A stretch of 64,000 bases of DNA from Isoetes taiwanensis (taxonomy: Eukaryota; Streptophyta; Lycopodiopsida; Isoetales; Isoetaceae). The stretch covers positions 9,004,779-9,068,778 of the forward strand of contig JAJEKV010000035.1 in NCBI GenBank assembly GCA_021234155.1. The letters are read 5' to 3'. Shown piece by piece: positions 1 through 64,000 of the stretch (within the stretch, counting starts at the first letter, position 1; every line of letters starts with the position of its first letter). The translations under genes and the position numbers were made by a program. Under the pieces are notes generated by a model. The model was not told the DNA's origin. It saw only the letters and a list, made by a program, of their open reading frames with translations, and ran no database searches.

Positions 1-166
1 CAGCTTCATTTCAATAAATTAAACTTCCACATAACAAGCCTTTTCAATAAATTATACTTCCACATAATAAGTCTTTGCAAAACATGACCTTTTTTTTTCT
101 GTTGTTTCATGTTGTGTTCAGACCAAATATTGGATGTTGTGTTCAACTATGGACCAAATATTGGAT

Positions 167-244
167 GGACAGATAGATAGATACTTGTTTTAACGTCATG
201 CCACTGGACAGATAGATAGATACTTGTTTTAACGTCATGCCACT
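167..244. repeat. 39-bp tandem duplication
   Basis: Two back-to-back copies of a 39-bp unit, 167-205 and 206-244. Each begins GGACAGATAGATAGATACTT and ends in CATGCCACT. Module P copies 2 and 4 do not have the duplication, so it is local to this copy. Confidence 0.9.
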
Positions 245-262
245 AGGCAACATCCAACTGGA

Positions 263-380
263 CATGTGACCACACACTACACTACATTGCTCGGTTAGAT
301 TGACAACATGTGACCACACACTACACTACATTGCTCGGTTAGATTGACAACATGTGACCACACACTACACTACATTGCCC
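263..380. repeat. 44-bp tandem repeat, 2.6 units
   Basis: Units start at 263, 307 and 351 with CATGTGACCACACACTACAC. The third is incomplete. The other module P copies carry a single unit of the CACACACTACACTACATTG stretch, so this is a local expansion. Confidence 0.9.
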
Positions 381-426
381 ACTTGACATTGCATCTGTGG
401 AGCCCAGCAGTTCAGAGTGCAATTCT

Positions 427-491
427 GAGCAGTTTTGAACTCGAGACCTGTAGTTGCTAGAACCAGTGTGTTACCACTAGACCAAACATCC
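427..491 (-). repeat. tRNA-like SINE head, copy 1
   Basis: Read on the minus strand from 491, this starts GGATGTT. It then has TGGTCTAGTGGTAA, which fits a polymerase III A box and matches the D-arm of plant tRNA-Gly or tRNA-Glu. A degenerate B box, GAGTTCAAAAC, follows about 30 bases later. The spacing fits a tRNA. The anticodon arm does not fold into a proper stem, so this is a tRNA-derived element rather than a functional tRNA. Similar stretches are at 29894-29957, 37034-37096 and 49037-49099. They are all inside module P, so they may reflect one insertion that was later duplicated. Confidence 0.45.
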
Positions 492-904
492 AGACGTCAA
501 TGTGTATTAATTGATCCATTCAACTGTTTATATTACGCTTATTTCATGAAACAATTTTCAGTTGTGAAAACCACTATACAAAAGGAAAATGGCAGTATAT
601 TTTGGAAGATAAAATACAATTTCCATGACTAGACCCATGCTTAACTTTTGTGGCATACCCGAAACTATAGGCGGTTTGCACGTCCATTTTCCATCAAATT
701 TAACTTCCCCATGCGTATTTATTTTATTTTCTACTAACACAAATCTTGTTCCTCGTGGAACACGCCCTTTGCCAGTCGGCTACTCTTTCTCACAATTATT
801 TTTTTTTGATGAATTCATTCAGTTGTGAGTGAGGAAAAAACATCTGTTCTTGTGGATTGCCAAAAGGCGAGGTTTCTCAGTTACACATTTGTTGTTACCA
901 ACAC

Positions 905-1747
905 ATCTCTCTGTTCAAGAGCCTAGCCAAGGCTTGCTTGTTTTTGCAGTGCCCGTCCTCTCTGCTATATGATTTCTCAATCTTAAATATTATATCCAAC
1001 TCTTTGAATGTCTTGCCAATCGTCATTTTATGAACTTTCTGATAAGTCAGCTCAAGCAAACTTTGGACTTAAGTAATCTGCCATCTATACACAAAACCAG
1101 CCACCATTAAGCACCATGAATTAGGCACATAGGATTACAAAATAGTCTAAAAAGGTCAAAGAAGAAACAATACATAATCAAAAGTAGAGCCCTAAAATGG
1201 GTCAGAAGATGCACATAGAACACGCACTAATTAATGTATAAGACGAAGCAAAACTCTGATACCTCAACTGAAGATCTTAAAACCCTAATATAAAAAACTA
1301 AACTAACCACGAAAAGCTTGAAGATGGTCGTCTTTTCGATGTCAAGGGATTTTCTCCGAGCTTAGCCGCATCAACATGATAATTATTGTACTCGAATACC
1401 TTTGCAAGAATTTTAGTTGAAATTATAAGCAAAGGGATTTTGTCAGCGCCCTCTTTTTGTTGGATCATATTTTTTATTAAGGGGGATTTAAAAGCTACGG
1501 CCTCTTCGAGCTCAAATATTTCTCCTTCCCAGCTTCGGACCTTGAGCTTCCTCATACAATTATTTTCCTCATCGCTACATTTATGCCTAAACCAATCGAG
1601 GCAACTGACCTTTGATGGTTTCACCATTTTGCTCTTGTCACCTTTATTACTTGTTCCTGCGCCGAGTTGGGGTTGACTATTAATCACAATCTCATGGCAG
1701 AAGAGACACTCGCACTTTGAGGCACATGATTTTGTTCCAAGTTTCAA
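905..1747 (-). pseudogene. SKP1-like (ASK) pseudogene, copy 1
   Basis: The minus-strand frame 1747-1298 carries the SKP1 BTB/POZ-type core: RKLKVRSWEGEIFELEEAV, then KSPLIKNMI, then ILAKVFEYNNYHVDA. SKP1 is the adaptor that links F-box proteins to CUL1 in SCF ubiquitin ligases. About 70 residues precede the core, which is unusual because SKP1 normally starts almost at this point. Compared with copy 2, about 33 bases encoding the DVMNNWDHKF stretch are deleted after AKLGE. The frame then runs into a false tail. The second exon starts at 1084 (ADYL...) and lost two bases, which shifts its frame. The copy is therefore dead. The assignment rests on motif recall. Confidence 0.75.
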
Positions 1748-2337
1748 TTTTGAATCTTCAAATATCGAACAACAAACCTAACTAGCACCAATATGAATAC
1801 GACACTTATAGTGTTTTTTCAACCTTAGATCATGTCATATTATATTTTCCTTTAGGATCCCGTGCAAATGCAGTTTCAACAACTGTGCAGGTTATTCATT
1901 GTAATCCCGATCATCTATATTATGCTGTTCATTTGGTGGATGTAAATTTGTTGGAGTGTCGTTATATAGCAGCCAGTTATAAATGTTTGAGGCGTTTTTT
2001 ATTCCTTCTTTTTGGAACGTCTTCTGATTCATTAGGTCATCAAACAGAGTTTCTTGGCTTCTGATAGCGGATTGATGGTGCATCTACTGCAAGGAGCTCA
2101 AATTCTGTTGTAAAATGCGGCACAAAGAAGACTTGAGTCATTGTTGCGGGAAGAAGATCTTGCCTATGGTACTTGCATCATATTCAAACTTGAAAAGTCA
2201 CCCATTGTCCAGTTCAAAGAAACACCACCTGAGAATTAGCATTTCTTTGCCACTTGCCCTTTGTTTGGTCTTATTTGAATTTGTCAAACCTCCATGATGT
2301 GGCTGTGTGGTTGAAGTTTTTACCATATTTTTTAGCA

Positions 2338-2530
2338 GATATCACATCTATGCTTGCAGCTTATGCTCAACAAGGGATTCCAAAGGATGCATTAGAGATG
2401 CCGTTGATAGACAGATAGATGCCGTTGAGAAACATGGCTTCATGGAATGCTATGCTTTTAATATATTCTCTAACAAGGGACGATGCATATTGCTTTGTGC
2501 AAACTTGCTATTCTTTAGATCTAAAACTGT
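2338..2530 (+). pseudogene. PPR-like fragment, copy 1
   Basis: The plus-strand frame reads DITSMLAAYAQQGIPKDALE, then a TAG stop at the spot of a usual PPR linker, then MPLRNMASWNAMLLIYS. This matches the plant PLS-type pentatricopeptide pattern (SML-AYAQ-G--KEAL, then MP-RN-V-SWNAM). Only one and a half repeats are present and the frame is broken. It is a fragment with no start codon or targeting peptide. A sister copy lies at 39164-39340. Confidence 0.6.
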
Positions 2531-3326
2531 GGTATTAGTTGCCAGGCAAAGACCAAAAGCGCTACCGGAACTGAAACATTAGATTAGATTTATAAGTAGG
2601 TTAGTAGAACATGCAATTAAGGGCTTTTAGAGCACAGAAATAAACTATTTGAAAACATGATACTTGGCTTTCTCCAGTAGTATTTAACCAAGCCAAACAC
2701 GCTCCATGCACATGCCTTGGAAGGTAAGTTGTGTAGTCCATGCCATTGTCAGCAACAAACTGGCACTATGTCTTATCTGTACGGTAACAAAATCTGGATA
2801 GCTTCATCAATTTATATGTCCTCTTTCTCTATGCTATGGAGTCCATTACAGAAAAACCATCAACGTAAAGAAGATATTCTGATCTTCATTCCAACTATTC
2901 TAGCAATCATCATGCCATTACCTAATAATTTTAAGACATTTTCTTTTATTTGTGAGTGGTATTAAATGCTAGAAATAGTAACAGTTTTTGTTTTATTTTC
3001 AATCAAACAAGATTTTAAATCCAGAAAATGTCACCACTGGGTAGGCATTGTGGATTCCTCGCACACATTATATCCAGAGGGTACATATTTTCCCTGCTCT
3101 TAAATTCAATAGTTGTTGAAAACAGTTCTTCACCGATAGTCTGTACTCATTCTTCATCTGAAACGCAGTTTTAAATTCCTTAAATCAAGACTGCATGATA
3201 ATGGTTTAAACGAACATAAACCCAATAAAATGACCATAAAGACCCTACAAGCATAAAGTCAAATAAAAAATGATCAGATTCACAACCTTCGCTTGCATGA
3301 AACCTTTTTATCTATGTTTACCCAAG

Positions 3327-3436
3327 TTTGATACCTCAAGGAAACACGCTGTGGTCTCTTTCTCAAAGATACGGTGTCTCAATCCCAGACATCCAAGCAG
3401 CCAATGGCACAGAAGATCCAAACTTGATCTATGCAG
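3327..3436 (+). pseudogene. Single LysM-domain exon, copy 1
   Basis: This is an open stretch between an AG acceptor (3325-3326) and a GT donor (3437). It encodes IPQGNTLWSLSQRYGVSIPD followed by IQAANGTEDPNLIYAG. It is a good match to the LysM consensus (GDTLWSIAQRYGV, L-AAN, I-PG), a domain that binds GlcNAc-containing glycans such as chitin. No flanking signal peptide, kinase or further LysM exon was found nearby. It is probably an isolated exon of a duplicated gene. The same exon is at 41483-41592 with the sequence kept. Confidence 0.65.
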
Positions 3437-3631
3437 GTAATTGTGAATCTTTGGCATCTATATAAAGTTTGCTGTATACATCTTGAATGTATTCCATCAT
3501 GAATCTATATAATTTTAGGTGATATCCTTGTCATCCCAAATGTGTAAATTGCAAGTAAAACTGTATGTAATGGAGGTTTACAAAACAGATCATCATGAGA
3601 ACAGAGATAGTAAAAATCAGAAAAAACAGAC

Positions 3632-4650
3632 CCAGAGGTAATAATGCAAAGCTGCTTGTTTGGGTGTGAAAAAGCAAGATCATTTATGCCACCAACATGG
3701 GCATCAACCTGCATTTTGACGAACACTTAAGACATGAAATGGCAAAAATCAAAAATCAAAAATCAAAGGCACTTTTACCAAGTTAATCTATTGCGCCCAA
3801 ATAGGGCGGGTGCCCAATTTGAAGTAAGAATATTACCTCCAAATGTTGGCGCAGATCGCCTCCTCCGTTATACAAGTATAAATGAACAATGTACTTAGAA
3901 AAGCCAACCCCTGCCAATCAATTGCACCATCTTAGTATGTAAAACACACACATGCATAATATACGTGTGAAAACTTACCAAGCAAGGATCCATCCGAGCT
4001 CCAAACAGTCCTGTTAACTTTAACTGTGGGGTATATAAACACATTCTGTATCAAACAAGACTAGGATGTTAACTAAACAATAGCTTTAAAAATACTTACT
4101 TAACGATGAATCCAGAAGACAATGACCTGCGTAGGCATGAAGCAAACGGATACTTTGAAGGTTCTTTGTCCCAACCTTTCCCGTGGGCCAACTTCCCATA
4201 TACCTATTTCATCCACATTTGTTCCATCAAAGTAGTTGTCAGTAAGTATGTAATGATGAAACTGGAAAAGATAAAGAGACTAGAAACCAATAGCAAGCAA
4301 TATTGTCTTCTTAAACTGGGTGGAAGTCCATGCTCACACCACAAGATCCTTGAGAAAGGGTGTGTGCAAGTGTCTTTGGTAAATCATCCGCAGTTTAACG
4401 ACGTTGGGGATGGCTTATACCTGCATTAGTCACCTGCAGTGAACCGGGAAGATTACAGTCTGTTGAAAAGACAACCAGTACATAAGTACTTCCAAGTTCC
4501 CAACATATTTAAAATTATCCTAGCTATCCTAAGGTGTAATCTACACCCACGAGGTCTGGGCCTTGTACACTTCAAAATGTGCTCAGAGTCAGCAGACTGG
4601 TAATCAATAGGACTGCATTTAAGCACTGAGATATGAGGCAACCAAGATCA
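3632..4650 (-). pseudogene. TOPLESS/TPR corepressor gene fragment
   Basis: Minus-strand exons follow TOPLESS order. About 4640-4545 encodes YQSADSEHILKCTRP. About 4424-4280 encodes DDLPKTLAHTLSQGS and SMDFHP. About 4235-4102 encodes GTNVDEIGIWEVGPRERL. Exon 4023-3979 encodes VNRTVWSSDGSLLG, exon 3910-3837 encodes KYIVHLYLYNGGGDLRQHLE, and exon 3708-3632 encodes VDAHVGGINDLAFSHPNKQL. The last three join in frame across GT-AG introns. TOPLESS proteins are Groucho-type corepressors in the nucleus. This segment covers the linker before the WD40 region and the first WD40 blades. A one-base frameshift follows SMDFHP. The LisH/CTLH N-terminus and later WD40 repeats are not seen. It is a pseudogene or relic. 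Confidence 0.8.
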
Positions 4651-6574
4651 ATGAGAATGCAGGATCGTCAAAACCCCTGTGGCATCTATCTGGTGAGTCT
4701 ACCTTACTCTGCACAGCAACAAATCTGCATGCTTACCATTCACAGATGGAAAAGAAAATGGACCGGTTTGTTTGAAGTAGAGCATCACGCATCACTGGAT
4801 ACCTGTAGTTGAGCAGTGTTTTCAACCAGAAATAACGTAAAGGATACCTTTCATAGTCCTGATTATACCAATGGTATTGCAAGAAACATCCAAGGCAAGA
4901 GCAAGAAACATCTGTATTTGCAAGCTTTCGACTTCCATCTCCATTAAATCTGACTACTGCATCTAGCTCTCCTCAAACTATGGCAGTGCCGGTTAGCCAG
5001 TTCCCACACCGGCCGCCCAGCAATGGCGACCGCCAGTTTACAGGCAACAGTAGGTTTGGAGCAGTTTTCGGCATATCCTGGGCATATTCCTGCATATACT
5101 TAGAATATGCTGGAAACCCACATGAGCGAGCCTAGGGGCAACCCAAAAAGTTTAATTACCCGGAAAGTCTACGTACAATCCAGAACCCTTTGACATTTTG
5201 AGGCCACACATACAGCACTTGCCTAAGATCAGACAAAACCAAGCATATTTGAAGTATTGTTCTAAGGAGGAGGTGCTGGACGGAATAATGTTTGCCTGGT
5301 AGCTCCACAAAATCGGGCAACCATTGAATGGTAAGAGAAGAGCCATTCAAATGCACGAGTGGTAACAAAATCATAAAAAATAGCGGTGTGTTCATTCTGT
5401 ACTCCTGATATTGAATCTTCCACCTTGGCAATGGTACCATAATGCCCTCTAATTTCTTTATTTTCCATACCAGTCATATAGACTGAGCTCATTCTGCACA
5501 AAGCAAAGATATCACATGTTGCTCTAGGCAAGAAATATCAACCTGTTAAGCATATGATCTTGTTTGCACTACTTTGAATTTTATTTTCACTTCAACAAAA
5601 TAACCTCATTTCCAAATAAGTCATATAGACTGAGCTGATTCTGCACAAGCTTATTTCCATACATGTTGCTGTAGGCAAGAAATACCAATCTGTTAAAAAT
5701 ATCATCTTGTTTGCACTACTTTAAAATTAAAATTTATTTTCACTTCAATGAAATAAACTTATATGCCAAAAGTGATTCGCGGATAAAATCCATGCACGAT
5801 CTAGTAGATCTTATCCACAATGCATACAGCTGCTGCAAATGAGACATACAAAGAAACATGAGCTAAAAGGACCTGAAGATGAAGATAGAGAAAAGGCTTT
5901 TTTCTTAAGCCAATTTGAGGCAATAGAGTTGCCTCTGTGTTGTGCTGCGTCTATCCATGGCTTTTAATGCAAAATCTTGAAACATGACATGGATAAGATG
6001 AAATGAATCATGACCAAATCTATGTGGATATTCTTTTACCTGCCTCGCATGATTTCAATTCAAAAGTTTCCGCGGACCCAGCTCATCCACAAGGAGCTGG
6101 ACAGGGATGAATATTGATATGAGTGATAGAATAAGCAAAATATTGCAGATGGCAAGCTGTTGTCTCATGTTCATGTGTTAGAGATTCTGCAAAAAATGCA
6201 CCACTTAGAGCTTGAGCCTATCTACAAATATGGTCTTTAATCGCATAAACAATTGAACTCCATACAGGAAGATGTTTAACTAAGTTTTTCATGAAGAAAC
6301 ATATTAGTTTTTCTACTGCGAATACGTGAAGTAAACAGGAAATCAGCATAATAAATACAAGATGCATGGGAAGAATTACATGATATACTCTGAAAGTTCA
6401 CTTGCTGGAAAACAGTAGAATGTCGGAATTACCATGGATGCAATGCACTATGATCAACATATGTCTTATCCCCACTCCGCATACATGCATCCTAGGTCTC
6501 CAGATGTTTGAATTACCCTAGAATGCTGCTAAGCAAATATCTTTTAGATGATACTTGAACTCTTACAAAATATA

Positions 6575-7330
6575 GTACTTAGAAAAGCCAACCCCTGCCA
6601 ATCAATTGCACCATCTTAGTATGTAAAACACACACATGCATAATATACGTGTGAAAACTTACCAAGCAAGGATCCATCCGAGCTCCAAACAGTCCTGTTA
6701 ACTTTAACTGTGGGGTATATAAACACATTCTGTATCAAACAAGACTAGGATGTTAACTAAACAATAGCTTTAAAAATACTTACTTAACGATGAATCCAGA
6801 AGACAATGATGCGTAGGCATGAAGCAAACGGATACTTTGAAGGTTCTTTGTCCCAACCTTTCCCGTGGGCCAACTTCCCATATACCTATTTCATCCACAT
6901 TTGTTCCATCAAAGTAGTTGTCAGTAAGTATGTAATGATGAAACTGGAAAAGATAAAGAGACTAGAAACCAATAGCAAGCAATATTGTCTTCTTAAACTG
7001 GGTGGAAGTCCATGCTCACACCACAAGATCCTTGAGAAAGGGTGTGTGCAAGTGTCTTTGGTAAATCATCCGCAGTTTAACGACGTTGGGGATGGCTTAT
7101 ACCTGCATTAGTCACCTGCAGTGAACCCGGGAAGATTACAGTCTGTTGAAAAGACAACCAGTACATAAGTACTTCCAAGTTCCCAACATATTTAAAATTA
7201 TCCTAGCTATCCTAAGGTGTAATCTACACCACGAGGTCTGGGCCTTGTACACTTCAAAATGTGCTCAGAGTCAGCAGACTGGTAATCAATAGGACTGCAT
7301 TTAAGCACTGAGATATGAGGCAACCAAGAT
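6575..7330 (-). pseudogene. TOPLESS exons, array unit 2
   Basis: This repeats the TOPLESS-like minus-strand exons of unit 1 (QSADSEHILK, DDLPKTLAHT, GTNVDEIGIW, VNRTVWSSDG). The KYIVHLY exon is cut at the unit boundary. The downstream VDAHVGG exon is missing, so this copy could not make the WD40 region. It carries the same frameshift after SMDFHP. Confidence 0.8.
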
Positions 7331-9252
7331 CAATGAGAATGCAGGATCGTCAAAACCCCTGTGGCATCTATCTGGTGAGTCTACCTTACTCTGCACAGCA
7401 ACAAATCTGCATGCTTACCATTCACAGATGGAAAAGAAAATGGACCGGTTTGTTTGAAGTAGAGCATCACGCATCACTGGATACCTGTAGTTGAGCAGTG
7501 TTTTCAACCAGAAATAACGTAAAGGATACCTTTCATAGTCCTGATTATACCAATGGTATTGCAAGAAACATCCAAGGCAAGAGCAAGAAACATCTGTATT
7601 TGCAAGCTTTCGACTTCCATCTCCATTAAATCTGACTACTGCATCTAGCTCTCCTCAAACTATGGCAGTGCCGGTTAGCCAGTTCCCACACCGGCCGCCC
7701 AGCAATGGCGACCGCCAGTTTACAGGCAACAGTAGGTTTGGAGCAGTTTTCGGCATATCCTGGGCATATTCCTGCATATACTTAGAATATGCTGGAAACC
7801 CACATGAGCGAGCCTAGGGGCAACCCAAAAAGTTTAATTACCCGGAAAGTCTACGTACAATCCAGAACCCTTTGACATTTTGAGGCCACACATACAGCAC
7901 TTGCCTAAGATCAGACAAAACCAAGCATATTTGAAGTATTGTTCTAAGGAGGAGGTGCTGGACGGAATAATGTTTGCCTGGTAGCTCCACAAAATCGGGC
8001 AACCATTGAATGGTAAGAGAAGAGCCATTCAAATGCACGAGTGGTAACAAAATCATAAAGTAACGGTGTGTTCATTCTGTACTCCTGATATTGAATCTTC
8101 CACCTTGGCAATGGTACCATAATGCCCTCTAATTTCTTTATTTTCCATACCAGTCATATAGACTGAGCTCATTCTGCACAAAGCAAAGATATCACATGTT
8201 GCTCTAGGCAAGAAATATCAACCTGTTAAGCATATGATCTTGTTTGCACTACTTTGAATTTTATTTTCACTTCAACAAAATAACCTCATTTCCAAATAAG
8301 TCATATAGACTGAGCTGATTCTGCACAAGCTTATTTCCATACATGTTGCTGTAGGCAAGAAATACCAATCTGTTAAAAATATCATCTTGTTTGCACTACT
8401 TTAAAATTAAAATTTATTTTCACTTCAATGAAATAAACTTATATGCCAAAAGTGATTCGCGGATAAAATCCATGCACGATCTAGTAGATCTTATCCACAA
8501 TGCATACAGCTGCTGCAAATGAGACATACAAAGAAACATGAGCTAAAAGGACCTGAAGATGAAGATAGAGAAAAGGCTTTTTTCTTAAGCCAATTTGAGG
8601 CAATAGAGTTGCCTCTGTGTTATTGCGTCTATCCATGGCTTTTAATGCAAAATCTTGAAACATGACATGGATAAGATGAAATGAATCATGACCAAATCTA
8701 TGTGGATATTCTTTTACCTGCCTCGCATGATTTCAATTCAAAAGTTTTCACGGACCCAGCTCATCCACAAGGAGCTGGACAGGGATGAATATTGATATGA
8801 GTGATAGAATAAGCAAAATATTGCAGATGGCAAGCTGTTGTCTCATGTTCATGTGTTAGAGATTCTGCAAAAATGCACCACTTAGAGCTTGAGCCTATCT
8901 ACAAATATGGTCTTTAATCGCATAAACAATTGAACTCCATACAGGAAGATGTTTAACTAAGTTTTCATGAAGAAACATATTAGTTTTTCTACTGCGAATC
9001 ACATTGAAGTAAACAGGAAATCAGCATAATAAATACAAGATGCATGGGAAGAATTACATGATATACTCTGAAAGTTCACTTGCTGGAAAACAGTAGAATG
9101 TCGGAATTACCATGGATGCAATGCACTATGATCAACATATGTCTTATCCCCACTCCGCATACATGCATCCTAGGTCTCCAGATGTTTGAATTACCCTAGA
9201 ATGCTGCTAAGCAAATATCTTTTAGATGATACTTGAACTCTTACAAAATATA

Positions 9253-10010
9253 GTACTTAGAAAAGCCAACCCCTGCCAATCAATTGCACCATCTTAGTAT
9301 GTAAAACACACACATGCATAATATACGTGTGAAAACTTACCAAGCAAGGATCCATCCGAGCTCCAAACAGTCCTGTTAACTTTAACTGTGGGGTATATAA
9401 ACACATTCTGTATCAAACAAGACTAGGATGTTAACTAAACAATAGCTTTAAAAATACTTACTTAACGATGAATCCAGAAGACAATGATGCGTAGGCATGA
9501 AGCAAACGGATACTTTGAAGGTTCTTTGTCCCAACCTTTCCCGTGGGCCAACTTCCCATATACCTATTTCATCCACATTTGTTCCATCAAAGTAGTTGTC
9601 AGTAAGTATGTAATGATGAAACTGGAAAAGATAAAGAGACTAGAAACCAATAGCAAGCAATATTGTCTTCTTAAACTGGGTGGAAGTCCATGCTCACACC
9701 ACAAGATCCTTGAGAAAGGGTGTGTGCAAGTGTCTTTGGTAAATCATCCGCAGTTTAACGACGTTGGGGATGGCTTATACCTGCATTAGTCACCTGCAGT
9801 GAACCGGGAAGATTACAGTCTGTTGAAAAGACAACCAGTACATAAGTACTTCCAAGTTCCCAACATATTTAAAATTATCCTAGCTATCCTAAGGTGTAAT
9901 CTACACCACGAGGTCTGGGCCTTGTACACTTCAAAATGTGCTCAGTGTCAGCAGACTGGTAATCAATAGGACTGCATTTAAGCACTGAGATATGAGGCAA
10001 CCAAGATCAA
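9253..10010 (-). pseudogene. TOPLESS exons, array unit 3
   Basis: Same content and same truncation as unit 2. The SMDFHP frameshift is kept. One base differs in the SADSEH exon (CTCAGTGTC where units 1 and 2 have CTCAGAGTC). Unit 4 shares that change, so units 3 and 4 are nearest relatives. Confidence 0.8.
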
Positions 10011-11931
10011 TGAGAATGCAGGATCGTCAAAACCCCTGTGGCATCTATCTGGTGAGTCTACCTTACTCTGCACAGCAACAAATCTGCATGCTTACCATTC
10101 ACAGATGGAAAAGAAAATGGACCGGTTTGTTTGAAGTAGAGCATCACGCATCACTGGATACCTGTAGTTGAGCAGTGTTTTCAACCAGAAATAACGTAAA
10201 GGATACCTTTCATAGTCCTGATTATACCAATGGTATTGCAAGAAACATCCAAGGCAAGAGCAAGAAACATCTGTATTTGCAAGCTTTCGACTTCCATCTC
10301 CATTAAATCTGACTACTGCATCTAGCTCTCCTCAAACTATGGCAGTGCCGGTTAGCCAGTTCCCACACGGCCCGCCCAGCAATGGCGACCGCCAGTTTAC
10401 AGGCAACAGTAGGTTTGGAGCAGTTTTCGGCATATCCTGGGCATATTCCTGCATATACTTAGAATATGCTGGAAACCCACATGAGCGAGCCTAGGGGCAA
10501 CCCAAAAAGTTTAATTACCCGGAAAGTCTACGTACAATCCAGAACCCTTTGACATTTTGAGGCCACACATACAGCACTTGCCTAAGATCAGACAAAACCA
10601 AGCATATTTGAAGTATTGTTCTAAGGAGGAGGTGCTGGACGGAATAATGTTTGCCTGGTAGCTCCACAAAATCGGGCAACCATTGAATGGTAAGAGAAGA
10701 GCCATTCAAATGCACGAGTGGTAACAAAATCATAAAGTAACGGTGTGTTCATTCTGTACTCCTGATATTGAATCTTCCACCTTGGCAATGGTACCATAAT
10801 GCCCTCTAATTTCTTTATTTTCCATACCAGTCATATAGACTGAGCTCATTCTGCACAAAGCAAAGATATCACATGTTGCTCTAGGCAAGAAATATCAACC
10901 TGTTAAGCATATGATCTTGTTTGCACTACTTTGAATTTTATTTTCACTTCAACAAAATAACCTCATTTCCAAATAAGTCATATAGACTGAGCTGATTCTG
11001 CACAAGCTTATTTCCATACATGTTGCTGTAGGCAAGAAATACCAATCTGTTAAAAATATCATCTTGTTTGCACTACTTTAAAATTAAAATTTATTTTCAC
11101 TTCAATGAAATAAACTTATATGCCAAAAGTGATTCGCGGATAAAATCCATGCACGATCTAGTAGATCTTATCCACAATGCATACAGCTGCTGCAAATGAG
11201 ACATACAAAGAAACATGAGCTAAAAGGACCTGAAGATGAAGATAGAGAAAAGGCTTTTTTCTTAAGCCAATTTGAGGCAATAGAGTTGCCTCTGTGTTAT
11301 TGCACGTCTATCCATGGCTTTTAATGCAAAATCTTGAAACATGACATGGATAAGATGAAATGAATCATGACCAAATCTATGTGGATATTCTTTTACCTGC
11401 CTCGCATGATTTCAATTCAAAAGTTTCACGGACCCAGCTCATCCACAAGGAGCTGGACAGGGATGAATATTGATATGAGTGATAGAATAAGCAAAATATT
11501 GCAGATGGCAAGCTGTTGTCTCATGTTCATGTGTTAGAGATTCTGCAAAAAATGCACCACTTAGAGCTTGAGCCTATCTACAAATATGGTCTTTAATCGC
11601 ATAAACAATTGAACTCCATACAGGAAGATGTTTAACTAAGTTTTTCATGAAGAAACATATTAGTTTTTCTACTGCGAATACGAAGAAGTAAACAGGAAAT
11701 CAGCATAATAAATACAAGATGCATGGGAAGAATTACATGATATACTCTGAAAGTTCACTTGCTGGAAAACAGTAGAATGTCGGAATTACCATGGATGCAA
11801 TGCACTATGATCAACATATGTCTTATCCCCACTCCGCATACATGCATCCTAGGTCTCCAGATGTTTGAATTACCCTAGAATGCTGCTAAGCAAATATCTT
11901 TTAGATGATACTTGAACTCTTACAAAATATA

Positions 11932-12725
11932 GTACTTAGAAAAGCCAACCCCTGCCAATCAATTGCACCATCTTAGTATGTAAAACACACACATGCATAA
12001 TATAATGTGAAAACTTACCAAGCAAGGATCCATCCGAGCTCCAAACAGTCCTGTTAACTTTAACTGTGGGGTATATAAACACATTCTGTATCAAACAAGA
12101 CTAGGATGTTAACTAAACAATAGCTTTAAAAATACTTACTTAACGATGAATCCAGAAGACAATGATGCGTAGGCATGAAGCAAACGGATACTTTGAAGGT
12201 TCTTTGTCCCAACCTTTCCCGTGGGCCAACTTCCCATATACCTATTTCATCCACATTTGTTCCATCAAAGTAGTTGTCAGTAAGTATGTAATGATGAAAC
12301 TGGAAAAGATAAAGAGACTAGAAACCAATAGCAAGCAATATTGTCTTCTTAAACTGGTGGAAGTCCATGCTCACACCACAAGATCCTTGAGAAAGGGGTG
12401 TGTGCAAGTGTCTTTGGTAAATCATCCGCAGTTTAACGACGTTGGGGATGGCTTATACCTGCATTAGTCACCTGCAGTGAACGGGAAGATTACAGTCTGT
12501 TGAAAAGACAACCAGTACATAAGTACTTCCAAGTTCCCAACATATTTAAAATTATCCTAGCTATCCTAAGGTGTAATCTACACCACGAGGTCTGGGCCTT
12601 GTACACTTCAAAAAATGTGCTCAGTGTCAGCAGACTGGTAATCAATAGGACTGCATTTAAGCACTGAGATATGAGGCAACCAAGATCAATGAGAATGCAG
12701 GATCGCCAAAACCCCTGTGGCATCT
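11932..12725 (-). pseudogene. TOPLESS exons, array unit 4
   Basis: This is the most diverged unit of the array. It has lost one G in the run that causes the frameshift in the other units, which would put SMDFH back in frame with FKKTILLAIG. It has gained a G 45 bases upstream, which breaks the frame elsewhere. Both changes are in G runs, so sequencing or assembly error is possible. Confidence 0.75.
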
Positions 12726-14586
12726 ATCTGGTGAGTCTACCTTACTCTGCACAGCAACAAATCTGCATGCTTACCATTCACAGATGGAAAAGAAAATGGA
12801 CCGGTTTGTTTGAAGTAGAGCATCACGCATCACTGGATACCTGTAGTTGAGCAGTGTTTTCAACCAGAAATAACGTAAAGGATACCTTTCATAGTCCTGA
12901 TTATACCAATGGTATTGCAAGAAACATCCAAGGCAAGAGCAAGAAACATCTGTATTTGCAAGCTTTTAACTTCCATCTCCATTAAATCTGACTACTGCAT
13001 CTAGCTCTCCTCAAACTATGGCAGTGCCCGGTTAGCCAGTTCCACACCGCCGCCCAGCAATGGCGACCCGCCAGTTTACAGGCAACAGTAGGTTTGGAGC
13101 AGTTTTCGCATATCCTGGCATATTCCTGCATATACTTAGAATATGCTGGAAACCCACATGAGCGAGCCTAGGGGCAACCCAAAAAGTTTAATTACCCGGA
13201 AAGTCTACGTACAATCCAGAACCCTTTGACATTTTGAGGCCACACATACAGCACTTGCCTAAGATCAGACAAAACCAAGCATATTTGAAGTATTGTTCTA
13301 AGGAGGAGGTGCTGGACGGAATAATGTTTGCCTGGTAGCTCCACAAAATCGGGCAACCATTGAATGGTAAGAGAAGAGCCATTCAAATGCACGAGTGGTA
13401 ACAAAATCATAAAGTAACGGTGTGTTCATTCTGTACTCCTGATATTGAATCTTCCACCTTGGCAATGGTACCATAATGCCCTCTAATTTCTTTATTTTCC
13501 ATACCAGTCATATAGACTGAGCTCATTCTGCACAAAGCAAAGATATCACATGTTGCTCTAGGCAAGAAATATCAACCTGTTAAGCATATGATCTTGTTTG
13601 CACTACTTTGAATTTTATTTTCACTTCAACAAAATAACCTCATTTCCAAATAAGTCATATAGACTGAGCTGATTCTGCACAAGCTTATTTCCATACATGT
13701 TGCTGTAGGCAAGAAATACCAATCTGTTAAAAATATCATCTTGTTTGCACTACTTTAAAATTAAAATTTATTTTCACTTCAATGAAATAAACTTATATGC
13801 CAAAAGTGATTCAAGGATAAAATCCATGCACGATCTAGTAGATCTTATCCACAATGCATACAGCTGCTGCAAATGAGACATACAAAGAAACATGAGCTAA
13901 AAAGGACCTGAAGATGAAGATAGAGAAAAAAGGCTTTTTCTTGTTTTCAATTTGAGGCAATAGAGTTGCCTCTGTGTTATTGCACGTCTATCCATGGCTT
14001 TTAATGCAAAATCTTTGAAACATGACATGGATAAGATGAAATGAATCATGACCAAATCTATGTGGATATTCTTTTTACCTGCCTCGCGATGATTTCAATT
14101 CAAAAGTTTCACGGACCCAGCTCATCCACAAGGAGCTGGACAGGGATGAATATTGATATGAGTGATAGAATAAGCAAAATATTGCAGATGGCAAGCTGTT
14201 GTCTCATGTTCATGTGTTAGAGATTCTGCAAAAAATGCACCACTTAGAGCTTGAGCCTATCTACAAATATGGTCTTTAATCGCATAAACAATTGAACTCC
14301 ATACAGGAAGATGTTTAACTAAGTTTTTCATGAAGAAACATATTAGTTTTTCTACTGCGAATACGTGAAGTAAACAGGAAATCAGCATAATAAATACAAG
14401 ATGCATGGGAAGAATTACATGATATACTCTGAAAGTTCACTTGCTGGAAAACAGTAGAATGTCGGAATTACCATGGATGCAATGCACTATGATCAACATA
14501 TGTCTTATCCCCACTCCGCATACATGCATCCTAGGTCTCCAGATGTTTGAATTACCCTAGAATGCTGCTAAGCAAATATCTTTTAG

Positions 14587-14820
14587 ATGATACTTGAACT
14601 CTTACAAAATATAGTTCATGAGGGACAGAAAGTACCTCTAGATTACAGCAACATTGTGGACCTTCTCGCCAATGCTCTTCAAGTAATCGTACGAAAATTC
14701 TTTCCACGAATGTTGTCAAGTGCTATATCAACATCAGAGGATTTCTTCTCCAAAATCTGGAACAATGATTTGATGCACAAGTTGAGGCAGCAAAAGAGCT
14801 GCGGTAGAACAAAACATTAG
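14587..14820 (+). other. Unidentified conserved ORF next to array
   Basis: A 77-codon plus-strand frame, mostly helical in composition, with NIVDLLANALQVIV and STSEDFFSKIW. The copy at 44642-44863 keeps a 73-codon version with a few amino-acid changes. I do not recognise it. The minus strand is also partly open, so the coding strand is not certain. It lies just right of the TOPLESS array and left of the CPL4-like gene. It may be an exon of either neighbour or of a third gene. Confidence 0.25.
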
Positions 14821-15242
14821 TACAAAAATTCTTTTTGACAAAAAGAACAACGGGTTGTTAACAACTTGGCCAGAGTAAAATGAAAATACAGCACACCGTT
14901 AGAAGCAGATGGAGAAATAAAAATGGGCGATAATTGTGATAACCTATCGTGCATGGCATTTCTCCAAAGCTTATTTTGGAGAAGATATTTTCAGAAGACA
15001 TACTATTTTCAGCACTGCTGTTCTACATTCTGCCTTGAATGGCGTTCTCAAAACTAAATCTAGGAAAGACGTTTTAGTAATCGATCCTAGAATACCATTT
15101 TTCCCGCCCTACATTCGTGGACTAAAGTGTAAAAGGCAACGATCTGGGCCTTTAGATCAAAAAGTGCAGAATATTCTGACCTAACTAAAAACATAGTTTG
15201 TGTTTGCGCATTTACCAGACAAGATCACGTACGAGAGAAGCG

Positions 15243-16360
15243 ATGGAAATAGTCGGAGCCATGGAATTGGACAGCGTAGAGGCAGCTCTGGAACGGAATA
15301 TGGAGCTCGAACAACTTCTCGCTCAAAAGAAGCTGTATCTTGTTCTTGACTTAGATCACACCCCTTCAACACTGTTGGCATCGATCAGTTAGACGCTGAA
15401 GAAAAAAGAGTATATCTTGCAAAATTATTTTTTTCACGTCAAAGGAAAGTAATCAACGCTGATATTGTGCAAGGATCAGACCAGTTTTACCATTTAGATC
15501 ATTGGAAGTATTGGACAAAGCTTCGGCCTTTCGTGCACCAGTTTCTGGAGGAGGCCAGCCAGATGTTCGAGTTATATATACATACCATGGGTGAGATGAA
15601 TTATGCTTTAGCCATGGCTGGTTTACTCGATCCTAAGCTGCAGTATTTTCAAGGGAGAATCATCTCCAGTCATGGTAAGAAATGCAAGGACTTGGATGCC
15701 TTTCTTGGAGTAGAACATGCCACTTTGATACTAGATGATTCAAGAAGAATGTGGCCACAACATCAAGCCAACTTGTTGGAGGTGGAACGTTATCATTTTT
15801 TCAGCTCTAGTTGCAAGGACTTCAAACTTGAAGAGCCTTCTTTAACTCAACAACATAGGGATGAGAGCGAAATCGAAGGCAATCTCGCTAGAATACTTTC
15901 GATGTTCTTCGCGAAGGTGCATGAAGAATTCTTTAAATCATCAGATGAAGATATTAGTGTTACTCAAGTGGTGCGAAAGATGAAGAAAAGAGTGCTACAA
16001 GGTTGCCATGTTCTCTTTGATGGAGTGAGTAAACGACTTAGGGGTTCCTTGAAGCACCAGATAAAGGCTCTTGGTGCGACGTGTCATGATATTATGGATG
16101 TCTCAGTCACCCATGTCATATCCTATGTAGATAACATTGATGAAGAGAAGAGCATGTGGGCAAAGGCAAATGGATGTTTTAGTGCACCCTAATTGGCCGC
16201 AAGTCGCACTTTCAAGATGTTTGGAAGCGTCCAGAGGAACAAGATTATCCTATTACTTGGTTTCCCATCTTCTATCCTTGTTATCCAACTGTTGGTGTTG
16301 CTACTAATGATGATGTAGTGGATGAGCAAAAAAGCAAAAAAAGGAATGCCAAGCGCAGTA
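15243..16360 (+). pseudogene. CPL4/FCP1-type CTD phosphatase pseudogene A
   Basis: From ATG 15243 the frame gives KKLYLVLDLDH, the DxDxT phosphatase signature of FCP1-family enzymes that remove phosphate from the RNA polymerase II C-terminal domain. A base change in the following C run shifts the frame (DHTP instead of DHTLLNT). Extra A and T bases in two runs near 15405-15440 shift it again. From 15467 a 241-codon frame continues with KLRPFVHQFLEEAS, IHTMGEMNYA, LILDDS and RYHFFSSSC, then a BRCT-like region ending SVTHVISYVDN. Another frameshift near 16180 removes the rest of the BRCT. Order and motifs match plant CPL4. Copies B and C are at 19290 and 45361. Confidence 0.8.
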
Positions 16361-16439
16361 AACTTTCACAAGCTTGGAGGACATTCGATGATAAGAGAGA
16401 ATCTTCTCAAATTCTTCATCAGAAGGTGAATGTTCTGAG

Positions 16440-18180
16440 AATGTCCCCTTTTGTAATACCATGCTCTTAGTATTTGAGTGTCATAGCACAAGTAGAGAGC
16501 TATGGATATAGAGGCATCTTCATCAAAACATAAGAAGAGCAACATGATTAAGAGAAAGCTGAATGGTGACATGTAAGATATGGTTTCTTTTAAAACATCA
16601 AAAGGAATAACGCAATTTGTGAAGGTTATGCAAAGGATGAAGTATAATTCTATGGAAAGGCTTGGGAAAGCAAGAATTACTCAAGCTATTCTTTTGATTT
16701 TTTTAAGATGGAAGTTAATGATTTATTTTGGAGAGACCAAATGCAATATTGATGTTGCATCAACATTGGCTCCATCAAACAACTTGTATATTTATTCATT
16801 CAATGTATTTCCTTATTGTGAAATTAGCATCTTCTATTTTGACATCCTTTTAGCCATGAATTTGTCCTTTAGAGCACCTTTTTTTTGTGTCTATATAGGC
16901 ATATGTAGGAAATGGTGGTGTTGTGAGTTATGGGTTTGCTGCGAAATTTTCTAAAGGTTAAATGTAGTCTTAAACATTGTTTAGAAAACGTGTCTTGCTA
17001 TACCTCATCAGTACTTTGAGTTGCTAATATGTAACAAATGAAATGCAATAATTTTGATTTTATTCAAAGCAAATAATTTTATTGTTTAGAGAATTGAAGA
17101 AAAATGATATGGTAAGGCAAAGGGTTGGGTGGAAAGCTAAAACGGTTGGTGGAAACTCTTACAAGTTCTAGTGCCCTTAAGATACAAACCACCAATAATA
17201 ATAGTACATCCAACATTCTTAATGCATTTTATAGTATCATGAAAATAATCGTTGATAAATGGGTATGTGAACCTACAACAAGGGACCCTTTGTACATGCT
17301 TTAAAGATAAACACACATTTCTGTAACTTAAAAAGATTTTTCATAGCAATACAAGATAGAGGAAGACGAGGTCCTTTAGAAGTGACCTCAATATGTTAGA
17401 CACAACTTCCATCTTTCTAATTTTCCAAATTTTAAGCTTGGTGATCATCTACACCTTTCAATTTTTTTAATTTTTGAACTGCTCTCATTTTGTGAAATTA
17501 GCATCTTCTATTTCGACACCCTTTTAGCTATGAATTTGTCCTTTAGGGCACCTTTTTTTTGTGTCTATATAGCCATATGTAGGAAATGGTGGTGTTGTGA
17601 GTTATAAGTTTGCTATGAAATTTTCTAAAGGTTAAATGTAGTCTTAAACATTGTTTAGAAAATGTGTGCTTGCTATACCGGCATCAATACTTTGAGTTGC
17701 TAATAAGTAGCAAATGAAATGCAATAATTTTGATTTTATTCAGCAAACAATTTTTATTGTCTAGAGAATTGAATAAAAATGATATGGCTTTAGGCAAAGG
17801 GTTGGGTGGAAAGCTGGAACGGTTGGTGGAAACTCTTACAAGTTCTAGTGCCCTTAAGATACAAACCACCAACAGTAGTAGTACATCCAACATTCTTAAT
17901 GCATTTTATAGCATCATGAAAATAATCATTGATAAATGGGTCTGTGAACCTACAAGAAGGGACCTTTTTACATGCTTTACAGATAAACACACATTTGTGT
18001 AACTTAAAAAAGATTTTTCATAGCAATACAAGATAGCGGAAGAGGAGGTCCTTTAGAAATGACCTCACGACTTCCATCTTTCTAATTTTCCAAATTTTAA
18101 GCTTGGTGATCATCTACACCTTTCATTTTTTTGTTTTTTGAACCGCTCCCATTTTCAGTGGTAGACATTTAAACTTTATG
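16440..18180. repeat. Module R, copy 1a with internal 672-bp tandem duplication
   Basis: The block starts after the CPL4-like C-terminus. It has a short conserved frame from 16503 (MDIEASSSKHKKSNMIKRK) that soon meets a TAA stop, then an AT-rich stretch. A tandem duplication has copies at about 16822-17493 and 17494-18165. Each contains a conserved plus-strand frame (DMALGKGLGGKL, then LETLTSSSAL-like and DKWVCEPT). I recognise neither fragment. Their repeated presence at 20.3-21.2, 46.6-47.4 and 51.9-52.7 kb shows that they travel with the duplications. Confidence 0.7.
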
Positions 18181-18618
18181 TATAGAAGTTACACATTGGA
18201 GTGACCTTAAAATTATATATTAACTATTGGGTTATGTGGATTGAGAATGTTTGATCTTAAGATAATTTATCGACACATTAATGGCAGTTGATCTTAAATC
18301 TCGACCTCCCATATATTGTTAAGCCCTATGGCACCCCTTTTTACCGTTGACTATGGGTACACGCAGATAGCTGGGGTAATTTTTGTGCACTCCAAGCACC
18401 CCATTAGGATAGCATCATGACATTCATTTAATAAAGTTTTATGGAATCTTTTACCCTTCATTTTAATTTCTTTGCACTTCACTTTTCTCCAGCGCCCGAG
18501 GTTCGAAGATGGCGCCCAAGCTGCACCCGTGTTTGTGAAAGGACGATCACAGTGGAACAGACCATCATTTTGGAGCAAATAATTCTGAAGCAGGTAATTC
18601 TAGAGCCGTCCTTTTAAA

Positions 18619-20215
18619 ATGAGTTACTTGAAGTTATATGATGAGGAACCTACTTGTTGGCACTATTCGGAAGAGAAGCAAATAGTAAGTCTTTTTATGC
18701 CCCATTTTCGTCCCCCTTTCTATCTAAATCTGAAGGGCGATTTTTTCTTGCTTAGAAGATGAGGTTTGCTACAACAGTTCAGGAGTTTCACGAGTACAGG
18801 AGACTGCCAAATGAGGGAAGGGATCCAAAATCCTGAAGCTGGGATGATTGCAGCATTGACAATTTCTTAACAATATGGTCCACAGATTTGAAGGGTGGTA
18901 AGATCAAATTGCACCAAGTTAGGCCTGAATTTGCTAATGACCTGGATGATTTGGTTTATAAGATATACCAGTTTGGCTTAAAAAACAAAGAAGCTAGAAC
19001 TATTTTTGCTAGAGCCTTTGCCTACGAAAATACTAGACGTGCCTTAGCTAATCCTCCCAAGCATAAGCTTAATTGGGCCCTTTTTGCATGGCATACTCTG
19101 CAAGCCTCCAAAAGAAATACAAGGAAAAGAACAAGTAGGGAAGAGACTATTGTGACTAGCGTTGCAAGAAGTATCACATTAATGGAAGATGAGCAGAAGT
19201 GCATTAAAGATGAAGTGCAGACTTTAGACCAGGAATTGAAGGCAAAGAAGAAGGTTCTTGTTGCATTGAATGGTCTTCTCAACACTGTTAGCATCGACCA
19301 GTTGGACGCTGGAGAAAAAGAGTATATCTTGCAAAATTATTTTTCACGTCAAAGGAAAGTAATCAACGCTGATATTGTACAAGGATCAGACCATTTTTAC
19401 CATTTAAATCATTGGAAGTATTGGACAAAGCTTCAGCCTTTCGTACACCAGTTTCTGGAGGAGGCCAGCCAGATGTTCGAGTTATATATACATACCATGG
19501 GTGAGATGAATTATGCTTTAGCCATGGCTGGTTTACTCGATCCTAAGCTGCAGTATTTTCAAGGGAGAAATGCAAGGACTTGGATGCCTTTCTTGGAGTA
19601 GAACATGCCACTTTGGTACTAGATGATTCAAAAAGGATGTGGCCACAACATCAAGCCAACTTGTTGAAGGTGGAATGTTATCATTTTTTCAGCTCTAGTT
19701 GCAAGGGCTTCAAACTTGAAGAAGCCTTCTTTAACTCAACAACAAAGGGATGCGAGCGAAATCGAAGACAATCTCGCTAGAATACTCAATGTTCTTCGCA
19801 AGGTGCATGAAGAATTCTTTAAATCATCAGATGAAGATATTAGTGTTACTCAAGTGCTGCGAAAGATGAAGAAAAGAGTGCTACAAGGTTGCCATGTTCT
19901 CTTTGATGGAGTGAGTAAACGACTTAGGGGTTCCTTGAAGCACCAGATAAAGGCTCTTGGTGCGACGTGTCATGATGATATGGATGTCTCAGTCACCCAT
20001 GTCATATCCTACGTAGATGTTTGGAAGCATCCAGATGAACAAGATTATCCTATTACTTGGTTTTCCGTCTTCTATCCTTGTTATCCAACTGTTGGTGTTG
20101 CTACAAATGATGATGCAGTGGATTAGCAGAAAGGCAAAAAAAGGAAGCTAGTTGGAGAAGAAAATGATGCCAAGCGCAGTAAACTTTCACAAGCTTGGAG
20201 AACATTCGATGATAA
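18619..20215 (+). pseudogene. Chimeric KHK coiled-coil :: CPL4-type phosphatase pseudogene B
   Basis: Exon 1 is 18619-18684 (MSYLKLYDEEPTCWHYSEEK). Exon 2 starts at 18756 (MRFATTVQEFHEYRRLPNEG) and has a TGA stop at 18834. From 18888 a 237-codon frame gives the KHK domain (AFAYENTRRALANPPKHK, then NWALFAWHT) and a coiled coil. It then passes without a break at LLNTV into CPL4 sequence (IDQLDAGEKEYILQNYF, FVHQFLEEAS). The catalytic DLDHT segment is replaced by the coiled coil, so this part would have no phosphatase active site. A 21-base loss near 19568 and later frameshifts break the rest, which ends in the BRCT-like region. The junction is absent from the unfused KHK gene at 53250. Confidence 0.75.
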
Positions 20216-20279
20216 GAGAGAATCTTCTCAAATTCTTCATCAGAAGGTGAATGTTCTCAGAATATCCCCTTTTATAATA

Positions 20280-22093
20280 CCATGCTTCTAGTATTTGAGT
20301 GCCATAGCATAACTAGAGAGCCATAGCACAAGTAGAGAGCTATGGATATAGAGGCATCTTCATCAAAACCTAAGAAGAGCAACATGATTAAGAGAAAAGC
20401 GAATGGTGACATGTAAGATATGGTTTCATTTAAAACATCAAAAGGAATATCCCAATTTGTGAAGATTATGCAAAGGATGAAGTATAATTCTATGGAAAGG
20501 TTTGGGAAAGCAAGAACTACTCAAGCTATTCTTTTGATTTTTTTAAGATGGAAGTTAATGATTTATTTTGGAGAGACCAAATACAACGGGGTATTGATGT
20601 TGCAATCATTGGCTCCGTCAGCCAACTTGTACATTTATTGATTCAAATCAATGTATTTCCTTATTGTGGAATTAACATCTTCTATTTTGACATCCTTTTA
20701 GCCATGAATTTGTCCTTTAGAGCACCTTTTTTTGTGTCTATATAGGCATATGTAGGAAATGGTGGTGTTGTGAGTTATAAGTTTGCTATGAAATTTTCTA
20801 AAGGTTAAATGTTGTCTTAAACATCGTCTAGAAAATGTGCGCTTGCTATACCTCATCAATACTTTGAGTTGCTAATACGTAGCAAATGAAATGCAATAAT
20901 TTTGATTTTATTCAGAAATAATTTTTGTTGTTTAGAGAATTGAATAAAAATGATATGGCTTTAGGCAAAGGGTTGGGTGGAAAGCTGAAACGGTTGGTGG
21001 AAACTCTTACAAGTTCTAGTGCCCTTAACATACAAACCACCAACAATAGTAGTACATCCAACATTCTTAATGCATTTTATAGTATCGTGAAAACAATCGT
21101 TGATAAATGGGTCTGTGAACCTACAGGAAGGGACCTTTGTACATGCTTTACAGATAAACACACATTTGTGTAACTTAATAAGATTTTTCATAGCAATACA
21201 AGAGAGAGGAAGAGGAGATCCTTTAGAAGCGACCTCAATATGTTAAACACGACTTCCATCTTTCTAATTTTCCAAATTTTAAGCTTGGTGATCATCTACA
21301 CCTTTCAATTTTTGGTTTTTTGAACCGCTCCCATTTCAAGGGGGGTTTACACATATATTTCGTAGAATACATGTGCTACGACAATAATAGGTTACAAGGA
21401 CTTGAATCCTAATGCACGTCATTTAGTATATAATTTAATTATGGACATTCATTTGCAATAAGGATCTTGAACTAATGTTGAGCAGATGATTACATCATTT
21501 CTGTCTAAAAAAAAAGGGCTTAGGAAAAACATACTTGGACTTGTGCCAATTCCTTTTGTTGATAATTAGCAACAGATACAAAATATAGTGGAAGGTCGAC
21601 ACCGACCACTTCTACTCCAGGAAAGACCTGGATAATACAAGAGCCGTAACAATTGATAAAAAATTCTGAACACTAGTTATACTTGCCATTTATGTGATAA
21701 TATAGAGACACGCAACAAATCAAAGTAATCAGATAAATAATGACTAACCTGATGGAGACCAAAATGTGTTAAGTTCAGTTCTTCATCCAATGTCCACCAC
21801 TGATGCAGGAATATGATTTAACATTTACACATCTTTTCATAATAGGAACATCACCATCAGGATCTTTTTTTCTTCGCTAATCCAATAGCCTAGTCTCATT
21901 AAAATTCTTGGGAGAAAAGACTAAAGAAACTATAGATTCAGAGCCATGCATCTGGATCAAATACATTTGCATGCACAGATTTGGAAGCTAGATCTATCTC
22001 TAGAGTTGCATCCCATGACAAACTTCCTTTCTCATGGGCATGAAAAGGCTTTAAATAATACTACAAAATCCACAACCTGGAAATCCTCAAGAA
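20280..22093. repeat. Module R, copy 1b
   Basis: Contains the MDIEASSSKPKK-like frame (20343), one copy of the ALGKGLGGKL frame (20935-21173) and a minus-strand two-exon fragment (21535-21799). It matches 46560-48305. The match stops at about 22093, where copy 2 runs straight into module P4 and this copy runs into the putative Helitron. Confidence 0.8.
21535..21799 (-). other. Unidentified two-exon fragment, copy 1
   Basis: Exon 21799-21749 (51 bases) encodes WWTLDEELNLTHFGLHQ and exon 21627-21535 (93 bases) encodes VFPGVEVVGVDLPLYFVSVA and onward to QKELAQVQ. Both have AG acceptors and GT donors, whole-codon lengths, and join in frame. Copy 2 at 47745-48000 has the same exon borders with a few amino-acid changes. 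I do not recognise the family. This is coding-like material of a real plant gene, but only a piece of it. Confidence 0.5.
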
Positions 22094-22103
22094 TCAATCT
22101 TGT

Positions 22104-22750
22104 TAATTTGGGTTTTTCCGATGTGGAGAAAAATGTTTTTGGAATTATAGTTAATTTCTTAAGGTTTTGGAGATTTTGGGTTGACGGAATAAATTTCCGA
22201 TTTTCCAAAAATCGAAGAAATTTTTTTCGTATGATTTGGGTCTCCTTATCCGCTGGCAGCTGGATGCATGCCACGATTGCTAAGCTCAAGGTTTTCGCCA
22301 TGCAAGTCTTTTTGTTTGATGATTTTGATCACGCAGAGGAGACGACATTTAGCGTTTCTCATGGTCGGATCATTTTCGGGCGACTCTATTGCATAGAAGC
22401 AGGGTAGGTAAAAGTCATTCTCTTATTTTTCTGATTCTACAGAGGTACAGGAGTTGGCCCCTGCTTCCGAGGCACGTCTATATTCTATGAGCAAGATATG
22501 CTTGCTTCATCTCTAGAATTTCAGCCATGTATTTGTCTGTAACAATAGTTGACACAATAGGCAGGCTTTTATCGTGATGTATAAGCAAAGACTTTTGTTG
22601 TGACGTAATTAACTACTATTGTTGCTTTTTTTCTACAGTGTACTTGGTTTTTTCTAGCACCAGTGTTCACTGCGAAGGTGAATATATATTCCTCTCTGGC
22701 AATTTGTGGAAGCAAAAGTTAACTTACCTATAGGTTAACTTAAACTATGA
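22104..22750. other. No gene recognised
   Basis: Mixed-composition stretch between the putative Helitron 5' end and the expansin fragment. Both strands have short open frames with no family signature. I looked here for an expansin third exon (the CBM63 domain) on the minus strand and did not find one. Confidence 0.4.
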
Positions 22751-22887
22751 ACTGGGTTTCAGAATCCATAGAAAAATGTGCTGGGTTTCAAAGATCTACA
22801 TAAAGATGAGTTGGGCTTTGAAGATCTATAGAAACAGGAGTTGGGTTTTTTCAAGAAGTGTAGAAATAAGCAACGGGCAACTAGAGC

Positions 22888-23428
22888 TGACCTTCTGTAC
22901 ATTACTGGGGCAATGCCTCCGCTGCAGGCTGCAACCTTTTGAAATGCAGGCTGAGCCATGTCAAAATGCTCTAAGGGAGTGTTGCACCAGCCTCCATTGT
23001 TATTGGGAAGTGCATCATTTGGAGGGCAAAAATTAGTGGCAGTGACAATCACAAATGGGCTGCCTTGAAGGCACCATTGTGGATCTGAGCCACATCTTAC
23101 TTCAAAACATGCTCCACATGACAAGCCATTGTTGAACAATGCAGTGCTCAGGGATGCAGTGCTTGTACCATATCCCTGGCTGTAGAGATTGCTGTAGCCA
23201 CATGCTCCACCTGTTCATCACAAGCTTTCAATTAGAAGCCTGTTCTTCTTTCAACATTTTGTAGTATCTGAGAATAGAACAAAAAACAAGAGAATATGCT
23301 TGCTTACCCATGGTCCCAGAAGCATCACTCCCACCATAGAATGTGGCGTGAGCATTTTGCCAGTTTCCTTCATCAAGTCCCATCACAGTTACAATATGCA
23401 GCATTGCTACAAGGGTCAATGGAACCAT
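22888..23428 (-). pseudogene. Alpha-expansin, N-terminal fragment (captured gene)
   Basis: Exon 1 (23428-23308) has a signal-peptide-like start (MVPLTLVAMLHIVTVMG) and then WQNAHATFYGGSDASGTMG. Exon 2 begins at 23210 and encodes [31 protein letters not shown], the NFCPPN motif, [18 protein letters not shown] and IAPVMYRR. Splice sites are GT-AG and the join is in frame. These are the hallmarks of domain 1 of plant alpha-expansins, the GH45-like fold with the HFD motif, which are secreted proteins that loosen cell walls. Similarity ends at MYRR near 22890, next to a possible AG|GT donor. The C-terminal CBM63 domain is not found within the next 700 bases. The gene is probably a truncated capture; an intact gene with a long last intron is less likely. 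Confidence 0.8.
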
Positions 23429-26400
23429 GTCAATCAGATGAGACTATAAACTGAAACAGCTAATTTGATATAGAACTTGGAATACGATTCACATTTATTA
23501 GGAACCAAAGACTGATTCACTGAGTTTGATTCGTTTCTAGAGCAATTTTCATGAGCTGCACCATGACCCCTGCATCTGGTAATGTAATGTTGTATGTCTG
23601 TGTTTGTGGTGCACAAACAACTTTGCAATCTTGATTTTGAGGTTCATAGATTATCGTGCAGTCTGCCATGCATCTTCTCCACACCAGCGTAGCCTTCTGG
23701 ATCTGACTCTACGATGGACGGTCTTTCTAGCACAATGGCACAAGGTAATGTCTTTTTAACTTCGCTGTTTGTCTATTCTATTCTATTCTATTCTTTTTGT
23801 GTTGTTTTAGATTATTAATTCAGGTGTTGTATAGGAGTACCTTTGGAACTGGCAATGCAATTGCCCACCGTGCAATTGACGGCTTCATAGGACCTAGAGT
23901 AATGCAACACGAGACTATTAGTTCTCAGATATATTTAATGTCAACTATTAGCGTCCTCATGGTGCCATACCTCTGTCAACAACAGTTACAAGACTGTCAA
24001 ACATTTAGCAGAAAGATATACTTTTAACCATATCTGCTCTCATTCAGGAAATAAAGGAGCAGTTTGACTTGAACTCAACATGAACAATAAGCCTCCACCT
24101 CGCCAACTGAAAGAATATAGGTCTTTTTGTCCCATCTTCACTTGATCTTGCTGCCAATGTTGCGAACATTATACTGAGGAGCTCTTTTTGTGTGAGACAT
24201 GCCATTTATGTTCGATGAGCTCTGATTCTGCTTGCACTTGATATGATGTCCTTACCATCCTATATTCCCTTCACTAAAATGCTCTCTTCCATGCCATTCT
24301 ATATTTCCTTCTCCAAAGTCTCTAAGATTTCTTTCTCCGGTTGTTTGCTCCAATGTGAAGCTGAGGCTGATAGCTTGGTAACTAGCATTCTAAATGAATT
24401 TCATACTCTTTAATGTTCGAAGGTCTTCTCAAGAATGAGGATATATGAGGAATTTCAAGAAGCGATGCTACTTTACGATCAACAATTGTGGTAAGCATCT
24501 TCAAAACTTGGTCTTTAAAGTTTTACTTTGTTGGCTGCTTTGAACACCCTTTCTTTTCTTGGCCTTGAGGCAACTGGGCTATTCGTTTCCCACTCATTTT
24601 CCTGACACTCCATGTGAAAGGTATTGTCACCTTTTTTCACAAATTGTGCTATTTATTATGTAGATTGATACCGCCCTATGCAGATTTTATATGCGGATTG
24701 AGTAGGTATTTTGTATCTCATATGGACATGAACTATGGGATGAATTTTTAGAAGCGAATTTCAGTCTCTTGGAACCAATATCAATCTCTGGAAATTGATC
24801 AGTGCATAGATGGTGGAACTAGAGAAATAATTATGTCCATACTCATAATATGAAATGGGGCTCTTGGGTTGACTTCGGAATGGCAATCTGCCCTGCTGCA
24901 CAAGTTGCAGGAAACAGTTTGAAGGCAAGGATGCTACCTCATCATCTGCAGCTGTGGAGGTTCATTGCAATTTTCTTTCCATCGTCTTTCGAAGGTAAAA
25001 AGCAGGAAGAATTGGGCCTTATAGCGAACCTAAGATTGTGTTTGCGCTTCCAGGAGAAGGGAATCTTAGCTTGGGTTTGCACTTGCAAGCGACGGGAATT
25101 TGTGCTAAGATTGTCACCAATTTATGCAGATTGTAGTATCGAACTACACTTTGTTCCAATGGGTCTTCTCTGATTAACAGGGTTTGATGTCATATTGGGT
25201 TTTTCATTTTGCAGATCTAATATCTTGTGTTTGGTCTAATTTCATTTGAGTGTTTTGTAGGCTGGAGTGCGTTATGCAGTTTGTTATCCACTGGCATATG
25301 TCCACATCAATGTTGGCAGTTTTGTGACACTTAACAATGCAAGGTATAACATACACCTTATGTCAAACAAGGCCTTAATGTCATAGCAAAAAATTAAAGT
25401 AAAGACTGCATCAGAAATAGTTCGCTATGGATCTGACCTATAGAACATGCATGTTTATGTCTGCAGTTATATTTGTTTCTAGCAATATACAGTGACACTA
25501 GCATCAGGGCTTTCCTTATCCCAAAACTGCAATCCATAGCCAGCTATTGTCTATGCATCATGTAGCAAGATGACAGAACTGATCGTCGTGCTAGTTTATA
25601 TGCTGCAGCAAAGGTAAAGATTCTAAACCGATGTTATAAGTTGTATTAAAGCACTGTTAAACTAGACCTTAAAATTTAATGATGCAATATCTTCTTAGGC
25701 CTTGCTAAGGACCAGTGTTGCAGTGTTATGAAGACAAGTAATATGATTAAGAGAGCGGATGAGGTTGCTGAACTTATGTATATATGGCTTATCAATTATA
25801 GCACTCAGGTTTGTGTCATACGAATAGTAGCTTTCCTTATAATACATTATTGGCATACAGGTTCTTCATTGTTTATGGTCCATGGGGTGGATCATATATG
25901 GCCTATTTCTCATTTACCACAAATATCATGGAGGGCAGGGTTTGAAGAGATTGCATTGTTTTGGCCTTGATTCCTTTGTGCATCTCAGGCAAATTCCTAA
26001 GATCATTGCACAATTGCTTGCACCAGCCCATTAAGATATTCCAACGTCAATATGGAGCTCGCTCAAAATTTTACTTTTATTAATGATGTGGTGAACGGAT
26101 GTGTGGCATCTCTATACGGCTCTGCCAAATGTAAGCAAAGTCCATCCTGCACTTGGGACTAGAGTTGGATTCAGTTGATGTCGATCTATGTTCTTGCCCT
26201 ACAGCTATAATCCTTCAATTAGACGGGGTTGCCACATGTACATGTTTTCTTTCCTTTAATCCATGACAATTTCTATCATGCCTTTTGTCTGCCTAAGCAA
26301 ACTACTATTAGATTAGATCAGGACTATCTAAAAGCAAATCCTTGCTGAAGTTAGATGCTAATATAGGTCTATGTTTCATGATTTTTTTATTAAGCACTAG

Positions 26401-26950
26401 AAATTGAGAAGATGGTTATGTTGTTTAGCAGAAGAACTTAGGTAATGTTCCATATCTCTACTTTCCAAGCTGATTGTCAACAATTCTTGCATTCTTATTT
26501 TGTTGTAATTGGCTTTTACTGTCTTCCATTTGTCTTGACTTCCAATTGGGTTCCAGTTCAAGATGATATATAGTTTGCTAGTTCATGAAAGCGTATTTTT
26601 ATAACATAAGGTTTACATGGTTTAAGGGCTGTATTGTATCAAAAAGAGTATGAAAATAGGGCAATAAGGAATCTTTAAAACCCCTGTTTTTAGGGAAGGT
26701 TTTTTCTTTTTAGGGTCGACCACCACCACCGAGTTCTAAGCGAACTTATTTTAGAAAGTGAAGGGAGGGTTGATAATGGGTATGTTATCAGCCCTGAAGA
26801 AAGGGGCAAAAAAAAAGTCGGCTGCATCATCGGTCGGGCGTGGCGCCTCCATGGTTTGATGCAAGGCCTAACGATGCTATGGCGACGAGCAGCCTATGGG
26901 CGTCTTGAAGGCAGAGGGCGGCTAGGGTAGATATGGTTAGGGCGGTTGCG
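23429..26950. other. Long stretch without a recognisable gene
   Basis: Contains a TATTC microsatellite (about 23773-23797) and scattered short open frames, the longest being 24850-25173 (+) and 25728-25970 (+). Neither shows a family motif or consistent splice sites. If the Helitron call is right, this is its interior and may hold degraded captured introns and exons. Confidence 0.4.
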
Positions 26951-26989
26951 GCTGGAAGTTCTCTGCTGCAGTAACAGAGCTAGTTAGGG

Positions 26990-27182
26990 TTCTTATCCTT
27001 CGGAGGCAGCAGCAGGAGGTTGCATTGGTGATCAGGACTGGGCTGCGGGATGCCAAGGCCGAGTTTTCGTTTATGCGTATCAGAGGGTTGAAGAAATTAG
27101 CTAGGTTTCTAGCAGTTTTGGCCTCAGAGGAAGGAGGCGTGGAGCTTTTCAGGGCAAGTCAGGCGTATCCTGAGCTTCAGGG
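26990..27182 (+). other. Unidentified exon-like fragment
   Basis: GC-richer than its surroundings. The plus-strand frame runs through LRRQQQEVALVIRTGLRD, then MRIRGLKKLARFLAVLASEE and LFRASQAYPELQ, and meets a good donor (CAG|GTAAGC) at about 27182. The charged, helical and non-repetitive composition looks like real protein. I cannot name the family. It probably represents a captured exon. Confidence 0.35.
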
Positions 27183-27199
27183 TAAGCTTGTCATTTTCA

Positions 27200-29070
27200 A
27201 TCATTTGTGTTGTTGGTTCTCTGATAGGCTCATATCAGATGATAGCTTAATGCAGGCTGATTACGCTATCCTGGCAATTAAATCTTAAGTAGGGGCGTAA
27301 GGTTAATTTTTCAGTTTCATTACAGAAAGCTAGAATGTTTTGTATGTGTGAAGAAGCCTTTGAAAATGGAAGAAGGGGGTTCAAATCCCCCGGTTTGTTT
27401 GTCCATTCCGTTTGTAGGTGCTGAAGAAGCCTCGGCATTCACGGCTGGCAAACTCTTGGGCTGCTTCCCTACTGTAGCAGGGAAGCTTGTGGGAGAAACC
27501 TGACTGCCTACTAATTTAGAAGCATGATCCGCTCCTGCTTTAGTGCCTCCAATAGTGGCAGTTGCTATTTTGAAGTCAAATGACATCAAAATCCCTTGCA
27601 ATGGATGTCAACGGCCCCTTAGAAATAGAGCCACATCAGCGTTTGACCCCATCTCCCGATGAGGTGTAGGGATGGGATCGCACTAGAGGGCATATCCCTC
27701 AGAATATTCCCCTATCTAATGGCTGGAAATTGACTAGAGCGCCCATCAACGATAATACATTATGTATTATCTTCAAGTTTAATATTTAGAACAAGTTAAT
27801 ATCTTCAATGCAAGTCAATGTATTGCAAAACAATACAAAGCATTTATGATTTATGTGACTACTTGATGTGAAAAAGATATGGACCCATCATTTCATGCAG
27901 CGCTTCCACAAGGACAATGAAGTTGTTTAGTAGAGTAAACGTCAAAGCTAGCCCTCTACATGTGGCATCACAAAAAGAAAAAAAACCTTGAGGAGTCATG
28001 GCACTTGATCAAAAGATTGATGTGTTATTAGCCATATGATGCATAATGTGGCATTTGGGGTCGCTTCTTCAAGCATTGCCCAAGCTTGATTTGTTTTGAT
28101 GTAAGATATTATATCCTCACGTGTAAACCATCTATCGTGACCAATACAATTGTCCATCCATTGCACATCAGAGGCCCTGGAAAAGAGAAACCTGCATTAC
28201 TTCACTATGTAATTGGCATTCGAAACCTGCAGCATTTGAGATTATTCCCATTGCATTAGCTGATTGCTTTGATCGTACAAATATGGACAAGGGAAGGGAT
28301 TATCCAACATTAAATGCTTCCATGTTCTCAAATCCTTGGCAAAATTTGTTCTATAAATATTTTGCCACCATGCCTTAATCGATGAAAACTAACAAAATGA
28401 AAACGGAAGTTGAAGGGAAGAAGGGTGGTATACATGGGTTTGATGAGTGTTCAAAAGGTCATTTCAAATGGAGCAAGTCAATTCAATTCAAACTCTACTA
28501 AAACTAAACGTTTATCAATTTTTAAGTGCCACAATTCCATAATGCTTCCCTTTAGTCAATCTTATGAAATACATTATACCCCTCAAAGTTAATTCATAAA
28601 CAATGGACCTTAACTGCCAATTAAAATTCATATCTAAACTTGAAGCATTATTGTGGAGTAATGCTTATTGCGTATAACATTAAGATAGATAGATATAGTA
28701 TTTTTACGTCATGCCACATTGGCAGCGTCCAGATGTTGAACAAGGCATCAAATCATGTTGTTTGATAAGATACATCTTTCATATTTTCGATCTCATGCTC
28801 TTGGGTTATTCAGCATATAGAGAACATTGTAGATCCACTCAGTAGCCCATTAAGGTAAAGTGTGATCTTCTTTGTTGTTCCTTAGTCCTACTCCTAAATC
28901 AATAATAATTACCATTGTAGACCTATAATATATACTTCCACAAACCACTTTAACCACATATTAGACCACCCAAATTTCATAATGGCAATTGCTCTACATT
29001 ACCCTCGCCCCCACCAAGGCACATCACCTATGCCGGCTAACAATAAAACAACTGCCTCTTCAAGTTATGA
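27200..29070. other. No gene recognised
   Basis: Mostly AT-rich sequence up to the Helitron 3' hairpin. A minus-strand frame at 27601-27320 has no family match. Near 28683 there is a short stretch like the 39-bp unit of module P1 (AGATAGATAG then TTTTTACGTCATGCCACA). Confidence 0.4.
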
Positions 29071-29075
29071 GTAAA

Positions 29076-29103
29076 GCCCGGCAACGCCGGGCACCATAAC
29101 TAG
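29076..29103 (+). other. Helitron 3' terminus (hairpin plus CTAG)
   Basis: GC-rich hairpin with 7-bp perfect stems (29076-29082 and 29086-29092) and an AAC loop. It is followed by ACCATAACTAG and a T. This is the classic Helitron 3' end. A sister tail is at 40173-40202. Confidence 0.75.
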
Positions 29104-30408
29104 TAAATGTTGGTTTTGTTTTTTACTTTTGGATACTACAAGTTGTTTTGGGTGCTCTAATCTGTTTTCCAATCATGTTGATGGAGCTCACCCAGCCGTG
29201 GAACCCAAGGAAATCCTATTGAAGTACCACGCTCCATGATTATTTTGTTGACCCCGCTTGCAACAAACCGAAAGAACGACGAGTTGCCTTATGGTGTTCC
29301 GTATTTACATGTTTTCTATTTTGTCGTTTCGTATTGGAGTTCATGGGAAACAAGTAGCTGGGGATGTTGTCGGAGCCATAGCCGTAGGAGATGATAAAGA
29401 GGTGATGAACAAATGTGATCTCTACTTAGTCTACATATCCATCGTCTCTATCCTGATCAATAGATGCTTTATTCGCTAGTTGAAATGACTTAACAAAGAC
29501 CCCTATCCAAAATCCAGTGACCAAGCATTAATGGGGACAATCAGGAAAATGTTTGTGTAGTGCCTTATATTTCTATAGTTCTTTACAACTCTAAAAATAA
29601 ACATAGCTCCTCAAAAAAAAAAACTGCAGCATCTTTTCAATAAATTATACTTCCACATAACAAGTCTTTGCAAATCCACATAACAAGTCTTTGCAAAACA
29701 TGACTTTTTTTTTCTGTTGTTTCATGTTGTGTTCAACTATGGACCAAATATTGGATGTATAGATAGTTGTTTTAACGTCAAAACACTAAGCAGCATCCAA
29801 CTAGACATATGACCACACACTACACTACATTGCTTGGTTGGATCCTGACCCTAACCACTTGATATTGCATCTGTGGAGCCCAAGCAATTCTGGACGATCT
29901 CGAACTTAAGACCTATAGTTGCTAGAACTAGTGTATTACCACTAGACCAAACATCCAGACGCCAATGTGTGTTAACTGATCCATTCAACTGTTTATATTA
30001 TGTTGATTCCATACAGCAATTTTCAGTTGTGGAAACCACTTTATACAAAAGGAAAATGGCAGTATATTTTGGAAAATAAAATACAATTTCTATGACTAGA
30101 CCCATTCTTAACTTTTGTGCAAGACCCGAAACTATAGGCGGTTTGCACGTCCATATTCCATCAAATTTAACCCCCCATTTGTATTTATTTTATTTTCTTC
30201 TAACACAAACCTTGTTCCTCGCGGAACACGCCCTTTGCCAGTCAAGTATTCTTTTTAACAATTATTTTTTTTTGATGGAAGTTCATTCAGTTGTGAGTGC
30301 GGAAAAAACATTTGTTCTTGTAGATTGCCAAAAGGCGAGGTTTCTCTGTTACACATATGTTATTACCAACATGTCTCTCTATTCAAGAGCTTAGCCAAGA
30401 CTTGCTTG
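29104..30408. repeat. Module P, copy 2 (partial)
   Basis: Matches 48306-49550 closely, including a 73-codon plus-strand frame (29258-29479; KQVAGDVVGAIAVGDDKEVM) that recurs at 48443-48682 and that I do not recognise. It also holds a tRNA-like stretch at 29894-29957 (minus). The match ends at CTTGCTTGTA, where the transposon begins. The SKP1-like part is therefore missing from this copy. Confidence 0.85.
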
Positions 30409-30726
30409 TACCCCAAAAGCACCGTCCGGACACTTGCTTTAAGTGCTTTAGGTGCTTATTCCTCGATCAAAATTTAGAGTAACGAATTATGAGGTTGTTA
30501 TTCCAGAAATAGCAATCCTCTTCCGAGGAGGAAGGGATCGATGACATGGATTGATTCTTTGGGCGCGAGATTGATTTCTTAGTTGATTCTACCGGATGGC
30601 GGGATTTATTGGATGGCGGGAATTTGTATCAGTTCTTGCTATCATTCTTCAATTCGGAATAAACTAGTTCATTTCAATTGCAATTCTGACAAATTAGAAT
30701 TGCAATTCCTTGATCATATCAATTTC

Positions 30727-33700
30727 ATGGCAAGTTCTCTTGAAAGCATTGATTCTGCTAAACGAAGAATTTACTTGGAGCTAGAATCCAGGAGAAAACG
30801 AGAATCCAAAAAGAGAATTAGAGAATTGGAGAAGAAGAACATTGCACCTTTAGTACAGAAGAAAAAAGAACGTTCTCTGAGTCAAAGAAGACAACAAGAA
30901 CTTTCAAAAGAGTTAGAGGATTCTTTTTTTCACATTGTAAGGAATTGTGCTGATGATGATTCAAAAGGAAGAGTAGCACACAGTTTTTTAAAAAGGATCA
31001 AACATTTACCACATGTTACTATAGCAGATCCCAAGGAATTTCATGTGATGAAAGATATGATTTGCAATGTGAGAGAAACCATGCAGGCACAAAAATTTCA
31101 AAGAGGTACTGATGTACTCCAAGCAAGGAAGACCACCCTCCAAATGGCAGCTTCCACAGTTAAAGGGATTAATCAGAGAGCAATTTCAAGGCTTCTTTTA
31201 ATTCCCAAGAAAACTGTCGCCCAGGCATTTAGAAGACGAATTTGTGCAGAGTTTGATGCTGGTCCATGTCAATGCATGCAAGGAAGAAGAGATTTGATGC
31301 ACTTTCCCCAGAAGAGATAAGTGTTGTGAGAAGGTTTTGGCATGAGAATACACGAGTTTCACCTTATAAAAAACATGTTAGAAAGCATGTAACTGAGAGT
31401 GGTGAGAAAATTGATCATCAAATACATTTGCTAGAAGTGACACAGGTATTCTCTGAACCATTTATTTGTTATTCTCATGCTTTTTTAGTTTCTATATTTC
31501 TTACATGGTTCTAAAATCTAAATTTGTTTTTTTTTTTTTTTGGTTCAGTTGCAACTATACCTTGCTTTTGAAAAGGAACATCCTGATATGAAGATATCCC
31601 AGCAGACTTTTGAAAGATTGAAACCAATCTATATTAGGAGGCTTCAAGAAAGAGAAACATGTTGTTGCCAATACCATCTGCATCTTGAGTTTGCCATGCA
31701 AGCCATAAATAACATGAGGACTGATCCTTATGGTGTACACAAAGATTGCAAGTGTAAGTGCAGAATTTGTAGTTCGGGCCCAACATGTATTGCTAAAGAA
31801 CACATAATCAAATCAACTAGTGATTATTGGAGACAAATTGTGTGCGCTAAGGATGAGAATGATGAATGGCACAAGCATGCATGTCTAATGCAGACATGTA
31901 CAAAGTGTGGTTTGAAGAGGCAAGTGTGGTTTCCTTGCAATTTCCAGTTTTGATTGCCTTGATTTTAACATATTTGATTGCTTTAACATAGGCTGCCAAC
32001 ATGCCCCAGAGAGAAGGTTAAGAATAATAAGCAGGATGTTAATTGGAAAGTGTTTGAACAGGTAAAAGTAGTTTAGATTTTACTGAGTTTTATGTGTTAG
32101 TGTAGAGGTAAATTAAAGCTTTATCCTCTTCTGCAGCAAGAAGTACAGAACAAGAAAACTAGGGCTGGCAAGAAACCTTCAAAGGTTACAAGATTGGCAT
32201 ACAAATCAGGTTCTCCTTTTGAATTCCATCAGCATGCAACTAAAACTCTGAAGACATTTGTTCCACATAATTACAGAGCTCATTAGCAAGCAAAACAATT
32301 CAGGCAATGTTTGACAGCATTTGCAGATGTTACTATTGTCTCTGTGATAGATTTTGCAGAGAATTATGGATTTAAAATTCAACAAGAAGCTCAATCCTGC
32401 CATTGGCATACTGATCAGGTCTCCATTCTTGTACACATCACTTATAGAAGAATGAGAAAATCAGAGTCAGAAGCAAGACAAAAGAAGGAAGAAGGACAAA
32501 GAGATTAAAAAGAAAAATGCTGCAAAAGAGAAAAGAAAAAACTCATTGAAAGGAATTGTGAAGGAGACTCACTTCTATATCAGTGATGACAAAACTCATG
32601 ATACTGAGTTTGTCCAGCATTGTCTCCAAAATCATGCAGATTGGCTAAAGTCTATGGGAATTAACTATAACAAACATGTTTTCTGGAGTGATGGCTGTTC
32701 TTCACAGTTTAAGTCTTCAAGACCATTTTACTTCTTTGGTAGGTTTCACAAACATCTTCAAAAGGATATTCTCTGGAATTTTTTTGCTAGCTCACATGGA
32801 AAAGGTGAGCATGATGGTGCTGGAGCTGTCATCAAGAGGATTCTAACAAAGGAACAGATGAAATATGATGGAAAGAAATTGCAGTGTGCAAAGGAGGTGG
32901 TTGCATTTCTTAGGTGGTACTTCAACAACAATCCCACTGATAATGACATAACAAGGTATACTTTACTGGTTTTTTCCTTTGCATACTTAAAGCACTTAAG
33001 CACTTAAAGCACTTAAGCACTTAAGTACTTAGAAATTAAGGGCATGAATCTATAAATTGTTTGTGTATGTGGTTGTTAATGGGCTACTCCATTATGTAAA
33101 ACATGATATTTTTCAGTCCTAAATTTTGATTGTCTTCTTTTTTTATTTTTTGATATCGATATTCTTCAACTTTTTTCAAAGATCGAAAGCACTTACAAAC
33201 ACTAAGCACTTGTGTGGTGTACTACGGGAAATTGTTCCCTCAAAAATAGATAGATCTGAGAGATTTGACTGTCATACTTTGAAAGGAACTACACAACTCC
33301 ATTGCATAAGACCATGTGACAGGGACAACACTTTAAAGGTAGCTTATAGACCTCTCTCATGCTTCTGTGAGAATTGTGTTCAATTCCAATGGGACTCCTG
33401 CACCACGAAGTCACGCATTGGTGGTTGGAAAACTACTGAACTAAAACTGAAGGAGATTAAAGCAACTAATGATGCTAATAAAGCATCAGATGAAGACTTG
33501 CAGATAGAAGATGAACATGAAGAAGAGGATGATGAGGAAGACTATGACATAGCTAGTTCTATGGTAGAGGTTGGAGATAATTTTGCTGTCAATGCAGAGG
33601 AAGGTAATGAAGAGGGGGTTGATTTTTATGTATTGAAGTGCAGAGAAGCAAAGAACACTTTGCTTGAGGATTATGTGGATGGATGGGGAAATGTATTTGG

Positions 33701-33914
33701 AGTTGAATCTGTTATTGTCTCAGGATATTACTATAAACAGGTGGGTGGTCTCAAATTTGAGCTACTGGATGACCAGCCTATGGCTAGTGTGTATAGCCAC
33801 CTTGTAAGATTAGCTAACTTTGAAATGATTGCAGATGAAGAGGATGGTATGTTGTATACTATGGCTGAAGACACTTGCCAACAGATTATATGTAGCCTCC
33901 CAAACTCAGCTTAA
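30727..33914 (+). pseudogene. Transposase-like gene of transposon copy 1
   Basis: Exon 1 (30727-31445) is basic and coiled, with a helix-turn-helix-like region (INQRAISRLLLIPKKTVAQA) and a frameshift near 31265, then RRFWHENTRVSPYKKHVRK. Exon 2 (31549-31919) has CCCQYHLHLEF and Cys pairs, and ends at a GC donor. Exons 3 (31992-32061) and 4 (from 32137) follow. Conserved acidic motifs are VIDFAENYGF, FWSDGCSSQFKS and FFASSHGKGEHDGAGAVIKR, taken as RNase H-like catalytic candidates. The C-terminus has SCFCENC, an acidic run and a conserved GDNFAVNAEEGNEEGVDFYV region. A TAG stop at 32284 replaces a Trp codon kept in copy 2, and another frame change lies near 32510. The gene is not functional as read. 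Confidence 0.75.
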
Positions 33915-34203
33915 ATTCATTATTCATTTGGTATTCAGTCAAAATACTGTTCATATGGTATTGAATCAATTACTATTCATAGTTTGACTATTAAAGCAAA
34001 AGCACTCACACAAAAACATCAATGCAATTGTAACCTGAAGATCATGTATTTATGTTCCTGAATTACATCAAAATTGTGGCATATCTGCCTGTATAACATG
34101 TACAAAATTGTGGCATGTCTGCCCGAGTTATATATAAGTCTTCACTATTTCAATATATAACCTGTAACCTGCATGAATCTGGTCTGTATCAACTTAACAT
34201 ATG

Positions 34204-34957
34204 TTAATCCTGAATCAACTTCTGCATTCTATCTCTGTGTCCTGAAGTATGAAAAGTCTCCCTTAACCATTGTAGCTGATCTTTGCAATATTGTTTTACC
34301 ATTTCAGTGGTTCCCTTTCCCAATTCAAACTCTGACATTGTTTCTAGAATCCTAAGAGCATCCTCTGTGTACTGATCTGGCCTACAATGCTCATTTAGAA
34401 TGTTAGAGAAATCATCAACCATTGCCACATCCTTAAGCACTGGCAGGAATTGGTCCAATACATAATCATCTGCATCCAAATTAAAGCCTGGAATCAAAAG
34501 AGATGTGAAAGGTGGAGAGGCAAATGTTTTATGAATACTATCATCCAACAATATGCAATTGCCCTCATATTGTGGGTATTCACTAAAAACTGCATATAAA
34601 GGTTTTAAGTACAATGGTTTTTCAGATCGGATGGGCCACTTGAAAGGCATCTCTAAGCAATGGGTCTGATCCCAAATAAATACAAAGTCATGTCTAATAA
34701 CTGGTGCTATGACATCCACAACTTCATTTACATTAACCTTGTTCATGGATGACCAAATTGCTATGTCAAAGCGTATCATTGCTGCCTGCAGAAATTCCCG
34801 TGCATGAGGCCTTAAAACAACCAATTTCTTGCTTGTTTTTGAAATCCACAATCTGTTGTCCACACGTACAGGATTGTTCCTATTGTATGTCCTTACTAGA
34901 ATACCATTCACATCTAAAATAAGAAGTTTCCTCTTCAAAGAGGACTTTGCTGTACAC
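34204..34957 (-). CDS. HAD/FCP1-fold protein encoded in transposon (last exon)
   Basis: An open frame of about 250 codons from an AG acceptor at 34958 to a stop at 34204. It begins KSSLKRKLLILDVNGILVRT, then KLVVLRPHAREFL, FDIAIWSSMN, FVFIWDQTHC, MPFKWPI and CILLDDS. This is the FCP1-homology (NIF) branch of HAD phosphatases. Motif I is DVNG, so the second Asp of DxDxT, the usual general acid, is Asn; plant DLNG-type FCP1-like proteins share this. Motif II (WSS) and the DD of motif IV are present. Activity is uncertain. The decayed copy at 58960-59716 has the same acceptor followed by a Cys codon, so there should be an upstream exon; it may lie near 35040-35090. The start codon is unresolved. 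Confidence 0.75.
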
Positions 34958-35116
34958 CTATCATTCAAAAAACATAAAGTAAACACCAACTCAAACACAA
35001 ACACAAACAGAAATTTGAAATACTAAAATAATAATAACATGTCAACTTTGATCAACCATTTGTTCAACATTTTGGTCTTGTAATACAATTGTACCTGAAC
35101 ATTCAAATATTTATAG

Positions 35117-35985
35117 TTAAATCAAAGATTTTATAGACCCATTTGAATTGCCTCTTAAGGCCTCCATAATTGCATTCATTTTGGTACCTGTTTCTTCCTT
35201 TTCTAGTTCTTCCTTTTCTGGTCCTTCCTTTTCTGTTTCTTCCTTTTCTAGTTCTTCATTTTCTGGTCTTGTTTCATCCGTTTCAGATTCAACCTCAACG
35301 TCCTTTACAGATTCCATATCCTTTGCCAATGCCCTCCTTCTAAAATTGTACTTCCTGCCTTCTTGACCTGTGTTCTTTGCCTTCTTAATGTTTTTGCTCT
35401 TCTTTGTTGCAACCTCTCCATCTTTCCTTTTCCTTTTGTTGGCTGCTTTCTTCTCTCTCGAAGGGGTACTTTGTACATCCTTACTACATCCTGCATCATC
35501 CTGTTCAACAACAGTTTCATCCTGCTCACTTGCATAAAATTCAGTGGATGCTTTTCTAGCTGCTCTTTGCCTTAACTGCTTTTTAGGACTACACAATGCA
35601 TCTTTCAGCACTTTTTCAATTCCAGAAGGTGGCACATAGTCTTCAGTAGTAGAAGAGGACCTAACAAGTGAATCATGCTGATTTGTAGGTATATCTACTG
35701 TAGGCATATCTACTATTTTATTTCCTTCTGCTGCTGTCACATACATGCCAAGCTCAAGAAATAAATCTGGATGAATTACACCCTCACATACCTTGCATTT
35801 ACCTTCCTTCAACAAGGCTGCACAAACCACATGGTACTCATGATCACAACTCAAAATCAAAGACAATTTGTACCTATCATGAAAAAGTAGGCCACAAGCA
35901 CAGCAAGCACCAAAGTTGCAGATTCCTGGTAGTCTTCTGCTGATAGTGTTGATGCAGAATGGATTACAACTTATATTCTTGATTA
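35117..35985 (-). CDS. RING-H2 protein encoded in transposon
   Basis: The frame runs from about 35985 to a stop at 35117, and the 249 codons from ATG 35866 are open. Upstream of that ATG the same frame gives CNFGACCACGLLFHDRYKL. It continues with SCDHEYHVVC and CKVC, so the full ligand pattern is C-x2-C, C-x-H-x2-H-x2-C, C-x2-C. That fits a RING-H2 E3 ubiquitin ligase finger. The middle is rich in Lys and Arg (KKAANKRKRKDGE, KKSKNIKKAK), likely a nuclear signal, and the tail has a Glu-rich repeat (EELEKEETEKEGPEKEELEK) before MEALRGNSNGSIKSLI. The start is not resolved; a stop lies upstream of 35985 in this frame. The last part recurs in copy 2 at 59990-60083. Confidence 0.65.
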
Positions 35986-36081
35986 CGTAAGATTAGAAAG
36001 ATTAGCTCGAGTTCTGAAATTCGGCCTCTTTCTCTTTGATCTCCACTTCCAAGGTATTTTTCCTCGTTTCGCTTCCTTACG

Positions 36082-36829
36082 TCAGATCGGAGACTTGAAA
36101 AGTTTTTTAACTCGGTTACAGTAATATGTCTCCATTTGTAGTGTCAGCTCCAATTCCTTCATCAGATCAGAATTTGCATTATCTGATTGCAACTCAGATA
36201 TTGAGGTCTTCAAATCCTCAATTTTCTTCATGCTCTCTTCAAGTTCCACACTGAATTTTTCATTAGACTTAGCCTCTGCAGTTAAACTAACCTCAATTGC
36301 ATGCACCTCTTCTAACATGCTTGCCCTTTCATTCTCAAGCTTATTTACAGCTTCCTTAATCAATTCAAAGTTCTCGTTTAAAGCAGAGTGGTCTAATTTT
36401 GAACTTTCTAAGCAAGTAACTTTGCTAGAAGTGGCAACATGGACATCCTTTCCCCTAGACCTGCAATTTCTATACTTCATAACTTGAGCGCCAAAAGAGG
36501 CCCAATTGATCTTGTGCTTTGCAGGGTTTGAAATGGCAGTATCATAATTTTCCCATGCAAAAGCATAAGCCACCTGCTTTCTCACTTCATTGTTTGGCAT
36601 AGTTTCCTTTTGATATAATTTTTTCAACAATCTGTCCAATTTTTTTCGGGAAGAAATTTTGGATCATAGAAACTTTCATCTTATTGCTTGGGCCTTCTTG
36701 CCAAACCGAGGCCCATTGTGCATCTGTTACATTCTCTTCCAACCATTTTACTTTCAAAGCAGGCTGCAATCCTTCACCAGAAAGTCCATGAATGTCTATG
36801 AAATCTTGCTCGGTCACCGCTTCGGCCAT
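36082..36829 (-). CDS. KHK-domain coiled-coil protein of transposon (one frameshift)
   Basis: Starts MAEAVTEQDFIDIHGLSGEG at 36829. The frame shifts once in an A7 run near 36646 and continues to a stop at 36082, for about 245 residues in all. The centre (VAYAFAWENYDTAISNPAKH, then KINWASF) aligns with module R genes at 18888 and 53385 (AFAYQNTRRALANPAKHK, then LDWALF), including an upstream VW at equal spacing. The C-terminal half is a long coiled coil (NKLENERASMLEEVHAIEVS and onward). No known domain name comes to mind. The frameshift could be a homopolymer error, in which case the gene is whole. It lies at the right end of the element on the same strand as the HAD and RING genes. Confidence 0.6.
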
Positions 36830-37499
36830 TGTAAAATGAATGGATCAAAGGATTGTGTGACGGAATTGGTGATCTAGGAAGAGGATTCGGAAACAGGGGA
36901 TTCGAAATTGGGGCTGAATAAAGAAAGGCGCGCGGGAAACGAGGCAAATGATGTCCTCTGAAAAAAAACTGTCACTGCTCGAATTTAGGTGCTTTAGGTG
37001 CTTGGTGCTTTCGCGCATTTTGGGGCATTTTGGGCGATCTCGAACTCAAGATCTGTAGTTGCTAGAACCAGTGTGTTACCACTAGACCAAACATCCAGAC
37101 ATCAATGTGTATTAAGTGATCCATTCAACTGTTTATATTACGCTGATTCCATGAAACAATTTTCAGTTGTGAAAACCACTTTATACAAAAGGAAAATGGC
37201 AGTATATTTTGGAAGATAAAATACAATTTCCATGACTAGACCCATGCTTAACTTTTGTGGCAGACCTGAAGCTATAGGCGGTTTGCACGTCCATTTTCCA
37301 TCAAATTTAACTTCCCCATGCGTATTTATTTTATTTTCTACTAACACAAATCTTGTTCCTCGTGGAACACGCCCTTTGCCAGTCGGCTACTCTTTCTCAC
37401 AATTATTTTTTTGATGGATTCATTCAGTTGTGAGTGAGGAAAAAACATCTGTTCTTGTGGATTGCCAAAAGGCGAGGTTTCTCAGTTACACATATGTTG

Positions 37500-38465
37500 T
37501 TACCAACATATCTCTCTATTCAAGAGCCTAGCCAAGGCTTGCTTGTTTTTGCAGTGCCCGTCCTCTCTGCTATATGATTTCTCAATCTTAAATATTATAT
37601 CCAACTCTTTGGATGTCTTGCCAATCGTCATTTTATGAACTTTCTGATAAGTCAGCTCAAGCAAACTTTGGACTTCTAAGTAATCTGCCATCTATATACA
37701 AAACTAGCCACCATTAAGCACCATGAATTAGGGACATAGAATTACAAAATAGTCTAAAAAGATGAAAGAAGAAACAATGGAACTACATAATCAAAAGTAG
37801 AGCCCTAAAATGGGTCAGAAGATGCACATAGAACATGCACTAATTAATATATAAGACGAAGCAAAACTCCGATACCTCAACTGAAGATCTTAAAACACTA
37901 ATATAAAAAACTAAACTAACCAGGAAAAGCTTGAAGATGGTTGTCTTTTCGATGTTAAGGAATTTATGATCCCAATTATTCATGACATCCTCAGTTTCTC
38001 CGAGCTTATCCGCATCAACATGATAATTATTGTACTCGAATACCTTTGCAAGAATTTCAGTTGAAATTATGAGCAAAGGGATTTTGTCAGCGCCCTCTTT
38101 TTGTTGGATCATATTTTTATTAAGGAGGTTTTAAAATCTACGGCCTCTTCGAGCTCAAATATTTTTCCTTCCCAGCTTCGGACCTTGAGCTTCCTCATAC
38201 AATTATTTTCCTCATCGCTACATTTATGCCTAAACCAACCGAGGCAACTGACCTTTGATGGTTTCACCATTTTGCTCTTGTCACCTTTGTTACTCGTTCC
38301 TGCGCCGAGTTGGGGTTGACTATTAATCACAATCTCATGGCAGAAGAGACACTTGCACTTTGAGGCACATGATTTTGTTCCAAGTTTCGATTTTGAATTC
38401 TTCAAATATCGAACAAAAAACCTAACTAACACCAATATGAATACGCACTTATAGTGTTTTTTCAA
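37500..38465 (-). pseudogene. SKP1-like pseudogene, copy 2 (most complete)
   Basis: Frame 38465-38109 gives CMRKLKVRSWEGKIFELEEA, then breaks by a small deletion before the helix that reads IKNM in copy 1. Frame 38112-37921 continues with MIQQKEGADKIPL, ILAKVFEYNNYHVDADK and DVMNNWDHKFLNIEKTTIF. A donor (G|GTTAG) follows at 37920. Exon 2 (37691-37500, acceptor AG 37693-37692) gives ADYLEVQSLLELTYQKVHKM and IGKTSKELDIIFKIE, matching the SKP1 C-terminal helices that contact F-box proteins. The terminal ENQWAFE-type tail of SKP1 is replaced. The N-terminal extension with two CxxC-like pairs is shared with copy 1. It is an SCF adaptor relic and is not intact. Confidence 0.75.
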
Positions 38466-38536
38466 CCTTAGATCATGTCATATTATTTTTGCCTTTAGGA
38501 TCCCGGGCAAATGCAGTTTCAACAATTGTGCAGGTT

Positions 38537-38708
38537 TGATTTTTGAGGAATATTTGGGTATCTTATCTTATGCATAGACATGTGGCTGCACTCAGTGGAT
38601 TATCTTTGTCTGCTGAGATTTTATTCCTGTCTTTGCATCTATGTGTGTACTTCTTCTGGAATATTGAATACCAGTTTGTCGTCCTTCAAAAAAAAAAAAA
38701 AAAAAAAG
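38537..38708 (+). mobile_element. 5'-truncated LINE 3' end with poly(A)
   Basis: About 170 bases ending GTCGTCCTTC plus an A run. The same GTCGTCCTTC 3' end, reverse-complemented, precedes the poly(A) of the LINE at 51141. The insertion is flanked by a near-perfect direct repeat: ACAATTGTGCAGGTT (38522-38536) and ACAACTGTGCAGGTT (38712-38726). The empty site is visible at 1876-1890 in copy P1. Confidence 0.8.
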
Positions 38709-39163
38709 GGGACAACTGTGCAGGTTATTCATTGTAATCTTGATCCTCTATATTATGTTGTTCATTTGGTGGATGTAAATTTGTTGGAGTGTCGTTATAT
38801 AGCAGCCAGTTATAAATGGTTGAAGCATTTTTTATTCCTGCTTTTTGGAATGTCTTCTGATTCATTAGGTCATCAAACAGAGTTTCTCGGCTTCTGATAG
38901 CGGATTGATGGTGCATCTACTGCAAGGAGCTCAAATTCCGTTGTAAAATGCGGCACAAAGAATACTTGAGTCATTGTTGTGGGAAGAAGATCTTGCCTAT
39001 GGTACTTGCATCATATTCAAACTTGAAAAGTCACCCATTGTCCAGTTCAAAGAAACATCACTTGAGAATTAGCTGTTCACTGCCATTGTTTCAGTCTTCG
39101 CTGGATTTGTCAAACCTCCATGATGTGGCTGTGTGGTTGAAGTTTTTACCATATTTTTTAGCA

Positions 39164-39554
39164 GATATCACATCTATGCTTGCAGCTTATGCTCAGCAAG
39201 GGATTCGAAAGGATGCATTAGAGATGTCGTTGATAGATAGATAGATGCCATTGAGAAACATGGCTTCATGGAATGCTGTGCTTTTAATATATTCTCTACA
39301 AGGGACGATGCATATTGCTTTGCGTAAACTTGCTATTCTTTAGATCTAAAACTGTGGTATTAAGTTGCCAGGCAAAGACCAAAGCGCTACCTGAACTGAA
39401 ACAAATTCAATTAGAAAAGTGCAGGGAATTGAAGAAGATCCCATGGGGTATACATGGTAATATAGTTAACTTGTTCTTGCTCTGTATTGTTGGCTGCAGT
39501 ATTCATGAGTTGCCAGTATTCAAGAGTTGCCTTTGCTTTCATAAGATTAGTTAA
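39164..39554 (+). pseudogene. PPR-like then LRR-like fragment, copy 2
   Basis: PPR-like frame DITSMLAAYAQQGIRKDALE, a stop, then MPLRNMASWNAVLLIYS, with a later frameshift. From about 39381 another frame gives KALPELKQIQLEKCRELKKI followed by PWGIHG, an LRR of the type found in NB-LRR resistance proteins. The two fragments belong to unrelated families, so this is a mosaic of gene scraps. Neither could be functional here. Confidence 0.5.
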
Positions 39555-39560
39555 CCATAC

Positions 39561-40734
39561 TCATAATGCAATGTATGGGTAAATCATCAAATTCAATTTG
39601 GTTAAAATGACTTAGTTTAGTTATTTTTTTTAACCAATGATCTTCGCAAGCTCCTTGAGGATAGGAAGTTGGTTTATTTTATAATTTGATTCTCTTGCTT
39701 TTGCTTTTGTAAAACTTTAAAATTGTTTTGAAGTATGTCTACTTTAATGTAATTATTAATCAACTACAATTTCAATGCTTAAAAACTTTGTGACGTGCGC
39801 CATTTGAGGTGCATATTTAGAGTTCCATCGTGAACTAAAGTACACCTCAGGACAAAATTTTTTGTTTTGCATTTTTGTTGATGTACTTAACTACGTCTAA
39901 GGGAAGAATAAGTTTTGGATCTGGCTTTCCAAATCTTCGTCTTTAGAGGCAGATTTAACTGCCTCCCACATTCCTAATAAAACATTGTTTTTTTTTTTTT
40001 TTTTTTTTTCCGAAATTGATAAATGCAAAATTAATACATTGATAATATTGTCATTAGACAATTCCATGAACAAAAATAATCACAAAGGTAAATAACGTTC
40101 ATTCTTGCCAATATTAATATGCGCTGTTGTCGAAGTTGCACATATGGGACGTTAACACATGCCAGGACATTAGCCCGGCAACACCGGGCACACGTTTACT
40201 AGTGTAAACTAAAAAGCATATCCATATACCGCTCTAAGGCCTTAAAACAGATCCCACAATTTTGGGGTATTTGTGTCATCTTTGAAGTGTATAGTCTCTA
40301 CAAGTTGTACACACACCTCCCTTCGTTGCAGACATTTTTATGACACAAGCCAACCTTGAATTATATCTGAACCAGCAAAGAAGCATCAAGAGGAAAGATT
40401 ATTTTTCTTTTAAATGATATACTTTTACATTTGAATTAATAAGTATGGAAAGATCAAGCTTTTCTACATTAATTATTTCTTAGATGTATAGCATAGCCAT
40501 ATCAATGCTCCTTTCCTAGGCCTTGTATACTTCCTTTTCCTAGTGACATCTTTGTTTCATTCCTTTAGTGACTGGTACATACATAAGTTGCAGGTTGCAT
40601 GATCCCAACCACGTCATAATCAGAAACTTGAACCTGCTGGATTTGCCTCTGCGTAGATGCATAGGGTGACAATTGACAAGGCTTTTATCTAAAGTTCCAT
40701 CACAGAAATTTTGTACTGAATGACACCACCAGTT
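39561..40734. other. Non-coding stretch with Helitron tail and poly(T)
   Basis: No gene was recognised. It holds a T run (about 39987-40009) and the Helitron 3' end at 40173-40202. It is absent from module P1/Q1, where the flanks meet near 2578. Confidence 0.5.
40115..40202 (+). mobile_element. Helitron 3' tail, second family member
   Basis: Hairpin GCCCGG-CAACA-CCGGGC (40173-40189), then ACACGTTTACTAG ending at 40202 and a host T. The 60 bases upstream (GTTGCACATATGGGACGTTA and onward) match the minus strand at 60194-60300. Only the 3' end is identified; the 5' boundary is not visible. Confidence 0.65.
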
Positions 40735-41482
40735 TTAGATTAGATTTATAAGTAGGTTAGTAGAACAAGCAATTAAGGGCTTTTAGAGCACAGAAATAAA
40801 CTATTTGAAAACATGATACTTGGCTTTCTCCAGTAGTATTTAACCAAGCCAAACACGCTCCCTGCACATGCCTTGGAAGGTAAGTTGTGTAGTCCATGCC
40901 ATTGTCAGCCATAAACTGGCACTATGTCTTATCTGTACGGTAAGAAAATCTGGATAGCTTCATCAATTTATATGTCCTCTTTCTCTATGCTATGGAGTCC
41001 ATTACAGAAAAACCATCAACGTAAAGAAGATATTCTGATCTTCATTCTAACTATTCTAGCAATCATCATGCCATTACCTAATAATTTTAACACATTTCTT
41101 TCATTTGTGAGTGGTATTAAATGCTAGAAACAGTAACAGTTTTTGTTTTATCTTCAATCAAACAAGATTTTAAATCCAGCAAATGTCACCACTGGGTAGG
41201 CATTGTGGATTCCTCGCACACATTATATCCAGAGGGTACATATTTTCCCTGCTCTTAAATTCAATAGTTGTTGAAAACAGTTCTTCACCGTTAGTCTGTA
41301 CTCATCCTTCATCTGAAAGGCAGTTTTAAATTCCTTAAATCAAGACTGCATGATAATGGTTTACACGAACATAAACCCAATAAAATGACCATAAAGACCC
41401 TACAAGCATAAAGTCAAACAAAAAAATGATCAGATTCACAACCTTCATTTGCATGAAACCTTTTTATCTATGTTTACCCAAG

Positions 41483-41592
41483 TTTGATACCTCAAGGAAA
41501 CACGCTGTGGTCTCTTTCTCAAAGATACGGTGTCTCAATCCCAGACATCCAAGCAGCCAATGGCACAGAAGATCCAAACTTGATCTATGCAG
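41483..41592 (+). pseudogene. Single LysM-domain exon, copy 2
   Basis: Same 110-base exon as at 3327 with the same splice sites and the same peptide (LWSLSQRYGVSIPDIQAANG). It is preserved although nearby introns differ. No other part of a LysM receptor or secreted LysM protein is seen here. Confidence 0.6.
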
Positions 41593-41779
41593 GTAATTGT
41601 GAATCTTTGGCATCTATATAAAGTTTGCTGTATACATCTTGAATGTATTCCATCGTGAATCTATATAATTTTAGGTGATATCCTTGTCATCCCAAATGTG
41701 TAAATTGCAAGTAAAACTGTATGTAATGGAGGTTTACAAAACAGATCTTCATGAGGTCGGTGTAGAACAGAGATAGTAA

Positions 41780-42750
41780 AAATCAGAAAAAACAGACCCA
41801 GAAGTAAAGCTGCTTGTTTGGGTGTGAAAAAGCAAGATCATTTATGCCGCCAACATGGGCATCAATCTGCATTTTGACGAACACTTAAGACATGAAATGG
41901 CAAAAATCAAAAATAAAAAATCAAGCACTTTTACCAAGTTAATCTATTGCGCCCAAATAGGGCAGGTGCCCAATTTGAAGTAAGAATATTACCTCCAAAT
42001 GTTGCCGCAGATCGCCTCCTCCATTATACAAGTATAAATGAACAATGTACTTAGAAAAGCCAACCCCTGCCAATCAATTGCACCATCTTAGTATGTAAAA
42101 CACACACATGCATAATATACGTGTGAAAACTTACCAAGCAAGGATCCATCCGAGATCCAAACAGTGCTGTATACTTACTTAACGATGAATCCAGAAGACA
42201 ATGACCTGCGTAAGCATGAAGCAAACGGATACTTTGAAGGTTCTTTGTCCCAACCTTTCCCGTGGGCCAACTTCCCATATACCTATTTCATCCACATTTG
42301 TTCCATCAAAGTAGTTGTCAGTAAGTATGTAATGATGAAACTGGAAAAGATAAAGAGACTAGAAACCAATAGCAAGCAATATTGTCTTTTTAAACTGGGT
42401 GGAAGTCCATGCTCACAACACAAGATCCTTGAGAAAGGGTGCGTGCAAGTGTCTTTGGTAAATCATCCGCAGTTTAACGAAGTTGGGGATGGCTTATACC
42501 TGCATTAGTCACCAGCAGTGAACCGGGAAGATTACAGTCTGTTGAAAAGACAACCAGTACATAAGTACTTCCAAGTTCCCAACATATTTAAAATTATCCT
42601 AGCTATCCTAAGGTGTAATCCTTGCATCGTCTACACCACGAGGTCTGGGCCTTGTACACTTCAAAGTGTGCTCAGAGTCGGCAGACTGGTAATCAATAGG
42701 ACTGCATTTAAGCACTGAGATATGAGGCAACCAAGATCAATGAGAATGCA
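41780..42750 (-). pseudogene. TOPLESS fragment, module Q copy 2
   Basis: Same exon series as 3632-4650. The VDAHVGG exon lost nine bases in its last third (KQL is followed by YFW instead of CIITS). The VNRTVWSSDG exon is also shortened: the intron and exon between 42160 and 42180 are partly deleted. The DDLPKT and SADSEH exons remain with the same frameshift after SMDFHP. The lesions shared with copy 1 show that the locus was already a pseudogene before the duplication. Confidence 0.75.
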
Positions 42751-44641
42751 GGATCATCAAAACCCCTGTGGCATCTATCTGGTGAGTCTACCTAGCATTC
42801 ACAGATGGAAAAGAAAATGGACCGGTTTGTTTGAAGTAGAGCATCACGCATCACTGGATACCTGTAGTTGAGCAGTGTTTTCAACCAGAAATGACGTAAA
42901 GGATACCTTTCATAGTCCTGATTATACCAATGGTATTGCAAGAAACATCCAAGGCAAGAGCAAGAAACATCTGTATTCGCAAGTTTTCGACTTCCATCTC
43001 CATTAAATCTGACTACTGCATCTAGCCTCCTCAAACTATGGCAGTGCTGGTTAGCCAGTTCCCACACCGGCCGCCCAGCAATGGCGACTGCCAGTTTACA
43101 GGCAACAGTAGGTTTGGAGCAGTTTTCGGCATATCCGAGGCATATTCCTGCATATACTTAGAATATGCTGGAAACCCACATGAGCGAGCCTAGGGGCAAC
43201 CCAAAAAGTTTAATTACCCGGAAAGTCTACGTACAATCCAGAACCCTTCGACATTTTGAGGCCACACATACAGCACTTGCCTAAGATCGGACAAAACCAA
43301 GCATATTTGAAGTATGCGTTCTAAGGAGGAGGTGCTGGACGGAATAATCTTTGCCTGGTAGCTCCACAAAATCGGGCAACCATTGAACGGTAAGAGAAGA
43401 GCCATTCAAATGCACGAGTGGTAACAAAATCATAAAGTAACGGTGTATTCATTCTGTACTCCTGATATTGAATCTTCCACCTTGACAATGGTACCATAAT
43501 GCCCTCTAATTTCTTTATTTTCCATACCAGTCATATAGACTGAGCTCATTTTGCACAAAGCAAAGATATCACATGTTGCTCTAGGCAAGAAATATCAACC
43601 TGTTAAGCATATGATCTTGTTTGCACTACTTTGAATTTTATTTTCGCTTCAATAAAATAACCTTATTTCCATATAAGTCATATAGACTGAGCTGATTCTG
43701 CACAAGCTTCTTTCCACACATGTTGCTGTAGGCAAGAAATACCAATCTGTTAAAAATATCATCTTGTTTGCGCTACTTTAAAATTTATTTTCACTTCAAT
43801 GAAATAAACTTTTATGCCAAAAGTGATTCGCGGATAAAATCCATGCACGATCTAGTAGATCTTATCCACAATGCATACAGCTGCTGCAAATGAGACATAC
43901 AAAGAAACCTGAGCTAAAAGGACCTGAAGATGAAGATAGAGAAAAGATTTTTTTCTTAAGCCAATTTGAGGCAATAGAGTTGCCTCTGTATTATTGCACG
44001 TCAATCCATGGCTTTTAATGCAAAATCTTGAAACATGACATGGATAAGATGAAATGAATCATGACCAAATCCATGTGAATATTCTTTTACCTGTCCTAGA
44101 AGTTGGAGCAGATTCAACTTGGATATCTGACAAAGGCAATAGCCTCACATGATTTCAATTCAAGAGTTTCACGGACCCAGCTCATCCACAAGGAGCTGGA
44201 CAGGGATGAATGTTGATATGAGTGATAGAATAAGCAAAATATTGCAGATGGCAAGCTGTTGTCTCATGTTCATGTGTTAGAGATTCTGCAAAAAATGCAC
44301 CACTTAGAGCTTGAACCTATCTACAAATATGGTCTTTAATCACATAAACAATTGAACTCCATACAGGAAGATGTTTAACTAAGTTTTCCATGAAGAAACA
44401 TATTAGTTTTTCTACTGCCAATACGTGAGGTAAACAGGAAATCAGCATAATAAATACAAGATGCATGGGAAGAATTATATACTCTGAAAGTTCACTTGCT
44501 GGAAAACAGTAGAATGTCGGAATTACCATGGATACAATGCACTATGATCAACATATGTCTTATCTCCACTGCGCATACATGCATCCTAGGTCTCCAGATG
44601 TTTGGATTACGCTAGAATGCTGCTAAGCAAATATCTTTTAG

Positions 44642-44863
44642 ATGATACTTGAACTCTTACAAAATATAGTTCATGAGGGACAGAAAGTACCTCTAGATTA
44701 CAGCAACATTGTGGACCTTCTCGCCAATGCTCTTCAAGTAATCGTACAAAAATTCCTTCCACGAATGTTGTCAAGTGCTATATCAACATCAGAGGATTTC
44801 TTCTCCAAAATCTGGAGCAATGATTTGATGCACAAGTTCAGGCAGCAAAAAGAGCTGCGGTAG
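44642..44863 (+). other. Unidentified conserved ORF, copy 2
   Basis: 73-codon counterpart of the frame at 14587, with changes such as IVQKFL for IVRKFF. It is not recognised. The change pattern is too small to tell whether selection acts on it. Confidence 0.25.
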
Positions 44864-45031
44864 AACAAAACATTAGTACAAAAATTCTTTTGACAAGAAG
44901 AACAACGGGGCTGTTAACAACTTGGCCAGAGTAAATGAAAATACAGCACACCATTAGAAGCAGATGGAGAAATAAAAATGGCCGATAATTGTGATAACCT
45001 ACCGTGCATGGCATTTCTCAAAAGTATTTTC

Positions 45032-45123
45032 AGAAGACATAACTATTTTCAGCACTGCTGTTCTACATTCTGCCTTGAATGGCAGAATGTAGAACAGCAG
45101 TGCTGAAAATAGTTATGTCTTCT
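45032..45123. repeat. Perfect 43-bp inverted repeat
   Basis: Left arm 45032-45074, loop TTGAAT, right arm 45081-45123. The arms are exact reverse complements. In copy Q1 (about 15000-15045) only the left arm and loop exist and the sequence then continues to GGCGTTCTCAAAAC. The right arm was therefore made by copying the left arm onto the same strand. Confidence 0.95.
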
Positions 45124-45360
45124 CAAAAACTAAATCTAGGAAAGACGTTTTTAGTAATCGATCCTAGAATACCATTTTTCCCGCCCTACATTCGTGGACT
45201 AAAGTGTAAAAGGAAACGATCTGGGCCTTTAGATCAAAAAGTGCAGAATATTCTGACCTAACTAAGAAAGTTTGTGTTTGCGCATTTACCAGACAAGATC
45301 ATAGTTTGTGTTTGCGCATTTACTAGACAAGACCAGACAAGATCACGTACGAGAGAAGCG

Positions 45361-46558
45361 ATGGAAATAGTCGGAGCCATGGAATTGGACAGCGTAGAGG
45401 CAGCTCTGGAACGGAATATGGAGCTCGAACAACTTCTCGCTCAAAAGAAGCTGTATCTTGTTCTTGACTTAGATCACACCCTTCTCAACACTGTTGGCAT
45501 CGATCAGTTAGACGCTGAAGAAAAAGAGTATATCTTGCAAAATTATTTTTCACGTCAAAGGAAAGTAATCAACGCTGATATTGTGCAAGGATCAGACCAG
45601 TTTTACCATTTAGATCATTGGAAGTATTGGACAAAGCTTCGGCCTTTCGTGCACCAGTTTCTGGAGGAGGCCAGCCAGATGCTTTAGCCATGGCTGGTTT
45701 ACTCGATCCTAAGCTGCAGTATTTTCAAGGAAGAATCATCTCCAGCCATGGTAAGAAATGCAAGGACTTGGATGCCTTTCTTGGAGTAGAACATGCCACT
45801 TTGATACTAGATGATTCAAGAAGGATGTGGCCACAACATCAAGCCAACTTGTTGGAGGTGGAACGTTATCATTTTTTCAGCTCTAGTTGCAAGGACTTCA
45901 AACTTGAAGAGCCTTCTTTAACTCAACAACATAGGGATGAGAGCGAGATCGAAGGCAATCCCGCTAGAATACTCGATGTTCTTCGCAAGGTGCATGAAGA
46001 ATTCTTTAAATCATCAGATGAAGATATTAGTGTTACTCAACTGGTGCGAAAGATGAAGAAAAGAGTGCTACAAGGTTGCCATGTTCTCTTTGATGGAGTC
46101 AGTAAACGACTTAGGGGTTCCTTGAAGCACAGATAAAGGCCCTTGGTGCGACGTGTCATGATATTATGGATGTCTCAGTCACCCATGTCATATCCTATGT
46201 AGATAACATTGATGAAGAGAAGAGCATGTGGGCAAAGGCAAATGGATGTTTCTTAGTGCACCCTAATTGGCTGCAAGCTGCTCAGTATGTTTGGAAGCGT
46301 CCAGAGGAACAAGATTATCCTATTACTTGGTTTCCCATCTTCTATCCTTGTTATCCAACTGTTGGTGTTGCTACAAATGATGATGTAGTGGATGAGCAAA
46401 AAGGCAAAAAAAGGAAGCTAGTTGGAGAAGAAAAAGATGCCAAGCGTAGTAAACTTTCACAAGCTTGGAGAACATTCGATGATAAGAGAGAATCTTCTCA
46501 AATTCTTCATCAGAAGGTGAATGTTCTCACAATGTCCCCTTTTGTAATACCATGCTCT
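45361..46558 (+). pseudogene. CPL4/FCP1-type CTD phosphatase pseudogene C
   Basis: From ATG 45361, MELDSVEAALERNMELEQLL leads to LYLVLDLDHTLLNTV, a complete DxDxT catalytic motif, then FVHQFLEEASQM. A 40-base deletion near 45680 removes the FELYIHTMGEMNYA segment and shifts the frame. Frame 45618-46136 continues with LILDDS and RYHFFSSSC. One lost base near 46132 shifts it again. Frame 46166-46561 encodes the BRCT end (THVISYVDN, FLVHPNWLQAAQYVWKRPEE) and a basic KGKKRKL nuclear signal. This is the fullest copy. CPL4 enzymes act on the RNA polymerase II C-terminal domain in the nucleus. The upstream 45079-45261 frame is not part of the family. Confidence 0.8.
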
Positions 46559-46559
46559 T

Positions 46560-48305
46560 AGTATTTGAGTGTCATAGCACAAGTAGAGAGCTATGGATAT
46601 AGAGGCATCTTCATCAAAACATAAGAAGAGCAACATGATTAAGAGAAAGCCGAATGGTGACATGTAAGATATGGTTTCTTTTAAAACATCAAAAGGAATA
46701 ACGCAATTTGTGAAGCTTATGCAAAGGATGAAGTATAATTCTATGGAAAGGCTTGGGAAAGCAAGAATTACTCAAGCTATTCTTTTGATTTTTTTAAGAT
46801 GGAAGTTAATGATTTATTTTGGAGAGACCAAATGCAACGAGGTATTAATGTTGCATCAACATTGGCTCCATCAAACAACTTTATTCATTCAAATCAATGT
46901 ATTTCCTTATTGTGAAATTAGCATCTTCTATTTTGACATCCTTTTAGCTATGAATTTGTCCTTTAGAGCACCTTTTTTTTTGTGTCTATAAAGGCATATG
47001 TAGGAAATGGTGGTGTTGTGAGTTATAAGTTTACTATGAAATCTTCTAAAGGTTAAATGTAGTCTTAAACATTGTTTAGAAAATGTGTGCTTGCTACACC
47101 TCATCAATACTTTGAGTTGCTAATACGTAGCAAATGAAATGTAATAATTTTGATTTTATTCAGAAATATTTTTTTGTTGTTTAGAGAATTGAATAAAAAT
47201 GATATGGCTTTAGGCAAAGGGTTGGCAAGTTCTAGTGCCCTTAACATACAAACCACCAACAATAGCCATCCAACATTTTTAATGCATTTTATAGTATCCT
47301 GAAAACAATCGTTGATAAATGGGTCTGTGAACCTACAGGAAGGGACCTTTGTACATGCTTTACAGATAAACACACATTTGTGTAACTTAATAAGATTTTT
47401 CATAGCAATACAAGAGAGAGGAAGAGGAGATCCTTTAGAAGCGACCTCAATATGTTAAACATGACTTCCATCTTTCTAATTTTCCAAATTTTAAGCTTGG
47501 TGATCATCTACACCTTTCAATTTTTGGCTTTTTGAACCGCTCCCATTTCAAGGGGGGTTTACACATATATTTCGTAGAATACATGTGCTACGACAATAAT
47601 AGGTTGCAAGGACTTAAATCCTAATGCACGTCATTTAGTATATAATTTAATTATGGACATTCATTTGCAATAAGGATCTTGAACTAATGTTGAGCAGAAG
47701 ATACATCATTTCTATCTAAAAAAAAGGGTTTAGGAAAAACATACTTGGACTTGTGCCAATTCCCTTTGTTGATAATCAGCAACAGAAACAAAATATGGTG
47801 GAAAGTCGACACCGACCACTTCTACTCCAGGAAAGACCTGGATAATACAAGAGCCATAACAATCGATAAAAAATTTTGAACACTAGTTATACTTGCCATT
47901 TATGTAATAATATATAGACACGCAACAAATCAGATAAATAATGACTAACCTGATGGAGACCAAAATGTGTTAAGTTCAGTTCTTCATCCAATGTCCACCA
48001 CTGATGCAGGAATATGATTTAACATATTACACATCTTTTCATAATAGGAACATCACCATCAGGATCCATTTTTCTTCGCTACAATTGATTAGAAACCCAA
48101 TAGCCTAGTCTCATTAAAATTCTTGGTAGAAAAGACTAAAGAAACTATAGATTTAAGAGCCATGCATCTGGATCAAATACATTTGCATGCACAGATTTAG
48201 AAGCTAGATCTATCTCTAGAGTTGCATCCCATGACAAGTTTCCTTTCTCATGGGCATGAAAAGGCTTTAAATAATACTACAAAATCCACAACCTGGCGAT
48301 CCTGA
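46560..48305. repeat. Module R, copy 2
   Basis: Holds the MDIEASSSK frame (46594), a shortened ALGKG fragment with an internal deletion (47185-47380) and the two-exon minus fragment (47745-48000). It joins module P4 at about 48305 with no insertion. This junction is the empty-site reference for the Helitron call at 22094. Confidence 0.8.
47745..48000 (-). other. Unidentified two-exon fragment, copy 2
   Basis: Exon 48000-47950 encodes WWTLDEELNLTHFGLHQ, identical to copy 1. Exon 47837-47745 encodes VFPGVEVVGVDFPPYFVSVA then DYQQRELAQVQ. Splice sites are kept. The family was not recognised. Confidence 0.5.
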
Positions 48306-49500
48306 AAATATAAATGTTGGTTTTGTTTTTTACTTCTGGATACTACAAATTGTTTTGGGTGCTCTAATCTGTTTTCCAATCATGTTGATGGAGCTCACCC
48401 AGCCGTGGAACCCAAGGAAACCCTATTGAAGTACCACGCTCCATGATTATTTTGTTGACCCCGCTTGCAGCAAACCGGAAGAACGACGAGTTGCCTTATG
48501 GTGTTCCGTACATGTTTTCTATTTTGTCGTTTCGTATTGGAGTTCATGGAAAACAAGTAGCTGGGGATGTTGTCGGAGCCATAGCCGTAGGAGATGATAA
48601 AGAGGTGATGAACAAATGTGATCTCTACTTAGTCTACATATCCATCGTCTCTATCCTGATCAATAGATGCTTTATTCGCTAGTTGAATTGACTTAACAAA
48701 GACCTCTATCCAAAATCCATTGACCAAGCATTAATGGGGACAATCAGGAAAATGTTTGTGTGGTGCCTTATATTTCTATAGTTCTTTACAACTCTAAAAA
48801 TAAACATAGCTCCTCAAAAAAAAAACTGCAGCATCTTTTCAATAAATTATACTTCCACATAACAAGTCTTTGCAAAACATGACTACACACTACACTATAT
48901 TGCTTGGTTTTATACTTCCACATAACAAGTTTTGCAAAACATGACTACACACTACACTACATTGCTTGGTTGGATCCTGCCCCTAACCACTTGACATTGC
49001 ATCTGTGGAGCCCAATAGTTCAGAGTGCAATTCTGGGCGATCTCGAACTCAAGACCTGTAGTTGCTAGAACTAGTGTATTACCACTAAACCAAACATCCA
49101 GACGCCAGTGTGTGTTAACTGATCCATTCAACTATTTATATTATGCTGATTCCATACAACAATTTTCAGTTGTGGAAATCACTTTATATATAAAAAAAAT
49201 GGCAGTATATTTTGGAAGATAAAATGCAATTTCCATGACTAGACCCATTCCTAACTTTTGTGGAAGACCCGAAACTATAGGCGGTTTGCACATCCATATT
49301 CCATCAAATTTAACCCCCCATGTGTATTTATTTTATTTTCTTCTAACACAAACCTTGTTCCTCGTGGAACACGCCCTTTGTCAGTCAAGTATTCTTTCTG
49401 AAAATTATTTTTTTTGATGGAAGTTCATTCAGTTGGAGTGTGGAAAAAACATTTGTTCTTGTAGATTGCCAAAAGGCGACGTTTCTCCGTTACACATATG

Positions 49501-50345
49501 CTATTGCCAACACGTCTCTCTATTCAAGAGCTTAGCCAAGACTTGCTTGTTTTTGCAGTGTCTGTCGTCTCTGCTATGTGATTTCTCAATCTTAAATATT
49601 ATATCCAACTCTTTGATATCTTGCCAATCGTCATTTTTGTGAACTTTCTGATAAGTCAGCTCAAGCAAACTTTGGACTTCTAAGTAATCTGCCACCTATA
49701 CACAAAACCAGCCACCATTAAGCACCATGAATTAGGCACATAGAATTACAAAATGGTCTAAAAAGGTGAAAGAAGAAATAATGGAACTACAAAATCAAAA
49801 GTAGAGCCCTAAAATGGGTCAGAAGATGCATATAGAACACGCACTAGTTAATGTATAAGATGAAGCAAAACTCTGATACCTCAACTGACGACCTTAGAAC
49901 CCTAATATAGAAAACTAAACTAACCACGAAAAGATTGAAGACTGTAGCCTTTTCGATGTCAAGGAATTTATGATCCCAATTATTCATGACATCCTCACTT
50001 TCTCCAAGCTTAGCCGCATCAACATGGTAATTATTGTACTCGAACACCTTTGCAAGAATTTCAGCTGAAATTATAAGCAAAGGGATTTTGTCAGTGCCCT
50101 CTTTTTGTTGGATCATATTTTTTATTAAGGGGGATTTAAAAGCTACAGCCTCTTCGAGCTCAAATCTTTTCCCTTCCCAGCTTCAGACCTTAAGCTTCCT
50201 CATACAATGATTTTCCTCATCGCTACATTTATGCCTAAACAACCAAGGCAACCGACCTTTGATGATTTCACCATTTTGATCTTGTCACCTTTGTTTCTCA
50301 TTCCTGCATCAGGTTGGGGTTGACTATTAATCACAATCTCATGGC
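49501..50345 (-). pseudogene. SKP1-like pseudogene, copy 3
   Basis: The core MIQQKEGTDKIPL, ILAKVFEYNNYHVDA and DVMNNWDHKFLDIEKATVF is open (50116-49844). The upstream strand KVRSWEG has a TGA in place of the Arg codon. Exon 2 (about 49690-49501) retains ADYLEVQSLLELTYQKVHK and then changes frame. This is a different set of breaks from copies 1 and 2. Confidence 0.7.
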
Positions 50346-51140
50346 AGAAGAGACACTTTCACTTTGAGGCACACGATTTTGTCCTAAGTTTCAAACCTAA
50401 CTAGCACCAATATGAATACGACACTTATGGTGTTTTTTCAATCTTAGCTTCTTGAATGATGTTAACCTTCAACATGCTACTTCGAAAGAAGACTCTTGGA
50501 TGATGTTAAGCTCCTCTAGTTCAAAGAAGACTCTTGGATGATGTTAATCTCCTCTAGTGTAGAAGAGACACTTGGATTTCGAATCTTCAAATATCGAACG
50601 ACAAACCTAATTGGCACCAATACTTCATGTTTTTCACAGCCATTTTTTTTTCCTAGTCTCTTGTTTTTGTTGTAAATAGCCTCAGTCGAAGAACTACTGA
50701 GTTCTGGAAACTTAAAATATGTGAGTTGTGCGTTTTCTAAAAGATTAGACCTTTAATCTGCAAGAAAAAAAGACACCGCTAAATATAAGATTGATCTTTA
50801 GGATCCCAAGTCAATGCAGTTTCAACAACTATGTAGGTTATTCATTGTAATCCTGATTCTCTATATTATGTTGTTCATTTGGTGGATGTAAATTTGTTGG
50901 AGTGCAGTTATATAGCAGCCGGTTATAAATATTTGAGGGGTTTTTTATTCCTACTTTTTGGAACGTCTTCTAATTCATTAGGTCATCAAATAGAGTTTCT
51001 CTTCTGGTAGCGGATTGATGGTGCATCTACTGCAAGGAGCTCAAATTCTGTTGTAAAATGCGGCACAAAGAAGATATAAGTCATTATTGTGGGAAGAAGA
51101 TCTTGCCTGTGGTACTTGCATCATATTCAAACTTGAAAAG

Positions 51141-51791
51141 TTTTTTTTTTTTTTTTTTGAAGGACGACAAGCTTTATTCACCAACTGAAAACCAGAGCAA
51201 CATAAAATGCAAAGACAGGATTATAACCCCAGTGGACAAACCGATCCAACGGAGCACAACCACCTGCCTATGCAAAAGAATGAATCTGAAGGTAAGTATG
51301 CCAGATCAGTACTTTCTTCTCTTGATCAAGAGAGGAACAATTGTAAGCCATAACAATTTTATTTTGCGCCCACTGAAGAACAATCCCATCTGCAGTATCT
51401 ATGCCCTTAAAGATAAACAACCTCCTTCTCTTCCAGATTGACCATAAAAGCCAGCCACATGCGAGATGAAAAGCTCGTTTCCGTTGTTTGGGCCAAGCAT
51501 CAGGATAGATAGCAAGCAAAATTTGCTAGCTAGATCGAGACGTGCCAAATAGGGTCAACAACCAAGACCATGCCTGCCGAAGCCGCTCACACAAGAAAAA
51601 ACAATGCTCAATACTCTCAACCCTTTGCTGGCATAAAGGACAGAGCTCTGGAATGTGAGGGGAGTGGCTTCTTCCCCAAGTAAAAGAAGCAGGTTGTCTC
51701 TTTACCTGTCTAAGTTTTCTACGACCTTTTGTTGCCTCCAAGAGCATGAATGCCGCCGCGGTGATGTACATAAAGTAGCTAATGTATTTGG
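51141..51791 (-). mobile_element. 5'-truncated L1-type LINE with 18-bp target duplication
   Basis: Minus-strand frames encode a zf-RVT domain (CPLCQQRVESIEHCFFLCER, then LRQAWSWLLTLFG) and the following HLACGWLLWSIWKRRR region typical of plant non-LTR elements. The poly(A) tail appears as T18 at 51141-51158. The 18-bp sequence ATATTCAAACTTGAAAAG occurs at 51123-51140 and 51792-51809. Uninterrupted sites exist at 2180 and 39010. Only the last 0.65 kb of the element is present. Frames are split by a stop or shift between the two ORFs. Confidence 0.9.
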
Positions 51792-51844
51792 ATATTCAAA
51801 CTTGAAAAGTCACCCATTGTCCAGTTGAAAGAAACATCGCCTGA

Positions 51845-53249
51845 AGAATTCTCAGAATGTCCCCTTTTGTAATACCATGCTCTTAGTATTTGAGTGTCAT
51901 AGCACAAGTGGAGAGCTATGGATATAGAGACATCTTCATCAAAACCTAAGAAGAGCAACATGATTAAGAGAAAAGCGAATGGTCACATATACGATATGGA
52001 TTCTTTTGGAACATCAAAAGGAATATCCCAATTTATGAAGGTTATGCAAAGGATGAAGTATAATTCTATGGAAAGGCTTGGGAAAACAAGGCCAGCTATT
52101 CTTTTGATTCTTTAACATGGAAGTTAATGATTTATTTTGGAGAGAACAAATGAAACGGGGTATTGATGTTGCATCTATGTTGGCTCCATCAACCAACTTG
52201 TACATTTATTCATTCAAACCAATGTATTTCCTTATTCTAGAATTATCGACATCCTTTTAGCTATGAATTTGTCCTTTAGAGGACCCTTTTTTTGTGTCTA
52301 TATAGCCATATGTAGGAAATGATGGTGTTGTGAGTTATAAGTTTGCTATGAAATTTTCTAAAGGTTAAATGTAGTCTTAAACATTGTTTAGAAAATGTGT
52401 GCTTGCTATTCTATTCTATTCTATTCTATACCTCATCAATACTTTGAGTTTCTAATACACAACAAATGAAATGCAATAATTTTGATTTTATTCAACAAAT
52501 AATTTTTATTGTTTAGAGAATTGAATAAAAATGATATGGCTTTAGGTAAAGGGTTCGGTGGAAAGCTGAAACGGTTGGTGAAAACTCTTACAAGTTCTAG
52601 TGCCCTTAAGATACCAAACCACCAGTAGTACATCCAACATTCTTAATGCATTTTATAGCATCGCGAAAATAATCGTTGATAAATGGGTCTGTGAACCTAC
52701 AAGAAGGGGCCTTTGTACATCTACGCCTTTTAAGCTTGGTGATCATGTATGCCTTTCAATTTTTTGTTTTTTGAACCGCTCCCATTTTCAGTGGTAGACA
52801 TTTAAACTTTATGTATAGAAGTCATGCATTGGAGTGACCTTAGAATTATTTATTAATTATTGGGTTATGTGGATTGAGAATGTTTGACCTTAAGATAATT
52901 TATCGACACATTAATGGCGGTTGATCTTAAATCTCGACCTCCCAAATATTGCTAAACCTTATGGCACACCTTTTCAACGTTGACTATGGGTATACGCACA
53001 TAGCTGGGGTCATTTTTGCGCACCAAGCACCCCATCAACATAGCACCATGACATTCATTTAATGAAGTTTTATGAAATCTTTTACCCTTCATTTTAATTT
53101 CTTTGCACTTCACTTTTCTCCAGCGCCCGAGGTTCGAAGATGGCGCCCAAGTTGCGCTCATATTTGTGAAAGGGCGATCACAGTGGAACAGACCATCATT
53201 TTGGAGCAAATAATTCTGAAGCAGATAATTCTAGAGCCGTCCTTTTAAA
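51845..53249. repeat. Module R, copy 3
   Basis: Starts inside the end of the CPL4 3' region (TTCTCAGAATGTCCCC). It carries the MDIETSSSKPKKSNMIKRK frame (51918), a TATTC microsatellite (about 52408-52431), the ALGKG fragment and a 460-base spacer that matches 18150-18618. It leads into the KHK gene at 53250. Confidence 0.75.
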
Positions 53250-53995
53250 ATGAGTTACTTGGAATTATATGATGAGGAACCTACTTGCTGGCACTATCTG
53301 GAAGAGAAGCAAACAGTAAGTCCTTTTATGCCCTATTTTCGTCCCCTATCTAAATCTAAAGGGCAATTTTTTCTTCCTTAGGAGATGAGGTTTGCTACAA
53401 GTGTTCAAGAGTTTCACGAGTACAGGAGACTGCCAAATGAGGGAAGGGATCCAAAATCCTTAAGCCGGGATGATTGCAGCATTGACGATTTCTTAACAGT
53501 ATGGTCTACAGATTTGAAGGGTAGTAAGATCAAATTGCATCAAGTTAGGCCTGAATTTGCTAATGACCTGGATGATTTGGTTTGTAAGGTATACCAATTT
53601 GGCTTAAAAAATAAAGAAGCCAGAACTATTTTTGCTAGAGCCTTTGCCTACCAAAATACTAGACGTGCCTTAGCTAATCCTGCCAAACATAAGCTTGACT
53701 GGGCCCTTTTTGCATGGCACACTATGCAAACCTCCAAAAGAGATACAAGGAAAAGAACAAATAGGGAAAGAGACTATTGTGACTAGCATTGCAAGAAGTA
53801 TCATATTATTGGAAGATGAGCAGAAGTGCATTAAAGATGAATTGCAGACTTTGACTAGGAGTTGAAGGCAAAGGAGAAGGCTCTTGTTGCATTAAATGGC
53901 TCTGCTTGAAGGACTTGATAAATTGCTTGCCTCAGTCTCAGCTGATATACAGGAGACCAAAAATGATATTGTAGCACCTAAAGGAAATAAGTCCC
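53250..53995 (+). pseudogene. KHK-domain coiled-coil gene (unfused copy)
   Basis: Exon 1 (53250-53315) gives MSYLELYDEEPTCWHYLEEK. Exon 2 starts at 53382 (EMRFATSVQEFHEYRRLPNE) after an in-frame GT-AG intron and continues to FARAFAYQNTRRALANPAKH and KLDWALFAWHTMQ. There is no stop at the site where the 18.6-kb copy has TGA. An extra A near 53767 shifts the frame (RDYCD stop). A second indel near 53852 follows. Beyond it the coiled coil would continue as LLEGLDKLLASVSADIQETK, the original tail that is missing in the CPL4 chimera. It is related to the transposon gene at 36082-36829. Function unknown. Confidence 0.6.
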
Positions 53996-54159
53996 AATGA
54001 AAGTATTGCTTTGCAACAATTAGCTGATCGAGAAACAATTTAGGGGCTAACATTGCTCAATCTTTTGAAGCAGAAGAGAGCAACAAATAATAGTGATGCT
54101 TAACGAAGAGGTACGTGTTATCAATGGAAAATACACAACTTCCAGCAATTGTAGATGTC

Positions 54160-54660
54160 ATGGACTAACTCAGATCTGTGAATGTGAACGTACATCAATG
54201 TACATATAATGTACATCTATTATACATCAATGTACATTGAAATAATTTGTATATCCAAATTTGATCAGAATGCAATAAAGTTTAATGCATAAACATTGAA
54301 TATCATTTGATTAATATGGAGATAAGACACGAGCAGATTTTTATGGAAAAACAGTTTATATATTTATATTCTACAACAAATATATACAATATATGTAACA
54401 CATGTTCATCGTTCATAATGTATTTCCAAAATGTCTTCAGGAGGCTTATATTTTATGACTATTGCATTATGTCTTCCTTTCTTCCAATTGGCTGTAGAAA
54501 TGTGCTCCAAAGCAGATCTACTATACATCAATGTACATCTATTATACATCAATATACATTGAAATAATTTGTATATCCAAATTTGATCAGAATGCAATAA
54601 AATTTAATGCATAAACATTGAATATCTGGAGATAAGACAAGAGCAGATTTTCATGGAAAA
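54160..54660. repeat. Direct repeats about 320 bp apart
   Basis: The stretch from CATCTATTATACATCAATGT through ATTTGATCAGAATGCAATAA to ACATTGAATAT occurs near 54212-54303 and 54527-54625. Both copies are followed by GGAGATAAGACA and GAGCAGATTTT. No gene was seen. Confidence 0.85.
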
Positions 54661-54990
54661 ATGATTTATATATTTATAAATAAGTATAAATTTATATTAT
54701 AATTTATACTTATAAATATAGTATAAATAATATAATTTATACTTAAATAAATATAAATAAATAATTTATACTTATAAATAAAGTATAAATGAGAATTCTA
54801 AATAAAGTATAAATAAGAATTCTAAATAAATATACTCATAAATATACTTATAAATAAGTAAGTATATTTATTTTAGAATAAAATAAATAGACTTTATTTA
54901 TAAGTATATTTATGATTTATAAGTATATTTATGAGTGGACATATTCTAGATATGCTTTCAGTATATTTTAGGAAATATGCTTAATTTTTT
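54660..54990. repeat. AT-rich repeat block, left
   Basis: Built of TATAAATA and AAGTATA words with internal inverted repeats (ACTCATAAATATACTTATAA against TTATAAGTATATTTATGAGT). A close copy lies at 55665-56025. Confidence 0.85.
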
Positions 54991-55007
54991 CTGTATACAG
55001 GTTTATT

Positions 55008-55090
55008 TTTTTTGCCAACATTCCTGGTGTGAAAAATGCCGACGCGCGGAGCGCGGAGGCATTTGACACACCAGGAATGTTGGCAAAAAA
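55008..55090. repeat. Hairpin with 33-bp arms and CG-rich loop
   Basis: Arms 55008-55040 and 55058-55090 pair with two mismatches. They begin TTTTTTGCCAACATTCCTGG and the loop is GACGCGCGGAGCGCGGA. It sits directly right of the left AT-rich block. It could be a small foldback element or the 3' hairpin of a Helitron-like element. Confidence 0.85.
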
Positions 55091-55660
55091 GACATTCCTG
55101 CAACGTAAATGCAACTTGCATTCAGCGAATCAATAATTGACACGTGGCGACAACATTTACATTTTGAACTGTTATGTTTTTTTTCTTCTTTCTTTCTGGC
55201 CGGCGATGGCAGAGGAGGCCGGCTATGGCACTGGCCCATAGGGCATGTTTTTGAAGCTAGATTGCAGTGGCGCCACAAATTAGGAAGGTCAGGCATGCTG
55301 AAGAACGATTTTCTTTTTTGTTCTTGCTGTGTTTTATTGTGTTCTTGCCATGTTCTTTATGAGTATACTAATTTCTTGCTTATGTGCTTGTTTTTCCAGG
55401 TTTTCTTTATAGGATTCTGGCTCCAGTGCCCATGTGATCGGCCTATAAGTCGTAGCCTGCGTATAAGTTTGCATATAGTGGGGGCTGCCATACTTGTATT
55501 GCCATGATAGCTATGATTAAAGATGTTAAGATAGCCATAAAAAATAATAAATTTTGCAAAAATAATTAGAGCAAATTATAAAAAGGCCTTTGTATGCAAA
55601 AAAAGCACAATAATGGAAACCTAATACTAACAACTAGTCAACGCACAAAAATGCATGGAC
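55091..55660. other. No gene recognised
   Basis: Between the hairpin and the right AT-rich block. A 132-codon plus-strand frame (55109-55507) has low-complexity hydrophobic content and no family signature. I do not count it as a gene. Confidence 0.4.
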
Positions 55661-55664
55661 AAAT

Positions 55665-56025
55665 TCTGAGTATAAATATAAATATAAATATAAGTATATT
55701 TAAATAAGTATAATTTATACTTAAAGTATAAGTATAATTACAAATAAAATATAAATTCTATACTTAAATAAGTATAAATTTATAATTTATACGTAAATAA
55801 ATTTATACTTATAAATAAAGCATAAATAGGAATTCTAAATAAAGTATGAATAGGAATTCTAAATAAATATACTCATAAATATACTTATAAATAAGTATAT
55901 TTATTTTAAAATAAAATAAATATGCTTTATTTATAAGTATATTTATGATTTATAAGTATATTTATGAGTGGACAAATTCTAAATATGCTTTCAGTATATT
56001 TTAAAAAATATGCTTAACTTTTTCT
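55665..56025. repeat. AT-rich repeat block, right
   Basis: Direct-orientation copy of the block at 54660-54990, ending in the same TATGCTTTCAGTATATTTTA and ATATGCTTAA words. The two blocks bracket the hairpin and 0.6 kb of other sequence. Confidence 0.85.
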
Positions 56026-56339
56026 GTACTCTGAGTTTGTCGTTCACTGCTTAATTCTCGTCCATCGATTAGATCCAGCACTAGAGCAATAGTTTTTTCA
56101 CTTGAATAGCTCTTTTGAACTGCCGTAAAGCTCATTTTCACTTAAGAAATTAAATCTGATGAAACATATTTTGTTAAGGCATTCATAGTTATAATCTGCA
56201 TGTTAGCTCATATTCTTGTATTGTGCACAACTTTTTGATCCAATAATAAAATTTGACTAGTATCCAAAACTGCTGAAACAGGAATACCATCGACTAACAC
56301 TTGAAGTCGTACTAACTTTACATTTTTATCATTTGTAGT

Positions 56340-58481
56340 CAAACCATAGTCATCTTGCTTTCAAGAAAGAACATCCTAATATAAAGATGTCCCAACAGGC
56401 TTTTGAGAAACTGAACCCAAGTTATGTAAGAAAACTTCAAGAAAGGGAGACTTGTTGTTGTCAATGCCACTTGCACCTAGAATTTGCAAGGCAAGCCATC
56501 AACAATATGAGGACAGATCCTCATGGTGTTCATAGGGATTGAAATTGTAAGTGCAAAGTTTGTGGACCAGATCCGATCTGCATGGCTAAGGAGAATACCA
56601 TCAAACATCAAATTAACAAGTGATTACTGAAAAATGGTAGTCTGCCAAAAGGATGAGAGTGACAAGTGGCATAAGCATGTGTGTCTGATGCAGACTTGTA
56701 CAAAGTATAGTTTAAAGAAGTGAGTACATGGTTTCTTTATTTCAAATTTGATATTGTTGCTCTCTATTTGATACATTTGTTGTAATGTAAATTGCAGATT
56801 GCCAACATGTCCTAAAGAGAGGAATAAGAAGAATACTTACAACGTGAATTGGAAAGTATTTGAAAAGGTAATGATTTTCAAATTATATTGCAAAGTGCAT
56901 TTAGTAACTTCAATAGGTATGCTTCTGAAATATGACTTACATATGATGAGCTGATCAATTGACCTAAACATGGCAGCAAGAAGTTCAAAGGAAGAATACA
57001 TTGAAGCTATCTAAGAAACCTGCAAAGGTTACAAGACTGACCTACAAGTCGGGTAGTCCTTATGAATTTATTAATGAGCATGATACAAAGACTATGAAAG
57101 CTTTTGTGTCACATAATTATAGAGCTTATTGGCAAGCCAAGGAATTCAGGAAATGCTCAATCCTGTCATTGGCATACTGACCAGGTGTCAGTTCTAGTGC
57201 ATATAGCTTACAGGAGGATAAAGAAAGAAGAAGAAGAAAGAAAAAGAAAGAGGAAGAGAGCATCTGCGAGAAGAAAAAGGACCCAGCCAAAGACAAAAGG
57301 AAATAAACTCTCAAAGGTATTGTAAATGAAACACATTTCTATATTAGTGATGATAAAACACATGATACAGAATACGTCCAACATTGTCTACAATTGCATG
57401 CTGATTGGCTGTAAAGTATTGGAGTTGAATATGAAAAACATGTGTTTTTGGAGTGATCGATGTTCTACACAATTCAAGTCTTCTAGACCATTCTACTTCC
57501 TGGGTAGATTTTAGGGGAGAATGGGAAAGGATCTTCTATGGAATTTTTTTGCTAGATCACATGGCAAAGGTGAGCATGATGGTGCTGGAACAGTTATAAA
57601 GAGGATAGTAACTCAAGAGCAAATGAAGTATAATGGTTGGAAACTACAGTGCGCAAAGAAGGTGGTTGCTTTTCTCCAATGGTACTTTGAAAATCATCCA
57701 TCTGACAATGACATCAAAAGGTAACTCTGCAGTTTTCTTGCCTGGTTAAAGCACTTAAAGCTCTTAAAGCACTTATATTTCATACTGTTACAGGTATTTC
57801 TGGGAGGCAGAGTCTTCAAAGATAGATAGATCAGAGAGAATTGAATGCCATACTTTAAAGGGAACAACAAAGTTCCACTGCATAAGGCCACGTGACCTGG
57901 AGAACTCTTTGAAGGTAGCTTACAGAACTTTATCTTGCTTTTGCAACTATTGCATTCAATTTAGATGGGATAAATGCATTAGTATGAGTCGAATTGGTGG
58001 TTGAGAAAACAGTGAGTTGAGGTTGAAGGATTCTAAGATTGCAGGTGTTAGCAATGATTTGCAAGAAGATGCCGAGTTTGATGGTGAGGAAGAAGAAGAG
58101 GAGGAAGATGATCTAATGACTTCTATGATAGAAGTGGGTGACAATTTTGCTGTAAATGTTGAAGAAGGGAATGAAGAGGGGGTAGATTTCTATGTACTCA
58201 AGTGCACTGAAGCAAAAAATACTTTGCTAGAAAACTATAAGGATGGATGGGGAAATGTTTTCGGGGTCGAAGAAGTTATTTTGACAGGACATTATTACAA
58301 GCAAATTGATGGTAGTCTAAGGTTTCAACTATTGCAAAACAAACCAGTGGCCAGTATATATGGCCATCTTGTTAGACTTTCTAAATTTGACATGATTGCA
58401 GATGCAGATGGCTCAAACTTGTATATCATGACAGAAGACACTTGCCAGCAGATCATGAGTACTCTTCCACCTGCCTCATAG
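56340..58481 (+). pseudogene. Transposase-like gene of transposon copy 2
   Basis: Begins at the equivalent of exon 2 of copy 1: LAFKKEHPNIKMSQQAFEKL, then ERETCCCQCHLHLEFARQAI, with stops soon after. Introns sit at the same places; the one after KK uses a GT donor where copy 1 has GC. It keeps the Trp codon that is TAG in copy 1. The DFAENY motif is deleted. WSDRCSTQFKSSRPF and FFARSHGKGEHDGAGTVIKR remain. Frame 58017-58481 preserves the whole C-terminal region (acidic run, then GDNFAVNVEEGNEEGVDFYV). The first exon and left end are not found. It is more decayed than copy 1. Confidence 0.75.
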
Positions 58482-58959
58482 AAGGTAATTGTACAACAAT
58501 CTGTTTAAAAGAGTAAGACACACAAAATTGAGCATCCCACATATGTTTTATCTTACAATGAACTCAATATGGAAATCTCAGTATGTTTTAACTCAAAATA
58601 TTGGCAGCTGCAATATATTTTAAGTATTTGACAAACTTGAAGCTAGAAAGTGTTCATTCTGCAATGCAATATCGGCAATGTTTAAAACAAACTTGAAGCA
58701 AGAATAACAAAATAACAAGATAACAAGATATAACAAAATTGAGGCATTACAAGAAGTTTCACAAAATTGAGAAGCCTTTATTCAAAGTTTTCACAAAATT
58801 GAGGCATAATTGCACTCGTATACAAGAAATTTCACAAAATTGAGGTCTCAGCCTTCATTCAAATTTTTCACAAAATTGAGGTCTCAGCCTTTATGCCAGG
58901 TTTTGCCTCAATCCAAAATTGAGGCATATACATGTATGTACAAGAAGTATTCTTCTAGG
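58482..58959. other. Short tandem-like repeats between genes
   Basis: Contains several copies of a CACAAAATTGAGGC word (for example near 58794, 58837 and 58869). It separates the two converging genes. No coding feature was seen. Confidence 0.5.
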
Positions 58960-59716
58960 CAATAGTAAGGTATTTCTTCATCTGCTCCAACTGATCAGCA
59001 TTGAAATGTTTACCAAAACCATCCACTAACCATTTAATTTGACCCTTGTAGTAGGCTTTGACTAATATTTTTTGCTCCTCGCCAATTTGGTGCTGGAAAG
59101 TGCATCCAAAACACCTAGGGATGTTCTTGTAAAAGCCTCTGCCCTAGAATTTCTCTTCAAAATATCAGAAAGGTCTTCAACCTGTGCAATTTTTCTAATT
59201 ATTGGAAGTCAGAATATCATCATTAGGGATCACTCATAAAAGTAGGCACCATGATGGATGTGAATGGTGGAGACACGTAAGTCTTGTACATTTGATCATC
59301 TGCGAGAACCACATTGTTTCCATACTGTGGAAAAGCTTCATAGACCTTGTGGAATGGCTCCATATATATTGGATTTGCAGATCCAGTGGCCATTTGAAAG
59401 GCATCTCTTCATAATACTTCTGGTCCCAAACGAATACAAGGTTACCTTTGGTAATAGGGCAGACAATATCAAGAAGTTCTGCAATATTGAATGCATTCAT
59501 GGAGGACCAAATTGCAAGGTCGAATATTCTGGAGGCTTCTTGCAAAATTGTGTGAATACCTGGCCTCAACACAACCAATTTGTTAGTGGTTGATAATCTC
59601 AATAATTGAGTGCTAAGCCATCGTAGGTCTTCTCTATATTGATTGGTTCTTCTATAACTCTTAACCAGCACGCCATTGAGATCTAGTATCAACAACTTCT
59701 TTTTCATAGGTAAAGC
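58960..59716 (-). pseudogene. HAD/FCP1-fold gene of transposon copy 2
   Basis: Frame 59707-59234 gives KKKLLILDLNGVLVKSY, KLVVLRPGIHTIL, FDLAIWSSMN, FVWDQKYYEEMPFKWP, so it shares the DxNG motif with copy 1. A frameshift then leads to VVLADDQMYKTYVSPPFTS in another frame, matching the motif IV region of copy 1. The acceptor AG followed by G and a Cys codon at 59716 is shared with copy 1. The 3' part toward 58960 is diverged. Position and strand relative to the transposase are the same as in copy 1. Confidence 0.75.
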
Positions 59717-59989
59717 TTGTGCATCAGAACACCTAATAAGTTAAATAACATACAATTCAGTGAATAATTCAAGAAAAGAGTGCAATTGAAATTTAGGAGT
59801 AACAACCTCGAAGTTACATTGTTGAATTGCAAATCAGTTATAATTGTACTTTGCAACTCGGTAGACCTGATGTTCAGACAATTAATTAGATCCACAGAAA
59901 TTGTAAAAGTCATAAACCTGGAAGTAAAATTGGAAACAGTTAAGTCCTCATCAAATGGGACTACTTTTTCAATCCATGAACATTAAAAT

Positions 59990-60083
59990 ATCATTTATGA
60001 AATAGTGCTCTCAAAGAAATGTTTGAATTTCCTTTAAGAGCTTCCATAATTTCAGCAAAATTACTATTTGTACCTTCATTGGA
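59990..60083 (-). pseudogene. RING-gene 3' end of transposon copy 2
   Basis: The minus strand reads GTNSNFAEIMEALKGNSN then ISLRALFHK and a stop. It matches the last residues of the copy 1 RING gene (MNAIMEALRGNSNGSIKSLI). The rest of the gene is absent; the match stops where unrelated sequence starts at about 60090. Confidence 0.6.
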
Positions 60084-60193
60084 GGTCGGCACTTACGTGG
60101 TTTTTTCAAAAAGTGTTTGGAGTGTTTTTTTTATGTGAATTATCTTCACTTCTGCATTTCTACTTTCTGCAAGCTCTTGGCTGCTAACATTGG

Positions 60194-60300
60194 CAAGAAA
60201 ACGTGTGCCCAACGTTGCCGGGGTAATGTCCGACCATGTGTTTTTACCTGACATTTAACGTCCATATGTGCAACTTCCGATAACAACACATGTTGATACT
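60194..60300 (-). mobile_element. Helitron-like 3' tail, minus strand, decayed
   Basis: The reverse complement aligns with 40115-40202 (AGTTGCACATATGGACGTTA, then CCCCGGCAACGTTGGGCACACGTTTTC). The terminal CTRR is changed to CTTG and the stem is weaker, so this is an old copy. Confidence 0.5.
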
Positions 60301-61940
60301 GGCAAGAATAGACATTATTTGCTTTTATTTTCGTATCGCAACCATGTGCCGCAATTGTGGTGGGATGCCGCATGTTGTTACTTCCTGAAGCGGCTCGAGC
60401 CATTCTGTGTCATCTTGAAGCGACACACGACGAATTCAAGTTTTTTTATATGTTGCACACGACTCCCCATTGAGTACCATGAGCATCTAGGTATGCATTT
60501 TTTAATAGTGTTCATGGTATCATACGCATCTCGAGTCCCTGAGATAGACATTGAGTTGAGTGTCTTGATGTTGACAGTTGAGTACTTCGTCTATTAATTT
60601 AAGTTTACAATAGTTTTTATATACATCATGTAAGTGTTTAATATCAATCAAAGACTAATTGGAAAAAGGAGAAATCGTTTTTTCAATGAGCTATGCCATG
60701 CAAATGTCAAACAATAACTAAGTATGTGTGTGTTTATTTGAGCTCTAGGCGATATTGATTGCGTTGATTGCATAATACTTTTGATTGCGTTGCCTCTTAA
60801 CGATCATGAATATATACATTTCTTTAACATTTATCTCATACACTTATCCCATTAAAAAGGATATATTTGTTCAACACATTATTCTACCAGAAAAAGGCAT
60901 TCCTGTTAGCGCATAAAGCAATCCAAAATCGGTATGTCTATTCAACCCTAAATCACGAACAACTATTCATGATGTTCATGAAGTACCATGAACATCTAGG
61001 TATGTATTTTTTAACAGTGTTCATGGTATCATAAGCATCTCAAGTTCCTAAGATAGACATTGAGCTGAGTTTGTTTATGTTGACAACTGAGTACTTTGTC
61101 TATTAATTTAAGCTTACAATAGCTTTTATATGCATGTAAGTGTTTAGCATCAATCAAAGATTCAATGCGCTATGCCATGCAAATGTCAAACAATAATTAA
61201 GGGCGCCTCTCCATTAGAGTTCCTTTAGTGTCACAAACTGTTCTATTAGCTATCACTTCCAAAATATTTTCACGAACTAAAACAATCTGAAGCAATGGTA
61301 AGCTATCACTTCCAACTATGACTGCCCACTTGTACAATTGCTGAATAAAAGGATGTCGAGAAGGATTACGGGGTTGCAGAGCATTTCATCCAATAAATGG
61401 AAATCATGGCTTTTAGAAAATATCTTGTAATCGACTTAATGTATTTGCATACACGTATAGTGAACATAAAAGTGGAGTCATCTGGATTGGCCTGTTCCAT
61501 TTTTTAAAACTGTTGACACAGACATTTTTTATGTTCATTACATAGATTCAAAGTTATTTCGTGGTTAAGATCAACCTCAAGATTTATTTGCATGTCATTC
61601 ATTGTGCAACAGATTGCCCTATTTTGTATCACAATGCACATGTTCGAAAGGTAACCACCTACCACCTATTTCTTCCTGTCACCCTCTTCATACAGGTTTA
61701 ATAGTGCATGAGAATATCGGTCCAATCACCAAATAGAATGAATCTTGTTATTGTGTTGCCGTTATGAAAAGACATGTCTAAGCCTATGCTAAGCCTATGC
61801 TGCCATTTACATAAGACACAAGGCTAAGACTGGCTCTAGTTCTAGCAAAGCATACTGTATACACCAACGTGATAATCCTCCACACTTAGCATAATGTTCT
61901 GAATATCTGAATATGCAGCAACTAAAGAATATGAATATCC
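60301..61940. other. Direct repeats, no gene recognised
   Basis: A stretch starting AGTACCATGAACATCTAGGT and including GTGTTCATGGTATCATA and GCTATGCCATGCAAATGTCAAA occurs near 60475-60720 and again near 60983-61195. No coding feature was supported. Confidence 0.6.
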
Positions 61941-61942
61941 AT

Positions 61943-62226
61943 CATAATAACTAAAGAATCTGTTGTTTAACAACAAAAAAATCCTTTGTTTAACAGGAAT
62001 AATGCCAAACTAACCTCAAACGATGCCGTTTGCTTTGGCTTGGCAGAACTGCTTCACAAATCCGACCTCCTGTTAAGAATCCTTGTTATGAGAATCCGTC
62101 ATAATAACTAAAGAATATGTTGTTTGACAGCAAAAAAATCCTTTGTTTAACAGGAATAATGCCAGACTAACCTCAAACGGCGCCATTTGCTTTGGCTTGG
62201 CATAACTGCTTCACAAATCCATTCGC
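61943..62226. repeat. 157-bp tandem duplication
   Basis: Two adjacent copies with a period of 157 bases: CATAATAACTAAAGAAT through AACAGGAATAATGCCA to CTTCACAAATCC. They differ by about a dozen bases. Confidence 0.85.
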
Positions 62227-63075
62227 AATGCACAATGTTTGCAGCTTGCTATTTTCCTCTTCCCACATCCATCGCCTTACAGCTTTCCACATTCGTCTAT
62301 TCACCGCCTGCTGGAAGCACCTGTTTACATGGCAAGGCCATGTGGTGGCCATCCTATAGCCATGCCAGATCCACCGTATACAAGCCCCACAGCTTCTGCT
62401 AGGCTATGGCTGCCTAGCACCATCGTTGGTGAGCCCCTGTTTTTCGGGTGCTCACCTTCTCCTCTTCCATGGTTTTACACCATTATTAGGGCGTACTAAG
62501 AAACCTTTGCCATTCCAATTATTTTTTCCACTCTTTATGCATCTTATCTTGTTGGATTATAACATTTTAATTTAGACAATTCCGATTAATCTTTTTGGTT
62601 CAAATTGTTTATTAAGTTCATTCGGACATTATCGTGCATATGACTATTCATGTTCAGTGTATGATCTCCAGGTATGCTCCCCGTGGCTCAACTAATTGGG
62701 TCTATGATGCATTGTTCTGTACTCATACCATCCTTTTCACGAAAACTTTGGGCAGTATAGATTCATCATATATGCAACCTCTACCTCAAGGAATTGCGAA
62801 CATTGTGCATTGCATGATCCCAAACTTCTAGGTTGTCTATTATTACTATGTCCTTGTTAAATGCATAACCTATAGCTCAAAGAATTGCGAACATTGTGCA
62901 TTGTGCTTCTAGGTTGTCTATTAGTTCTATCTGCTATTTGGCATGTGTTTTCATTTTTTTTTTTCACTTGGAGTTGTAGTTGTTTTCGTTTATTTGCGTA
63001 TTGTTTGGCTATGGAGTTCATTTTTATGGGTATTGGATGAGCATTTTGTATGTGCTCTTACTTATAAATTAAGTC
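62227..63075. other. No gene recognised
   Basis: Short open frames only. A small direct repeat (AATTGCGAACATTGTGCATTG) lies near 62793 and 62885. Confidence 0.45.
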
Positions 63076-64000
63076 TTTTTTTTTTTTTGAAGAACGTATT
63101 TTACTTCATATTATACACTCAAAATATTACAAAGTACTTCCAGAAGTAAGAAATGTCCCTGAAGCATCAATCACTTTTAGATGATCACTCCATATTGGAA
63201 TTTTAATACGATCAGGCCAATTGGAGATCTGAAAGCAATTATACAACTTCTTACGAATTTCTTGAAGCACCACCTGAGAAGAAATACGCTTATCATAAAA
63301 GACCTTTCTTCGCCTTCGCTTCCATACACTCCATATTAGCCAAGACTTTGCCATGTGAAATGCAATCCTTTTAGAAGCAGTCCACTGTTTTGGATAAATA
63401 CCCAAAAGAAAGTGCTGACTATCCAAAGATACTCCAAAAAGAGAATGCAGCCAGGACCTAAGACTACTCAGCTCTGCACACAAATATAAACAATGCTCCA
63501 ATGTTTCAATGCACCGCTCACACATTGGGCAAAGTGGGCTTACTCCCGGCTTAAAGCGATGAACCATCTGATTAACTCTCAAAGAGCGATGAATCGCCTG
63601 CCAAAGTAGAACATTTACCTTTGGAGGATTATATTTAGACCAAACAAGGTTCCAGATGGAATGCCATTGAGAAGGCAAAGTCTGTAAGTGCCATTTTCGA
63701 GAAGGTGATAGAGTACTTGAGGAGGTAAGCAATCTGTAGCATGAACTTACTAGCTTCTTGCCTTCTTTAATACCTTGAACAAAGTTCCAGCATCTCTTGT
63801 TACCCACCTTCTTAATTAGAGGAAGAGCACTTGCTATATAAGCCCATATATTGATATCTTTATCCAACAACCCATATGTCTCCTGAAACCATTGCCAAGG
63901 AGCAATGTCAATACCAAAATGCCACTGTTCAATAGAAATAATACCTGCTCTCCGCCACCTCGCTTGGGAATGCACATGCATAAATTCTACAACTGGGTGT
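63076..64000 (-). mobile_element. L1-type LINE, 3' part, runs off the window
   Basis: The poly(A) appears as T13 at 63076-63088. The minus frame 63981-63127 (284 codons, open) encodes the region after the reverse transcriptase. The zf-RVT domain (NPPKVNVLLWQAIHRSLRVN, then LCPMCERCIETLEHCLYLCA) is followed by HMAKSWLIWSVWKRRRRKVF. It is related to the element at 51141 but clearly different in sequence. The 5' part, including the reverse transcriptase, lies beyond the right edge. Confidence 0.85.

Follow-up and report, generated by a model that had tools for sequence, protein, structure and literature searches.

A dead copy of an old multi-family DNA transposon in Isoetes taiwanensis with HAD and coiled-coil-RING genes as cargo

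The locus described here lies within a stretch of 64,000 nucleotides of the Isoetes taiwanensis genome (contig JAJEKV010000035.1, positions 9,004,779 to 9,068,778), referred to as the window. Its central part is one damaged, dead copy of an old DNA transposon that forms several families (Table 1). The first-pass annotation had described a plus-strand transposase-like gene that faces HAD, RING and coiled-coil reading frames on the minus strand, and this arrangement is present in the window. It had, however, counted three accessory genes where there are two, because RING and coiled coil share an open frame in other copies. All three stretches that are separate in the window are held by a single open frame in copy L001 (5398-7113, 572 codons from stop to stop; 567 aa) and likewise in L016 (590 codons, 585 aa). 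Judged from these frames, the RING, coiled-coil and start-codon ORFs are one gene that is broken in the window copy.

Table 1. Features of the element copy and its flanks (window positions)
Feature	Position	Strand	Basis or remark
Remaining element body	30411..37025	.	Alignment with seven same-family copies and end search
Left TIR, inner part CCCCAAAA	30411..30418	+	
Right TIR, inner part (TTTTGGGG on the plus strand)	37018..37025	-	
Left subterminal repeats AAGTGCTT-TAGGTGCTT, candidate binding sites	30441..30457	+	Positions in other copies; putative function
Right subterminal repeats AGGTGCTT-TAGGTGCTT-GGTGCTT, mirroring the left end	36987..37010	+	Putative function
Transposase gene (some five exons), disrupted by a stop codon and by changes of frame	30727..33908	+	Splice sites inferred by eye
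HAD gene (NIF/FCP1 fold), main exon, open frame	34204..34959	-	Pfam NIF and alignment
Coiled-coil-RING gene, in pieces in different frames	35117..36829	-	Single open frame in L001 and L016
N-terminal domain piece	36587..36829	-	Short ORF 36587-36844 has a likely start codon
Coiled-coil ORF	36082..36663	-	
RING and charged tail ORF	35117..35992	-	
RING-H2 core C-x2-C-x15-C-x-H-x2-H-x2-C-x8-C-x2-C	35786..35905	-	Ligands conserved
Flanking 524-bp repeat, left copy	29887..30410	+	Segmental duplication, not element
Flanking 524-bp repeat, right copy	37027..37546	+	Segmental duplication, not element

Transposase exons from another copy match the window at 30727-31445, 31549-31920, 32170-32956 and 33228-33908, and a short additional exon was read by eye near 31992-32061. 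In the window the gene is interrupted by a stop at about 32285 and by frame changes near 31.28 kb and at 32.45-32.53 kb. The protein matched no Pfam family over the cut-off, and a structure model of exon 4 (pLDDT 41.5) was too poor to reveal a fold. Conserved Asp residues are found in the motifs VIDFAEN (18/21), WSDG (32/32) and HDG (31/31), and the Glu of HGKGE is also kept (30/31). Together with the 4-bp target-site duplications described below, these Asp residues suggest that the element may be Sola-like.

The HAD reading frame is open from stop to stop (34204-35022, minus strand), contains the motif DVNGILV and matches the Pfam NIF family PF03031 with an E value of 3.4e-17 (63 bits; cut-off 21.8). 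The same family scored over the cut-off in L014 (53.2 bits) and L028 (72.4 bits). A splice scan revealed neither a first exon of this gene nor, with L010 not framed, an in-frame donor/acceptor pair common to the families that could give rise to a coiled-coil-RING-HAD fusion transcript. Active phosphatases of the NIF/FCP1 type carry the motif DxDx(T/V), which the element HADs do not have. Wherever this site is readable (29 copies) the motif is DxNG, with Asp in 29/29 and Asn at position +2 in 29/30, the remaining one being a gap. Motif II Ser, motif III Lys and motif IV Asp-Asp are mostly kept, and comparison with PDB profiles yielded UBLCP1 (3shq, E 2.6e-8), CTDNEP1 (8ujl, 7.5e-4) and FCP1 (3ef0, 2.7e-3). 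The element HADs thus resemble these phosphatases in profile and in motifs II-IV but differ from them at the second Asp of DxDx, and the conserved Asp-to-Asn exchange renders an ordinary phosphatase activity less certain.

A RING-H2 finger is defined by eight zinc ligands in the order C-C-C-H-H-C-C-C, and each of these positions is kept in 18-21 of 21-22 loci. The Pfam family zf-RING_2 stayed below its cut-off of 27.3, the best score being 21.6 bits (E 2.6e-4) in L028 and those of the other copies scanned 12.9-14.7 bits. A model of the RING region (pLDDT 52.5, about 40 in the RING part) was likewise too poor for a fold. When the coiled-coil-RING alignment was compared with PDB profiles, RNF38 was matched at E 0.07. 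The best match by E value, the designed repeat protein 8vd6 (E 0.0012), was set aside because it covered 29 profile positions repeatedly.

The window copy is flanked by direct repeats of 524 bp with about 90% identity. An LTR-like nature of these repeats was rejected because single paralogues free of the element exist at window positions 306-1893 and 48941-50447 and because the flanking sequence corresponds to segmental duplications. No target-site duplication is readable at the window copy, and the outer 22 bp or so of both TIRs are gone. The octamers CCCCAAAA and TTTTGGGG, initially taken for the element ends, are not the ends: other copies extend about 22 bp beyond them to the true ends (GGGTGTAAATTTGATAGTGGTACCCCAAAA), and comparison with these copies identifies CCCCAAAA as the inner part of a 30-bp TIR. 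Copies with both ends legible start GGGTGTAAAT. Other copies, to which the first-pass annotation had pointed for fixing ends and duplications, thus supplied the TIR and also 4-bp target-site duplications in 11/11 loci with both ends found, L002 being counted with the last TIR base read as changed. Two kinds of 5' match in this search were misplaced, with 3-4 mismatches, and were set aside as spurious: those of L013 and L015, and those near 2.2 kb in several loci. L028 gave a second plus-strand match. The 30-bp end is commoner than expected by chance: allowing up to 3 mismatches, it occurs 119 times in forward and 129 times in reverse orientation in the genome, and the same pattern read backwards, used as a control, does not occur (0). 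Deletion derivatives of about 395 bp have 4-bp duplications in 4/4, and in most families read, subterminal repeats stand in mirror image close to the two ends.

The window contains a second copy of the element at 56.4-59.7 kb, with no RING match inside the window. A further segment, 18759-19598, was considered as a relative of the N-terminal domain fused with HAD; it was rejected as a gene of the element and is explained by two duplicated segments that meet near 19275.

Copies elsewhere in the genome were grouped from the matches listed for HAD (150 of 155), transposase (150 of 150), RING (106 of 144) and coiled coil (140 of 151); overlapping duplicates were left out and the search with the N-terminal domain was kept separate. 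Among the matches listed, the order transposase-HAD-RING-coiled coil is found in 137 of 139 multi-hit groups, and the transposase faces the cargo genes with the same strand relation in 241/241 adjacent pairs. The order is broken in two groups (C920:2948033 and C1065:5393872) by extra RING/coiled-coil matches, which we take as neighbouring copies. Among the best 140-150 candidates per search, 78 groups had a transposase match only, a number that reflects this limit on scored candidates. Copies limited to the transposase, an outcome named beforehand as speaking against genuine cargo, were not seen among the loci sampled and are rejected as a class: randomly chosen loci of this kind held the HAD gene in 8/8 and in four of the eight also RING within 5 kb. 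Conversely, the transposase was present in 4/4 loci listed as HAD-only. L028 comes from a distant family (transposase exon 4 only 35% identical), and its HAD and RING genes follow the usual order. RING was not detected in ten of the 32 loci examined. Nine of these were taken as 4-5 kb pieces, which may end short of it; the tenth, L017, has only a weak remnant (E 0.33). Among the loci sampled, recurrence, fixed order and the situation in L028 support the initial view of the accessory genes as an integral and unusual cargo of the element.

The genes of the element diverge together (Mantel r 0.74-0.88, the observed r being attained in none of 2000 permutations), and dN/dS between families is 0.16-0.29 for both cargo genes, as calculated after removal of columns with low local identity and with saturated pairs left without a value. 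This pattern of substitutions shows that the HAD and coiled-coil-RING genes are held by selection across families. Relatives were also sought among viral contigs, where none of 144 candidate stretches was one, and in GTDB genomes, where one of 74 was; the latter is on a contig filed under Trichormus, which we infer to be contamination by plant DNA, perhaps from a fern host.

That the element has three genes, with the cargo as an integral part, is in our view highly probable. A chance neighbourhood of minus-strand host genes and a transposase remnant, the other outcome named at the outset, was not seen and is barely conceivable: no point in its support was found, and it is refuted by copies in which TIRs with target-site duplications enclose the genes and by a gene order that recurs at many places. 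A recent capture of HAD and RING from the host, as passengers of the kind known from Pack-MULEs, might be suggested by the many NIF genes of the host, including FCP1-like copies in the window. However, the nearby FCP1-like gene L027 reads DLDHT where the element copies have DxNG, and the same cargo is present in distant families. We reject recent capture as very improbable, since it is contradicted by dN/dS values near 0.2 and by the correlated gene distances.

The cargo may aid the element in managing its host or its own movement. We propose that the transposase recognizes the TIR, which starts GGGTG, and subterminal RRGTGCTT repeats, and that it would move the element by a 4-bp staggered cut; the same enzyme or a relative may also have moved the derivatives of about 395 bp. 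The coiled-coil-RING protein could be a multimeric ubiquitin ligase. The HAD protein, with Asn for the second active-site Asp, could act as a phospho-protein binder or slow phosphatase which helps to select the substrate of the ligase. This substrate might come from the host's silencing or Pol II machinery, as a factor that acts on the element, or it might be the transposase itself. Such a ligase-plus-phospho-adaptor mechanism is tentative, with the balance of probability somewhat against it. To the explanation as a whole, namely a dead copy of a three-gene transposon whose cargo is a ligase and a phospho-binder, we give an even chance. Alternatively, the accessory proteins might serve transposition directly with no action on host silencing. 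The coiled-coil-RING protein would then bridge the subterminal repeats or set the transposase level by ubiquitination, and HAD would be a structural partner. The mirrored subterminal repeats of most families read are consistent with such a role, as is the existence of short derivatives, which indicates that the ends suffice in cis, and the accessible text of PMC4411706 describes a RING with ligase activity in the transposase-derived RAG1. By contrast, a CTD-phosphatase-like fold would fit a host transcription target more naturally. We consider a purely transpositional role a serious possibility, albeit one that probably does not apply. Returning to the proposed ligase and phospho-adaptor, it is tempting to speculate that the element represents a lineage outside the described superfamilies which owes its success to a self-encoded pair of this kind acting on element chromatin. 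The DxNG HAD, a Pol II CTD-type pseudophosphatase or trapping phosphatase, would pick out phosphorylated proteins of host transcription or silencing, and these would be ubiquitinated by the coiled-coil-RING protein at element copies, so that the element reprograms its own chromatin. This extended version is unlikely.

To our knowledge, regulatory proteins under clear selective maintenance have been described in few DNA transposons. No report of a transposon with a NIF/FCP1-type HAD gene was found in the accessible text of the open papers searched, most subscription papers and Repbase lying outside the search. The main text of a 2026 review on gene capture by plant transposons is without the words RING, phosphatase, ubiquitin or Sola, and according to the accessible part of a paper from 2015, a RING finger is not encoded by transposable elements outside Chapaev/Transib (PMC4411706). 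Should the pair act on host silencing, it would provide a testable case of transposons of non-flowering plants escaping control. Moreover, the element copies provide a large set of HAD proteins whose altered active site is fixed and maintained by selection.

Chapaev ends start with CAC, whereas those of the element start with GGG. In addition, the RING of Chapaev is fused to the transposase, while that of the element is encoded by a gene of its own on the opposite strand. Common to the element, Chapaev/Transib and the RAG1-RAG2 ancestor is a RING finger from a DNA transposon, and the RAG ancestor likewise has a second accessory gene (PMC4411706, accessible text). With the Sola superfamily (Sola1, Sola2, Sola3) the element shares the 4-bp duplication, documented for Sola2 (PMC3627910, accessible text), and it has candidate DDD residues. 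Some Sola2 elements carry Fanzor1, and RING or HAD cargo is unmentioned in the accessible part of that source (PMC3627910). Mutator-like elements generate duplications of 7-12 bp (PMC10741241), in contrast to the 4 bp seen here. Within the MULE superfamily, VANC of VANDAL is an anti-silencing protein, whereas such a role would be conjectural for our element, and the accessible text on VANC mentions neither RING nor HAD (PMC5735166). Nevertheless, VANDAL elements with VANC represent another case of plant DNA transposons with accessory genes, and VANC binds short motifs that are repeated in non-coding parts of its own element (PMC5735166, accessible text).

Comparison with further copies, as proposed in the first-pass annotation, fixed the ends of the element and its target-site duplications. 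Seventeen loci were fetched, a non-random set picked from protein-search matches to the element's genes. Seven of them (L001–L007, the window's own family) are 93–96% identical to the window along much of its damaged copy. Alignment and an end search placed their ends at GGGTGTAAATTTGATAGTGGTACCCCAAAA and its reverse complement, i.e., about 22 bp beyond the two short sequences previously taken for the ends, which turned out to be inner parts of the terminal inverted repeat (TIR; see the table). Both ends were found by fuzzy search in 11 loci (L002–L006, L008, L010–L012, L014, L016), and in all of them the four bases outside both ends are identical, with the agreement in L002 requiring that the last TIR base be read as changed. 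L007 has gatg at either side (by eye) and an internal deletion in its left TIR. In the more distant loci L017 and L028 the left ends (GGGTCTAAGTT and GGGTGAAAGTA) have three and four mismatches, respectively, to the search pattern. The L014 copy appears to be inserted in the ORF of another transposase-like gene, whose halves (L014:89-580 and L014:7900-8877) flank it (by eye).

The window copy itself has neither the outer TIR parts nor a readable target-site duplication. Each of its flanks holds a 524-bp segment from a segmental duplication occupying a large share of the window, and this segment is present once in each paralogous place. The nearest relatives of the two flanks lie apart; the context of the copy is chimeric, its ends having probably been lost by recombination. 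A second decayed copy, from a related family, has a HAD (NIF/FCP1-fold) gene 75% identical to that of L010; a RING sequence beside it was not matched in the window.

Features in the window (positions in window coordinates)
Feature	Position	Strand	Remark
Inner TIR part, left	from 30411		CCCCAAAA
Inner TIR part, right	up to 37025		TTTTGGGG
RRGTGCTT cluster	32985-33030		intron preceding exon 5
Left flank	29104-30410		nearest 48311-49550 (92-97%)
Right flank	37027-38536		nearest 437-1893 (94%)
Paralogous places of flanks	48311-50447; 306-1893		one 524-bp segment each
Second decayed copy	56351-59704		related family
Its transposase	56351-58475	+	faces HAD
Its HAD	59704-58967	-	
Tandem units	3891-14615		four, ~2.68 kb each, 98-99% identity
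Host FCP1-like gene copy	15350-16189		in segmental duplication; identified by NIF + BRCT
Host FCP1-like gene copies	18837-20123; 45262-46558		in segmental duplications; DNA similarity and by eye
N-terminal-domain-like fragments	18759-19142; 53394-53702		34-36% related to coiled-coil-RING N-terminal domain
Duplication junction	~19275		joins one such fragment to FCP1-like copy
ORF	63130-63999	-	resembles LINE-type reverse transcriptase end (by eye)

Most copies of the window's family carry two RRGTGCTT units some 52 and 61 bp inside the left end, mirrored at the right end. Similar units occur in L008 and L010–L012; in L014 and L016 a single unit lies at the right end and the left end lacks them. 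The interior of the elements holds 1–8 units per 5.2–7.1 kb, and the window's family has an extra intronic cluster. These subterminal repeats are candidate binding sites.

Across the genome (1,658,258,908 bases, 1,110 contigs) the family's 30-bp end occurs 119 + 129 times at ≤3 mismatches, and a reversed-pattern control 0 times. Four close end pairs, fetched from among the matches listed, are short derivatives of 385–395 bp (L034–L037) consisting of about 295–336 bp of the full element's left end and 72–86 bp of its right end, with 96.5–98.6% identity to L003. Each of the four has its own 4-bp duplication, and the ends by themselves are thus sufficient for mobility in trans.

In the window the transposase gene on the plus strand matches the transposase exons of other copies and is faced by HAD, RING and coiled-coil ORFs on the minus strand. 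The HAD ORF matches Pfam NIF (E 3.4e-17), and the other eight window frames scanned against Pfam gave nothing above the cut-off. The first-pass annotation had counted three accessory genes. There are two, RING and coiled coil being parts of one gene, as reading L001 and L016 confirmed; RING, coiled-coil and N-terminal probes give an identical open-frame length in some copies (572 at C1027:10848097-10849797; 633 from C1050:5927279 on). The protein has a conserved N-terminal domain (about 120 aa, unmatched in Pfam) followed by a coiled coil, a RING-H2 finger and a charged tail. Its gene is interrupted in many other copies and broken into three ORFs in the window, where the transposase is damaged as well (stop at ~32285, at least two frame changes) and the HAD ORF is open. 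The distance from the RING stop to the HAD frame (97–170 bp in the window, L001, L008, L014 and L016; 390 in L028), together with the absence of a Met upstream in the window HAD frame, suggests that coiled-coil-RING and HAD may form one transcription unit.

These genes recur as a set among the genome matches listed. Matches of the transposase, HAD, RING and coiled-coil probes were merged by position (546 rows, 305 groups): at least 24 groups have all four, at least 29 coiled coil, HAD and RING, and at least 22 HAD and transposase. Among the matches listed, the transposase is opposite in strand to the rest in 241/241 adjacent pairs, and the order transposase–HAD–RING–coiled coil holds in 137 of the 139 groups that contain more than one kind, both exceptions having extra matches. 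A further 166 groups among the matches listed are of a single kind (78 transposase, 41 HAD, 34 coiled coil, 13 RING); as each protein search scored the best 140–150 of 978 to 10,635 candidates, absence from a list means little. That other copies carry the transposase only, one of the refuting outcomes named in the first-pass annotation, was not seen in eight transposase-only groups drawn at random from the 78 (5 kb fetched each): a convergent HAD is present in 8/8 and RING within 5 kb in 4/8. Conversely, all four HAD-only groups checked (of 41) have a transposase. L028, found by a Pfam NIF search, keeps the order at 35% (transposase exon 4), 33% (HAD) and 39% (RING) identity; L017 has exon 4 at 57% identity, the HAD start and a RING remnant that matches weakly (E 0.33). 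As a counter-observation, RING was undetected at E 1e-4 in 10 of 32 loci, nine of these being short pieces.

A recent capture of the cargo is contradicted by between-family constraint and correlated gene distances. Nei-Gojobori dN/dS between families is 0.18–0.29 for HAD (7 pairs, dS 0.74–1.11), 0.16–0.29 for coiled-coil-RING (7 pairs, dS 0.69–1.58), 0.13–0.24 for transposase exon 1 (dS 0.43–2.2), 0.06–0.12 for exon 2, and 0.26 at dS 0.27 and 0.08 at dS 2.6 for exon 4; the remaining between-family pairs are saturated or further diverged. Between near-identical copies the ratio is 0.5–1.1, as expected for post-insertion decay. Pairwise distances correlate between transposase and HAD (r 0.743, 30 loci), RING (r 0.800, 22 loci) and N-terminal domain (r 0.881, 20 loci), and between HAD and RING (r 0.856, 22 loci), with 0/2000 permutations matching the observed r for every pair. 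Cargo and transposase have travelled together.

A profile of seven HAD sequences matched the solved structures of UBLCP1, CTDNEP1 and FCP1. The nucleophile Asp is present in 29/29 readable copies, motif II Ser in 29/31, motif III Lys in 25/30 and motif IV Asp in 27/30 and 30/30. NIF phosphatases have Asp at position +2 from the nucleophile, where the element has Asn in 29/30 copies (a gap in one); judged by these residues, the active site is kept yet altered. The RING stretch, which remained below the cut-off against Pfam zf-RING_2 (best E 2.6e-4), is taken as RING-H2 by its ligand pattern, the zinc ligands being conserved in 18–21 of 21–22 loci per position; the coiled-coil-RING profile matched RNF38 at E 0.07 in the PDB search. 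The transposase, with conserved stretches VIDFAEN, WSDGC-QFK and HGKGEHDG, matched no Pfam or NCBIfam family above cut-off and no PDB profile below E 0.2; a weak helix-turn-helix match was to HTH_23 (E 0.0017).

Related sequences were also seen elsewhere. L029:3988-4962 (minus strand) encodes a NIF HAD (E 4.6e-21, motif DMNG) in another repeat type lacking the element's transposase, adjoined by an ORF that is ParB-like by eye. L018 (CAKZGI010000474.1, filed under a Trichormus MAG) encodes a fragment of a broken transposase with 41% identity to the window's family; this contig is probably of plant origin and may derive from a fern host.

Taken together, the copies compared establish an element with defined ends, 4-bp duplications, two accessory genes that are conserved, and derivatives mobilised in trans. 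Its transposase would use DDD chemistry, the RING protein may act as a ubiquitin ligase, and the HAD may bind phospho-groups or turn them over slowly. Both accessory proteins may share a target, which could be the transposase itself, Pol II or the silencing machinery of the host. Membership among MULEs is excluded by the duplication length (4 bp here) and among Chapaev elements with RING by architecture. Sola fits in duplication length, size and spore-plant occurrence and is a candidate affiliation; the element is not filed as Sola here. As a cut-and-paste element with regulatory cargo it resembles VANDAL with VANC (PMC5735166) and the RAG1–RAG2 ancestor (PMC4411706).
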